Source: a virus. Taken from it: a stretch of 37,955 bases of DNA. Where the stretch lies: positions 1 to 37,955 of the IMG/VR virus record IMGVR_UViG_3300032288_002421; one strand, given 5' to 3'. Positions 1 through 37,955 of this stretch are shown here, one piece after another (within the stretch, counting starts at the first letter, position 1; every line of letters begins with the position of its first letter). The position numbers and the translations under genes were made by a program. The notes under the pieces were generated by a model. It ran no database searches. It was not told where the DNA came from and saw nothing but the letters and a program-made list of their open reading frames with translations.

Positions 1-198
1 CAGGTCGCCCACGCCGGCCAGCGCATTCTTGAGTTGCGTGTTCTCCGCTTCGGCCTGCAATGCCTGCCGGTACTGGAGGTCGGCCAGGCGGTTGGAGTTC
101 TGCGCATTCTGGATTTGTGCGACCTGTCCGTAACGTGCCAGCGGGTTGTCGAATTGCGGGGCGCGGTAGGCCAGTGCAATGCTAGGATCAATCGCCAT
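1..198 (-). CDS. Ejection protein, N-terminal fragment (second allele of the gene at 36459-37832)
   Basis: Only the first 66 residues are present; the gene runs off the left edge. It starts with MAIDPS and closely matches the N-terminus of the 457-residue protein encoded at 36459-37832, with three conservative changes (I3L, D17E, Y23F relative to that copy). The ATG overlaps the TAA of the upstream gene in TAATG. It is therefore the same locus seen again from another variant, which shows that the window ends overlap. Function by analogy is an internal virion protein ejected with the DNA. The family assignment is an inference from position and composition. Confidence 0.85.
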   Translation of the reverse strand, partial: MAIDPSIALAYRAPQFDNPLARYGQVAQIQNAQNSNRLADLQYRQALQAEAENTQLKNALAGVGDL

Positions 199-325
199 TA
201 GTAGTACCTCCGCTCATTCAGCTTGTCGATGATTTGCTGGTTCGCGTAGTTGTTGTATCCCTGCCCGATGGCCCCGGACAGCGCGTTGGCCCCGCCGATG
301 TAGCCCGAGGCCCGTGCGTTCGCCC
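1..325. repeat. Left copy of diverged terminal direct repeat
   Basis: Bases 1-197 match 37635-37831 with 8 mismatches by eye. A short poorly aligned stretch with a 4-base length difference follows at the gene junction. Bases 237-325 then match 37867-37955 with one mismatch. Mismatches in the coding part are synonymous or conservative, so this looks like two real alleles rather than sequencing error. Confidence 0.93.
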
Positions 326-1781
326 CGCCCATCAGCGCGTTGTTGCTCGCGTTCACGCTGTTGTTGATGTTCGCGCTTGCGTTGCCTGCGTAGTTCTGCC
401 CCGCCGCGCCGATGTTCCCCGCCGCCGTCTGCCCGGTGCCGGAGATCGCCGCCAGCCGGTTGAAGATGTTCGTGCGGTCAGCGTTGTAGCGGTTGTAGGC
501 GTTGCCGAACTCGCCCGTGGCGTAATCCTGGTTGTAGCGGGTCAAGGCTTTCAGGGTCGCGCCGGAGTCGTACATGCCACGCGCCCCCGCCGCCCGGTTA
601 AGGCCCTTCTCGCCCTCGGCGAGCCGGAACTGGTAGCCAGGGTCGGCGTTGAAGTCCTCGAGCCCGAAAGGCTTGTTCAGGCTGCCCATTTGCCCGGTGA
701 GCGAGGACAGGGCGTTGGCACCCGCCGCCCGCCACGGTTCCATGTCGGCGCGGTTCTGCTGGTACATGGAGGCCAGCAACGCGTTGCCCTCCCTGGAGGC
801 CGTCAGCGAGGCTTGGGCGGCATCCCGTGCGGCTCCGGCTTGCGTGTCGGCGGCGTTGCCCGAGGCGTACATGCCCAGCAGGCCACCGATCGACGGGCCG
901 AGGATGCTGCCCAGCAGGGACGGGCCGCTGCCGTTGCCGCCGCCGCCCAAAAGGTTGCCCAGCAGCGAGGTGCCGACGCCCGTGCCGATGCCCTTGAGCA
1001 CATCGCCCGCACCGTAGTTCCAGCCGTTGTAGGAGCCGGTCAGGGGCTGAATGCCGCCAGCATCCGCCGCCGAGGTCATGCCCCAAGGAATCGAATCTGC
1101 GTATTCATCGCCCATGCTGCCTCCAGTACCGCCCGTGAGTTGCGCGGCGCCACCGCCGCCGCTGAATAGATTCCCCATGCCGCCGGTCAGCGCGTTCACG
1201 CCGCCGGACAACAGCGAGCTCCCAACCGCGCCGCCTACGTTCCCGCCGAACAGCGCAGAGTTGGCCCCGCCGAGGATTGCTTTGCTCGCCAGCGAACCCG
1301 TCATCCCGCCGCCAAGGGAACTAGCCAGCCACGGGCCAATCGTGCCGCCAGCAACAATCGAGGCGGCAAGCGGCAGGAACCCGTAGTCCGTCTGCCCGTT
1401 CAGCGCCTGATTTTTCTGCTGGGTCATGGCGATGGACTTCTGCTCTGCTGCCTCCCGCGCCGGGTCGGAGCCGAAGCCCATCACCCGGTTCATCGCGGAA
1501 TCGCCCCAGTTCATCGGGTCGGCCTGTTGCGCCCCCGTGCGCTGCATGTAGTCCTGCAGGCGGTTACCGATGTCTGCATCCGACAGGCCAAGCCCACGCA
1601 GCCGGTCGTGCTGCACCGAGTTCATGCCGAGTTCCTGCCAAAGCGGACGCGGGCCGTCAGGCTCCAGCATCTGCGCATCGCCTAGCTGGATGTCCTGGCC
1701 GTCATCGGTGCGGAACCAGTCGCCCACGTTCAAGCGCGAGCCTGAGACCGTGGTTCCATCAGGAAGCCGGTAAATCGCCAT
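198..1781 (-). CDS. Podophage internal/DNA ejection protein, glycine- and asparagine-rich
   Basis: 527 residues starting MAIYRLPDG. The open frame extends further upstream, but that part overlaps the previous gene; the ATG at 1781 overlaps the upstream TGA as ATGA. The N-terminal third is polar. The middle is rich in Gly/Ala/Ser/Leu with hydrophobic stretches (GGLLGMY type), and the C-terminal half is rich in Asn/Ala/Gly/Tyr around YNRYNADRTN. This layout is usual for the 'DNA transfer protein p32' type of podophage internal protein, which leaves the capsid with the DNA and helps it cross the envelope (P22 gp7/gp16/gp20 role). It is followed by two further ejection-type genes across the window join. 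Assignment rests on composition and position. Confidence 0.7.
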   Translation of the reverse strand: MAIYRLPDGTTVSGSRLNVGDWFRTDDGQDIQLGDAQMLEPDGPRPLWQELGMNSVQHDRLRGLGLSDADIGNRLQDYMQRTGAQQADPMNWGDSAMNRVMGFGSDPAREAAEQKSIAMTQQKNQALNGQTDYGFLPLAASIVAGGTIGPWLASSLGGGMTGSLASKAILGGANSALFGGNVGGAVGSSLLSGGVNALTGGMGNLFSGGGGAAQLTGGTGGSMGDEYADSIPWGMTSAADAGGIQPLTGSYNGWNYGAGDVLKGIGTGVGTSLLGNLLGGGGNGSGPSLLGSILGPSIGGLLGMYASGNAADTQAGAARDAAQASLTASREGNALLASMYQQNRADMEPWRAAGANALSSLTGQMGSLNKPFGLEDFNADPGYQFRLAEGEKGLNRAAGARGMYDSGATLKALTRYNQDYATGEFGNAYNRYNADRTNIFNRLAAISGTGQTAAGNIGAAGQNYAGNASANINNSVNASNNALMGGANARASGYIGGANALSGAIGQGYNNYANQQIIDKLNERRYY

Positions 1782-2395
1782 CAGCCGAACACCTCCACGG
1801 TTGCATTGGTCACGGTCAGGGTGTCGGCAGGGTCTGCCGTGCCCCACTGCGCGGAGGCGTCCAGCGTGAGCTGCGCCGTGGTGTCCACCGTCGCCGTCGC
1901 GGTCATGGCGATGCCCTCGGTGGTGCCGAGGTTGGTGGAGTTGTCGTACCAGAACGAGCCCTGCCCGATCACGGTGCCGGACGCGCCGATGCTGCGGCAC
2001 GTCAGTTCGAACTGGATGCGGAACGCCCGGTTGACCACGGTGCCGACCAGCGCCACCGCCCCGGTGCTGGCAATCGTCGCCCCGCCCACCTTGATGCGGA
2101 TGTTCAGCGTCGGCGTGCCCGTGTCGGTAATCACGCCCATCAGCGTCCAGCGCACGCGCTTGCTAGTGGTGAGCGCGTTGATCGGCAGCGTGAGCGAGCC
2201 CTGCCCCGCGCCGAACAGGCTGGTTTCCGTCACCGTGTTGCCCACGGTCACCGAGGCCGTCTGCGTGAACGTGGACGTGTTCAGGTAACTGGCGCTGACC
2301 ATCTGCAGATACGTAAACCACTGCAGGAAGTCATTGCTCACCCAGCCATCGTCGCCGACGATCTGCGTTCCGGAGGGGAACGGAATCGGCCTCAC
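1781..2395 (-). CDS. Tail or neck-associated beta-rich protein
   Basis: 204 residues from a GTG start overlapping the gp10-like stop (GTGA). The N-terminus MRPIPFPSGTQIV with a following FLQWFTYLQ segment resembles short virion-binding segments of podophage tail appendages. The rest is Thr/Val/Gly/Ala-rich with alternating hydrophobic residues, consistent with a beta-sandwich. It sits between the tail stabilisation protein and the first ejection protein, where P22-like phages carry tail-needle or accessory tail genes. I do not recognise a named family. A minor structural role is inferred from context. Confidence 0.55.
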   Translation of the reverse strand: MRPIPFPSGTQIVGDDGWVSNDFLQWFTYLQMVSASYLNTSTFTQTASVTVGNTVTETSLFGAGQGSLTLPINALTTSKRVRWTLMGVITDTGTPTLNIRIKVGGATIASTGAVALVGTVVNRAFRIQFELTCRSIGASGTVIGQGSFWYDNSTNLGTTEGIAMTATATVDTTAQLTLDASAQWGTADPADTLTVTNATVEVFG

Positions 2396-3816
2396 GACGC
2401 CATCTCCTGCGCCTCAAGGTCAGCCGTCAGGATCACGCGCTTGACCGGATCGGTCACCGCCAGCTTGTAGACGCGATCCCGGGACGCTCCCAGCCGCGAC
2501 CAGAACGTGCGCCACTTGTATCGCCCGATCGCCCCAAGGCTGCGCCAATGCTCGTTGCCGAACGTGTGCCCGCCATCGTCCGACCAGGACAGCATCACCT
2601 GTGGGTTGCTTCCCTGCCCCGTGGACAGCCCGACGCCCGCCTCCATCTCCAGCGTCAGCCGGTGGTGCTGGAACCGCTTGCCGCGGCTCGAGTTGACCTT
2701 GACACGCACCTCGGAGCGCAGCGTCTCGCCGTTCTCGCTGTAGACGCCCAGTTCCATGCTGTAGAGCTTGCCGCTGGCGTAGTCGCCGAGGATGTGCTTG
2801 CCGGCGAAATACGAGTAGTTGTCCCCGCGATGCCGGCCCACGCCCAGCGCGTTGCTGGACCGTTCATGCCACTCCTGCGTGGCCGCGTCGTACACCCACG
2901 TGGCGTTACCGGTGGGAAACGTCAGCACGTAGAAGTAATGGCCCTCCTGCACGTAGGAGTACGCGATGGCGTCCGAGGTGGTCGAGTACGTGGACCACTC
3001 ATATTCCACGGCGTGGGTGCTGATGCGCTGGACGTTGTAGCCGTTGTTGATCACGACCTGCGGGCCACCGCCCAGCGGCGGGTTCGCCAGCCACGCGATG
3101 CGGTTGTCCAGCTTGGCAACGGAACGCGCCGCCGCCAGCCCCCACTCGATGTTCGCCCCGGCCACCGGCTGAAACGGGAAGTCCGGCGCACCGATGTTGA
3201 ACCAGATCTCGACCGTGTTTTCGCCCAGCAGCCACACCTGGCCGTTGTCGCTGAAGATGTTCACCAGGTTGTCCGGCAGCGCCTCGGCGGTGGCGAAATC
3301 CAGCGGGTCCCACGACGTGCCGTCGTACTGCGCCGAGATGTACCACCTGGCGCTGTTGTTCTTCGGCGCGGCGAAATAGCCGTTTGCGAACACCACGTAC
3401 TTGGCCCCGAACGTGTTGAACGGGGCCCCTAGCGCCGCCGACAGCGTCGTGGTGGCGATGGTGTAGACGTACCCATTGGTGCCGTCCACCACCATGACCT
3501 GCGTGCCATTGGTCGCCATGGACACGTACCCGCTGGTGGTGCCGATGGTTCCACGTGCCGTCGCCACTCCCGCGCTGTTGACCTCGTAGAACGTGCCCGC
3601 CGTCACCACGTACAGCAGGTCGCCCACGCGCAACTGGCCGCGCACCGGGTTGACGCCGAGGTTGGCGAACAGGGTCAGGCCGGGAGTGCATAGCATCTGG
3701 ACGGACGCGGGCATGCCGGGGCGCTGCACCACCTCGGGGTACAAGTTGACCCGGCGCAGCGGAACCGAGTTCACGCTGCGTCCAGGGCCTGCGCCGCCGA
3801 GGAAGGGAATGATCAC
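2392..3816 (-). CDS. Packaged-DNA stabilisation protein, P22 gp10-like
   Basis: 474 residues, close to P22 gp10 (472). The open frame continues upstream without a convincing start. The GTG at 3816 overlaps the TGA of the gp4-like gene as GTGA and gives a protein starting VIIPFLGGAGPGRS. The early segment NLYPEVVQ, repeated beta-strand-like blocks and conserved Trp/Tyr positions (for example WDPLDFATAE) fit the gp10 'tail hub' family. In P22, gp10 binds below gp4 and closes the channel after packaging. The order gp4-like then gp10-like supports the call. Confidence 0.85.
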   Translation of the reverse strand: MIIPFLGGAGPGRSVNSVPLRRVNLYPEVVQRPGMPASVQMLCTPGLTLFANLGVNPVRGQLRVGDLLYVVTAGTFYEVNSAGVATARGTIGTTSGYVSMATNGTQVMVVDGTNGYVYTIATTTLSAALGAPFNTFGAKYVVFANGYFAAPKNNSARWYISAQYDGTSWDPLDFATAEALPDNLVNIFSDNGQVWLLGENTVEIWFNIGAPDFPFQPVAGANIEWGLAAARSVAKLDNRIAWLANPPLGGGPQVVINNGYNVQRISTHAVEYEWSTYSTTSDAIAYSYVQEGHYFYVLTFPTGNATWVYDAATQEWHERSSNALGVGRHRGDNYSYFAGKHILGDYASGKLYSMELGVYSENGETLRSEVRVKVNSSRGKRFQHHRLTLEMEAGVGLSTGQGSNPQVMLSWSDDGGHTFGNEHWRSLGAIGRYKWRTFWSRLGASRDRVYKLAVTDPVKRVILTADLEAQEMAS

Positions 3817-4526
3817 GACGGCTGGTTGGTGTAGATGTTGAACCGGCCCCGCGTGGCGACAATCGGGTACGGCATCGCCATCAGGTCGCCGGGGTTGTTG
3901 ATGCGCTTGATGTTGCGCAGCGACTTGGCCGCGATCTTGGCGACGGTCGGCGGGGGCTCCTTGCCGAACTCCTGCGCGATCTCCACCGCCAGGTTGTACT
4001 TGAAGCACCGCAGATACCCAGGCGGGAAGGCCAGCGTGGTGGCAAGGCTGGTCGCCTGCGCCAGCGGGCTCGGGCTGACCACGTTGAACTCCAGCGCCTT
4101 GGTGGGCACCGGATACCAGTAGAACGTGATGTCCGGATTCGCCATCTCCACAAACATCACCTGCGGGTAGGTCGAGGTGACGGTCTTGAGCGCGATGCCG
4201 TTGTACTGGTCCTTGTTCACGATCATCAGCGGGTAGGACACGCCGGTGTCGGTGTCGCGGAAGTACGTGGACGGGTCGATCATGATCGGGCGCGTGGCGA
4301 CAAAGTCCCCGCTCGGGCCCATGGTCCGCGTGCGCGTGCTCGCCGGCCACGTGAACGTGTCGGTGCGCAGGTAGTAGATCGCCAGCCGTTCGGTAGACCA
4401 CGAGTCCAGCATCTGGTTGAACGCCGCCAGGCAGTCGGCGGACGTTTCGGGGGACGGCGTTTCGCCCTCGGCCAGTTCCCCGATCAGGCGCAGCGCGGCG
4501 TTGATCTGGTCATCAACCGTTGCCAT
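3813..4526 (-). CDS. Head-tail connector / tail accessory factor, P22 gp4-like
   Basis: 237 residues starting MATVDDQINAALRLIGELA. The helical N-terminus, the segment CLAAFNQMLDSWSTERL and the following TFTWPAST..G...ATRP pattern are typical of the gp4/p27 tail accessory factor family in P22-like phages. Such proteins bind the portal ring after packaging. The protein is longer than P22 gp4 (166), as usual in distant relatives. It overlaps the downstream gp10-like gene by 4 nt and the upstream 73-residue gene by 14 nt, so these are probably translationally coupled. Confidence 0.82.
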   Translation of the reverse strand: MATVDDQINAALRLIGELAEGETPSPETSADCLAAFNQMLDSWSTERLAIYYLRTDTFTWPASTRTRTMGPSGDFVATRPIMIDPSTYFRDTDTGVSYPLMIVNKDQYNGIALKTVTSTYPQVMFVEMANPDITFYWYPVPTKALEFNVVSPSPLAQATSLATTLAFPPGYLRCFKYNLAVEIAQEFGKEPPPTVAKIAAKSLRNIKRINNPGDLMAMPYPIVATRGRFNIYTNQPS

Positions 4527-4734
4527 TGCTGACCTTCTTGAGCGTCAGCTTCGGACGCTCGGCAGCCGGTTGCGGAGCATCGGGCACGGTGACCGGCGGC
4601 AGCGCGGGGGCGGCGGGCGTCAGCAGGGCGCCGACGTTCTCCCGCACCCAGCCGTTCGCCTCGTCGGCAATCGCTTCGTTCTCGGCAATCGCCACTTTGG
4701 TGCCGTGGACCGGGTGGCGCATGTAGATGACCAT
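4513..4734 (-). CDS. Small virion-region protein of unknown function
   Basis: 73 residues starting MVIYMRHPVHGTKVAI. The start is chosen because AAGGAG lies just upstream and the longer frame reads through the previous gene. The N-terminal half (basic, then EAIADEANGW) may form a small fold; the C-terminal half is Pro/Ala-rich and ends in Lys-rich TLKKVSNGNG. Similar short proteins with a 'V-Y-H/P-xHG-K-A' beginning occur between coat and connector genes in podophages. No function is known to me. Confidence 0.6.
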   Translation of the reverse strand: MVIYMRHPVHGTKVAIAENEAIADEANGWVRENVGALLTPAAPALPPVTVPDAPQPAAERPKLTLKKVSNGNG

Positions 4735-4745
4735 GTGAGGCTCCT

Positions 4746-5552
4746 TCAGGCTGCGACTTGGTAGGGGACGTGCGCGTCCGGGTCGAGCTGGTCGCGCAGT
4801 TCCTTGGAATAGGCGACCACTTCCCACGTATCGGGGTGCTCGAGCATGGCCCGCAGCAGGCCGCCGGAACGCTCCGACAGCCCCTCCGAGTAATCCCGGA
4901 TGACGTTGGCGAGGTACTGCGTGGTCAGGTACAGGTCGGGCGTGGTGACGTAGTCACGGCCGCCGGCATGGATCACCAGTTGCCGCGGGCGGTCCTCGGC
5001 GCGGTAGGCGTGGGTCTTGTTCTGCGTGAACGAGCCCTCGCAGCCGAAGAACACCACCTTCTTGTAGCCGAGCCATGCGGCCGGCAGGAACGTCCGCGTG
5101 ACGCTGGACGGTCCGCCAATGTTCAGTTCACCGACGTACTCGTCGGCTTGGTGCGTGTGGAACATGCGGATTGCCGCGCCCTGCTCCTTCAGCACCCGGA
5201 ACAGCGACGGGTCGCAGGACGAGCCGAGGATGGCGCTGCGTACCCCATGGGTGAAGTCGGGGCCAGCCAGCACGGGATCCGGGTCCACGGTGAACAGCGA
5301 CACCGGGGCGGTGGTCAGGGGCGTCAAGAACGGCGCCGACTGGTTCACCGCCCAGATGTCACCGGGCCAGTCGCGGAGGTCCGCGAGGTGTTCATGCACC
5401 GAGGGACCGCCACCCACCACCGCCAGCGGGCGGTCGTGGGGTTCGGTTTGTTCGAGGCTCTCGTACCCGCCTGCCATGTTGGTATTGGCGTTGGCGATGT
5501 ACTGCGCCTCGGGGACCAGCCCCTTGGTGTGGAACTCCACGCGGACGCCCAT
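4746..5552 (-). CDS. MptE/DUF115-like protein (Rossmann-type, possible transferase)
   Basis: 268 residues. Residues 43-55 carry the motif AVVGGGPSV followed by a short helix, the signature glycine loop of the MptE-like / MAF_flag10 (DUF115) superfamily. Further segments (IWAVNQSAP, VSLFTVDPD, KKVVFFGCEGS) fit alternating strands of a Rossmann fold. Cellular members are linked to pterin pyrophosphokinase or sialic/pseudaminic acid transfer; phage members are uncharacterised. It sits inside the head operon, 12 nt upstream of the 73-residue gene and 2 nt after its upstream neighbour. A role in modifying a virion protein or host surface is only a guess. Confidence 0.7.
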   Translation of the reverse strand: MGVRVEFHTKGLVPEAQYIANANTNMAGGYESLEQTEPHDRPLAVVGGGPSVHEHLADLRDWPGDIWAVNQSAPFLTPLTTAPVSLFTVDPDPVLAGPDFTHGVRSAILGSSCDPSLFRVLKEQGAAIRMFHTHQADEYVGELNIGGPSSVTRTFLPAAWLGYKKVVFFGCEGSFTQNKTHAYRAEDRPRQLVIHAGGRDYVTTPDLYLTTQYLANVIRDYSEGLSERSGGLLRAMLEHPDTWEVVAYSKELRDQLDPDAHVPYQVAA

Positions 5553-5553
5553 G

Positions 5554-5862
5554 TCAGGCCGTGCCCTTCCAGAGGCCCAGCGTCTTCAGGCAGGACTGGA
5601 TGGCCTGCACCGCCGCGATGATGCTGATCACGTCGGCGGAGGTCGCGAAACCGTAGCCGGAGGAGATCGTCACCCACGTGGTGGTGATGGTGGTCTGCGT
5701 TGCGCCGGACGGACGCGAGGCAGCGGTGGCACCGAAGAACGTCAGGGTGCCGGTGGCGGAGGGCTGGATGGCGACGGGCTGGCCGGACCGGCCCACGTTC
5801 AGGGTTTCGTTGGTGTTGCCGTCGCCCAGTTGCTCGCCGTCTCCGATGGTGGGGAGTGCCAT
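5554..5862 (-). CDS. Small structural protein, possible capsid decoration or head fibre
   Basis: 102 residues with AGGAG about 9 nt upstream of ATG. It starts MALPTIGDGEQLGDGN, followed by a Thr/Ser-rich beta-like middle and a helical C-terminus (ADVISIIAAVQAIQSCLKTLG). This arrangement resembles small head-fibre or decoration proteins often encoded after the coat gene. No close family recognised; role inferred from position between coat and connector genes. Confidence 0.6.
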   Translation of the reverse strand: MALPTIGDGEQLGDGNTNETLNVGRSGQPVAIQPSATGTLTFFGATAASRPSGATQTTITTTWVTISSGYGFATSADVISIIAAVQAIQSCLKTLGLWKGTA

Positions 5863-5879
5863 GGTGTGTTGCTCCTATG

Positions 5880-6197
5880 TCAGATGTTCGCGTCGGTGAC
5901 CGTCCGGTCCTTGCGCAGCAAGTGGACCAGGTAGGTTTCCGAAGCAGTGGGGGTGATGGAGGTCGCCGTGAGGTTCCCGAACGCGATGCCCAGCGTGTTG
6001 GCAGCCGTCACCCTGACGTTCGTGATCGCCAAGCCCGCCTGGTTGGTGGGCTTGTTGATGTAAACGTAGTCGCCGGCCTGAAGGCCGTTGACGGTGAAGG
6101 TCTGCTCCGCGCTGGTGTTCGGGGCCACGGCGGCAGGGCTGAGCGTGACGCTCAGCACTCCCTCTTTGACGCAGTTGCCGAGGTAGACGCCGCTCAT
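5880..6197 (-). CDS. Small structural protein, possible decoration protein
   Basis: 105 residues immediately after the coat gene (4-nt gap). The sequence is Thr/Ala/Val-rich with alternating hydrophobics and a C-terminal ETYLVHLLRKDR segment, consistent with a small beta-sandwich. The position directly downstream of coat is typical of capsid decoration or stabilisation proteins. The Shine-Dalgarno is weak, so coupling to coat translation is likely. No family name can be given with confidence. Confidence 0.6.
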   Translation of the reverse strand: MSGVYLGNCVKEGVLSVTLSPAAVAPNTSAEQTFTVNGLQAGDYVYINKPTNQAGLAITNVRVTAANTLGIAFGNLTATSITPTASETYLVHLLRKDRTVTDANI

Positions 6198-6201
6198 GGC
6201 G

Positions 6202-7404
6202 TTAACCCCACAGCCTGCAGGCCATCGGAGCCCGGATCACCGAGTACCCGTACAGCACATCGATACGACACGGCATGCGGTCGTTGTTGATGTCGTACTG
6301 GCGCACGATGCGCAGGCTGATCCCGTTGTGGACCTGACGGCTGGCCATGTCCACGCCCCGCGGCATCAGCAGGTCCGCCGTGGCGAACGTGATGGCATCG
6401 CGGTGGTAGATCAGGTTCTGCGGGTAGGAAGTCGCAGCCGATCCCAGCATTGTCACCGTCTTGCCGGACTGCGGGAACGAATCCACCGTCGCCAAGGCCG
6501 AGGCCGAGGTGTAGATGGGCGGCGACACCGTGAGCGTGGCGGTCGAGGACCCCGTCACCGCCGCGGTCACCACGAACTGCTGCAGGCTGCCGGTGGACAG
6601 GCGCGTTTGCGGGTTCACCGCGTAGCAGTCGGCGATCGTGAACACGTCACCCACCGCCCAGGTCTTGGACGAGCCGGTGAACGAGATGCCCACCGAGGTA
6701 GTGCCCTGCGTGGACAGCGTGGAGGTCACCGTGATGGTGGTGCCCCAGTCGCCCGTGGTGTGGTTCACGATCGACTGCGACATGTTGACCTCGTCGTAGC
6801 CCAGCACGCCCTCGCCCATCATGCCGCTCTTGAACTGGCGGGAGATGGTGCCGGTGGGGTTGAAGAAGCCCTTCATCCCCTCGACCAGTTGCGCGTTCGC
6901 CGCCGGGTTGACGGTGGCGTAGCGCGGGTTCTGGCCGGCGGCCATCTCGTTCAGCTTCTGCTGGCCCTGCAGCAGCACCAGCGACGTGGACGGCGTGGTG
7001 CCGGGGGTGCCTACCGACGCGTAGATGCTCTTGTACGCGTTGGCGACATCGGCATCCACCGAGGCCGCGAGCTGCGACACGCGGGGCTTGAGCACGCGCT
7101 CGGCGAAATCGTCCAGGCTCATCGTCATCTCGGCGGTGGTGAAGTTCACGCCGATGTGCTTCTGGCTGGCGACCGTCAGGCTGGTGTACTGCTCGTTGTC
7201 ATCCTGCACCTGAAGGGCGGCACCGTCGGTCACCAGTGCGCGGTCCGGCAGGCGGATGCGCAGCGTGGAGCCGATCTTCGCGCCCTCGACGGCGTACGAA
7301 TCGTCATACTGGCGGTTGACGTTGCGGGTGATCACCAGGTTGTTCTCGAGGATCTCGAGCGCCTTGGCGGTGATCATGTCGATGGTAAGCAGTGAGTTGC
7401 TCAC
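6202..7404 (-). CDS. Major capsid (coat) protein, P22 gp5-like
   Basis: 400 residues (P22 coat is 430). GTG start with AAGGAG 9 nt upstream. The N-terminus with DMITAKALEILENNLVI, then VNRQYDDSYA..G..IGSTLRIRLP, is characteristic of the P22 coat family, an HK97-fold shell protein. A Thr/Ser/Val-rich stretch around residues 225-310 (VTSTLSTQGTTSVGI, VGDVFTIADCYAVN) corresponds to the inserted I-domain. The C-terminal block GISLRIVRQYDINNDRMPCRIDVL is another family hallmark. Its neighbours are the scaffold upstream and small decoration-type genes downstream. Confidence 0.92.
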   Translation of the reverse strand: MSNSLLTIDMITAKALEILENNLVITRNVNRQYDDSYAVEGAKIGSTLRIRLPDRALVTDGAALQVQDDNEQYTSLTVASQKHIGVNFTTAEMTMSLDDFAERVLKPRVSQLAASVDADVANAYKSIYASVGTPGTTPSTSLVLLQGQQKLNEMAAGQNPRYATVNPAANAQLVEGMKGFFNPTGTISRQFKSGMMGEGVLGYDEVNMSQSIVNHTTGDWGTTITVTSTLSTQGTTSVGISFTGSSKTWAVGDVFTIADCYAVNPQTRLSTGSLQQFVVTAAVTGSSTATLTVSPPIYTSASALATVDSFPQSGKTVTMLGSAATSYPQNLIYHRDAITFATADLLMPRGVDMASRQVHNGISLRIVRQYDINNDRMPCRIDVLYGYSVIRAPMACRLWG

Positions 7405-7449
7405 GGTTCATTTCTCCTTCGGCCTGCCTCACGGCAGTCCATTGATTGG

Positions 7450-8307
7450 CTATTGACGAGCCCCGGCCATGCGCATCTGGCGCTCACGCTCCGCCTTGAT
7501 CCATGCGGAAGTGCCGAGGCGCTCCAGCGATTTCGGATCGGTGGTGTCGATTGCGTTCGATGCGCTGCCACGCTTGATCGGTTCGATCGGCGGCGGCGCG
7601 GAGGATTTGGGTTTGGTCGGCGTGGCGACTTTCGTCTCCAGCTTCCCGATCTCTTTCACGGCGGCAATCGGCGGCAACTTCGCGATGCGATCGGCCTCCT
7701 CCGGGTTGTTGCCCAGGTAGTACGCCACCTGCGGGCCCAACTCGGAGTGCAGAATGGCCTGTGCCATCACGTCGGAGATGCGCAGGTTCGGGTTGTTCAC
7801 CTTCTCCTGGTAGTCCTCGACGCTTGCCACGAACTTGGCCTCGCGCTCCTTGTGCGCCTGCGCGACGGACATCTGCTCCGTCTGCTGGCGGTGGAACGCC
7901 TCCTGCTGGTAACGCTGCCGCTCCCGTTCCACGAACCGCTGGTCGGCCTTCCAGTCTGCGAGGGCCTCTATGTACGATTCGTAGTCCTGAAACGACTCAC
8001 GCTGCGGCCTGGCATCGGGTTGCGGCTGCGCCTGCTCTTGCGCCGGCCTTTGGGTCTGCTGCGATCGCAGGGCGATCTGTCGCAGTTCCTCGGCTTCGCG
8101 CTCAAACTTGCGCTGCTCACGCGCCAATCGCTTCTGGAGCGCCTTTTCCAGTTCGGCCTTGTGTTCGGCCTCCGTGTAAATGCGTTCCTCCGGCTGTGAT
8201 GCATCCTGACCCTCCGGGGAGGCCGTCTCCACGGGGTTCGCCGCGTCTTGCAACGCGTTCACGGCAGGTTCCGGTGCCGCACCGGGTGCTACGGGCTCAT
8301 CAGCCAT
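7450..8307 (-). CDS. Scaffolding protein
   Basis: 285 residues (P22 scaffold 303). The composition is highly charged and Gln/Glu/Arg/Ala-rich, with a long predicted coiled-coil or helix from about residue 45 to 170 (AEHKAELEKALQKRLAREQ, QQTEQMSVAQAHKEREAKF). The acidic Pro-rich N-terminus and basic C-terminal end (WIKAERERQMRMAGARQ) match scaffolds that bind coat through a basic C-terminal helix. It lies directly upstream of coat. P22-type scaffold directs procapsid assembly and exits before maturation. Confidence 0.85.
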   Translation of the reverse strand: MADEPVAPGAAPEPAVNALQDAANPVETASPEGQDASQPEERIYTEAEHKAELEKALQKRLAREQRKFEREAEELRQIALRSQQTQRPAQEQAQPQPDARPQRESFQDYESYIEALADWKADQRFVERERQRYQQEAFHRQQTEQMSVAQAHKEREAKFVASVEDYQEKVNNPNLRISDVMAQAILHSELGPQVAYYLGNNPEEADRIAKLPPIAAVKEIGKLETKVATPTKPKSSAPPPIEPIKRGSASNAIDTTDPKSLERLGTSAWIKAERERQMRMAGARQ

Positions 8308-8393
8308 TTGTACTGCTCCGTCTAGTGGGAGTGCCGACGCTTCTCAGCGTTGGCAGCCAGGGAAACCGTCCCTGTGCGGTGTCTTGCGTGGTT

Positions 8394-8705
8394 CTATTCC
8401 TTGTTTCCGGGCTTGATGTACGCGTTGCCGGCGGTCGATGCCTGCACCACCGACACGCGCCACGGGCGCCCTTCCGGCGGAACCTTGAAGAATTGCAGCG
8501 AGTTCGCCGGGACGTACTGCCCAATGATCGAGGTCGCCACCACCGACACGCCGACCACGACAAACGCCGCGGTCTCGCATGCCACCGCGACCATGTCGGG
8601 GCCAACCGGGTACGGCGCGGACTCAGCCGAGGTGCCGGTGTAGGCGAGTTTCTGCGCGGTAAATTGCGCATCACGCGCAGGGTTCAGGATGGGGGGCTGT
8701 GCCAT
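8394..8705 (-). CDS. Conserved-type small head-region protein, unknown function
   Basis: 103 residues between portal (stop and start almost touching: TGACATG) and scaffold. AGGAG lies 7 nt before the ATG. The protein has a hydrophobic beta-rich centre (MVAVACETAAFVVVGVSVVATSIIG) and otherwise small polar residues. The position suggests a head-assembly or minor capsid component. I do not recognise it. Confidence 0.6.
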   Translation of the reverse strand: MAQPPILNPARDAQFTAQKLAYTGTSAESAPYPVGPDMVAVACETAAFVVVGVSVVATSIIGQYVPANSLQFFKVPPEGRPWRVSVVQASTAGNAYIKPGNKE

Positions 8706-8706
8706 G

Positions 8707-10887
8707 TCAGGCTCCTAGTTGGGGAGGCATCGGTTGCGGGGGCTGCGGCATCTGCTGCATCTGCGGCGCGCCCATGGGCATCGGGGGCGGCATCATTCCG
8801 CCGCCGGATATGTCGGGCGAGGACAGCAGCGAGCGCACCTGCTGGTCCACCAGCGCCTGCACGGCCTCCGGCGACATCAACGGCGCTTCCACCTTGATGC
8901 GCTCGGTCTCGGCCTTGTAGGCGTCGATCTCGATCTTCATGCGCTCATACATGGACTTCGTGTCGTTCACCTTCGACATGATTTCCTGCATGGCCTGCTC
9001 GGCGGCCTGGTTCTGCGCCTGCAGCGCCTCGATCACATGCGTGGCCTGCGCCAGTTGCGTCTCGGTGTCCGGGCCTTCGTGGTCGTTCTGCAGCAGCTTC
9101 GGCGGGATGGTCTTTTTCAGGCGATCGGCCATTTCCTCAGAACCCGGCCAGTCCATGTTCTTCACCAGCAGGTCGCCGATCACGCCCCACAGTTGCGGGT
9201 TGGCTTGCGTGAGGCTGGCCATCGCCTCGACCGCCTCTTGGCGCTTGGTGGCGTACCCGGGGCCGACCGACACCGCCACGTCGTAGATGCCGACGGACGG
9301 GTTGTAGATTTTCTTGATCAGTTTGCCTTGCTCGTCCCGAATCTCGCGCACCGCTTCGGGCTGCTTCGGGTCGATGATGGCGGTGGACGCCTCGCCGTCC
9401 AGCCCGATAATCCGGGCCACGCGCTGGGTGTCGTAATACTTCGGGATCAGGTCAACGAGCTGGCGCGTGCTGTACCGGATGGCGCGGGCCAGGTTGTCCT
9501 GGTAGTGGAACGTGCCGGTGTCGGACTGCTTCTCACGCGCAAGGATGGCCCGTCCGCTGGTCTCGTTGGACTGCGCCCCGAGGCTGGGGTCGTACTGGCC
9601 GGTGGTGCCCTTGATGTCATCCGCGGCGCCCATCTTGGCGGCGATCAGGCCACCCTGCTGCAGCGGCGGGGCCATGCGCTGGGGAGCAGGAACAAGCGCC
9701 CCCTCCTCGGTCACCGGGTTGTATTGCAGGTAGGGATGGTTCTGGACGTTGGCGGTCTTCCAGTCCTGCTCAAACCCTTCGAACTGGCCGGCAGCGCCCA
9801 CAAACGGGGCTTTGGGCGCAAGGGCGAGCATTTCCGCTTCTTGGCTCACCCAATAGTTGTACATCCGCTGGGCGTCCTTGGCGTTGCGCACCAGACCGCT
9901 GATGTAAATCTGGCCGTCGATTTCAAACTCGTTGCCCACCACCCGTATCACGGGGATGTACTTGCCGGGCCAGTCGCCGCGCTGCAGGATTTCCGCGCCG
10001 GTCATCTTGCACCACTTCACCGACGGGATCGTGGTCTCGCGGGTGTCTTGGATCACGTCGGCCATCGCAATCCGCGCACGGCACTCGGGCGAGTCCTTGA
10101 ACGTCACCGCCCCGGACACGTGCAGGCACAGCGTTTTCTTGACCGTCTCGTAGTAGAAGTATTCCGCCACGCGCACGGTGTCGGAGGAGTACCAGTTCTG
10201 CCAGTTGTCGCCCGCGCCGCGCTCCACGCTGTCCACTGGGATGGCGTCCGGCCAGCGTTCCTTGAACTCGTCCTTGGGCACGTCCTCGCAGATCAGCACC
10301 CATTGCGCGTCCGCTCCGCACGGATCCTGCATCGCCGGGTCCATGTAGACGGCAAACGAGTTGCGGATGCGCCCGATCTTGAGGTCCTGCTCAAACGACA
10401 TCGGGTTGGTGTACTCGGCCAGAATCCGCCAGTAGCCCTCGCCGAACGTGACCTGGTTGTCGCAGGCGGTGTCGTAGGCGATGTCGGCGTCGGAGATGTA
10501 CTCGATGTGCCGGACGATGCCGTCCAGAATCTCGGCCACCTCGGGGTCGGCGTTGTCATCCACCGGGATGACCTTGCCGCTGGGCCGGTTCTTGCGCTGC
10601 TCGTTCGTGACCTGCAGCACGTGCTGCGGCAGCTTGTTGATGGTCAGGCACGGGCGGGCGTTGATGGACTGGCCCGAGACGCTGCCACGGGTGGCGATCA
10701 CATCCGCCGGCCACTGCCACTGGTTGTCCGGCGAGCCGGCGCGGAACCGCAGGTCGTCCAGCTCGTCGTTGCGGCTTTGCGACAACGCCGAAATGGCGAC
10801 CTGCATCCGCTTGCGGGCGGTTGCCAGCAGGTCGGCGTCATCCTTGGGCGCCGGTTGCGGCTTGACGGTGTCGTAGGTCTCAGCCAT
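8707..10887 (-). CDS. Portal protein, P22 gp1-like
   Basis: 726 residues from the ATG at 10887 (an in-frame ATG 9 nt upstream gives 729); P22 gp1 has 725. Recognisable features are the early helix LLATARKRMQVAISALSQSR, the NQWQWP segment, the LTINKLPQHVLQVTNEQRKN block, ..YDTACDNQVTFGEGYWRI.., and a long C-terminal helical barrel region ending in Met/Pro/Gln repeats. The dodecameric portal forms the DNA channel at one capsid vertex and binds terminase, then gp4. It follows terminase and precedes scaffold as in P22. The first codons overlap a 42-residue TTG-start gene by 8 nt. Confidence 0.93.
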   Translation of the reverse strand: MAETYDTVKPQPAPKDDADLLATARKRMQVAISALSQSRNDELDDLRFRAGSPDNQWQWPADVIATRGSVSGQSINARPCLTINKLPQHVLQVTNEQRKNRPSGKVIPVDDNADPEVAEILDGIVRHIEYISDADIAYDTACDNQVTFGEGYWRILAEYTNPMSFEQDLKIGRIRNSFAVYMDPAMQDPCGADAQWVLICEDVPKDEFKERWPDAIPVDSVERGAGDNWQNWYSSDTVRVAEYFYYETVKKTLCLHVSGAVTFKDSPECRARIAMADVIQDTRETTIPSVKWCKMTGAEILQRGDWPGKYIPVIRVVGNEFEIDGQIYISGLVRNAKDAQRMYNYWVSQEAEMLALAPKAPFVGAAGQFEGFEQDWKTANVQNHPYLQYNPVTEEGALVPAPQRMAPPLQQGGLIAAKMGAADDIKGTTGQYDPSLGAQSNETSGRAILAREKQSDTGTFHYQDNLARAIRYSTRQLVDLIPKYYDTQRVARIIGLDGEASTAIIDPKQPEAVREIRDEQGKLIKKIYNPSVGIYDVAVSVGPGYATKRQEAVEAMASLTQANPQLWGVIGDLLVKNMDWPGSEEMADRLKKTIPPKLLQNDHEGPDTETQLAQATHVIEALQAQNQAAEQAMQEIMSKVNDTKSMYERMKIEIDAYKAETERIKVEAPLMSPEAVQALVDQQVRSLLSSPDISGGGMMPPPMPMGAPQMQQMPQPPQPMPPQLGA

Positions 10888-11008
10888 GCCAGGCATCCAG
10901 TGCGCGGCGCACCGCGGCGGTCATGGGGTTCAGGCGCAGCGCGTCAAAGAATCCGACGGCCTGCAAGTGGGCGATGGCCTTGGCCAGCGTGGTGGGGGCT
11001 TTACGCAA
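10880..11008 (-). CDS. Small 42-residue protein between terminase and portal (TTG start)
   Basis: A TTG at 11008 overlaps the last codons of the upstream 69-residue gene. The frame runs 42 codons to a TGA that overlaps the portal start by 8 nt. The product begins LRKAPTTLAKAIAHLQAVGF and looks like one amphipathic helix pair with Lys/Arg and Ala/Leu. Without it the operon would have a 113-nt gap, unusual here, and both junctions overlap like those of its neighbours. Start codon and coding status are inferred; no homologue is recalled. Confidence 0.5.
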   Translation of the reverse strand: MRKAPTTLAKAIAHLQAVGFFDALRLNPMTAAVRRALDAWHG

Positions 11009-11210
11009 TGTCGCCGTCCCTCAGTTCTGCGATGGCAGCGGCCATCTGCGCATCGCGCACGTCGGCCCGGAACGCGTACAGGGCCCCGTCCAGTTCCACC
11101 GGCTTGACCATGCCGGCCGGAATGGACACCACCTCGCCGTCACCCATCAGCCAGGTCATCAGGTTGGAGGCGGGCGAGCCCACCAGCGGAACCATGCCGG
11201 CGGGGGTCAT
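11001..11210 (-). CDS. Small protein after terminase, unknown function
   Basis: 69 residues starting MTPAGMVPLVGSPASNLM. The ATG overlaps the terminase stop (ATGA), which fixes the start. The middle resembles a small beta barrel (VVSIPAGMVKPVELDGALYAF); the end is helical and acidic (DAQMAAAIAELRDGD). Probably translationally coupled to terminase. A packaging or head-assembly accessory role is a guess from position. Confidence 0.65.
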   Translation of the reverse strand: MTPAGMVPLVGSPASNLMTWLMGDGEVVSIPAGMVKPVELDGALYAFRADVRDAQMAAAIAELRDGDIA

Positions 11211-12550
11211 GCGCCCATCCATCCGGTTACGCCGCCGAGGTGACGCACCGGCACCCGATCCACCTTGGCGCGTACCTCCTTGACCATGCCGGGGAACAGT
11301 TCGGACATTGCCCACACGAACGCGTCGGCCCGGTTCGGGCTGCGCTGGCCGGTGTAGCCGGTGGTGGAAAACGCCTCCAACTCCTCCTCCAGTTGGGAGA
11401 AATGGCCGACCATGCGCACCTTGCCGGTTTCGCACAGGCTGGCGATCGGCTCGGCACGCACCACCTTGCCGCGGCTGGCCGTGACCAGCTTAACCGGGGT
11501 GCGCGGGCGGGCGGTCTGCAGCACCATGCGCACCATCTCGCCGCCGAAGTTCTTCTCGGCCACGATCAGGTCAGCGTTGTGGCGCTCGTAGGCGTTCGCC
11601 GCCACCCGGCCCCAGGTCGTGGGGCCACCCTTGCAGGTCAGGTCCTCCAGCATGTAGGCGTTGCCGTCGCTGCCCAGCGCCGCCACCACAATGCCGATCT
11701 CGTCATTGCCGGCGTTGTCCTCGTCGCCGGAGCCGGACGGGTCCACGGCCACCACCACGCGCTGGAAGTCCGGCAGGTCGATGTTCAGCGAGCGCCAGCG
11801 GTCCAGCGTCTCCATGGACCACAGGGCGTTTTCCGTCGCGCTGGCGAACTCGCCGTCAAGGAAGCGCCGGCGCATCGCAGCCGACATGCCCTCCAGCGAT
11901 CGCAGGTACTCGCTGGGCAGGTTTGCCTCGTTGTCGCGGGGGTTCATCTGCATGGACGCAAACTGGTCAGCAGGCAGGCCCTGGCGCGTGTCCGGGTCGC
12001 GGTGCTGCTTGAATAGCTGGTACGTCCAGTGCGCCTGCGAAGGCGGGTTGCAGTCGTACAGGGCCTTCAGGCGCAGCGGCACGTCCTTGCCGTCGCGCTT
12101 GTACGTCACCGCCTGCGCCAGGCGCGTCATGGCGAGGTTCCGCGAGGCGAACGGGATTTGGCTGCACTCGTTGAAAAACAGGGTGCTGTATTCCTGACCA
12201 AGGATTTTCTCGGTGCGCTCTTTGTCATCCAGCCCGCCGAACCAGATCTCGCTGCCGTTGGGCAGGCGGGCGTACCAGTCGGTTTTGTCGATGCCGTAGG
12301 TCACGCCCGGAAAGCAGCTATCCATGACCTTCGGGAACGTGTCCAGCACCACCGACGCCTTGACGTGGTTGAACCGGAAGCGCATCACGGCATGGCGGGA
12401 CTTGGCGGCTGCCAGCGCCCGCAGGACCACAGTGCGCACGTTGACGAACGTCTTGCCCGAGCGCGAGCCCCCGAAAAGCATGCAATGCATGGCCGGCCCG
12501 CCGATCAGTGCGGTGGCCTGCTGCTGGCGCGGGGTCAGCTCAAAGGACAC
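11207..12550 (-). CDS. Terminase large subunit (packaging ATPase and nuclease)
   Basis: 447 residues, GTG start inside the end of the small-subunit gene. Walker A is GGSRSGKT at residues 27-34. The Walker B region is LFFNECSQ at 124-131, with Asn in place of the usual Asp before the catalytic Glu. The RNase H-like nuclease domain has D270 (VVAVDPSGSG), E332 (LIVAEKNFGG) and D409 (PNRADAFVWA). It powers DNA translocation into the procapsid through the portal and cuts the concatemer. Arrangement and neighbours agree with P22-type headful packaging, though pac or cos type cannot be read directly. Confidence 0.95.
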   Translation of the reverse strand: MSFELTPRQQQATALIGGPAMHCMLFGGSRSGKTFVNVRTVVLRALAAAKSRHAVMRFRFNHVKASVVLDTFPKVMDSCFPGVTYGIDKTDWYARLPNGSEIWFGGLDDKERTEKILGQEYSTLFFNECSQIPFASRNLAMTRLAQAVTYKRDGKDVPLRLKALYDCNPPSQAHWTYQLFKQHRDPDTRQGLPADQFASMQMNPRDNEANLPSEYLRSLEGMSAAMRRRFLDGEFASATENALWSMETLDRWRSLNIDLPDFQRVVVAVDPSGSGDEDNAGNDEIGIVVAALGSDGNAYMLEDLTCKGGPTTWGRVAANAYERHNADLIVAEKNFGGEMVRMVLQTARPRTPVKLVTASRGKVVRAEPIASLCETGKVRMVGHFSQLEEELEAFSTTGYTGQRSPNRADAFVWAMSELFPGMVKEVRAKVDRVPVRHLGGVTGWMGA

Positions 12551-12851
12551 TGGCGTCCGTCGAGGAAAAGACGATCTTCAGCGGGTCACCGTTCGGGTCG
12601 GTGTGCGCTATCGACTGCAGGTTGGGCAGGATTTTGTCCAGCAGCGCCATGCTCACCTTGGCGCGTAGCGCCATCTTCGGGGCGTCCCACTGCGTGGTGT
12701 AGCCCTTGGCCTGGTTGCCGTCGATCACCGTCGAGGCGAGTACCTGGCCTTCCAGGGACAGCTTCTGCAGGAAATCGACATGCTTGACCGCGCTGATGCG
12801 GTCTCGGACCGCCTGCTGGGTTTTGCTTTTGTTGTAGCGCGTAGCCGCCAA
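12540..12851 (-). CDS. Probable terminase small subunit
   Basis: 103 residues from a TTG start at 12851 with GGAG 6 nt upstream. N-terminus basic and polar (ATRYNKSKTQQAVRDRISA), then helices (HVDFLQKLSLEG, MALRAKVSMALLDKILP), ending in LKIVFSSTDASVL. It overlaps the large subunit by 11 nt. Position directly before the large terminase, size and helical content fit a small terminase that recognises phage DNA. I see no clear diagnostic motif, so the call depends mainly on context. It is the first gene after an intrinsic terminator. Confidence 0.65.
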   Translation of the reverse strand: MAATRYNKSKTQQAVRDRISAVKHVDFLQKLSLEGQVLASTVIDGNQAKGYTTQWDAPKMALRAKVSMALLDKILPNLQSIAHTDPNGDPLKIVFSSTDASVL

Positions 12852-12863
12852 ACCCGTCTCCGC

Positions 12864-12892
12864 AAAAGAAAAGCCCGCCAGCGAGGCGGGCC
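12864..12892 (-). terminator. Intrinsic terminator between early and late leftward genes
   Basis: On the minus strand the sequence is GCCCGCC-TCGCT-GGCGGGC followed by TTTTCTTTT: a perfect 7-bp GC stem (12873-12879 with 12885-12891), 5-nt loop and U-rich tail. It would stop leftward transcripts arriving from 13007 and beyond, only 13 nt before the TTG of the terminase small gene. Confidence 0.85.
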
Positions 12893-12924
12893 AAAACCCT
12901 ACGAGGAGGAAGTCAGCGAGGCGG
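12879..12924. repeat. 11-bp direct repeat pair upstream of terminase
   Basis: CAGCGAGGCGG occurs at 12879-12889 and again at 12914-12924, 35 bp apart. The first copy overlaps the terminator stem. The second is non-coding. A duplicated site next to the small terminase gene could be a binding site, but the sequence shows only the repeat. Confidence 0.55.
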
Positions 12925-12977
12925 CCCGCACAAGGCCAACACTCAGGCGCGATGATGAACGGGCGGGGCTTAGTCTC

Positions 12978-12995
12978 CTATCGGAAAACCGATAG
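12978..12995. promoter_or_regulatory. Inverted repeat in the early-late intergenic gap
   Basis: CTATCGG-AAAA-CCGATAG is a perfect 7-bp inverted repeat with 4-nt loop, 12 nt after the last early gene. No U tract follows on the minus strand, so it is not a standard terminator. It could be an RNA hairpin protecting a 3' end, or a protein site. The 155-nt gap that holds it and the terminator is the only sizeable spacer in the leftward early region. Confidence 0.6.
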
Positions 12996-13006
12996 TTAGG
13001 TGACGG

Positions 13007-13351
13007 TCAGCGGTTGTGCTGCGGATATTGCGGGCCGATTAGCGCGTCAATCAGCCCCGCAGTCCAGTCGCACGTGCCTGGTTGAAACGCATTGGAGTAC
13101 AGGCATTGTTCGTACTGCCACGGCGACACGGCTTGGTACATCGCCATTTCTTGCACAAGACGATTGATTTTCGCTTGTTCCGCAATCTGTTCCGGCGGTG
13201 GCCTCGGGGCAAATGCTTGCCGCGCATCCTCTGCCATGCGCCGAATCTCGGTCAGCGCCTCGTCAGCCCGTTTGTTGATCAGCACGTCCACCCGCCGCCA
13301 ATCAGCGCGTTCCTCGGGGGCGTACAGCCACAGGATGTCGTCCTCGGTCAT
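13007..13351 (-). CDS. Unknown protein, last gene of the early leftward operon
   Basis: 114 residues. The N-terminus is acidic (MTEDDILWLYAPEERADW), followed by a long charged helix (KRADEALTEIRRMAEDARQ) and a C-terminal part with two Cys (EQCLYSN, GTCDWT). The ATG overlaps the upstream TGA (ATGA). No family recognised. Its position as the last gene before terminase is where lambdoid phages place a late regulator, but no DNA-binding or antiterminator motif is evident. Confidence 0.65.
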   Translation of the reverse strand: MTEDDILWLYAPEERADWRRVDVLINKRADEALTEIRRMAEDARQAFAPRPPPEQIAEQAKINRLVQEMAMYQAVSPWQYEQCLYSNAFQPGTCDWTAGLIDALIGPQYPQHNR

Positions 13352-13569
13352 CGCATGTCCTCCATGATTGACACCGCCACGCAGCAGTGTTGCGCGTGCA
13401 GGGCCTTCAGCGCCTGGCCGGTCGAGTGCCGCGGCTCGCTGCCCTGCTTCCAGCCTATCACCGTCGCCACCGAGCAGCCAAGGATTGCCGCGACTTGGGC
13501 GTGGCTGACCTGCGCCCGTTGCAGGTCGGTCAGCAGCCGGAACCAGTCCTCGCGGGGGTAGTCGGTCAA
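13348..13569 (-). CDS. Small helix-turn-helix protein
   Basis: 73 residues from a TTG start with GGGGGA 6 nt upstream. The segment AQVAAILGCSVATVIGWKQGSEPRHSTGQ (residues about 24-52) is a clear XRE-type helix-turn-helix, with recognition helix around SVATVIGWKQG. It is too short for any effector domain. Located near the end of the early operon, it could regulate late gene expression. That is a positional inference. Confidence 0.7.
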   Translation of the reverse strand: MTDYPREDWFRLLTDLQRAQVSHAQVAAILGCSVATVIGWKQGSEPRHSTGQALKALHAQHCCVAVSIMEDMR

Positions 13570-13571
13570 GC

Positions 13572-13781
13572 CTAGTCCCCCTTGGTAAACGCGACCATAT
13601 CGCGCCAGTCCGGCAGGTTGCCCTCCAGTTCGGCCATCACCCGCTGGATGCGCGACTCGATGGCGGCCTTGTCGGCGTGCAGCACGGCCAGCTCGGCGTA
13701 TAGCGCGGCGCGACGGGAGGCGACGGTATGCGCCTGCGTGGCCGGCAACTCCCCCATCTGCGGTTCGGACAGGTCAGCCAT
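13572..13781 (-). CDS. Small coiled-coil protein, unknown function
   Basis: 69 residues. Residues 20-55 form one charged helix (SRRAALYAELAVLHADKAA, IESRIQRVMAELEG) of coiled-coil character. It overlaps the upstream gene by 8 nt. No family known to me. Confidence 0.6.
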   Translation of the reverse strand: MADLSEPQMGELPATQAHTVASRRAALYAELAVLHADKAAIESRIQRVMAELEGNLPDWRDMVAFTKGD

Positions 13782-14148
13782 GGGTCACCCTCGCGTAGTG
13801 GTAGTGGCGGCGCTCGCCCCGGCGCCCGATGCGCCCGGACTTGAACAGGTACAGGACGCTGCGCCGGACAGCGGCCTCGGTCACCCCGCGGCGCAGGCTT
13901 TGCGCCAGGATGGTGGGGAAGTCCAGCCACGGCCGCTCGTCCAGCAGCGCGAGGATGGTGTTGGCGGCGTTGCCAAGGCTGCGCGGCTTCTTGGCGTACC
14001 GGGTGAGGTCCAGGCACACCATGTCGCCCTCCTCCACCCAGCGCGGGTCGGTGGGGGCCTCCTCGGGCTGCCAGGCGGAGACATCGGGCAGCGCCAGGCA
14101 GATCGGCGCGGCGGGCGTCCAGCAGATGGGCGATTGGGCGTGGTTCAT
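13774..14148 (-). CDS. Probable DNA-binding (winged-helix) protein
   Basis: 124 residues from the ATG at 14148, which overlaps the upstream stop by 4 nt. The C-terminal half carries a predicted winged helix: FPTILAQSLRRGVTEAAVRR followed by VLYLFKSGRIGRRGERRHYHY, with a strongly basic wing. The N-terminal half contains CLDLTRYAKK. A similar C-terminal plan occurs in the products at 14740-15069 and 15731-16018, so this operon holds several small winged-helix proteins. Role unknown. Confidence 0.6.
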   Translation of the reverse strand: MNHAQSPICWTPAAPICLALPDVSAWQPEEAPTDPRWVEEGDMVCLDLTRYAKKPRSLGNAANTILALLDERPWLDFPTILAQSLRRGVTEAAVRRSVLYLFKSGRIGRRGERRHYHYARVTHG

Positions 14149-14456
14149 GCCGCCCCCGTCTGCTTGCGTATCACGCGCTGGTTGAGCGCCAGCACGTCGG
14201 CCTCGCACGTCACCACCGCGTACCAGCCCTGCCAGCGCCCTGCGAACTTGACCTCGTCGGGAGTCAGCTTGCGGGCGCTCGGCGGCTTGGCTCCGTCCTT
14301 GACCTCGACGGCGATGGTCTCCTGGTGCTTGGCGGCGAGCAGGTCGGGGAAGCCATCCCCCAGCGCCGAGGTATCGGCCACGCTCCAGCCGAGGCGCTCG
14401 AACGCCGTCTGGATGGCGTTGTGGTTGGCGTCCTTGCGGGCGGCGCGGCGCTTCAT
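14145..14456 (-). CDS. PD-(D/E)XK nuclease, VRR-NUC/resolvase-like
   Basis: 103 residues. The catalytic pattern GDGFPDLL (Asp38) followed by IAVEVKDG (Glu51, Lys53) is the standard PD-(D/E)XK core, with a preceding conserved helix NAIQTAFERLGW. Size and layout match phage VRR-NUC-like or Holliday-junction-resolvase-like nucleases found in replication operons. It probably trims or resolves branched phage DNA before packaging. Coupled to both neighbours by ATGA overlaps. Confidence 0.78.
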   Translation of the reverse strand: MKRRAARKDANHNAIQTAFERLGWSVADTSALGDGFPDLLAAKHQETIAVEVKDGAKPPSARKLTPDEVKFAGRWQGWYAVVTCEADVLALNQRVIRKQTGAA

Positions 14457-14743
14457 TCGTTTATGGCCTTCAGCATTCCCACAATATCTTCGCGAGAAAA
14501 TCCTTCGTCGTTAAGGGATGAAATGGTCGCTCCGTACTCCTGCGCAAAGTGCGCATCAGCGCGATCAAATGGCCTCCATGCAAGTTCCCTCGCCTGCGGG
14601 TCATTCAAACATTTGTTGCCACCGCTTGCCCACATAGCGCAACCCATCACGCACGCATAATTCCCACAACGGTCAAAAAATCTGTGGCGCATTTGAACGG
14701 GAAACCGCTCCATTCCTTTCAGGATTGCGTCGGACAGTTTCAC
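14453..14743 (-). CDS. Small cysteine-containing protein, unknown function
   Basis: 96 residues from a GTG start overlapping the upstream TGA (GTGA), preceded by GGGAGGTGAC. It starts VKLSDAILKGMERFP. It includes RCGNYACVMGCAMW and GGNKCLND; four Cys within about 20 residues may bind metal or be structural. The C-terminal part is acidic and helical. Codon use looks less GC-rich than in adjacent genes. No family recognised. Confidence 0.65.
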   Translation of the reverse strand: MKLSDAILKGMERFPVQMRHRFFDRCGNYACVMGCAMWASGGNKCLNDPQARELAWRPFDRADAHFAQEYGATISSLNDEGFSREDIVGMLKAINE

Positions 14744-15069
14744 GTCACCTCCCCCGCCAACGCGTAGTACGCCCTGGCGCCCGGTTCCTTGGTACGCACG
14801 ATCAGCCCCTTCTGCACCAGCCGGCACAGCAGCACGTCCACGGCCACGCTGTCCATGCCGGTCATGCGGCGCACGATTTCGCCTCGGGTGAGTGCGCCCT
14901 CCTTCAGCACGGCCAGCAGCCTGTTGCGCACCGGAGCGGGCCGGGTCTTGTAGCGCGGCTGCTTGGGCTGGCGGCGATACATGGAGCGCGGCGGCTTGGC
15001 AGGCTGATCGGGCGCGGCAAAGGGCGAGCGTGCGGCCGGGTGCAGGTTCAGGGCTTGGGCGAGGTTCAT
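14740..15069 (-). CDS. Small winged-helix protein
   Basis: 109 residues from the ATG overlapping the HNH gene stop (ATGA). The first half is basic and Pro-rich (PKQPRYKTRPAPV). The second half is a winged helix: LLAVLKEGALTRGEIVRRM, SVAVDVLLCRLVQKGLIVR, ending in a Tyr-rich wing (RAYYALAG). Likely a DNA-binding regulator or replication accessory. Exact function unknown. Confidence 0.65.
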   Translation of the reverse strand: MNLAQALNLHPAARSPFAAPDQPAKPPRSMYRRQPKQPRYKTRPAPVRNRLLAVLKEGALTRGEIVRRMTGMDSVAVDVLLCRLVQKGLIVRTKEPGARAYYALAGEVT

Positions 15070-15734
15070 GCCTGCAATCTCCTTCCAGTCGCGTTTCGGT
15101 TGCCGTGGCGTGTCGCGTACTTCGGCGTGAGGATGGCGCGCTCGGCATCCCATCCAGCATCCAGGCGCTTGCCGAGAGCCGCGTGCGTCACTGCGCAACG
15201 GACATCCTCGCTCCACGCAACAATTGTCTTTTCCTCCCCAAACGCTCTGAGGAACGTGTTGGATCGCCGGTTCCTGGCCTGCTCGCGGGCGGTGGCCCAT
15301 CGCACATTCCCCGGCTCATACGGGCGGCTGTTATCGATTCGCTCGACGCTGTGCGCCCTCGACGGCGCGTGACCGATGTAAGCCAGGAACGCCTCAAACG
15401 AGGCCAGCCAATCCGGACACATGACAATCCCGCGCTCGCCGTAGTACTTGAAACTCTTGTGGCGCGGGTTGTAGCACCGCTGCTTGATGCCGTCCCATGC
15501 CTTGTATTCTTTTGTCCCCTTCATGCCGTGGGTTCGGTTTCGCTGGCTGGATCTTTCAGCGCCCAGACATCCGCAGGACAGCGATTTACCAATAACCAAC
15601 TCAGTGGCGCGAACCACCCTGCGCGTGCCGCAATCGCAAACGCAGTTGAAAGCACGCCCTTTGTTTAAGCTTTGGGCTTGCGAAATCACCAGCCATCGGC
15701 TGAATCGCATACCGTTTAGGTTGTGCGCTTTCAT
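15066..15734 (-). CDS. HNH homing-type endonuclease
   Basis: 222 residues. The N-terminal part has a CVCDCG ... SCGC zinc-binding pair (Cys 31, 33, 35, 54, 56). The nuclease core follows: YKAWDGIKQRCYNPRHKSF, YYGERGI, CPDWLASFEAF, then RIDNSRPYEPGNVRWAT (about 122-138), typical of phage HNH proteins with the ERIDN...NVRWAT block. Such genes are usually selfish elements that cut related genomes lacking them. This one is less GC-rich by eye than its neighbours but is joined to both by ATGA overlaps, so it is integrated into the coupled operon. Confidence 0.85.
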   Translation of the reverse strand: MKAHNLNGMRFSRWLVISQAQSLNKGRAFNCVCDCGTRRVVRATELVIGKSLSCGCLGAERSSQRNRTHGMKGTKEYKAWDGIKQRCYNPRHKSFKYYGERGIVMCPDWLASFEAFLAYIGHAPSRAHSVERIDNSRPYEPGNVRWATAREQARNRRSNTFLRAFGEEKTIVAWSEDVRCAVTHAALGKRLDAGWDAERAILTPKYATRHGNRNATGRRLQA

Positions 15735-16018
15735 TGGAACAGCACTCCTTGCGATGGCTTATAGACATCCACGACGCGAACTGTTTTCCCTGTGGTCGCG
15801 CATTTCGTATTTCCAACCTCGACCAACAAGCCAAGGTCAATTAATTCTGAAATTCGAGGCCGAACGGCGTTCATCTCCCCAAACCCCAGCCCCGCCATGA
15901 CCTGGCGATCCGTGGACGGCCCCTTGTTGGCGATGTAGCCCAACACACGCTCGGCACGGTCAGACAGCCGCAGGCGCTCGCTGTGGTAGGCGGCGAGGCT
16001 GTTGGCGTGGATGGTCAT
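15731..16018 (-). CDS. Small winged-helix protein
   Basis: 95 residues starting MTIHANSLAAYHSERLRLS; the ATG overlaps the upstream stop by 4 nt. A winged helix is evident: RAERVLGYIANKGPSTDRQ, AVRPRISELIDLGLLVEVG, followed by a wing that ends KTVRVVDVYKP. This resembles phage proteins that read out as MarR/LexA-like N-terminal folds. Probably DNA-binding, role unknown. Confidence 0.68.
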   Translation of the reverse strand: MTIHANSLAAYHSERLRLSDRAERVLGYIANKGPSTDRQVMAGLGFGEMNAVRPRISELIDLGLLVEVGNTKCATTGKTVRVVDVYKPSQGVLFQ

Positions 16019-16254
16019 GCCACCTCCACTCGGCAGGCCATGAACGCGACATGGATCATCTCGGGGTTGCGCCGCGTGTCCCCCGGCTTGGGCACCCACT
16101 GGTCCACGCGCTGGCGCTCGGTGATGCGGTAGCGCGTCCCGTCGATCCAGGTGAAATCCCGCCACGTCGGATTGTTTCCAGAAACCGTGCTTGATTGTTT
16201 CCCCTTCGTAGATTCTTGCATTGTGGGAATAATTGCGGGCTGGGTTGGGGTCAT
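16015..16254 (-). CDS. Small protein, unknown function
   Basis: 79 residues. The start is Ser/Thr/Lys-rich and probably disordered; the rest is beta-like with several Trp and Arg (FTWIDGTRYRITERQR, DQWVPKPGD). It overlaps both neighbours by 4 nt. No family recognised. Confidence 0.6.
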   Translation of the reverse strand: MTPTQPAIIPTMQESTKGKQSSTVSGNNPTWRDFTWIDGTRYRITERQRVDQWVPKPGDTRRNPEMIHVAFMACRVEVA

Positions 16255-16778
16255 GCCGCCATCGCCTCGTCATCCTCGCCAGGGAAGCGGCTGAGGCTTG
16301 CCAGATCGCCCAGCGCGGCGCGAGCCATGGCGACCTGCATGTCGGTGATGGCGTGCCCGGTGCGCGGGTGCGGCAGGCCGGCTTCGTGCGCCTGGACGAT
16401 TTCGTGCGCCCACCACTTGCCGGGCTTGCGGAACCCGTCCTGCAGCAAGGCGCGGATTTCGCGCATGGCCCGCTTGCCGACCTCGGTGGGCCCGTGGAAG
16501 TCCGGGGTGCGGCTGAACGCCTTGCCCTCAGCGGCGGCGATGCGCTCCCGGTCGGCGGCGGCCAGGTCGGCGCACTCGCGGCAGATGTCGGCCACCGTGG
16601 GCAGCTTGTGCCGGGTGACCATCCAGTTCCTCAGAACGCCCCGGACGCGCTGGAACGGATGTTCCCGCAGCGCATCGAAAAAGTGGACTGAGGCCCGGGC
16701 GCTGATGGGGCGCTGGCCCATGACCTCGGCGACATCGGCCAGCAGGGTGTTGAACGCGTCGGCGTCAGTTGGTTGCAC
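16251..16778 (-). CDS. Probable replicative helicase loader
   Basis: 175 residues from a GTG at 16778 with a near-perfect AAGGAGG 6 nt upstream. This start is preferred over a longer frame that overlaps the O-like gene more. The N-terminal domain (FFDALREHPFQRVRGVLRNW, LPTVADICRECADL) matches the helical pattern seen in phage helicase loader/inhibitor and lambda-P-like partners. It directly follows the initiator gene, as O-P do in lambda. No polymerase or helicase gene exists in the window, so recruitment of host DnaB would be expected. Confidence 0.65.
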   Translation of the reverse strand: MQPTDADAFNTLLADVAEVMGQRPISARASVHFFDALREHPFQRVRGVLRNWMVTRHKLPTVADICRECADLAAADRERIAAAEGKAFSRTPDFHGPTEVGKRAMREIRALLQDGFRKPGKWWAHEIVQAHEAGLPHPRTGHAITDMQVAMARAALGDLASLSRFPGEDDEAMAA

Positions 16779-17607
16779 GGGCGGCCTCCTTGGCTTCGGC
16801 TGCGTCGCGCTCGGCAAGGAGCTGCGACAGGGTTTTCTCGTTGCCTTCGCGGTGCGCCCCGTTCATCACGGCCTCCCTGCGCACCCACGTCCGCCAGGCG
16901 GCCAGCCAGTCGGCCTTCAGGGCGTCCCGGCCTGCCTTGGCGTGCCAGTGGTCGCGGAACTGCTCGGCAATCGATCGCACCTTTTCCGGCGACCAGCCAG
17001 GGCGCTCCTGCATGGCCCATTCACCCCACGGTGCAGGCAGGACAAAATCGGGCGGGAGGCGCGTGCCGGCAGGCACGGCGCGGCGGGGAGTCGGAGGCGT
17101 GGCGCTCTGGCTCGCGCCCTCTCTCTCCACGGAGTTCCCCTTTCCGGATTCAGGATTCGGAGAATCAGGAATCAGAGAATCAGGATTCAGACAATCAGGG
17201 GGTTGCGACCCACTCTTTATGCCTACCCTTTTCCCGGAGTCCTCCGGGATTGGTGCTGTCTTGATGCGCGGTGAACTCCCGGAATCCGGCGCTGGGATGA
17301 CGCTGGCTTTCTCGGAATAGTGCGGCGCTTGATGCTCCAGAAACTTGGAAATCTGTATGTATGAAACCCCCTCCACGGCGTACCTTTGGATGAATCCATA
17401 GGCCTCCAATTCGCGGAGTAGCGGTTCCACGTCCTGACCATCAAACGGGAGCAGCTCCCCCTTGATGCGCTTCGGACGATCTTCCAAGCGGCCTTCTCTG
17501 TCGGCCAGCATCCAGAGTCCCGGGAAAATCAGCCGCGCCCACACGGAGCATTCGGCCAGGTCCTCGTTCTTATAGAACCCGGGCTTTATGTTTCGCGCTC
17601 GCGCCAT
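16765..17607 (-). CDS. Replication initiator, lambda-O-like
   Basis: 280 residues. N-terminal winged-helix domain (about 1-95) starting MARARNIKPGFYKNEDLAE, with LFPGLW-type and GFIQRYAVEGVSYIQI segments, is a standard phage initiator N-terminus. A Pro/Ser/Asp-rich linker (100-185) contains a five-residue repeat (NPDSL, IPDSP, NPESG) encoded by 15-bp DNA repeats. The C-terminal domain (186-280), with WGEWAMQERPGWS and LKADWLAAWRTWVRRE, likely contacts the loader or helicase. DNA iterons inside the linker mirror the lambda O gene and its origin. Confidence 0.82.
   Translation of the reverse strand: MARARNIKPGFYKNEDLAECSVWARLIFPGLWMLADREGRLEDRPKRIKGELLPFDGQDVEPLLRELEAYGFIQRYAVEGVSYIQISKFLEHQAPHYSEKASVIPAPDSGSSPRIKTAPIPEDSGKRVGIKSGSQPPDCLNPDSLIPDSPNPESGKGNSVEREGASQSATPPTPRRAVPAGTRLPPDFVLPAPWGEWAMQERPGWSPEKVRSIAEQFRDHWHAKAGRDALKADWLAAWRTWVRREAVMNGAHREGNEKTLSQLLAERDAAEAKEAARATN
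17146..17205. repeat. Four 15-bp iterons inside the initiator gene, candidate replication origin
   Basis: Units at 17146-17160, 17161-17175, 17176-17190 and 17191-17205. The two central units are AGAATCAGGAATCAG and AGAATCAGGATTCAG; the outer ones match these at about 12 and 9 of 15 positions. Spacing is exactly 15 bp, also 5 codons, so the frame is kept. Lambda ori has four iterons in the O gene linker; by analogy this is the likely origin where the initiator binds. Confidence 0.75.
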
Positions 17608-18023
17608 CAGGCAGCCCTCTCCAGTTTCTCAAGTTCGGCGCGAAGTTCCGCCACCCTGGCCTGCTTGGCATCCTTGAACAGTTGGAACCCGCAGGCGTGC
17701 GCCATGTACTGCAAGGGCGCGTAGTTGCCGGCCAGTTCCATCAGCGCCTGCAACTTGTTCGGTGGGAAGTGGGCCTGTCCCTGCAGCATCCGCGACCAAT
17801 GGCCCTTGTCGATGCCCAGCCGGCCGCAGATCGCGTCGTGCGGAAGGCGCGACAGGTAGATGCAGAGGTGGATCGCGTCCAGCATGCTGTCGCAGCGGTC
17901 CACAATGTCGCCGTCAGCCAGTCCGGGCGCCGCGGCCTCGGACAGCATGGGCAGGCGCAGTTGCGCATGCTTGACGCCGGTTGACTGGCGTTGACGGTCC
18001 ACGGCAGTACAGGATTGGCTCAT
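17607..18023 (-). CDS. Helix-turn-helix regulator in the cII position
   Basis: 138 residues. The middle has an HTH: LPHDAICGRLGIDKGHWSRMLQG (about residues 60-82), followed by a helical, Leu-rich part and a C-terminal coiled coil (ARVAELRAELEKLERA). It lies between the Cro-like gene and the initiator, which is where lambdoid phages encode CII-type regulators. Its stop overlaps the initiator start (TGATG). Whether it activates a repressor promoter is unknown; the HTH itself is well supported. Confidence 0.72.
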   Translation of the reverse strand: MSQSCTAVDRQRQSTGVKHAQLRLPMLSEAAAPGLADGDIVDRCDSMLDAIHLCIYLSRLPHDAICGRLGIDKGHWSRMLQGQAHFPPNKLQALMELAGNYAPLQYMAHACGFQLFKDAKQARVAELRAELEKLERAA

Positions 18024-18054
18024 GGTTACCCCTCGTTTCGTTCCATGTGGAACA

Positions 18055-18294
18055 TCAGGCGGCCTGCTCGCTGTTGCTGGAGGCGTTCGGCGTTTGGCTG
18101 CCCCACAGGTCGGGGCGCAACTCGGCGCGGCCTATTTCGCCGTCGGTCGCCCGCTCGATCTGGATGGCGCTCGTAGGCGATACGGGGCGCTTTCCCTGCA
18201 GCCACTGCCACACCATTCCCTGGGTGACACCGACTCGTTTTCCGAACTCGGCCTGGCTGAGGGAGTGCTTTTCAAGGTAGGTCGGGATGTCCAT
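18055..18294 (-). CDS. Cro/YdaS-like repressor
   Basis: 79 residues. HTH in SLSQAEFGKRVGVTQGMVWQWLQG (12-35), then the signature IERATDGEIGRAELRPDLWG of the YdaS/Cro-like family found in divergent phage switches. It is the first gene leftward from the operator region. The predicted transcription start lies about at its ATG and there is no Shine-Dalgarno, so the message may be leaderless. It likely represses the opposing repressor gene. Confidence 0.85.
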   Translation of the reverse strand: MDIPTYLEKHSLSQAEFGKRVGVTQGMVWQWLQGKRPVSPTSAIQIERATDGEIGRAELRPDLWGSQTPNASSNSEQAA

Positions 18295-18301
18295 GGCCCG
18301 A

Positions 18302-18331
18302 ATACTAGCGCCACTAGTGTCGGTTTGTCAA
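18302..18331 (-). promoter_or_regulatory. Leftward early promoter (PR-like)
   Basis: Minus-strand -35 TTGACA (18331-18326) and -10 TAGTAT (18307-18302) with an 18-bp spacer. The predicted start is near 18295, adjacent to the Cro-like ATG. The -35 overlaps operator 1 and the spacer/-10 overlap operator 2, so repressor binding would block polymerase. Its layout matches the rightward promoter at 21217-21245. Confidence 0.75.
18304..18318. promoter_or_regulatory. Operator site O2 at the leftward promoter
   Basis: ACTAG-CGCCA-CTAGT is a perfect 5-bp inverted repeat around a 5-bp centre. Read on the minus strand it is ACTAGTGGCGCTAGT, the best symmetric member of four such sites in the window. It covers the spacer and -10 of the promoter. 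Confidence 0.78.
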
Positions 18332-18344
18332 TAGCGCGCCTAGT
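18330..18344. promoter_or_regulatory. Operator site O1 at the leftward promoter
   Basis: On the minus strand ACTAGGCGCGCTATT, 26 bp from O2 and touching the -35 box. It matches the site at 21204-21218 at 14 of 15 positions. Confidence 0.78.
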
Positions 18345-18377
18345 TGATAGCTGCGCGGCAGTCATTACCCTTCCGAA

Positions 18378-18881
18378 ATGACGACAAACCGCCGCGGATC
18401 CATGCAGGACTGGCAGATGCAGGACGCTGCCCGCCTGAAACGGCTATGGAACGAGAAAAAGCCGGGGACTCAGGCCGCGTTCGGGGAGGACTACGAGATC
18501 GGCAATCAGGCGGCGGTGTGGCAATACCTGAATGGGCGCATCCCGCTGAACGTGGACGCGGCGCAGAAATTCGCCCGCGGGCTAAAGGTGGACATCGCCG
18601 ACTTCAGCCCCACGCTCGCCAAGAAACGCGACGAGCTGGCGGCAGGCAGCGCACCGGCCGGCACGTTCACGCTCACCGCCCGCGAGGAACTGGTGATTGA
18701 ACTGTTGCGAGGCCTGACTGCCGAACAGATCGAGGAAGAATTTTTACCGGCGCTGCGTGCCACGTTCGACGCGAACCGGGCCACGCAGAAGATGTTGGCG
18801 AACAAGCTCAAGACCACGGGCAATCGCAGGGTGGAGCAAACGCTAGGAGCGCCGCGCCGTGCCGTCAAATCGCATCTATAG
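18378..18881 (+). CDS. HTH repressor candidate (CI-like), no peptidase domain
   Basis: 167 residues from the ATG at 18378. An in-frame ATG at 18417 with AGGA 7 nt upstream is the better initiated start and would give 154 residues. The HTH is RLKRLWNEKKPGTQAAFGED, then QAAVWQYLNGRIPLNVDAAQKFARGL, as in CI-like repressors. The C-terminal half is charged and helical and lacks the Ser-Lys S24/LexA peptidase motifs, so RecA-triggered self-cleavage is not expected. Divergent from the Cro-like gene across two operators. Confidence 0.78.
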   Translation: MTTNRRGSMQDWQMQDAARLKRLWNEKKPGTQAAFGEDYEIGNQAAVWQYLNGRIPLNVDAAQKFARGLKVDIADFSPTLAKKRDELAAGSAPAGTFTLTAREELVIELLRGLTAEQIEEEFLPALRATFDANRATQKMLANKLKTTGNRRVEQTLGAPRRAVKSHL

Positions 18882-19452
18882 AAAATTGCTCATCGCGTTG
18901 GCAATTAGCGCAGGCACAACCGTCAACGCGCAGAACGTCATTCCCACGCGCATGGACGGGCAGCCGTTGATGTACATGGAAGCCGGAAAGATAAAGGGTT
19001 GTGGATTGCGCATTGTCGGTGGAGACCACCGCTCTACTTCCGACGTGTTTGATATGTTTGATGTGTCCATCAACCTCTACCGTGAAGCCGGCGCCATGGT
19101 TAAGTTGATGGCCTATTCCACAACAGTGGCGGAAATGAAATCGAACTCGGCCGCAGGCAAAGTGCCGGCGACCGCGAAAGTCGTGGGGGGATGGATAAAG
19201 GCCGAAGGCGCTGCTGCGACTGACCCGGGAAAAAGTTCCGCAGTGCCAGGCAGTGATCCCAATTCCATTCTGTACAGAACAAGCGTTGACTCTGCGATCG
19301 CAATATTCAAAGCAAACCTTGAAAGCACGCCAGTAACGATTGGCTTACGCAAGCAGGGCGCCGCCAATGAACGCGTGTATTACGGCAAAATTGCGATGAG
19401 TGCTGAAGAAACGGAACAACATCGCTCATGCATTTCCGAAATGCTGCGCTAG
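18859..19452 (+). CDS. Exported protein of unknown function (lysogenic cargo)
   Basis: 197 residues from a GTG with AGGAG 9 nt upstream, overlapping the end of the repressor gene by 23 nt. The N-terminus is a signal peptide: basic (NRIYRK), hydrophobic LLIALAISAG, cleavage near VNA-Q (about 24). The mature part has beta-like stretches (GCGLRIVGGD, FDVSINLYREAGAMVKLMA) and two Cys. Base composition is less GC-rich than nearby genes. Being downstream of a repressor, it could be made in the lysogen. Function not recognised. Confidence 0.72.
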   Translation: MPSNRIYRKLLIALAISAGTTVNAQNVIPTRMDGQPLMYMEAGKIKGCGLRIVGGDHRSTSDVFDMFDVSINLYREAGAMVKLMAYSTTVAEMKSNSAAGKVPATAKVVGGWIKAEGAAATDPGKSSAVPGSDPNSILYRTSVDSAIAIFKANLESTPVTIGLRKQGAANERVYYGKIAMSAEETEQHRSCISEMLR

Positions 19453-19913
19453 GAATCGTCCTTGCACTGCTCTGCACGCCGGCGATCGCGGCGGACTTTA
19501 CTGGCCAGGTTGTCAGCGTCCATGACGGCGACACCCTGACCGCGCTGGTAGGCCGCACCGAGTTCAAGATCCGCCTCGCCGAGATCGACGCGCCCGAGCT
19601 GCGCCAGCCGTTCGGCCAACGCTCGCGGGATTCGCTGGCACAGATGTGCTTCCACAAGCAGGCGCGGCTGGAGCCGGTGGACCGCGATCGCTACGGGCGC
19701 ACCGTAGCCCGGGTCGAGTGCGACGGCGTGGACGCCAACCGCGAGCAGGTTCGCCGCGGCATGGCATGGGTGTACCTCCGGTATTCCTCCCCCGCCTCTG
19801 CCCTGCATGCCGTCCAGTCCGAGGCGCAATCCGCCCGCGCTGGCCTGTGGTCAGAGCCGGGCGCTGTTCCGCCTTGGGACTGGCGGAAAGAGTCGCGCGA
19901 CAACGGGCGCTAG
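19428..19913 (+). CDS. Secreted thermonuclease (SNase-like)
   Basis: 161 residues. Signal peptide 1-22 (LGIVLALLCTPAIAA). The SNase/TNase domain has VSVHDGDTL (31-38), IRLAEIDAPE with R49, D54, E57, and DRYGRTVARV with R91, matching the staphylococcal nuclease catalytic Asp/Arg/Asp/Glu/Arg set. Shorter than the staphylococcal enzyme and of the compact bacterial type. Probably acts in the periplasm or outside, degrading DNA or RNA. It overlaps the exported protein gene by 25 nt, so the two are one cargo unit. Confidence 0.88.
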   Translation: MHFRNAALGIVLALLCTPAIAADFTGQVVSVHDGDTLTALVGRTEFKIRLAEIDAPELRQPFGQRSRDSLAQMCFHKQARLEPVDRDRYGRTVARVECDGVDANREQVRRGMAWVYLRYSSPASALHAVQSEAQSARAGLWSEPGAVPPWDWRKESRDNGR

Positions 19914-20344
19914 GGTTTTTTGGTCCCGGATCGGGAATTGATCAGCGAGACAATCACGCCAGCAAACGGGACGCCAACCAAAGATGCGGACACCCACGGC
20001 GATCCGCCAATGATTGCAACGTACACGGCGCCGGCAATCGCAAAAGCGGACAATCCAGTGCCAAAATACTGACCACGCCTCGCCTCGCGGCGGTTCGCGT
20101 CAAGTACGGCAGCCTCATGCGCAAGGCGGTGCTTTTGCTCATTCTCAGCCATTGCGACGATGCGTTGCGCACCGTCTGGAATGATTTCGTTAAATCGCGC
20201 CAGGTCATCGGGCGATGGCAGTGGGCCTTGCCACTGTTTGACCTGATGCACCTGAGTCGTCACCACGTTTGGACCGGGCGCGGTAGGACGTTGCGCCACG
20301 ATTGACGGATGATTACTTCGGCGCTTACGGGAAGGCTTTGACAC
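19910..20344 (-). CDS. DUF2335-like membrane protein
   Basis: 144 residues. The block ARFNEIIPDGAQRIVAMAENEQKHR (about 49-73) is the hallmark of DUF2335 proteins. Two hydrophobic segments follow (FGTGLSAFAIAGAVYVAIIGG and ASLVGVPFAGVIVSLI), which would span the inner membrane. Function of the family is unknown. Convergent with the nuclease (4-nt overlap of ends). Encoded behind a repressor gene, a lysogen-expressed role such as superinfection exclusion is possible but unproven. Confidence 0.8.
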   Translation of the reverse strand: MSKPSRKRRSNHPSIVAQRPTAPGPNVVTTQVHQVKQWQGPLPSPDDLARFNEIIPDGAQRIVAMAENEQKHRLAHEAAVLDANRREARRGQYFGTGLSAFAIAGAVYVAIIGGSPWVSASLVGVPFAGVIVSLINSRSGTKKP

Positions 20345-20522
20345 GCTCCCGGGAAATCACACGCTGAAAATCCTGGCCGATCCGCTCCCAATCACCGCGC
20401 ATTGCCTCGCTGTCCGATCGATTCGGCATGGCGTGCGTGTGCGGAGGATAGATACAAGCGGACGCGCCAAGCCCTGCAAGGACCGCCTGCATAAAGCGCA
20501 TCCGTGGCTTGACTCGTTTCAT
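20325..20522 (-). CDS. Small putative exported protein
   Basis: 65 residues starting MKRVKPRMRFMQAVLAGLGA. The basic N-terminus followed by a hydrophobic stretch up to GASACIY looks like a signal peptide, possibly a weak lipobox at the Cys (the -3 position is not Leu). The rest is charged and helical. It overlaps the DUF2335 gene by 20 nt. No family recognised. Confidence 0.5.
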   Translation of the reverse strand: MKRVKPRMRFMQAVLAGLGASACIYPPHTHAMPNRSDSEAMRGDWERIGQDFQRVISRERVKAFP

Positions 20523-20624
20523 TTGGCCCCCGTCATGGCTGGGAATTGAGCGAGCGCAGTGTACACCCCCTCCCGCCGCCCCGCCACCCTGGGACTGGCG
20601 GCACACCCAGCGAGGCAGCGCCCC

Positions 20625-20984
20625 CTAGCCTTTGGCCTTGGCGTGCCTGTGGCCGGCCTTGTCGGCCTCTAGCGCGTCCAAAGCGGTCTCGAGCAGTACC
20701 TGCTTGCCAGTGGGCCCCAGCGCCCGGTAGGCCGCCAGCAGCCGCCGCTCGTCATCGCTAGGCCACTCCGGGCGCTCGCCGCTTTCCCGCATCCCCAACA
20801 GCCAGCGGGCGGCCACCTCCAACTCCGTCGCCATCGCCCACACCGTTCGGGCCGAGGGCACGTCGTTTCCCCGCTCCCACCGGGCCACGCTGGACCGGGA
20901 CGCCCCGATCCGCTGGGCCAGCTCGTCCTGCGATAGTTTTGCCTTGCGCCGAGCCTGGCGCAACCGCTGCGCGAATACCTTCAT
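20625..20984 (-). CDS. Second HTH repressor candidate (XRE type)
   Basis: 119 residues. A classic XRE HTH: FAQRLRQARRKAKLSQDELAQRIGASRSSVARWERG (4-39). The C-terminal part (SDDERRLLAAYRALGPTGKQVLLETALDALEADK) is a short helical tail frequent in small phage repressors. No peptidase domain. It is divergent from the rightward operon and its operators. The start is preceded by CAACAACAACAGCAGC with no Shine-Dalgarno, so initiation efficiency or mode is unclear. Either this or the protein at 18378 may be the lysogeny repressor. Confidence 0.8.
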   Translation of the reverse strand: MKVFAQRLRQARRKAKLSQDELAQRIGASRSSVARWERGNDVPSARTVWAMATELEVAARWLLGMRESGERPEWPSDDERRLLAAYRALGPTGKQVLLETALDALEADKAGHRHAKAKG

Positions 20985-21203
20985 TGCCGTGCTGCTGTTG
21001 TTGTTGTTCGGTTCTGCTACACAGGACTTTACAAATTGTCCGGTTTTAGCGCAATCCCGCCCCCGCGCTGCCCATAACCGAACATTTCGCCGCCGACAAA
21101 AAGACGCCGCCCACGCAGCTCGGGGCCATGGCGCCCGCCAAATATCCACTAAATGGCTGATTAATAGCGGTTTTATGCCCGCTGAAAAAATAGTTGCAGA
21201 AAT

Positions 21204-21218
21204 ACTAGTCGCGCTATT
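21204..21218. promoter_or_regulatory. Operator site O1 at the rightward promoter
   Basis: ACTAGTCGCGCTATT, matching the minus-strand site at 18330-18344 at 14 of 15 positions. It touches the -35 box exactly as at the leftward promoter. Confidence 0.78.
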
Positions 21219-21245
21219 GACTTGGCGAACTAGCGGCGCTATTGT
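21217..21245 (+). promoter_or_regulatory. Rightward early promoter (PL-like)
   Basis: -35 TTGACT at 21217-21222 and -10 TATTGT at 21240-21245 with a 17-bp spacer. Predicted start near 21252, giving a leader of about 38 nt before the ATG at 21290. Operators overlap both boxes. It drives the recombination and integration operon. Confidence 0.77.
21229..21243. promoter_or_regulatory. Operator site O2 at the rightward promoter
   Basis: ACTAGCGGCGCTATT, 25 bp after the first operator, lying in the spacer and running into the -10. It matches the minus-strand reading of 18304-18318 at 13 of 15 positions. Confidence 0.76.
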
Positions 21246-21289
21246 TCTCCCTGTCGCCCCACCGCACGGGGCAAACAAGGGGAAACGAG

Positions 21290-21460
21290 ATGAACGCAAA
21301 GCAAGCCACCTGCCGTTGCCGCGCCTACAAGTTCCCGCACCGCCTGCTGTCCGGCAAGTGCGCGGACCGCGAGGAGCGCGGCGGCAACCGCACCAAGCGC
21401 GACAACCGGGCCGACGATCCGCGCCACGGGCAAGCCGCCGACATCAACCGATTTCGTTAG
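21290..21460 (+). CDS. Small basic protein, first gene of the rightward operon
   Basis: 56 residues with AAGGGGAAACGAG before the ATG. It begins MNAKQATCRCRAYKFPHR and has three Cys (two close together, the third in GKCADRE) plus one His, which might form a small metal site. The second half is Arg/Asp-rich. Similar short Cys-His proteins lead early operons in many phages. No known function. Confidence 0.62.
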   Translation: MNAKQATCRCRAYKFPHRLLSGKCADREERGGNRTKRDNRADDPRHGQAADINRFR

Positions 21461-21468
21461 GAGCGAAT

Positions 21469-21747
21469 ATGAAGATCAAAGCATGCGTGTACGCCGTTTA
21501 TCGCCCGTGGTCGAAGTCCTACGACTACATCGTCGGCATTGTCGGCATGGGTGAAGGCTGGATTCCGGTGTGGGAGCAGGACATCGAGTTCGACGCGCCC
21601 CCCGACGAAACGCTGCAGGCAGGCACCGTCGCCGCTTACCGCGCCGAGCAGCAGCGCATCCGCGCCGAAGCCGAGGCCAAGGTCGCCAACCTGGAGCAGA
21701 CCATCCGCGACATGCAGTGCATCGAGGACAAGCGGGTGGCCGCATGA
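21469..21747 (+). CDS. Small protein, unknown function
   Basis: 92 residues with AGGAGCG before the ATG. The N-terminal half has aromatic beta-like segments (VYAVYRPWSKSYDYIVGIVG); the C-terminal half is one long helix (YRAEQQRIRAEAEAKVANLEQ). Overlaps the next gene by ATGA. No family recognised. Confidence 0.65.
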   Translation: MKIKACVYAVYRPWSKSYDYIVGIVGMGEGWIPVWEQDIEFDAPPDETLQAGTVAAYRAEQQRIRAEAEAKVANLEQTIRDMQCIEDKRVAA

Positions 21748-21959
21748 TCCGCGCCCTGCAAGTCCGTTGGCTACGCTGGAAGCTGCAGATGCAAATCGAG
21801 CATATCCAGTGGGTGCGCGAGCAGCGTGCGTGGGGCGCCGTGGCCGAGCAGCAGGCCGAGGAAGCCTACCGCCGCACCTACGCCGACCTGACCGTGCTGG
21901 AGGCCCCGCAGCGCCTGATCCCGCAGGGCTCCACCAGCATGAAGCGGAGGGTGGCATGA
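21744..21959 (+). CDS. Small helical protein, unknown function
   Basis: 71 residues rich in Arg, Trp and Gln (IRALQVRWLRWKLQMQIEHI), probably two long helices. Coupled to both neighbours by ATGA overlaps. No recognised family. Confidence 0.6.
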   Translation: MIRALQVRWLRWKLQMQIEHIQWVREQRAWGAVAEQQAEEAYRRTYADLTVLEAPQRLIPQGSTSMKRRVA

Positions 21960-22039
21960 CCGCCCGCGACAAACCCGTCGCCCTGCCGCTGATCGCCTTG
22001 GCCCTGCTGCTTGTCCTGATCCTGCAGGGGGCGGCATGA
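21956..22039 (+). CDS. 27-residue single-pass membrane microprotein
   Basis: MTARDKPVA followed by a hydrophobic run LPLIALALLLVLILQ and GAA. It overlaps the genes on both sides by ATGA junctions, like every gene around it, which argues that it is translated. One membrane-spanning helix with a short basic N-terminus. Function unknown. Confidence 0.6.
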   Translation: MTARDKPVALPLIALALLLVLILQGAA

Positions 22040-22233
22040 GCGGCGCCGACTTCTGGCAAGCGCACGAACTCCAACTGGAGCGCGAGGACGCCATCGCCGA
22101 CGTGCTGCGCACGATCGCCGCCGCCGGCATGCGCGTCGAAGCGGACTACCTGGCCGCCGAGCTGGGGGTCCCGTACCGAGCAGTTGAACAGCGCACCTAT
22201 CCCTTGTGGGATGGGCAATGCGCACCCTTCTGA
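22036..22233 (+). CDS. Small protein, unknown function
   Basis: 65 residues: MSGADFWQAHELQLEREDA with a helix, then IAAAGMRVEADYLAAELGVP that could be a short HTH-like pair of helices. Overlaps the preceding microprotein by 4 nt and is 11 nt before the ATPase gene. Function not recognised. Confidence 0.6.
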   Translation: MSGADFWQAHELQLEREDAIADVLRTIAAAGMRVEADYLAAELGVPYRAVEQRTYPLWDGQCAPF

Positions 22234-22244
22234 GGAAACCCAAA

Positions 22245-23120
22245 ATGGCACTCACCATTCGCAAGGCAGAACGCAAGAAAGCCAAGCTCCGGCTCGGCAT
22301 CGCAGCGCCCTCTGGCGCGGGCAAGACCTACGGCGCCCTGCAACTGGCCTTTGGGCTGGGCGGCAAGATCGGCTTGATCGACACCGAACACGGCAGCGGC
22401 GACCTGTACGCCCACCTCGGCGAGTACGACGTGATCGGGCTGGAAGCGCCCTACACCACCGCCAAGTACCTCGAGGCGATCCACGCCTTCGAAGCCGCCG
22501 GCTATGACGTGATCATCATCGACAGTCTGTCCCACGCGTGGGCGGGCGACGGCGGCCTGCTGGACAAGCAGGGCAAGTTGGCCGACCGCGGTACGAACAG
22601 CTTCGCCGCCTGGCGGACCATCACGCCGGAGCACAACGCGCTGGTGGACGCCATGCTGCAGTCGCCCGCGCACATCGTGGCGACCATGCGGGCCAAACAG
22701 GACTACGTGCTGGAGGTCAACGACAAGGGCAAGCAGATGCCCAAGAAAGTCGGCCTCGCCCCGGTCCAGCGCGAGGGCATGGAGTACGAGTTCACCGTGA
22801 TGCTGGACATTGACATGCACCACGTCGCCAGCGCCAGCAAGGACCGCACGTCCATGTTTGACGGGCAGATGTTCAAGATCACGCCCGCCACCGGCAAGCA
22901 GTTGCGCGAGTGGCTAGACAGCGGCACCGAGGTCCAGCGGCTGGATGACAAGCAGCTTGGCATCCTGCGCGACCTGCTGGCCTCGCTGGAGGCGTCCGAG
23001 GCCGAGTTCTGCAAGGTCGCCAAGGTGGCGCGGCTGGAGGACGTGCCAGCCGACAAGTTCGAATCCATGCGCGGCTATCTCCAAAAGCGGCTGGACGCCG
23101 CGCAGCGGGAGGCCGCGTAA
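22245..23120 (+). CDS. Sak4-like RecA-fold ATPase (single-strand annealing recombinase)
   Basis: 291 residues from the ATG with GAGGAAA upstream. Walker A APSGAGKTY (21-29), LIDTEHGSGD, Walker B YDVIIIDSLSHAW (D93) and QSPAHIVATMRAKQDY fit the phage AAA_24 / Sak4 family. The C-terminal 80 residues are helical. Sak4 proteins are RecA-like recombinases that work with SSB; here an SSB gene follows two genes later, which supports the call. It would promote annealing repair and replication-linked recombination of phage DNA. Confidence 0.82.
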   Translation: MALTIRKAERKKAKLRLGIAAPSGAGKTYGALQLAFGLGGKIGLIDTEHGSGDLYAHLGEYDVIGLEAPYTTAKYLEAIHAFEAAGYDVIIIDSLSHAWAGDGGLLDKQGKLADRGTNSFAAWRTITPEHNALVDAMLQSPAHIVATMRAKQDYVLEVNDKGKQMPKKVGLAPVQREGMEYEFTVMLDIDMHHVASASKDRTSMFDGQMFKITPATGKQLREWLDSGTEVQRLDDKQLGILRDLLASLEASEAEFCKVAKVARLEDVPADKFESMRGYLQKRLDAAQREAA

Positions 23121-23626
23121 TGGGCACGAACCTGTCGCTGTACGCCCTCACGGGTGAGTACCTGGCCGCCGCCGACAAACTGGCCGAGTTGGATCTGGAC
23201 GAGCAGACGGTCGCCGACACGCTGGAGGGCCTTGCTGGGACGCTGGAGGTGAAGGCCACCAATGTCGCCATGGTGGTGCGCAACCTGGACGCCACCGCCG
23301 AGGCCATCCGCCAGGCCGAGGCGGACATGGCGGCGCGGCGCAAGGCCATCCAAGCGCGGGCCGAGCGCGTCCGGGCCTACCTGCTGGAGAACATGGAACG
23401 CGCCGGCATCACCAAGATCGAGTCCCCGCATTTCGCGCTGACCGTGCGCAAGAACCCGCCCTCGGTCGCCATCGTGAGCGAGGCCGACCTGCCGCCCGAG
23501 TTCCTGCGCACCCCGCCGCCACCGGCTCCCACGCCGGACAAAAAGGCCATCGCCGAGGCCATCAAGGCGGGGCGCGACGTTCCCGGCGCACACCTGCAAA
23601 CCACCAATCGCTTGGAGATACGCTAA
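23120..23626 (+). CDS. Gp157-like protein
   Basis: 168 residues. It begins LSLYALTGEYLAAADKLAEL and has a central coiled-coil-like helix (EAIRQAEADMAARRKAIQAR), then YLLENMERAGITKIESPHFALTVRKNPPSV, the hallmark of the siphovirus Gp157 family. The C-terminus has a Pro-rich linker and GRDVPGAHLQT. Family function is uncertain; an early report linked Gp157 to phage resistance in streptococci. The gene starts in a TAATG overlap with the ATPase gene and precedes ssb. Confidence 0.85.
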   Translation: MGTNLSLYALTGEYLAAADKLAELDLDEQTVADTLEGLAGTLEVKATNVAMVVRNLDATAEAIRQAEADMAARRKAIQARAERVRAYLLENMERAGITKIESPHFALTVRKNPPSVAIVSEADLPPEFLRTPPPPAPTPDKKAIAEAIKAGRDVPGAHLQTTNRLEIR

Positions 23627-24082
23627 ATGGCATCCGTCAATAAAGTCATCATCGTGGGCCACCTCGGGCGCGATCCAGAAACCCGCCACCTGCCTAGCGG
23701 CGAGGCCGTCACCAATGTGACCGTCGCCACCTCGGAGTCGTGGAAGGACAAGGCGACCGGCGAGAAGCAGGAACGCACCGAGTGGCACCGCGTCGGGTTC
23801 TTCGGGCGCCTGGCGGAAGTGGCCGGCGAGTACCTCAAGAAGGGCTCGCTGGTCTACGTCGAGGGCAGCCTGCAGACGCGCAAGTGGACCGACAAGGAAG
23901 GCGTGGAGAAGTACACCACCGAGATCCGCGCCGATCGCATGCAGATGCTGGGCGGCAAGACCGAGCGCCAGGGCAGCGGCGAGCAGCGGCCCGCAGCCAA
24001 GCCCGCAGCACCGGCCCGCAGCGCGGCGGCTGCACCGGCTGGCGGCGGGTTTGGTGACATGGACAACGATTTGCCCTTCTGA
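23627..24082 (+). CDS. ssb: Single-stranded DNA-binding protein
   Basis: 151 residues. OB-fold domain 1-105 starting [18 protein letters not shown], with [43 protein letters not shown] and [14 protein letters not shown] flexible Gln/Ala/Pro linker follows, then the conserved acidic tip DNDLPF that binds partner proteins. Start directly after the Gp157 stop. Likely partner of the Sak4-like recombinase and NinB. Confidence 0.95.
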
Positions 24083-24084
24083 CC

Positions 24085-24471
24085 ATGACAACCGCCCGCA
24101 CCTTCACCATCACCGACGAGCGCCAGCTCGGGTTCGCGCTGGGGTTCATTCCCAAGCAGCCATTGCCGCTGGAGGTGACGGTGCGCCCGTACTCGCCCAC
24201 GCGCACCAGCGTGCAGAACAGGCGGCTGTGGGCGTTGCATGGCAAGGCGTCGGAGTTCACCGGGTACACGCCCGAGGAATTGCACGAAGAAGCCCTTTGC
24301 AGGCACTTCGGGTATCGGGAGGTGGTGCGGGTCAATCCCTGGACGAAGGAGTCCGAGACCAAACGCGAGCCGTTGAAGCGCAGCAGCCAGCGCAATCGCA
24401 AGGAGTTCGCCGCCTTCATGGAGGCGACGGAACTTTTTTACGCCACCGAGTTGGGCGTGTGGCTTGAATGA
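24085..24471 (+). CDS. ninB: NinB-like recombination protein
   Basis: 128 residues. The segments VTVRPYSPTRTSVQNRRLWAL, HEEALCRHFGY, REPLKRSSQRNRKEFAAFME and ATELGVWL correspond to NinB/Orf of lambda-like phages, which binds SSB and single-stranded DNA and replaces RecFOR functions. Its position right after ssb is consistent. Starts 2 nt after the ssb stop. Confidence 0.85.
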   Translation: MTTARTFTITDERQLGFALGFIPKQPLPLEVTVRPYSPTRTSVQNRRLWALHGKASEFTGYTPEELHEEALCRHFGYREVVRVNPWTKESETKREPLKRSSQRNRKEFAAFMEATELFYATELGVWLE

Positions 24472-24547
24472 ACACCGGGCGGCGAGCGGCGCAACCCCTT
24501 CGCCGTGGGCCCACAAGGCCCTGCCGCCCACCCTATTGGAGCAACTG

Positions 24548-24745
24548 ATGATGATGAGCGTGTTCGCGTTCACCAAGCCCTGCCGGTGCGGCGCGGCGCC
24601 CGTTCTATGCAACATCGGCGGGCGCGTGTATTTCGAACCGTCGTGCGACACACCAGCCTGCAAGGAGATTGCGCCGCAACCCGTGCGCCAGGGAGTGGGC
24701 GCGGCAGACAAGGCGCGGGAAAACTGGAATAGGAGCGTGGGATGA
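24548..24745 (+). CDS. Lar-like zinc-ribbon protein (restriction alleviation family)
   Basis: 65 residues from the ATG at 24548 with GGAG 6-7 nt upstream; a longer in-frame start at 24464 overlaps ninB but has a poorer site. KPCRCGAAPVL, EPSCDTPACKE and a final ADKARENWNRS reproduce the Cys pairs and the 'A-W-N-R' ending of Lar-like proteins. Lar of Rac modulates type I restriction. Whether this one does is unknown, since many phage zinc ribbons share the pattern. Confidence 0.65.
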   Translation: MMMSVFAFTKPCRCGAAPVLCNIGGRVYFEPSCDTPACKEIAPQPVRQGVGAADKARENWNRSVG

Positions 24746-25068
24746 GTCTCCGATCCGACATAGAGAAGGCGCGGGAACTGGATGCGAAGATCAAAGAATC
24801 CGCCCGTGATCCCCGAGTGCAAACCGGACACGCGATGGACTTGTACGCCCACTACCGCACCCTTGTCCCCCGGCTGATTGAACAGATGGAGGCGATGGAA
24901 GGGGCGTTGGTTCGCGTAAATGGTCGCGCAACGCTAGTGCTTGAGGAACTCGACGAGATGAATGGCTCTGGCGTTGAGACACCGGAAAAGCTGGACGTGG
25001 CGCGAGGGATGCTTAAGGCAGAACTTGAGGAACTGGAATTTGCCCTCGCGGCGCTGGACAAGGAGTAA
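24742..25068 (+). CDS. Helical protein, unknown function
   Basis: 108 residues, almost all helix with heptad-like spacing (IEKARELDAKIKESARD, LVPRLIEQMEAMEGALVRV). It ends LAALDKE, shared with the next two genes. Overlaps the Lar-like gene by 4 nt. Codon use is less GC-rich than the recombination genes upstream. No family. Confidence 0.62.
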   Translation: MSLRSDIEKARELDAKIKESARDPRVQTGHAMDLYAHYRTLVPRLIEQMEAMEGALVRVNGRATLVLEELDEMNGSGVETPEKLDVARGMLKAELEELEFALAALDKE

Positions 25069-25073
25069 TCATG
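25053..25073 (+). repeat. Junction repeat copy 1 (GCTGGACAAGGAGTAATCATG type)
   Basis: The last codons (LDKE), stop and Shine-Dalgarno (AAGGAG) of one gene and the start of the next form one repeated element. Copies at 25053-25073 and 25286-25306 are identical over 21 bases, and a third at about 25620-25642 differs only after GGAGTA. Confidence 0.85.
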
Positions 25074-25301
25074 CTGCTTGAGCAGGCAGAACTTAGCCGA
25101 GTCGGGTTGCTGAAACGGATGCTAACGCCGACACGCCTGATTGTTCCCGCAGCCCTTCACGCGCAATTTGTTAGCGAGGTTGTTGGTCGATTTGGCCCTT
25201 TGCCTATGGGCTTGGCGAATCTGCATGTGAACGGGATGAAGGTCATTTTCTCCAGCGACGCGACGGAGATTGAAGCCGCGTTTGTGCTGGACAAGGAGTA
25301 A
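25071..25301 (+). CDS. Small protein, unknown function
   Basis: 76 residues: LLEQAELSRVGLLKRMLTP, then IVPAALHAQFVSEVVGRFG, ending AAFVLDKE. The Shine-Dalgarno lies within the previous gene's final codons. No family recognised. Part of the run of low-conservation genes between ninB and the excisionase. Confidence 0.62.
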   Translation: MLLEQAELSRVGLLKRMLTPTRLIVPAALHAQFVSEVVGRFGPLPMGLANLHVNGMKVIFSSDATEIEAAFVLDKE

Positions 25302-25306
25302 TCATG
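25286..25306 (+). repeat. Junction repeat copy 2
   Basis: Identical to copy 1 over 21 bases, again fusing the LDKE-stop end, the AAGGAG ribosome site and the next ATG. Confidence 0.85.
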
Positions 25307-25636
25307 GATAGTTACCAAGCAATCTACGACGCGGTACGCAGCCGAATCACGAATGCAGACATTGGCAGCGCGGTGGAGTCTGCTTTTCGTGAGGCCAACC
25401 TGTCGCACTACGCAGAACAGGCAATGCACAACATCACATACACCTTTGCGGAGTATCAGCGCCCTTCAGTCCTGTACCGCCCAAGGCTGTCCCTTGATGG
25501 AAATATGTGGATTGCCCTGTATGGAGACAACATAGCGGAAGGCTGCTGCGGATGCGGTGAGTCGCCGGAATTGGCGATGGCAGCATTTGACAAGGAATGG
25601 TGCGCCAAGTATGCCAAAAAGCTGGACAAGGAGTAG
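25304..25636 (+). CDS. Small protein, unknown function
   Basis: 110 residues. AIYDAVRSRITNADIGSAVE helix, then aromatic-rich region YTFAEYQRPSVLYRPRLSL and EGCCGCGESPELAMAAFDKEW. Three Cys in CCGC may bind metal. It ends KKLDKE. Similar 'Y-x-A-V-R-S-R' starts occur in unknown phage proteins of early operons. No function. Confidence 0.62.
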   Translation: MDSYQAIYDAVRSRITNADIGSAVESAFREANLSHYAEQAMHNITYTFAEYQRPSVLYRPRLSLDGNMWIALYGDNIAEGCCGCGESPELAMAAFDKEWCAKYAKKLDKE

Positions 25637-25642
25637 GACATG
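25620..25642 (+). repeat. Junction repeat copy 3 (diverged at the end)
   Basis: AGCTGGACAAGGAGTAGGACATG. The same LDKE-stop-ribosome-site-start arrangement with TAG in place of TAA and a slightly different spacer. Confidence 0.75.
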
Positions 25643-26050
25643 GATACGCAATGCGCAGAAACGCCGCTAGTTGATCTGCTGCGCGGCATTCCCAAAGATC
25701 ACCGCATCACAGTCCCTATGATGTGTGATGAGGATGGGCGCGAGATTGGGCACAGCATGATTCCTGTGGGCCACCTTATGCACCGTGCGGCTGATGACCT
25801 CGCAGCGGCACAGGCGCGGGTGGAATGGCTGGAAGGAACGCTTCTCGCTTCCAACGCCGCAAGCGCCGAATTGCTCAAACAACTTAAGTCCGCCGAGTCC
25901 CGGCTAGCCACAGCCGAGGCCGATGCGCTGAGGCGGGCGGCGGAAATATGTGACAGGGCAGACTTGTTCGCCAACAGCGAAGGAATGCGCGAAGGAGCGC
26001 GGGAAATAAAAGCCGCAATCCTCGCACTGATCCTTAAGGAGGCCAAATGA
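25640..26050 (+). CDS. Coiled-coil protein, unknown function
   Basis: 136 residues. The N-terminal 45 residues are mixed (DLLRGIPKDHRITVPMMCDE). Residues 50-105 form a coiled coil (DDLAAAQARVEWLEGTLLAS, LLKQLKSAESRLATAEADA). The end AREIKAAILALILKEA is a common closing helix of phage 'ead/ea'-type early proteins. No known function. Confidence 0.62.
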   Translation: MDTQCAETPLVDLLRGIPKDHRITVPMMCDEDGREIGHSMIPVGHLMHRAADDLAAAQARVEWLEGTLLASNAASAELLKQLKSAESRLATAEADALRRAAEICDRADLFANSEGMREGAREIKAAILALILKEAK

Positions 26051-26382
26051 CCCCCGCAGACCTGACCGCAGCGCGGGAGTTGGCGCAGTCGCTTAACGCC
26101 CCTGTGTATTGGTTTCGTGGAACGGCATCCGGCAAGCTCATTGATGACCATTGCCCAAAGGATGCCGCCGCCCTGCTCAACCGACTAGCCGACGAGGTGG
26201 AGGCGCTGAGGAAGGATGCGGAGATGCTGCGTTTCCTGCTTGGAGATGCGGACAGCCTTAGCGGGCGATTCAACACGATTTATATGCGTTGGAGCGGGGA
26301 AGGCGGTATCGCGGGGTTTAAGGCAGAAATCCAAAGATGGGTTGATGCAAATGCAGCCATGAAGGAGCAGAGCAATGGATAG
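26047..26382 (+). CDS. Helical protein, ead/ea-like early protein
   Basis: 111 residues. CPKDAAALLNRLADEVEALRKDAEMLRFLLGD resembles the common 'LRYLR/MLRFLL' segment of phage Ea8.5/ead-like proteins of unknown function. Overlaps the previous gene by ATGA. Starts a run of small genes ending at the excisionase. Confidence 0.62.
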   Translation: MTPADLTAARELAQSLNAPVYWFRGTASGKLIDDHCPKDAAALLNRLADEVEALRKDAEMLRFLLGDADSLSGRFNTIYMRWSGEGGIAGFKAEIQRWVDANAAMKEQSNG

Positions 26383-26431
26383 CGCCATCTGCACCGCCGT
26401 GGCGAACATGCAGGAGGCTAAGGGTGGCTAA
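26375..26431 (+). CDS. 18-codon small ORF before the zinc-ribbon gene
   Basis: MDSAICTAVANMQEAKGG, starting inside the end of the previous gene and ending 8 nt inside the next. Its last codons are the first copy of the GGCTAAGGGTGGCT repeat and include AGGAGG, which serves as ribosome site for the next GTG. It could act as a coupling ORF or be chance. Confidence 0.35.
   Translation: MDSAICTAVANMQEAKGG
26418..26431 (+). repeat. Direct repeat flanking the zinc-ribbon cassette, left copy
   Basis: GGCTAAGGGTGGCT, carrying the GTG start of the zinc-ribbon gene. The same 14 bases recur about 198 bp later at the GTG start of the excisionase-like gene. Position is by eye and may be off by a base or two. 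Confidence 0.75.
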
Positions 26432-26630
26432 ATCCTGCGCCCATTGCGGTTCCGTGTTCCCGCACCTGATCTACAAAACCGGCTGCGAGTGGACAACCAA
26501 ACCCGACGAACTGGCCTATCAATGTCCGTGCGGGAGCGTCAAATTCTGCCTGCTCAAATCCGGCGACGTTGAATGCGCCAAATGCACGGAGAAAGCGCCT
26601 TACACGGTCAAGGGGGCTAAGGGTGGCTGA
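26424..26630 (+). CDS. Zinc-ribbon protein, unknown function
   Basis: 68 residues from GTG, with AGGAGG upstream. VAKSCAHCGSVFPH, then QCPCGSVKFCLL and VECAKCTEKAP: three CxxC/CxC pairs suggest one or two zinc sites. The gene is bracketed by 14-bp direct repeats and starts and ends in the same GTGGCT context, so it behaves as a cassette. Function unknown. Confidence 0.68.
   Translation: MAKSCAHCGSVFPHLIYKTGCEWTTKPDELAYQCPCGSVKFCLLKSGDVECAKCTEKAPYTVKGAKGG
26616..26629 (+). repeat. Direct repeat flanking the zinc-ribbon cassette, right copy
   Basis: GGCTAAGGGTGGCT at the junction of the zinc-ribbon gene and the excisionase-like gene. Recombination between the two copies would remove the zinc-ribbon gene exactly and leave an intact start for the next gene. 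Confidence 0.75.
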
Positions 26631-26964
26631 CCTGCTGGACATCGCAGCCGCCGCCGCCAGCCTGGACGTGAGCGAGCGCACCATCCGGCGCGAAATCGCA
26701 GCCGGTCGCCTTGCCGTGGTCAAAATCCGGGGAAGGATTAAACTGCACTCCGCCGAACTCGCCCGCTACATCGCCGACAACACCACATGCCGATCCGCAA
26801 ACGTGGCACCCGCTACCAAGTCCGCGTGCAGTCTGCCGGTGGTCGGATTGCGCGAACTTTTGGGTCTAGGCGAGACGCGCAGGAGTTTGAAGCCCGTTAC
26901 CGTCAGCGGGTCGCAGATCATCGGGTTGGACGAGCGCCGGCAGTCGGCATCGAGGAAGCCCTAA
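26623..26964 (+). CDS. Excisionase-like HTH protein with long overlap into integrase
   Basis: 113 residues from GTG overlapping the preceding stop. The first 55 residues are a MerR/Xis-type winged helix: LLDIAAAAASLDVSERTIRREIAAGRLAVVKIRGRIKLHSAELARYI. The remaining 58 residues are read from the other frame of the integrase start and have no recognisable domain. Located directly before int, it probably steers excision. The 178-nt overlap is far longer than the usual 4-20 nt here. Confidence 0.75.
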   Translation: MADLLDIAAAAASLDVSERTIRREIAAGRLAVVKIRGRIKLHSAELARYIADNTTCRSANVAPATKSACSLPVVGLRELLGLGETRRSLKPVTVSGSQIIGLDERRQSASRKP

Positions 26965-27779
26965 CCCGCTGGCTGACCGGCGAGGCCACCGGCCTGCGAT
27001 CGCACCGCAACCTGCTGGACAAGGCCCGCACCATCTACCCCTACATCGTCGGGCGCCCGCTGTCCGAGGTCGCCGACGTGGCCGAGGAAATCGCCGCGGC
27101 TGGCCTGCGCCAAGGGCTCGCCCCCGCCACCGTCAACCGACGCTTGGCCATCCTGCGGCGCGTGGCAAACCTGGCTTACAAACGCTGGGGGCTGCTTGAG
27201 CAGCCGCTAGGTCAGAGAATTACCATGGTCCCGGGCGAGCGGGCGCGGACCACGCACCTGACGCCTGCCGAGGTCTACAAGGTCGCCCAAGCCGCGCCGA
27301 CGCCTGCCGGCAGGGATTGCATCCTGCTTGCCGCCATGTCTGGCCTGCGCCTGTCCGAGCTGCTCCACCCGGATCTGCGCCGGGACGGGAACGCCCTGGT
27401 GGTGCCGCCCGGGAAGAATGGCAAGTCGCGGCTGGTCCCGCTGCCGCCCGAAGCCGCCCGCCTGCCGGTGCCGGTGACCCTGACGGAACGGGAGCTGCGC
27501 CGGGAATGGGACGCTGCAAGGCCACGGGCGGGCCTACAGGGCGTTCGGTGGCACGACCTACGCCATACCTACGCCACGCTGCTGATCGGCTCTGGCGCTG
27601 ATCTGGCGGCTGTGCGCGACCTTCTAGGCCACTCCCACATCGGAGTGACGTCGAAATACCTGCATGCCGCCCTTCCCAGCCTGACCCGGGCGGTGGCCGG
27701 TTTCCCTAGCCTGGCGCCGGCGGCGCGGGACAAGAGCGGGACAGCGGGACAGCGCAAACTCCGCAAGAAAGCGGCCTAA
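26787..27779 (+). CDS. int: Tyrosine-recombinase integrase
   Basis: 330 residues. N-terminal arm-binding-type segment MPIRKRGTRYQVRV, core-binding domain about 52-145, catalytic domain 155-310 with R188 (SGLRLSELL), K213, H256 and R259 (HDLRHTYAT), H282 (LGHSH) and nucleophile Y291 (TSKYLHA). The C-terminal end is basic (RKLRKKAA). Integrates phage DNA at a tRNA gene; attP lies 20 bp downstream. The start lies inside the excisionase-like gene. Confidence 0.95.
   Translation: MPIRKRGTRYQVRVQSAGGRIARTFGSRRDAQEFEARYRQRVADHRVGRAPAVGIEEALTRWLTGEATGLRSHRNLLDKARTIYPYIVGRPLSEVADVAEEIAAAGLRQGLAPATVNRRLAILRRVANLAYKRWGLLEQPLGQRITMVPGERARTTHLTPAEVYKVAQAAPTPAGRDCILLAAMSGLRLSELLHPDLRRDGNALVVPPGKNGKSRLVPLPPEAARLPVPVTLTERELRREWDAARPRAGLQGVRWHDLRHTYATLLIGSGADLAAVRDLLGHSHIGVTSKYLHAALPSLTRAVAGFPSLAPAARDKSGTAGQRKLRKKAA
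27725..27752 (+). repeat. Arm-type repeats, left of attP (three copies)
   Basis: GCGGGACAG-type 9-mers at 27725-27733 (one or two mismatches), 27736-27744 and 27744-27752, inside the last codons of int. Three more copies lie on the other side of the tRNA-like core. This is the layout of integrase arm-binding sites. Confidence 0.7.
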
Positions 27780-27798
27780 GTGGCTGATTTCCCTATGG

Positions 27799-27851
27799 AG
27801 TACCCGGGGCGGGGATCGAACCCGCATGCCTTGCGGCGAGGGATTTTAAGT
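27799..27851 (-). other. attP core: 3' half of tRNA-Leu (UAA anticodon loop to acceptor)
   Basis: On the minus strand the sequence reads CTTAAAATCCC (anticodon loop and 3' stem), a variable arm, then GCGGGTTCGATCCCCGC (T stem-loop) and CCCGGGTAC (acceptor strand). The 5' half of the tRNA, including any D loop, is absent, so it is not a functional tRNA. This is the usual core for phages that integrate into the 3' end of a tRNA gene and restore it. Exact core limits cannot be set without the host sequence. Confidence 0.85.
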
Positions 27852-27914
27852 GCCCGGGGCCACGTTTGGCAGGGCGGTCTTCATAGGGCAGCGCCGGTCA
27901 GAAGCACCCGGAAT

Positions 27915-27944
27915 CTGTCCCGCCGCGGGACAGGCGCGGGACAG
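27915..27944 (+). repeat. Arm-type repeats, right of attP (three copies)
   Basis: CTGTCCCGC (inverted) at 27915-27923 and GCGGGACAG at 27925-27933 and 27936-27944. Same 9-mer as left of the core. The inverted and first direct copies form a near-palindrome. Confidence 0.7.
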
Positions 27945-27946
27945 GC

Positions 27947-28048
27947 CTAGCCGCCCACCAGCCAACACCGGGCGACCACGACCAGGCCGGCCAGCGCCGC
28001 CAGCCACAGCAGGATCAAGGCGCTGTCGGGGATGGGGTCGGTGGGCAT
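27947..28048 (-). CDS. 33-residue putative membrane microprotein
   Basis: MPTDPIPDSALILLWLAALAGLVVVARCWLVGG: a Pro-rich lead and one hydrophobic helix. It is short with only a weak GGA ahead of the ATG, in the otherwise non-coding attP region. It could be chance, but the clear hydrophobic helix ending in a basic residue is suggestive. Region 27852-28111 otherwise holds only the arm repeats. Confidence 0.35.
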   Translation of the reverse strand: MPTDPIPDSALILLWLAALAGLVVVARCWLVGG

Positions 28049-28111
28049 GGATTTCCGATCGGGCGTATTATTGTCGTTCAACGTGCCGCCTGACACGCAT
28101 GGGGAGTGCAG

Positions 28112-28333
28112 ATGGACAAATACGATGAAGCGATTGCGTTCTTGAAAGGCGTCAATCCGGGCAGTTACTTTGACGAGTGCGCGGCGTTGATGGAAGAGTT
28201 GCTTGCCCAAGTTGAGGCCCAGCTTGAAGCCGAGAGGTGCGAGCAATTTCAGCCATCGCAAGAACACATCGACAACCTGAAGCAAACGGAAGCCGCGGCG
28301 AGGTCTTACGCAAAGTTACGCGGCCTGCTGTAG
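28112..28333 (+). CDS. Small acidic protein, unknown function
   Basis: 73 residues with GGGGAG before the ATG. MDKYDEAIAFLKGVNPGSYF then a long helix (CAALMEELLAQVEAQLEAE) and QEHIDNLKQTEAAARSYAK. Separate from the integrase operon, with its own upstream gap. Its TAG is immediately followed by the stop of the convergent late gene. No family recognised. Confidence 0.68.
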   Translation: MDKYDEAIAFLKGVNPGSYFDECAALMEELLAQVEAQLEAERCEQFQPSQEHIDNLKQTEAAARSYAKLRGLL

Positions 28334-30958
28334 TCATCGCTTTTCTTCGGCCATAGCGTTGACGTTATAGCCAAGCGCGGCAAGTGCCCCGGCTACAGTC
28401 ATGCCTTTGCGGATCATATCGACCGCCTTGGGCCAGTCGGCCTCGCTGAAGAATCGCCGAGTCTCTTGAATATCGCCACGGGCGCCGCCCATCAAACTGT
28501 CGCGCAAAGCCTTGGCGCGAATCGCCGCACGCACCGCTTCGGACTCGCCTAGATTTTGGGACACGGTCGGTGGCAAATCGGCAAACGCTCGCAACATTCC
28601 GCTGGTCGCCTCGCCACTATACGGAGCGGTGGGCATCAATCCGTCCGGTCCGCGCTTCATAACGCCAGGCACATAGCCCGTACTGGAAATTGCCATTTCA
28701 CGCGTTGCGCCTGGTAGTGCGTTATCAATCCGATTACCAGCGGTTCTCATTATTTCGTTGAGTGCATTGGGACTTGCGCTTGGGTTGTACGGAAACACCA
28801 ACGCGCCCCGATTGGTAGCGGTAACGGCGAACCCGCTAGCCGCATCATCCAAGCCCGCAAGCTTGAGGGCCACAGACTGGGTGGGCGGGCCATACGGCAT
28901 TGTTTCGCGCAACCGTGCCGCGTCCAAGTTAGCTTTGCTGCTAGCTTCACCCAGGATGTTGTTGATCTGACTGAGTTGCTCTGCGGTTGGCAAAACACCA
29001 GCACTTGGATCGTTCAACCTTCCGGGGTTTATGTTTCGAGTATCAAGCACCACAGAGTTCTTTCCCTTGACGCTTGCCATGGTGTTGGGCAGGTTGTAAG
29101 CGCCAGCCTCTTGCGCGTCCATTAGGGCGCGGAACTGCTCTGCTGTGCTCATCACCCGGCTCGACATGTCTGAGATGCGTCCGCCGCCGCCACCCGTTGG
29201 GAAGTCCATCAATGGGCGTGCAATCGTCATCGGGTTGGTCTCGACGCCGCCCATGCTGTTGATGTAAAAGCCACTCGCCTCACGGGACGGCAGTTGCCTG
29301 TACCCCAGCGCACCGTAGATGGCATCACGGTTTCCGGCGCCGACCTGCGGGTAACTGTTCAGAAATGAATCCGGTGCAGGCAGGTCCCAGCGGCCCGTCC
29401 GGCTATATAAAAGCTTTTCCTCTGGCGTCATGTTCAACGCTTGCCGAACGTGGTTCAGCGATGCGCCTGGAATCGCCTCATGCGTGGCCGAGGCAGCGTG
29501 CTTGTACATGTAATCGCGTGCGGTGTTGTTCGCATCCCGTATGGCGGCCTTGATGCCCTCCAGCTCGTCGCCACTAAAACGCCCGGCCTTGCCCCTGCTG
29601 TACAAGTCCTGGGCCTTGCCGTAGACCCAAGGCACCTCCTGAATGTGCGGGCCGGCCCAATCGGTGCGGCCACCAATCGCAGCCTTATTGGCGCGATCGA
29701 CTTGCAGCGCCGTCTCGGCATCCATGAACGGGTGCATCGTGTCGGACACACCCGCCTTCCATGGATTGCCTTGCGGATCGGTATAGTGCATGCCTTGGGC
29801 GCGGCGAAAATCGTTCACGCCAAACAGGCCTTCGTTGGGGATGCGCGGGTCGTTCTTGTTGGCGTACTCCCCGATTTTGAAACCCATGTTTGCCGGTCGA
29901 TCGTTGGCAACGGCTGTATCAAGGGTTCGCATCGGTGCGCTACGGTAAGCCATCTCCGGCGCACCAGCCACACGACTGTTTAAGTGCTTGAGCGCAAAAC
30001 CCAGTTCAGACTCGGGGCTGACTCCCGCCGAATACACACCGTGCTGCTCGAGGGTGCGGTTAAGTTGATACGGTTCGCTGCTCTCAGAAATTCCCTGCTT
30101 TGCTCTGTCATACCATGTGCCAAGCCGGTCAGGATCTGCCAACCGAACGGCCTCAACCGAATCAGCAAAGTCTTTATCCATGCTTCGGCGCATGGCGCCA
30201 AGCCCTTGGCCGCCGGTTACCGTGCGGGGCGCTCCGACGTAGCCGCTATTCGTAGGCTTGAGATGCTCGCCGGCTCGAGCAGCCCTCAACACAGCCTCGT
30301 CGCCCTGGCTGATAGCCATCTCGCGGTAAAAGTCTGGCGCTACCTTGCTGCGTGGCCCGTTTGACTTGACCGTCTTGGCAGATTCTTCCGCGACATTGTC
30401 TGCACTTTCCCGCGCCATCTTCTCGACTTTTTTGGCACGCGAGGCTTCCTGCACATGCTTCTGTCCGAACTTCTCTATAACAGCCTGCTCTTCTGCCGTG
30501 CGGGCCACCTTGGCCTGTGGAATCAAATCGGCCAACTTGGCACGGCGTCCCGCGGCGTTAGCGCCCAGCGCCTTGGCAGGAACGGAGCCGGACGTGGCAA
30601 CGCCGCCACCCATCATGTTCAATGCAAAGTTTGCCGCTTCTTCTGGACCGTTGAACGCGCTGCGCCAGGCGCCACTTTCGTCAACATCCAATCCACCGCC
30701 CAACGAACGAGCCGGGGCAGTAAATGCATTGACGGCGCCCGCCAGAATGGACGGCAATGCCCAGCTTCGCTCGTTCATCACAGAGCCTGGCATTGTGTCC
30801 TGATAGGGCAGCAGCATCGCACGCCCTTCCATCGAAAGCGGATCTTGAAGCCTGTCCATCACCCCGGACAGCTTGTTCCGCTTCGGCTCGTTCGCCAGTA
30901 CCGCATTGACCACGCGCCGCAGCGCGTTCTTGTCGTTGGGCAGGTCAGCCACGCTCAT
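28334..30958 (-). CDS. Large virion-type protein of unknown function, end of late operon
   Basis: 874 residues with GGGAG before the ATG. Mostly polar, rich in Ala/Asn/Arg/Gly, with long helical parts (FGQKHVQEASRAKKVEKMA) and a C-terminal hydrophobic helix (MTVAGALAALGYNVNAMA). Contains repeated MPT/GP/NP patches and no catalytic motif that I can identify. It follows lysozyme, where podophages may carry a late ejected protein. The base composition is less GC-rich than the head genes, suggesting a separate history. Could be an ejected polyvalent-type protein; undetermined. Confidence 0.65.
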   Translation of the reverse strand: MSVADLPNDKNALRRVVNAVLANEPKRNKLSGVMDRLQDPLSMEGRAMLLPYQDTMPGSVMNERSWALPSILAGAVNAFTAPARSLGGGLDVDESGAWRSAFNGPEEAANFALNMMGGGVATSGSVPAKALGANAAGRRAKLADLIPQAKVARTAEEQAVIEKFGQKHVQEASRAKKVEKMARESADNVAEESAKTVKSNGPRSKVAPDFYREMAISQGDEAVLRAARAGEHLKPTNSGYVGAPRTVTGGQGLGAMRRSMDKDFADSVEAVRLADPDRLGTWYDRAKQGISESSEPYQLNRTLEQHGVYSAGVSPESELGFALKHLNSRVAGAPEMAYRSAPMRTLDTAVANDRPANMGFKIGEYANKNDPRIPNEGLFGVNDFRRAQGMHYTDPQGNPWKAGVSDTMHPFMDAETALQVDRANKAAIGGRTDWAGPHIQEVPWVYGKAQDLYSRGKAGRFSGDELEGIKAAIRDANNTARDYMYKHAASATHEAIPGASLNHVRQALNMTPEEKLLYSRTGRWDLPAPDSFLNSYPQVGAGNRDAIYGALGYRQLPSREASGFYINSMGGVETNPMTIARPLMDFPTGGGGGRISDMSSRVMSTAEQFRALMDAQEAGAYNLPNTMASVKGKNSVVLDTRNINPGRLNDPSAGVLPTAEQLSQINNILGEASSKANLDAARLRETMPYGPPTQSVALKLAGLDDAASGFAVTATNRGALVFPYNPSASPNALNEIMRTAGNRIDNALPGATREMAISSTGYVPGVMKRGPDGLMPTAPYSGEATSGMLRAFADLPPTVSQNLGESEAVRAAIRAKALRDSLMGGARGDIQETRRFFSEADWPKAVDMIRKGMTVAGALAALGYNVNAMAEEKR

Positions 30959-30964
30959 CTCCCG

Positions 30965-31390
30965 TCATGGCAGCAGCGCCGCTTCCGCAGCCCGCCGCAC
31001 CACCAGTCCCGGCAGCACTCGCCCGCCGCCACGCACCCACTTGCCGAACTCCTGCCGCGCCCCCGCCCAATCCTCGGCCAGCAGTCGCCGGCGCAACGTC
31101 GAGCCGCGGAACGCCGCCAGGCCGATGTTGTAGGCGAAGTCCGCCGCCGCGCACAGGACCGGCCCCGTCAGGTTTGGACACGCCGCCTGCACGCCTCGGG
31201 CGAACCGCAGCGCGTCCTGCTCCATGCGCTGGTCGGCGTAGGCTTGCGTCCAGGCGCGTCCGGGGAACACATCCGGGCCGGTGCTGCCCCAGCCGCACGT
31301 CCACACTCCAGCCGGGCAGATGTAGGGCGTGAGGCGGCAGCCTTCAAACCTCTTGATCAGCCGGTAGAGGTCGGCAAGGTCGGGCATCAT
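30965..31390 (-). CDS. Endolysin, GH24 lysozyme
   Basis: 141 residues from the ATG overlapping the upstream TGA. Catalytic pattern E16-x8-C25-x5-T31: IKRFEGCRL, YICPAGVWT, CGWGSTG. This is the Glu-Cys-Thr form of the T4/lambdoid lysozyme family (Cys in the usual Asp position). DFAYNIGLAAF and WVRGGGRVLPGLVVRRAAE are standard GH24 C-terminal segments. It lacks a signal peptide, so a holin is needed for access to the wall. Several membrane proteins precede it. Confidence 0.92.
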   Translation of the reverse strand: MMPDLADLYRLIKRFEGCRLTPYICPAGVWTCGWGSTGPDVFPGRAWTQAYADQRMEQDALRFARGVQAACPNLTGPVLCAAADFAYNIGLAAFRGSTLRRRLLAEDWAGARQEFGKWVRGGGRVLPGLVVRRAAEAALLP

Positions 31391-31857
31391 TTCCCGCGCC
31401 GCCCCAGCGCCCTGTCGGCAAAGAAAAACCCAATGATCACGCCCACCAGCTCCTTGTCCCAGTCGCTGGACACGAACCCGGCCTTGGCGAGCGCCAGCAC
31501 CCACAGCAGCAGCGCGATGGTCGCCGCCGCGGGCCGGATGCTGCCATTCCACGCGTCTACCCACCGCACGCCCGTGGGCACCGCAGCCGCCCGGATCCCG
31601 GCGATGAAGGCATCCGCGTCGGCCTTCTGCAGCGCCACATCGCCCGCCACCTGAATCTCGCGCACGCCAAGGTCGGATTGCAGCTTGATGCGGGCCATGT
31701 CGCGTTCGTGCCGCCCCGCCTCGAGTTCGGCCTGCAGGCGGGCCATCTCCAGTTCGTGGGCGTGGTCCTGGCGCTTCTGCATCCATGAGGCGACCTCGCC
31801 CCAGATCATGCGGAACACCGAGCCACCGAGGAACGAGAACAGCGCGGAGAAGATCAT
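31387..31857 (-). CDS. Membrane protein of the lysis cluster, possible 3TM holin
   Basis: 156 residues. The N-terminal hydrophobic part (IFSALFSFLGGSVFRMIWG) is followed by a long coiled coil (KRQDHAHELEMARLQAELEAGRHE), then two membrane helices (RPAAATIALLLWVLALAKAGF and LVGVIIGFFFADRALG). This resembles GTA-type 3TM holins. Its position directly upstream of lysozyme fits a lysis role, but other membrane proteins upstream compete for the holin label. Confidence 0.65.
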   Translation of the reverse strand: MIFSALFSFLGGSVFRMIWGEVASWMQKRQDHAHELEMARLQAELEAGRHERDMARIKLQSDLGVREIQVAGDVALQKADADAFIAGIRAAAVPTGVRWVDAWNGSIRPAAATIALLLWVLALAKAGFVSSDWDKELVGVIIGFFFADRALGRRGK

Positions 31858-31867
31858 GGCGATCCTT

Positions 31868-32164
31868 TCACGGTTGTGCGTCGGGGCTGCGCCAGGTGTG
31901 CCGTCCGGTGACGGCGAACCGGGCGAATCGGTACAGGTGGCGGGACATGAACCCTGCGGCGCCCACGGCCACGGCGACGGTCTCGGGGATGGGCTCGTAC
32001 TGCACCCCGTCCCACGCCCCGGTCAGCACCGCGGCGCTGGTCAGCATCAGCACGCCGAGGAACACCTTGCCGACGATGCCGTCCTCGTAGTGCGGCCACA
32101 TGATCAGAAAAACAGATACCACAAGAAGGACTGCGAGCGCGATTAGGTAGATTGTGCAGAGCAT
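31868..32164 (-). CDS. Small membrane protein of the lysis cluster
   Basis: 98 residues from the ATG at 32164. Helices IYLIALAVLLVVSVFLIMW, IVGKVFLGVLMLTSAAVL and PETVAVAVGAAGFM span the membrane; the C-terminus is basic. Similar three-helix phage proteins occur as holin-like or unknown. Starts just after the stop of the upstream membrane gene (TGACATG). Confidence 0.65.
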   Translation of the reverse strand: MLCTIYLIALAVLLVVSVFLIMWPHYEDGIVGKVFLGVLMLTSAAVLTGAWDGVQYEPIPETVAVAVGAAGFMSRHLYRFARFAVTGRHTWRSPDAQP

Positions 32165-32165
32165 G

Positions 32166-32495
32166 TCAGCCTCGGCGCGAGAACGCGGACGCAATTGCAG
32201 CTTTCCAGTCCGTCGTGGTGATCACCACGTAGACGGCGGACGCGAGCGACAGGCCAAACATGCCGATGAGGAAACCCAGCGCACCCACCGCCGAGTCGGA
32301 CAGGTGCCAGTATTCGACCACCAGGGGCGACACGTACCCGCCCGTGGCAGCGCCGCCGGCGATGGCGATCAGGCTGCCGGCGAACCCTTGCAGCTCTTTT
32401 ACGAAGCGCAAGGAGATCACCCCGCCAATGAACCCGGCGATGAACGGGGCCTTGGTCAAGCCGAACGCCGACAGGATTTCATCCAGCCAGTGCAT
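32166..32495 (-). CDS. Holin-like membrane protein
   Basis: 109 residues from the ATG at 32495. Starts MHWLDEILSAFGLTKA with a glycine-rich helix AGFIGGVISLRF, then GFAGSLIAIAGGAATGGYVS and VGALGFLIGMFGLSLASAVYVVI, ending with a basic tail. The plan of glycine-zipper helices plus charged tail is that of phage holins of the LydA type. A good candidate for the main holin. Confidence 0.68.
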   Translation of the reverse strand: MHWLDEILSAFGLTKAPFIAGFIGGVISLRFVKELQGFAGSLIAIAGGAATGGYVSPLVVEYWHLSDSAVGALGFLIGMFGLSLASAVYVVITTTDWKAAIASAFSRRG

Positions 32496-32497
32496 GG

Positions 32498-32692
32498 TTA
32501 TTTTTCCGAGATGGGCTGCGTGGTGACGAAGCGCAGAATCACGATGCCCACGGCGATCGCACAGCCGATGGCGGCCTGCGCCCACGCTGGCACAGGAAGC
32601 GCGAACACGAAGCCCTGCAGCACCGACAGCACCGCGATGGCGATGGCAAACCAGACGGTGCGCGAGCGCAATGCCTGGCTGATTGCGGTCAT
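32498..32692 (-). CDS. Small two-helix membrane protein
   Basis: 64 residues from the ATG at 32692. TVWFAIAIAVLSVLQGFVFAL and AAIGCAIAVGIVILRFV are two membrane helices. Could be a second holin or antiholin next to the larger candidate, 2 nt downstream. No family recognised. Confidence 0.6.
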   Translation of the reverse strand: MTAISQALRSRTVWFAIAIAVLSVLQGFVFALPVPAWAQAAIGCAIAVGIVILRFVTTQPISEK

Positions 32693-32931
32693 GCTTGCGC
32701 ACCCCATGCCGCGTCGGCGATGCGCTGAATGCGGGCGATTTCGTCCGCGCCGACCTCGGGCCATTGCATCTGCTTCAGGTTGGCGTTCACCGCCGCCATC
32801 TGCTCGGCAATGCTTGCGCCGTCGCGGGTGAACATCGTGCGGTGATGCGCCTTCCCAACCGGACTAGTCAGCGTGAAACGCACTTGCACGGTGGTGTCGG
32901 ACGGTATCTCGATCAGCGTGGAGATTTTCAT
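32689..32931 (-). CDS. Small protein between tail fibre and lysis genes
   Basis: 80 residues: MKISTLIEIPSDTTVQVRF with beta character, then AEQMAAVNANLKQMQWPEV and ARIQRIADAAW helices. It overlaps the downstream membrane gene by 4 nt and sits 9 nt after the fibre. Could be a fibre assembly factor by position, but nothing in the sequence shows this. Confidence 0.58.
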   Translation of the reverse strand: MKISTLIEIPSDTTVQVRFTLTSPVGKAHHRTMFTRDGASIAEQMAAVNANLKQMQWPEVGADEIARIQRIADAAWGAQA

Positions 32932-32940
32932 GGCGGTTCC

Positions 32941-34383
32941 TTATGCAGAGGCGGTGTAATTGAAAACGGTGCGCAGCGAATCGTTGGTGGTCCAAGTCAT
33001 CGGGATGGTCGCGTTGATCTGATTGCTGGTTCCATCGCCACGGTCAAAGATCATCGCGCCCGTGTTGTTCTGGCTAACCGGACCAAAGAAGTACCCGGTG
33101 CCGCTATCGGTGGCCTCCCACACGCCAGTTGGCAGTCCGTTGAGCGCCGACACACTCGCAAACGGCAGGCCAAGTTGCACCACGCCACCAAATGACGAGG
33201 TGCTGCCTAGAGAGAAGTTCGACCACACGGTGACTTGCGAGCCGACCTTGCGGTAAGTCCCGGTATTGGTGCCGTTTCCAGTGGTCATGTTGACGTTGGA
33301 GGGCGTGTACGTGCCTTCCTCGTAATCGTCCAGCGTGTTTGCATCGCTGCTGGCGTTTTGCGTGGCGGGGAACTTAATCTGTCCGGTAGGAAGGTTGCCG
33401 CCGACATACGGCCCGATGATGTTGAACTGCGTGCCGTCATACTCCACCGTGACCGGCACGTTCTGGCGAATCTCGCCGCCCACGCAAGCAGCGCCACCGC
33501 AGAACAGGTTCTTGGCGCCGAGCGAATCCACGTTGATGGTGGTCGCGCCCGTGTTGGTATTGGCCGGCACGAACGTGAACTGCTGCCCGGACACGTAGGA
33601 CGCCAGCGCAACCGGGGTCAGGGCCGCCGTGATGGTGTTGGTTCCAGCCACCGAGCCAAGCGTGCTTTGCGCGTTGCCAGCCAGCGTAATCACCCCCGAC
33701 GCATCCGGCACCGTCAGCGTGCGCGTGGTCGCGGTGGTGATGCTGGACAACTGGAATGCCAGCAGTTTGGACTTGTCGCTGTTGTCCATGAACAGCGCCG
33801 TGGAGTCCTGCAACACCGGGTATGACGGGTTCGTCGGCGTCAGCAGCCCGTAGGACACCGCCGACAGGCCAGAGTCCAGCACGCCCGAGTCGGACGCCAC
33901 CGTGACCGTGGTGATGCCGCCGCCGAACGAGGCCGCCGTGATCCGGCTGTAGACCGAGCCCGCCGTGTTCGTGGACAGCAGGCGCCGGCCCACCAGGCAG
34001 TTGGGCGTCTGATCGCCCGAGAACGAGAACTGCGTGGAGCTGATGTAAGTCGGCGTGAGGCCGGACGCCTGCCACTCGGACACCGACAGGGACACGTCGT
34101 TGATGCCGGTGACGTTATCCTCCGTCCAGATGGTCACGTCGGCGGGCGTCTTGAGGACGAACTTGGTCTGCCCGGTGGGCAGCCAGATCGGGTTGTCCGG
34201 CAGCCCCAGCGAGTTGAGGATGATCGGGTTCGCCTGCGCCGTGTTGCCGGTGCTGTCGGTGTAGGTCGTGCGCGGCGTGGTCGAGCCCGCAGCGTAGGTG
34301 TAGAGCTTCGCCAGGTTGCGCGGCACGCCAGAGGAATCGACCTGCTGCGAGTTGCCGATCGGCGAGAGGTAGACGGTGGGCAT
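32941..34383 (-). CDS. Tail fibre / receptor-binding protein
   Basis: 480 residues. The N-terminus (MPTVYLSPIGNSQQVDSSGV) and following LYTYAAGSTTPRTTYTDSTGNTAQAN block is the common phage virion-attachment beta domain. The central part is Thr/Ser/Asn/Gly-rich repeats. From about 345 (DANTLDDYEEGTYTPSNVN), DDYEEGTYTP is a frequent joint motif before a C-terminal receptor-binding domain. No sugar-cleaving motif is visible, so I call it fibre rather than tailspike. It follows the ejection genes and is the main candidate host-range gene. Confidence 0.82.
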   Translation of the reverse strand: MPTVYLSPIGNSQQVDSSGVPRNLAKLYTYAAGSTTPRTTYTDSTGNTAQANPIILNSLGLPDNPIWLPTGQTKFVLKTPADVTIWTEDNVTGINDVSLSVSEWQASGLTPTYISSTQFSFSGDQTPNCLVGRRLLSTNTAGSVYSRITAASFGGGITTVTVASDSGVLDSGLSAVSYGLLTPTNPSYPVLQDSTALFMDNSDKSKLLAFQLSSITTATTRTLTVPDASGVITLAGNAQSTLGSVAGTNTITAALTPVALASYVSGQQFTFVPANTNTGATTINVDSLGAKNLFCGGAACVGGEIRQNVPVTVEYDGTQFNIIGPYVGGNLPTGQIKFPATQNASSDANTLDDYEEGTYTPSNVNMTTGNGTNTGTYRKVGSQVTVWSNFSLGSTSSFGGVVQLGLPFASVSALNGLPTGVWEATDSGTGYFFGPVSQNNTGAMIFDRGDGTSNQINATIPMTWTTNDSLRTVFNYTASA

Positions 34384-36459
34384 TTACTGTCCTTTCTTGG
34401 TCTGCGCCGCCGATTGCGCGGAACCGATGCCCGACGCCTTGGCGGATTGCTTCATCTCAAACACTATGGATTCCACCGTCCGCGGCGTGGCTTTTTCCAG
34501 CATCGTCTTGGCCAACTTTGGGTCCAACATAATCCGCGCCAGCGTGTCCTGCACGTCGTTTTCGTTCAGCCTGGTGATGAAGTTCAGCGAGCGAGCGATA
34601 ACCGGCCACTTCGCCACCGCTTGCGCATCGCCGCCAAGCACCTGGCCCAACACGTAGGCGGTGGACAGGTTCTGCGCGGTGTTGGATCCGACGCTGCGCC
34701 CGCCCGTGTTGGACAGGCTGCCCCGGTCAAGATCGGCGGCGACGTTCTCCAACCGCTTCATCTGCGCGGGCGTCAGGATTTCGGACATTTCGCCAAGCTT
34801 GTTTGTGAACAGGTTCTTGAACTTGGCCTGCGACAGCGCGTATTCCGCTTCCTTAGTGATCGGGTTTTGCAGCACCAGCGCGTTCTCCGCGCCCTTGCGG
34901 ATGCCCGCCACGGTTTCCATCTGCTCGATGGGCTTGGACATGCGCGAGTATTTGGACAGGTACTGCTTCCAGTCTTTCGCGCCGGACTGCGTGATGGCGT
35001 CATCCATCATGGCCTGCACTTGGGAGGCGAGGCCTGCCGTGTACCGCTTGTCGAAGTTCTGGTTTTCCTGCGCGAACTTTTGGATGGTGTTCCCGATCTC
35101 TTTGCGGATCATGTACAGGTCATCGGGGTGGATCGTCCCGTCCGCCGCCGTGAAACTGGCGATCTTCTGGCGGATGTCGGCGATGGCACCCGAGGCCACG
35201 TTGGAAGCGCGGATGCCAGGGGTGGTCTCCATGCGGGCCAGTTGCCGCCCCAACTCGTCGGCGTAGACGCCTTGGGCGCGAACCGCCTGCAGGGACTGCT
35301 CGCGCAGCGGCGCGGTCACGGCGGTGCGCTTGGCCTCCGCACTAACCATCCCCGGCGTCATGCCGGCATTCGGCCCGCTGGCGATCTCCGCGCCCCCGGC
35401 CAGCCGGCGCAGTTCGTTCTGGCGGGCCAGGTTGTTGGCCGCCATGCGCTCGTCCAGCATCGCCTGAAACCGGGGATTGCTGGCCGCGATGCCGCGCTCG
35501 AGGATGGCGAGCTCGGTGGAGCCGGACGCCTGCGCGGTGGTCGGGCGCGAGCCGGGGACGAACTCGGGCACGTTCTCCAGCGACCGGGCCACCGCCCGCG
35601 GGTCGCGCACCATGCCGGCCACGGCGCCGGGAGCGGTATTGCCTGCGCCCATCGTGCCGACGGACGCCCCGGCGATGTCATCTGCCGCGCCCATGCCCAG
35701 CACCTTGGGAGAGCCCAGCGCGTCGGCAAGGATGCGCTGGACCGCCGCCTCGGTGCCCGCGTCACCGCGCAGCCCGGTGGTGTCCAGAATGGCCTTGGTG
35801 AGCCGGCCTGCGGCCTTGGCGGTGCCGACCACAGCGGGGGCCGCGTAGCTGCCGGCAATGCCTGCAGCAATCTGTGCGGCAGGGCCTGCGCCCGACTCCC
35901 TGGCGGTGCCCCCAGCAGCCGAACCGCCGACCGCGGCGAGCGCCTGTGCGCCGGGATTGGCTGCCATCATGCTCGCCGCCTTGCGACCGAGCGCCGTGCC
36001 TGCCGTGTCCGCTAGTTGCCTCGCAGCGCCCACCGTGCCCGCCGTGCTGGCGAGCGCCCGGTTCACGTCATAGACCACCCGCTCCGTCGCGCTGGCGGGC
36101 TTGGGGAACGCCTTGTCCAGTATCTGCTCGACCTGCTCGGACGGAGCCTTGTCGCCGCCCCGGATCCAGTTCACCACGTCTGCAAGGACGGGCGCGAGCG
36201 CCGCGGCACCGCCGCCGGCCAAGGCGCCGGGAATGGCGCCGACGCCGCCTATCAGCGCCCCGCCAGCCGCGCCTGCGGTCATGCCTGCGACGATGGGCGC
36301 AGCAGCGCGTCCAGCCAGCCCCACGGCCCGCATGGCGCGGTCAGGCATGGACAGCTCGGTGGACGCCGCCGGCGCCTTGGCGGGCGTCTGGTAGTCCGTC
36401 CACGGGCCTGCCGCTGACGCAGCCGCCTGCGGTTTGTAATCCTCCCAGGGGCCGGCCAT
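34384..36459 (-). CDS. Podophage internal/ejection protein with GPWxDY motifs
   Basis: 691 residues from the ATG at 36459 in a TAATG overlap (an upstream in-frame start would lie inside the preceding gene). It begins with two GPW-x-DY repeats (GPWEDY, GPWTDY) in the first 25 residues, then long Ala/Gly-rich hydrophobic regions (GAAGGALIGGVGAIPGALAG), and later coiled helices (NLARQNELRRLAGG, IRKEIGNTIQKFAQENQN). Large Ala-rich helical proteins with GPWxxY motifs are common DNA-ejection proteins. By order it would be the third such protein. Confidence 0.75.
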   Translation of the reverse strand: MAGPWEDYKPQAAASAAGPWTDYQTPAKAPAASTELSMPDRAMRAVGLAGRAAAPIVAGMTAGAAGGALIGGVGAIPGALAGGGAAALAPVLADVVNWIRGGDKAPSEQVEQILDKAFPKPASATERVVYDVNRALASTAGTVGAARQLADTAGTALGRKAASMMAANPGAQALAAVGGSAAGGTARESGAGPAAQIAAGIAGSYAAPAVVGTAKAAGRLTKAILDTTGLRGDAGTEAAVQRILADALGSPKVLGMGAADDIAGASVGTMGAGNTAPGAVAGMVRDPRAVARSLENVPEFVPGSRPTTAQASGSTELAILERGIAASNPRFQAMLDERMAANNLARQNELRRLAGGAEIASGPNAGMTPGMVSAEAKRTAVTAPLREQSLQAVRAQGVYADELGRQLARMETTPGIRASNVASGAIADIRQKIASFTAADGTIHPDDLYMIRKEIGNTIQKFAQENQNFDKRYTAGLASQVQAMMDDAITQSGAKDWKQYLSKYSRMSKPIEQMETVAGIRKGAENALVLQNPITKEAEYALSQAKFKNLFTNKLGEMSEILTPAQMKRLENVAADLDRGSLSNTGGRSVGSNTAQNLSTAYVLGQVLGGDAQAVAKWPVIARSLNFITRLNENDVQDTLARIMLDPKLAKTMLEKATPRTVESIVFEMKQSAKASGIGSAQSAAQTKKGQ

Positions 36460-37832
36460 TACCGGGCCTTTTCCCACGATTTGGGATCAGCGGGGTCGCC
36501 ACCTTTGAACAGGTAGCCTTTGACCACGTCGCCGACCTTCGGCTTGGGAGGCGGTGCAGCAGGGGTGGCTGGCGGCGTGTTCACCTTCAGCGTGTCGCGC
36601 TTGGCGCTTGGCACCGCTGCCATCATCCCGTCGATCGCCAACTTACGGTTCTGCGCCTTCTGCTCGATGACCTCCGGCGAGTCGCCGACCTGCGGGAAGT
36701 ATTGCCGGTCTGCCGTGGCAAACTCGCCCTGCGAGATGGCCGCGCCGGACTCCTTGCGCAGCAGCGCCGTGACGAAGTTGCGCTTCGCCTGGGTAAGTTG
36801 CTGCTGCTCGGCAGGCGACAGCGCGTTGATGGTGTCGCCCACCGCGCCATTACCACCCGCGCCAGGCACGCCGACCTGCACGCCCTTGGTCGCCAGCGCG
36901 TCCAGAATGGCGTCCGACTGCTTCATGCGTGCGCCGAACATCAGGGCGTTGGATTGCACCTCGTTCAGCGGCACATCCTTCGGGCCCAGCGGCCTGCCGT
37001 CAAGGCCTATGACCGGCGCCGCCGTGCCACGGCGCGTGTTGACCACCACGCCGCGCTCCGTGTCGAACTGTTGTCCGCCTGCGTTGAAGTGGCGATCTGC
37101 CTGCTGGCGATCCAGCACGCGCTGCGCCACGCTCGCCACGCTGTCCGGGGTCTGCTGCATGGTGATGGACGGCACGCCAGCCATCCGCCCGAGCGGGACG
37201 CCTTGCGCCAGCGGGTTGGTGTTGACCATGAAACGGCTGGCGCCGTCGCCGTCCATCGTTACCTTGGGCGCCAGCATCTCGAGCGCCTTGCGGCCCTCCT
37301 CCGACGCCATCGCCATCTGGCGCACGAAGTTCGGCAGTTGCGCCGCGTCCATCGGGATCTGGCTGCGCAGGTTGCGGTCAGCCAGGCCCATGGCCTCCAG
37401 CCGGTTGACGGTGGAGAACACATCGTCATGCGTCAGGTCGGGCTTGTTGACCAGCGGCGCGGTGGCGGCGCTGAAGGCCGTCAGGCGGTCGTTGGCGGCC
37501 TTCAGGTCCTGCGCCGTGATCTTGCCCCGCGTCTCACGTTCTGCGAGCGCGTTCTTGCCGATCTCCTGCGCATCCTTGACGCGGCCCACCCTCAAGAGCG
37601 CGTTCTGCGCTTTCTGCAGGTTGTCGGGCGTTGACAGGTCGCCCACGCCGGCCAGCGCATTCTTGAGTTGCGTGTTCTCCGCTTCGGCCTGCAATGCCTG
37701 CCGGTACTGGAGGTCGGCCAGGCGGTTGGAGTTCTGCGCATTCTGGATCTGTGCGACCTGTCCGAAGCGTGCCAGCGGGTTCTCGAACTGCGGGGCGCGG
37801 TAGGCCAGTGCAATGCTGGGATCAAGTGCCAT
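36459..37832 (-). CDS. Podophage internal/ejection protein
   Basis: 457 residues starting MALDPSIALAYRAPQFENP. An N-terminal coiled coil (RLADLQYRQALQAEAENTQLKN) leads into helical segments (NALLRVGRVKDAQEIGKN). The C-terminal tail, with Pro-rich linker and SWEKAR, links to the next gene by TAATG. Proteins of this shape occur between the glycine-rich and the GPWxDY ejection proteins in podophage genomes. A second allele of its N-terminus is at 1-198. Confidence 0.75.
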   Translation of the reverse strand: MALDPSIALAYRAPQFENPLARFGQVAQIQNAQNSNRLADLQYRQALQAEAENTQLKNALAGVGDLSTPDNLQKAQNALLRVGRVKDAQEIGKNALAERETRGKITAQDLKAANDRLTAFSAATAPLVNKPDLTHDDVFSTVNRLEAMGLADRNLRSQIPMDAAQLPNFVRQMAMASEEGRKALEMLAPKVTMDGDGASRFMVNTNPLAQGVPLGRMAGVPSITMQQTPDSVASVAQRVLDRQQADRHFNAGGQQFDTERGVVVNTRRGTAAPVIGLDGRPLGPKDVPLNEVQSNALMFGARMKQSDAILDALATKGVQVGVPGAGGNGAVGDTINALSPAEQQQLTQAKRNFVTALLRKESGAAISQGEFATADRQYFPQVGDSPEVIEQKAQNRKLAIDGMMAAVPSAKRDTLKVNTPPATPAAPPPKPKVGDVVKGYLFKGGDPADPKSWEKAR

Positions 37833-37955
37833 GTCAGGCCCTCCGTTGCAGCATGTCCATCAGCTGCTGGTTCGCGTAGTTGTTGTATCCCTGCCCGATG
37901 GCCCCGGACAGAGCGTTGGCCCCGCCGATGTAGCCCGAGGCCCGTGCGTTCGCCC
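37635..37955. repeat. Right copy of diverged terminal direct repeat
   Basis: This is the right-end partner of bases 1-325, shorter by 4 bases because of a length difference at the gene junction around 37833-37866. It shows that the sequence overlaps itself with a slightly different allele. Confidence 0.93.
37834..37955 (-). CDS. Ejection protein, C-terminal fragment (second allele of 198-1781)
   Basis: The last about 40 codons of the same gene as 198-1781, entering from the right edge. The shared part contains the YIGGANALSGAIGQGYNNYA segment, but the end is NQQLMDMLQRRA here and NQQIIDKLNERRYY in the left copy. Stop TGA lies at 37836-37834, one base before the next ATG. It continues beyond the window. 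Confidence 0.85.
   Translation of the reverse strand, partial: ANARASGYIGGANALSGAIGQGYNNYANQQLMDMLQRRA

Follow-up and report, generated by a model that had tools for sequence, protein, structure and literature searches.

The two ends of the window carry one locus in two versions

The stretch of DNA analysed here (the window) is the whole of the virus record IMGVR_UViG_3300032288_002421, 37,955 bases long. It very likely represents one turn plus about 325 bases of the 37.63-kb, circular or permuted genome of a probably temperate P22-like podophage, assembled from mixed strains, and the genome is very probably complete. In a blastn self-comparison, positions 1-325 and 37635-37955 matched over their full length on the same strand, with 93% identity and an E value of ~1e-135, and this end-to-end match was the sole DNA self-match of the window. 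Thus, the same locus is found in direct orientation at both contig ends. The left copy (allele A, 1..325) comprises the first 66 codons of a gp20-like gene, the junction and the last 41 codons of a gp7-like gene, as determined by blastn and translation; the right copy (allele B, 37635..37955), identified in the same way, is 4 bases shorter. The first-pass annotation had described the window ends as two diverged alleles of one locus, and our comparison bears this out, both as to the overlap and as to the differences, which respect codons. It had also put the identity at 96% or better except at the junction. This figure holds for the part outside positions 199-234, which is about 97% identical (9 differences in ~289 bp), but not for the overlap as a whole, for which the value is 93%. 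A stretch common to both copies gave no hit in an exact DNA search of other viral contigs, and neither allele was found on an independent contig, in collections which may lack near relatives.

Differences between the end copies look like true alleles

The two copies differ at 24 positions, and are identical over the first 114 and the last 43 bases. The spacing of differences along the overlap is uneven, with 15 of the 24 gathered in the block 199-234, which covers the C-terminus of the gp7-like protein and the junction, and which also contains the 4-base length change. In allele A this block (199..234, minus strand; alignment and translation) encodes the terminus IIDKLNERRYY and includes a TAATG stop/start overlap as well as the motif CGGAGG in the last codons. 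Translation of allele B gives LMDMLQRRA instead, so the different C-termini and the 4-base length change reported earlier are both confirmed. Eight further differences lie in the gp20-like gene (at 115, 131, 133, 148, 154, 184, 192 and 193), and a single one, at position 282 in the gp7-like gene, is synonymous (GCG/GCT, both Ala). The eight differences in the N-terminal part of the gp20-like gene comprise five synonymous changes and three conservative ones (I3L, D17E and Y23F), and six of them fall in third codon positions; when eight substitutions were placed at random, three or fewer amino-acid changes resulted in 2.6% of trials.

A feature not mentioned in the first-pass annotation is that both alleles keep CGGAGG, which is a good ribosome-binding sequence for the gp20-like gene. 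It is embedded in the final codons of the upstream gene and precedes the start codon by 7-8 bases. In each of the alleles the upstream gene has a proper stop, the downstream gene has a proper start and the frames are open. One could nevertheless propose that the repeat is in truth exact, and that the differences are consensus errors or sequencing and assembly noise at contig ends, where coverage can drop. We consider this highly improbable. The 24 differences leave both frames open, the proportion of silent and conservative changes in the gp20-like N-terminus is rarely reached by chance, and the C-terminal block has changed as a coherent whole. Moreover, the choice between I and L at residue 3 of the gp20-like protein recurs among relatives. 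The codon test on the gp20-like differences led us to reject the consensus-error reading. Since the differences respect codons, they look like true alleles.

The tail of the gp7-like protein is variable among relatives

Variability was computed over 31 distinct relatives. Within the last 110 residues of the gp7-like protein, the last ten have the highest mean entropy (2.05 bits), while the value for the first ten residues of the gp20-like protein is 0.55 bits. The gp7-like tail extends from 11 to 57 residues past the aligned YANQQ position. The tail is thus evolutionarily loose, and it is not surprising that two strains differ there. It is conceivable, though doubtful, that this segment undergoes recurrent exchange or diversification, with alternative tails co-existing in one population, perhaps tuned to different hosts, and with the embedded ribosome-binding sequence kept. 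The junction had also been called a hot spot of variation. This stands with respect to the gp7-like tail, which varies across relatives, but not with respect to the contig ends, as breaks elsewhere occur in unrelated genes; the junction as a special breakpoint was rejected because the contigs of relatives break in other genes.

Joining the ends restores the ejection module and gives a circle of the expected size

The genes on the two sides of the overlap belong to a module for DNA ejection. The gp7-like DNA ejection protein (198..1781, minus strand, 527 aa) matches phrog_598, 'DNA ejection', with an E value of 1.2e-31. The gp20-like ejection protein (36459..37832, minus strand, 457 aa) has a weak match to phrog_35431, and its gene adjoins the gp7-like gene in relatives. 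The third protein of the module is gp16-like (34384..36477, minus strand), as suggested by its position and weak tblastn similarity; PHROG, Pfam and NCBIfam searches with this protein gave no match. The gp20 and gp16 assignments are thus assignments by position and by similarity to relatives, and not by a named family model. With the phrog_598 match and the order in relatives taken together, the three-gene order gp7-gp20-gp16 is present in the window.

The gp7-like and gp20-like genes are located at opposite ends of the window; once the ends are joined, they become neighbours, as they are in relatives. In all 31 distinct junctions measured, including those of DSL-LC05 and MW202557, the gap between these genes is 2-17 nt (the count leaves out locus L004, which is without a measurable upstream frame). 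The closed circle would be 37,630 or 37,634 bp long, which is within the 36.3-38.5 kb of the relatives.

Terminal repeats a few hundred bp long occur in some podophages, and the overlap could be taken for genuine repeats of this kind, although not identical ones, at the ends of a linear virion genome. This is very unlikely to be the case here: the overlap lies within the ejection-gene module, distant from the terminase gene, and repeats derived from one concatemer should be identical.

Relatives also overlap themselves, mostly imperfectly

As a control, we employed six relatives from IMG/VR with genome-length contigs (36.7-39.2 kb), picked on length before their ends were viewed. Five of the six overlap themselves, four of these imperfectly. 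The self-overlap is 127 bases and exact in G001, 211 bases at 99.5% in G002 (one difference, at position 128), 302 bases at 97% in G004 (the first difference again at position 128), and 392 bases at 84% in G006. In G005 (L062, IMGVR_UViG_3300047279_000052) it is ~2 kb long, with 96% and then 84% identity, and there are 114 shared bases at the left end and 127 at the other. G003 showed no self-overlap, and in four contigs of 23-28 kb and in shorter fragments we found none beyond trivial self-matches of records below 6 kb. The sites of overlap in the five relatives all differ (helicase region, primase region, gp4-like gene, portal and DNA polymerase). Since these sites vary between relatives, and none of the five coincides with that of the window, the physical terminal repeat was rejected.

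The circular genome from mixed strains remains the reading that we prefer. A circular phage assembled from mixed strains had been one of two alternatives in the first-pass annotation, and it is well supported by the restored gene order, the right closed size, the codon-respecting differences and the imperfect overlaps of relatives. According to this explanation, the source population would contain at least two co-existing alleles of the gp7-like/gp20-like junction, presumably from two strains in one sample. The assembler would go round the circle, re-enter the locus along the sequence of the other strain and stop. As the two copies are not identical, the ends would have been left unmerged, and they do not form an exact terminal repeat.

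Contig-end runs in relatives indicate how such ends may arise. A length of 127 is typical of assembler k-mers, and exactly 127 starting bases are shared in G001, G002 and G004, as they are at one end of G005; the 127 shared bases in the three relatives are a k-mer length signature. In the window the runs are 114 and 43 bases, neither of them a recognised k, and for this reason we only infer the assembler step in its case. A run of 114 bases before the first difference is common to the left ends of the window and of G005.

The assembly effect itself is an ordinary one and was described before. The COBRA study reports that contigs break at within-population variation, leaving end overlaps of maxK (PMC10914622), and according to CheckV, the lengths of terminal repeats cluster at the k-mer sizes of assemblers, and such repeats originate from circular templates (PMC8116208). 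As in these reports, a de Bruijn assembler working on a circular or permuted genome would halt where paths branch, and the ends overlap. The window differs from them in its shared runs, and in that its overlap does not stop at the variant but extends over 325 bases and is consequently imperfect.

The value of the finding is thus practical more than biological. An exact-repeat test would miss the window as a (very probably) complete genome, and as four of the six genome-length relatives have imperfect self-overlaps, terminal-repeat detection that tolerates mismatches would recover more complete phage genomes. In addition, the overlap provides a free sample of two natural alleles from one population.

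An HNH-endonuclease-like frame (L062:268-867, minus strand) adjoins the portal gene of G005 in the head copy only and is missing from the tail copy, so that a mobile endonuclease gene seems to distinguish the two alleles of this relative.

The phage is P22-like and probably temperate

The window encodes a P22-type major coat protein (6202..7404, minus strand; PF11651) and a P22-type portal protein (8707..10896, minus strand; PF16510, E 8.8e-173). Both are above the cut-off, and by these two proteins the phage classifies as a P22-like podophage. The terminase large subunit (11207..12550, minus strand) matches PF17289 and PF03237 as well as phrog_979; its comparison with solved structures, from which the packaging type could be inferred, gave no match. 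A phage lysozyme is also encoded. An 874-aa protein (28334-30958, minus strand), whose frame is flanked by the lysis genes and the integrase gene, has no match in PHROGs or NCBIfam.

The tyrosine integrase gene (26787..27779, plus strand; PF00589) is directly followed by a probable attP core (27800..27855, minus strand), which corresponds to the anticodon-to-3' half of tRNA-Leu(UAA). It is 91% identical to the tRNA-Leu(taa) of L097, a complete bacterial tRNA gene, while searches of the window for complete tRNAs and for RNA families found none. Because the tyrosine integrase is followed by this half of tRNA-Leu(UAA), the phage is probably temperate, and the core predicts a probable integration site at tRNA-Leu. 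Phage genes lie on both sides of the core, and such an arrangement may be either that of an unintegrated attP or one found within a tandem array.

The latter option corresponds to the earlier suggestion of a tandem array of related prophages, with the window as one of its units; in the present case, two diverged prophages would be integrated at one tRNA-Leu site. Such an array would give an identical internal arrangement, with the integrase and the probable attP flanked by phage genes. We nevertheless regard it as improbable. A tyrosine integrase or serine recombinase is absent from all six genome-length relatives, although five of them show a similar overlap. Since relatives devoid of an integrase overlap themselves too, a tandem array is not needed, and it would be an extra assumption. 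Furthermore, the one relative located in a long isolate contig, from Rhizorhabdus histidinilytica UM2, occurs there as a single prophage: its host genome has one portal match, and the prophage (L093-L096) is delimited by 43-bp tRNA-Ser repeats 45.6 kb apart, with the integrase beside a complete tRNA. The window record itself consists of phage sequence only, one turn with the overlap. We continue to favour a circular genome assembled from mixed strains over the array.

Comparison with the closest known phages

The closest known phages are DSL-LC05 (OR003940), Rhodoferax phage P26218 and the Manatee Spring podovirus (MW202557/MW202655), all of which share the P22-type portal and coat proteins with the window. 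They also have gp10/gp4-like proteins, the order gp7-like, gp20-like, gp16-like, and genomes of 36-38.5 kb. DSL-LC05 is ~73% identical to the window in the coat protein and ~57% in the portal protein, and the values are lower for P26218 and MW202557/MW202655. The window differs from these phages in its tyrosine integrase, as none is annotated in their records.

In the prophage of Rhizorhabdus histidinilytica UM2, the P22-type structural genes are related to those of the window (75% identity for the coat and 60% for the portal), and an integrase beside a tRNA is common to both. However, the distance of 45.6 kb between its att repeats and the use of tRNA-Ser, and not of tRNA-Leu as predicted for the window, set it apart, and no gp20-like relative was detected in this prophage by tblastn.

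The records MW202557.1 and MW202655.1 (L050 and L051) proved to be one circle, rotated and reverse-complemented, which means that a single circular genome is present in GenBank twice, under different names.

Follow-up and report, generated by a model that had tools for sequence, protein, structure and literature searches.

The region at positions 27725-27944 of the window (the whole stretch of viral DNA that was analysed, 37,955 bp) is very probably the attP site of a temperate phage, P22-like by its portal protein, whose lambda-type heterobivalent tyrosine integrase would target tRNA-Leu(UAA). Judging from the sequence, the phage most likely inserts through this site into a bacterial leucine-tRNA gene. 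The full attP layout with arm-type and core sites, proposed in an earlier note on this DNA, is supported by about 27 related integrase loci and by the attL and attR of a related prophage. What sequence and comparison show are the repeats and core, a layout conserved among relatives, an excess of IHF-like sites and the relative's attL and attR; from these we infer binding by the integrase (Int), the exact crossover and the phage's own attB. As the window also encodes the P22-like portal protein and an endolysin, its remainder belongs to a tailed phage, and a comparison of positions 20000-37955 with phage records gave no near DNA match. Feature coordinates are collected in Table 1.

Table 1. Features of the putative attP-int module, with positions in the window
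Feature	Position	Strand	Basis or remark
Excisionase-like HTH ORF (xis candidate)	26569..26964	+	Pfam HTH_17 6e-9; PHROG 66 excisionase 1.4e-6
int, tyrosine integrase, 330 aa	26787..27779	+	PF00589 1e-16; PHROG 1 3.3e-40; Foldseek; catalytic residues
Left arm-type site 1 (putative)	27725..27733	+	GCGGGACAA, one mismatch; within codons 313-316; 11 bp from next copy
Left arm-type site 2 (putative)	27736..27744	+	Exact GCGGGACAG; coding
Left arm-type site 3 (putative)	27744..27752	+	Exact GCGGGACAG; coding; one base in common with site 2
IHF-like site	27777..27789	-	AATCAGCCACTTA, 1 mismatch; end is the int TAA stop codon
attP core, 3' half of tRNA-Leu(UAA), anticodon loop to acceptor end	27800..27851	-	Alignment; L136 and L164 carry the same half
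Anticodon-loop heptamer CTTAAAA, likely 7-bp overlap (crossover) region	27844..27850	-	Common to 3'-half and 5'-half carriers; relative's attL/attR
Right arm-type site 1 (putative)	27915..27923	-	GCGGGACAG, inverted
Right arm-type site 2 (putative)	27925..27933	+	Exact GCGGGACAG
Right arm-type site 3 (putative)	27936..27944	+	Exact GCGGGACAG; 11 bp from site 2

The 9-mer GCGGGACAG occurs in five exact copies and one copy with a single mismatch, all inside 27725-27944, with no further exact copy elsewhere in the 37,955 bp; among 2,029 third-order Markov shuffles of the window, five exact copies of any one 9-mer came to lie within 230 bp in a single case. The earlier note had counted six repeats, three in the last codons of int and three (one inverted) on the other side of a tRNA-like core, and both its count and its coordinates are correct. 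The 11-bp spacing characteristic of the family is kept only by the pairs 27725/27736 and 27925/27936, and the copies at 27744 and 27915, both of which break it, may be accessory sites. The copies at 27915 and 27925 together form a near-perfect 19-bp palindrome (27915-27933), which was rejected as an intrinsic terminator because no T-run is present there. The sole terminator-like site in a scan of 27600-28150 lies at 27829, within the tRNA half, and the predicted folding of RNA from 27770-27960 is unremarkable (z -0.48).

The same plan recurs among the relatives, which are integrases about 39-55% identical, collected by scanning viral and bacterial contigs. A pair of repeats 11 bp apart at the end of int is followed by half a tRNA with its limit in the anticodon loop and by the same pair downstream, so that arms flank the core in the relatives and in the window alike, as in a lambda-type attP. 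Repeat sequence varies between lineages (for example GGGGCA, GTGGCGCA, GCGTCACA, GTGGCCCA, and CTGCACA, each present as one pair where int ends and another pair beyond the core), while left matches right within a phage. In zones that were picked after the first alignments had been viewed, repeats exactly 11 bp apart are present on the left in 25 of 27 cases and on the right in 19 of 24, a spacing that does not peak in control coding DNA, and left and right share a mean of 15.9 7-mers within a phage versus 7.0 between phages, a total reached by none of 10,000 permutations. As 11 bp is approximately one helical turn, the spacing would suit two Int arm-binding domains on the same face of the DNA. 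A 6-mer enrichment scan recovered mainly tRNA words.

Sites resembling the IHF consensus with one or no mismatch are about 15-fold enriched in the 200-bp zones after the int stop codon of the family (20 found versus about 1 expected, at a background of 0.05 per zone). The match in the window is unremarkable without the relatives, as six such matches were found there and 5.9 expected by chance. In the window and in three relatives (L162, L129, and L164), the TAA stop codon of int marks the start of the site.

The catalytic residues of a tyrosine recombinase (R188, K210, H256, R259, and Y291) are conserved in Int. Its structure model, built with 30 aligned relatives, has a mean pLDDT of 88.8 and finds lambda Int (PDB ID: 1z1b) as the top Foldseek match, and in a VIA-align 2 comparison residues 1-305 align with 5j0n_F (Z 14.9, rmsd 5.6). 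Residues 3-46 are modelled as three strands and a helix; the alignment with 5j0n_F starts at residue 1, while most of the structural matches do not cover this segment. By analogy with lambda Int, the N-terminal domain is expected to be the reader of the arm sites. The xis candidate lies just upstream, and its 3' part overlaps int out of frame by 178 nt (26787-26964). Overlapping ORFs upstream of int are present in all relatives checked (109-199 nt, exactly 190 nt in seven). The part of int covered by the overlap in the window encodes the N-terminal domain.

The core is 52 bp long and is the reverse complement of ACTTAAAATCCCTCGCCGCAAGGCATGCGGGTTCGATCCCCGCCCCGGGTAC, which contains, in order, an anticodon loop, a long variable arm, a T-arm and an acceptor end. 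ARAGORN finds complete tRNA-Leu(UAA) genes in related loci, and the core can be aligned to their 3' half, so that the earlier identification of a tRNA-Leu(UAA) 3' fragment at about 27799-27851 holds. Neither ARAGORN nor Rfam detects a complete tRNA in the window or recognizes the half, as expected for half a gene. The core is thus the part of a tRNA gene that ends at the anticodon loop, as in tRNA-targeting attP sites. Among the relatives, halves of tRNA-Leu(UAA) are accompanied by halves of tRNA-Lys(TTT) and tRNA-Ser(UGA), assigned by reading the anticodon loop and T-arm. In most of them it is a 3' half, in six the 5' half of tRNA-Leu(UAA); as the anticodon stem-loop is the only part common to both kinds of carrier, the crossover is probably located there.

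The CCA is broken at the 3' end of the phage-borne tRNA half (27793-27802; GGGTA-CTCCA in the window, GGGTA-CTCA in L136, and GGGCA-TCA in L164) and intact in the Lys and Ser halves of relatives. After integration, the CCA of the restored tRNA may have to be supplied post-transcriptionally. An inverted pair, CTATG and CATAG (27794-27798 and 27882-27886), flanks the core with the same distance (88-89 bp) in L136 and L164 as in the window, and is possibly an additional protein site. The 5' half lies within the first 110 bases after int in L131, L132, L135, L137, L139, and L145. Located between the arm sites, it would upon integration place the rebuilt tRNA behind phage DNA; a simple scan revealed no sigma-70-like promoter in four of these six loci. 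Such 5' fragments are known and rare (159 islands, versus 3760 with 3' fragments; PMC4383910). A complete tRNA-Leu(CAA) adjoins a related int at L134:4008-4094, which suggests that the family may have used a second leucine tRNA too.

The lysogen junctions of the plan can be seen in Stenotrophomonas tumulicola, in which a duplicated 57-bp sequence, extending from the anticodon loop to the CCA, bounds a related prophage of about 43 kb. At one end the duplicate completes a tRNA-Leu(UAA) gene, at the other it forms a displaced 3' half beside int, and arm-like repeats are present at both ends, as expected for attL and attR. The host gene predicted by the earlier note for the window's own phage, a tRNA-Leu(UAA) with a matching 3' half, was not found: the exact 52-mer is absent from the genome contigs searched, its 51-mer and 37-mer from the viral contigs searched, and no match with up to three mismatches occurs in 398 genomes of one phylum.

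A layout with half of the repeats in the last codons of int is common to about twenty related phages. Each of the three left repeats of the window is read in a frame of its own, giving ARDK, SGTA, and AGQ (residues 313-322), within a tail that is not conserved and is predicted to be disordered (model pLDDT about 50). In six relatives (L144, L146, L148, L160, L049, and L051) int stops 16 residues past the catalytic tyrosine, ahead of the repeats, whereas the tail measures 23-39 residues in the others. With relatives labelled by eye as coding or after-stop, two changes on the tree are needed, and in loci with clear pairs the calculated start of the repeats is about 48-68 nt past the tyrosine codon in both states; the repeats thus appear nearly fixed in place while the stop codon moved. 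The three frames, the disordered tail and the early stop in six relatives argue that the DNA sites dictate the Int tail, which is best read as their by-product. Of the earlier proposal that the C-terminus and its sites evolve together, the influence of the sites on the tail is retained, while the binding partnership is not. It is unlikely that the int frame was selected in this clade to span the P arm, such that Int on its own 3' codons and IHF on the stop codon would hinder transcription or translation of int and couple attP occupancy to Int supply. A literature search found no direct report of arm-type sites within int codons, which is not proof of absence.

The position of the left copies inside the int open frame, and the frequency of simple repeats in GC-rich DNA, might indicate a peptide or codon repeat at the protein level that matches the right repeats by chance. 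This reading, rejected by the three frames and by the permutation result, has a negligible probability; it also agrees poorly with the unconserved, disordered tail and with left-right sharing across the relatives. Another protein, such as Xis or a repressor, could bind the 9-mers in place of the arm-binding domain of Int, in an otherwise genuine attP. The palindrome would suit a dimeric regulator, and direct repeats near attP are the targets of many recombination directionality factors; yet the remaining copies are not palindromic, the Xis sites of lambda are confined to the P arm, and in most relatives the core has the same repeat to its left and right, paired at a spacing of one helical turn, all of which makes such a protein quite improbable. 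Finally, the core could be a degraded relic left by an earlier integration, in a phage that now integrates elsewhere or not at all. The missing host match and the broken CCA would be compatible with a relic, but int and the xis candidate are intact, the 52-bp half retains its T-arm and variable arm, and L136 and L164 keep the same half and layout, so that this explanation is very doubtful.

For a functional attP with arm sites read by Int, the following course is proposed. The N-terminal domain of Int would bind the arm sites on both sides, and its catalytic domain the core at the tRNA-Leu(UAA) anticodon stem-loop, with IHF bending the DNA between arms and core (one of its presumed sites overlapping the int stop codon). 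Strand exchange, probably in the anticodon loop, would split the host tRNA gene, and the 3' half carried by the phage would make that gene whole again on the int side, the two genes lying tail to tail. The upstream HTH gene might act as Xis in excision. The int reading frame would extend through the P arm, and hence the left arm would be coding.

The attP-int module is compact and well bounded, and with about 27 relatives its arm sequence has diverged while the layout (11-bp pairs, IHF, anticodon crossover) is fixed. It therefore constitutes a natural data set on which N-terminal residues read which arm sequence. The relatives are also useful for picking integrases with distinct tRNA targets, and the left arm exemplifies a DNA-binding site that dictates a protein tail without being a protein feature.

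Like the putative attP of the window, lambda attP and Int (NC_001416; PDB IDs: 1z1b, 1z1g, and 5j0n) combine a core flanked by arm-type sites, IHF sites between core and arms, xis upstream of int and the same Int fold. The lambda record annotates an Int-binding site at 27814-27854, inside the 3' end of int (27812-28882). The two systems differ in that the window core is a tRNA half, in contrast to that of lambda, and their arm sequences are unrelated; three full repeats lie in codons in the window, while the P' arm repeats of lambda mostly precede the int stop codon. The Cluster K mycobacteriophages CrimD and Pixie possess paired arm-type sites of about 11 bp around a tRNA or tmRNA core; arm sequence differs among related integrases, and Pixie has six sites, one of them inverted. 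These putative sites are described as flanking the core, the hosts are different, and coding overlap is not noted in the available part of that report (PMC3203893). In Mx8 and SSV the int coding region overlaps attP, as here (PMC6070905, PMC4383910); there the core itself is coding and integration alters the C-terminus of Mx8 Int, whereas in the window only arm sites are coding and Int would be unchanged. The tRNA-targeting islands and prophages catalogued by Islander, with anticodon-centred attP in 2083 islands and 3' fragments in 3760, the commonest type, share the anticodon-loop crossover and the carried 3' tRNA fragment, with no essential difference (PMC4383910). The site thus combines known elements: it is of the lambda type and of the tRNA anticodon-loop class, and its coding P arm is a habit of the lineage.
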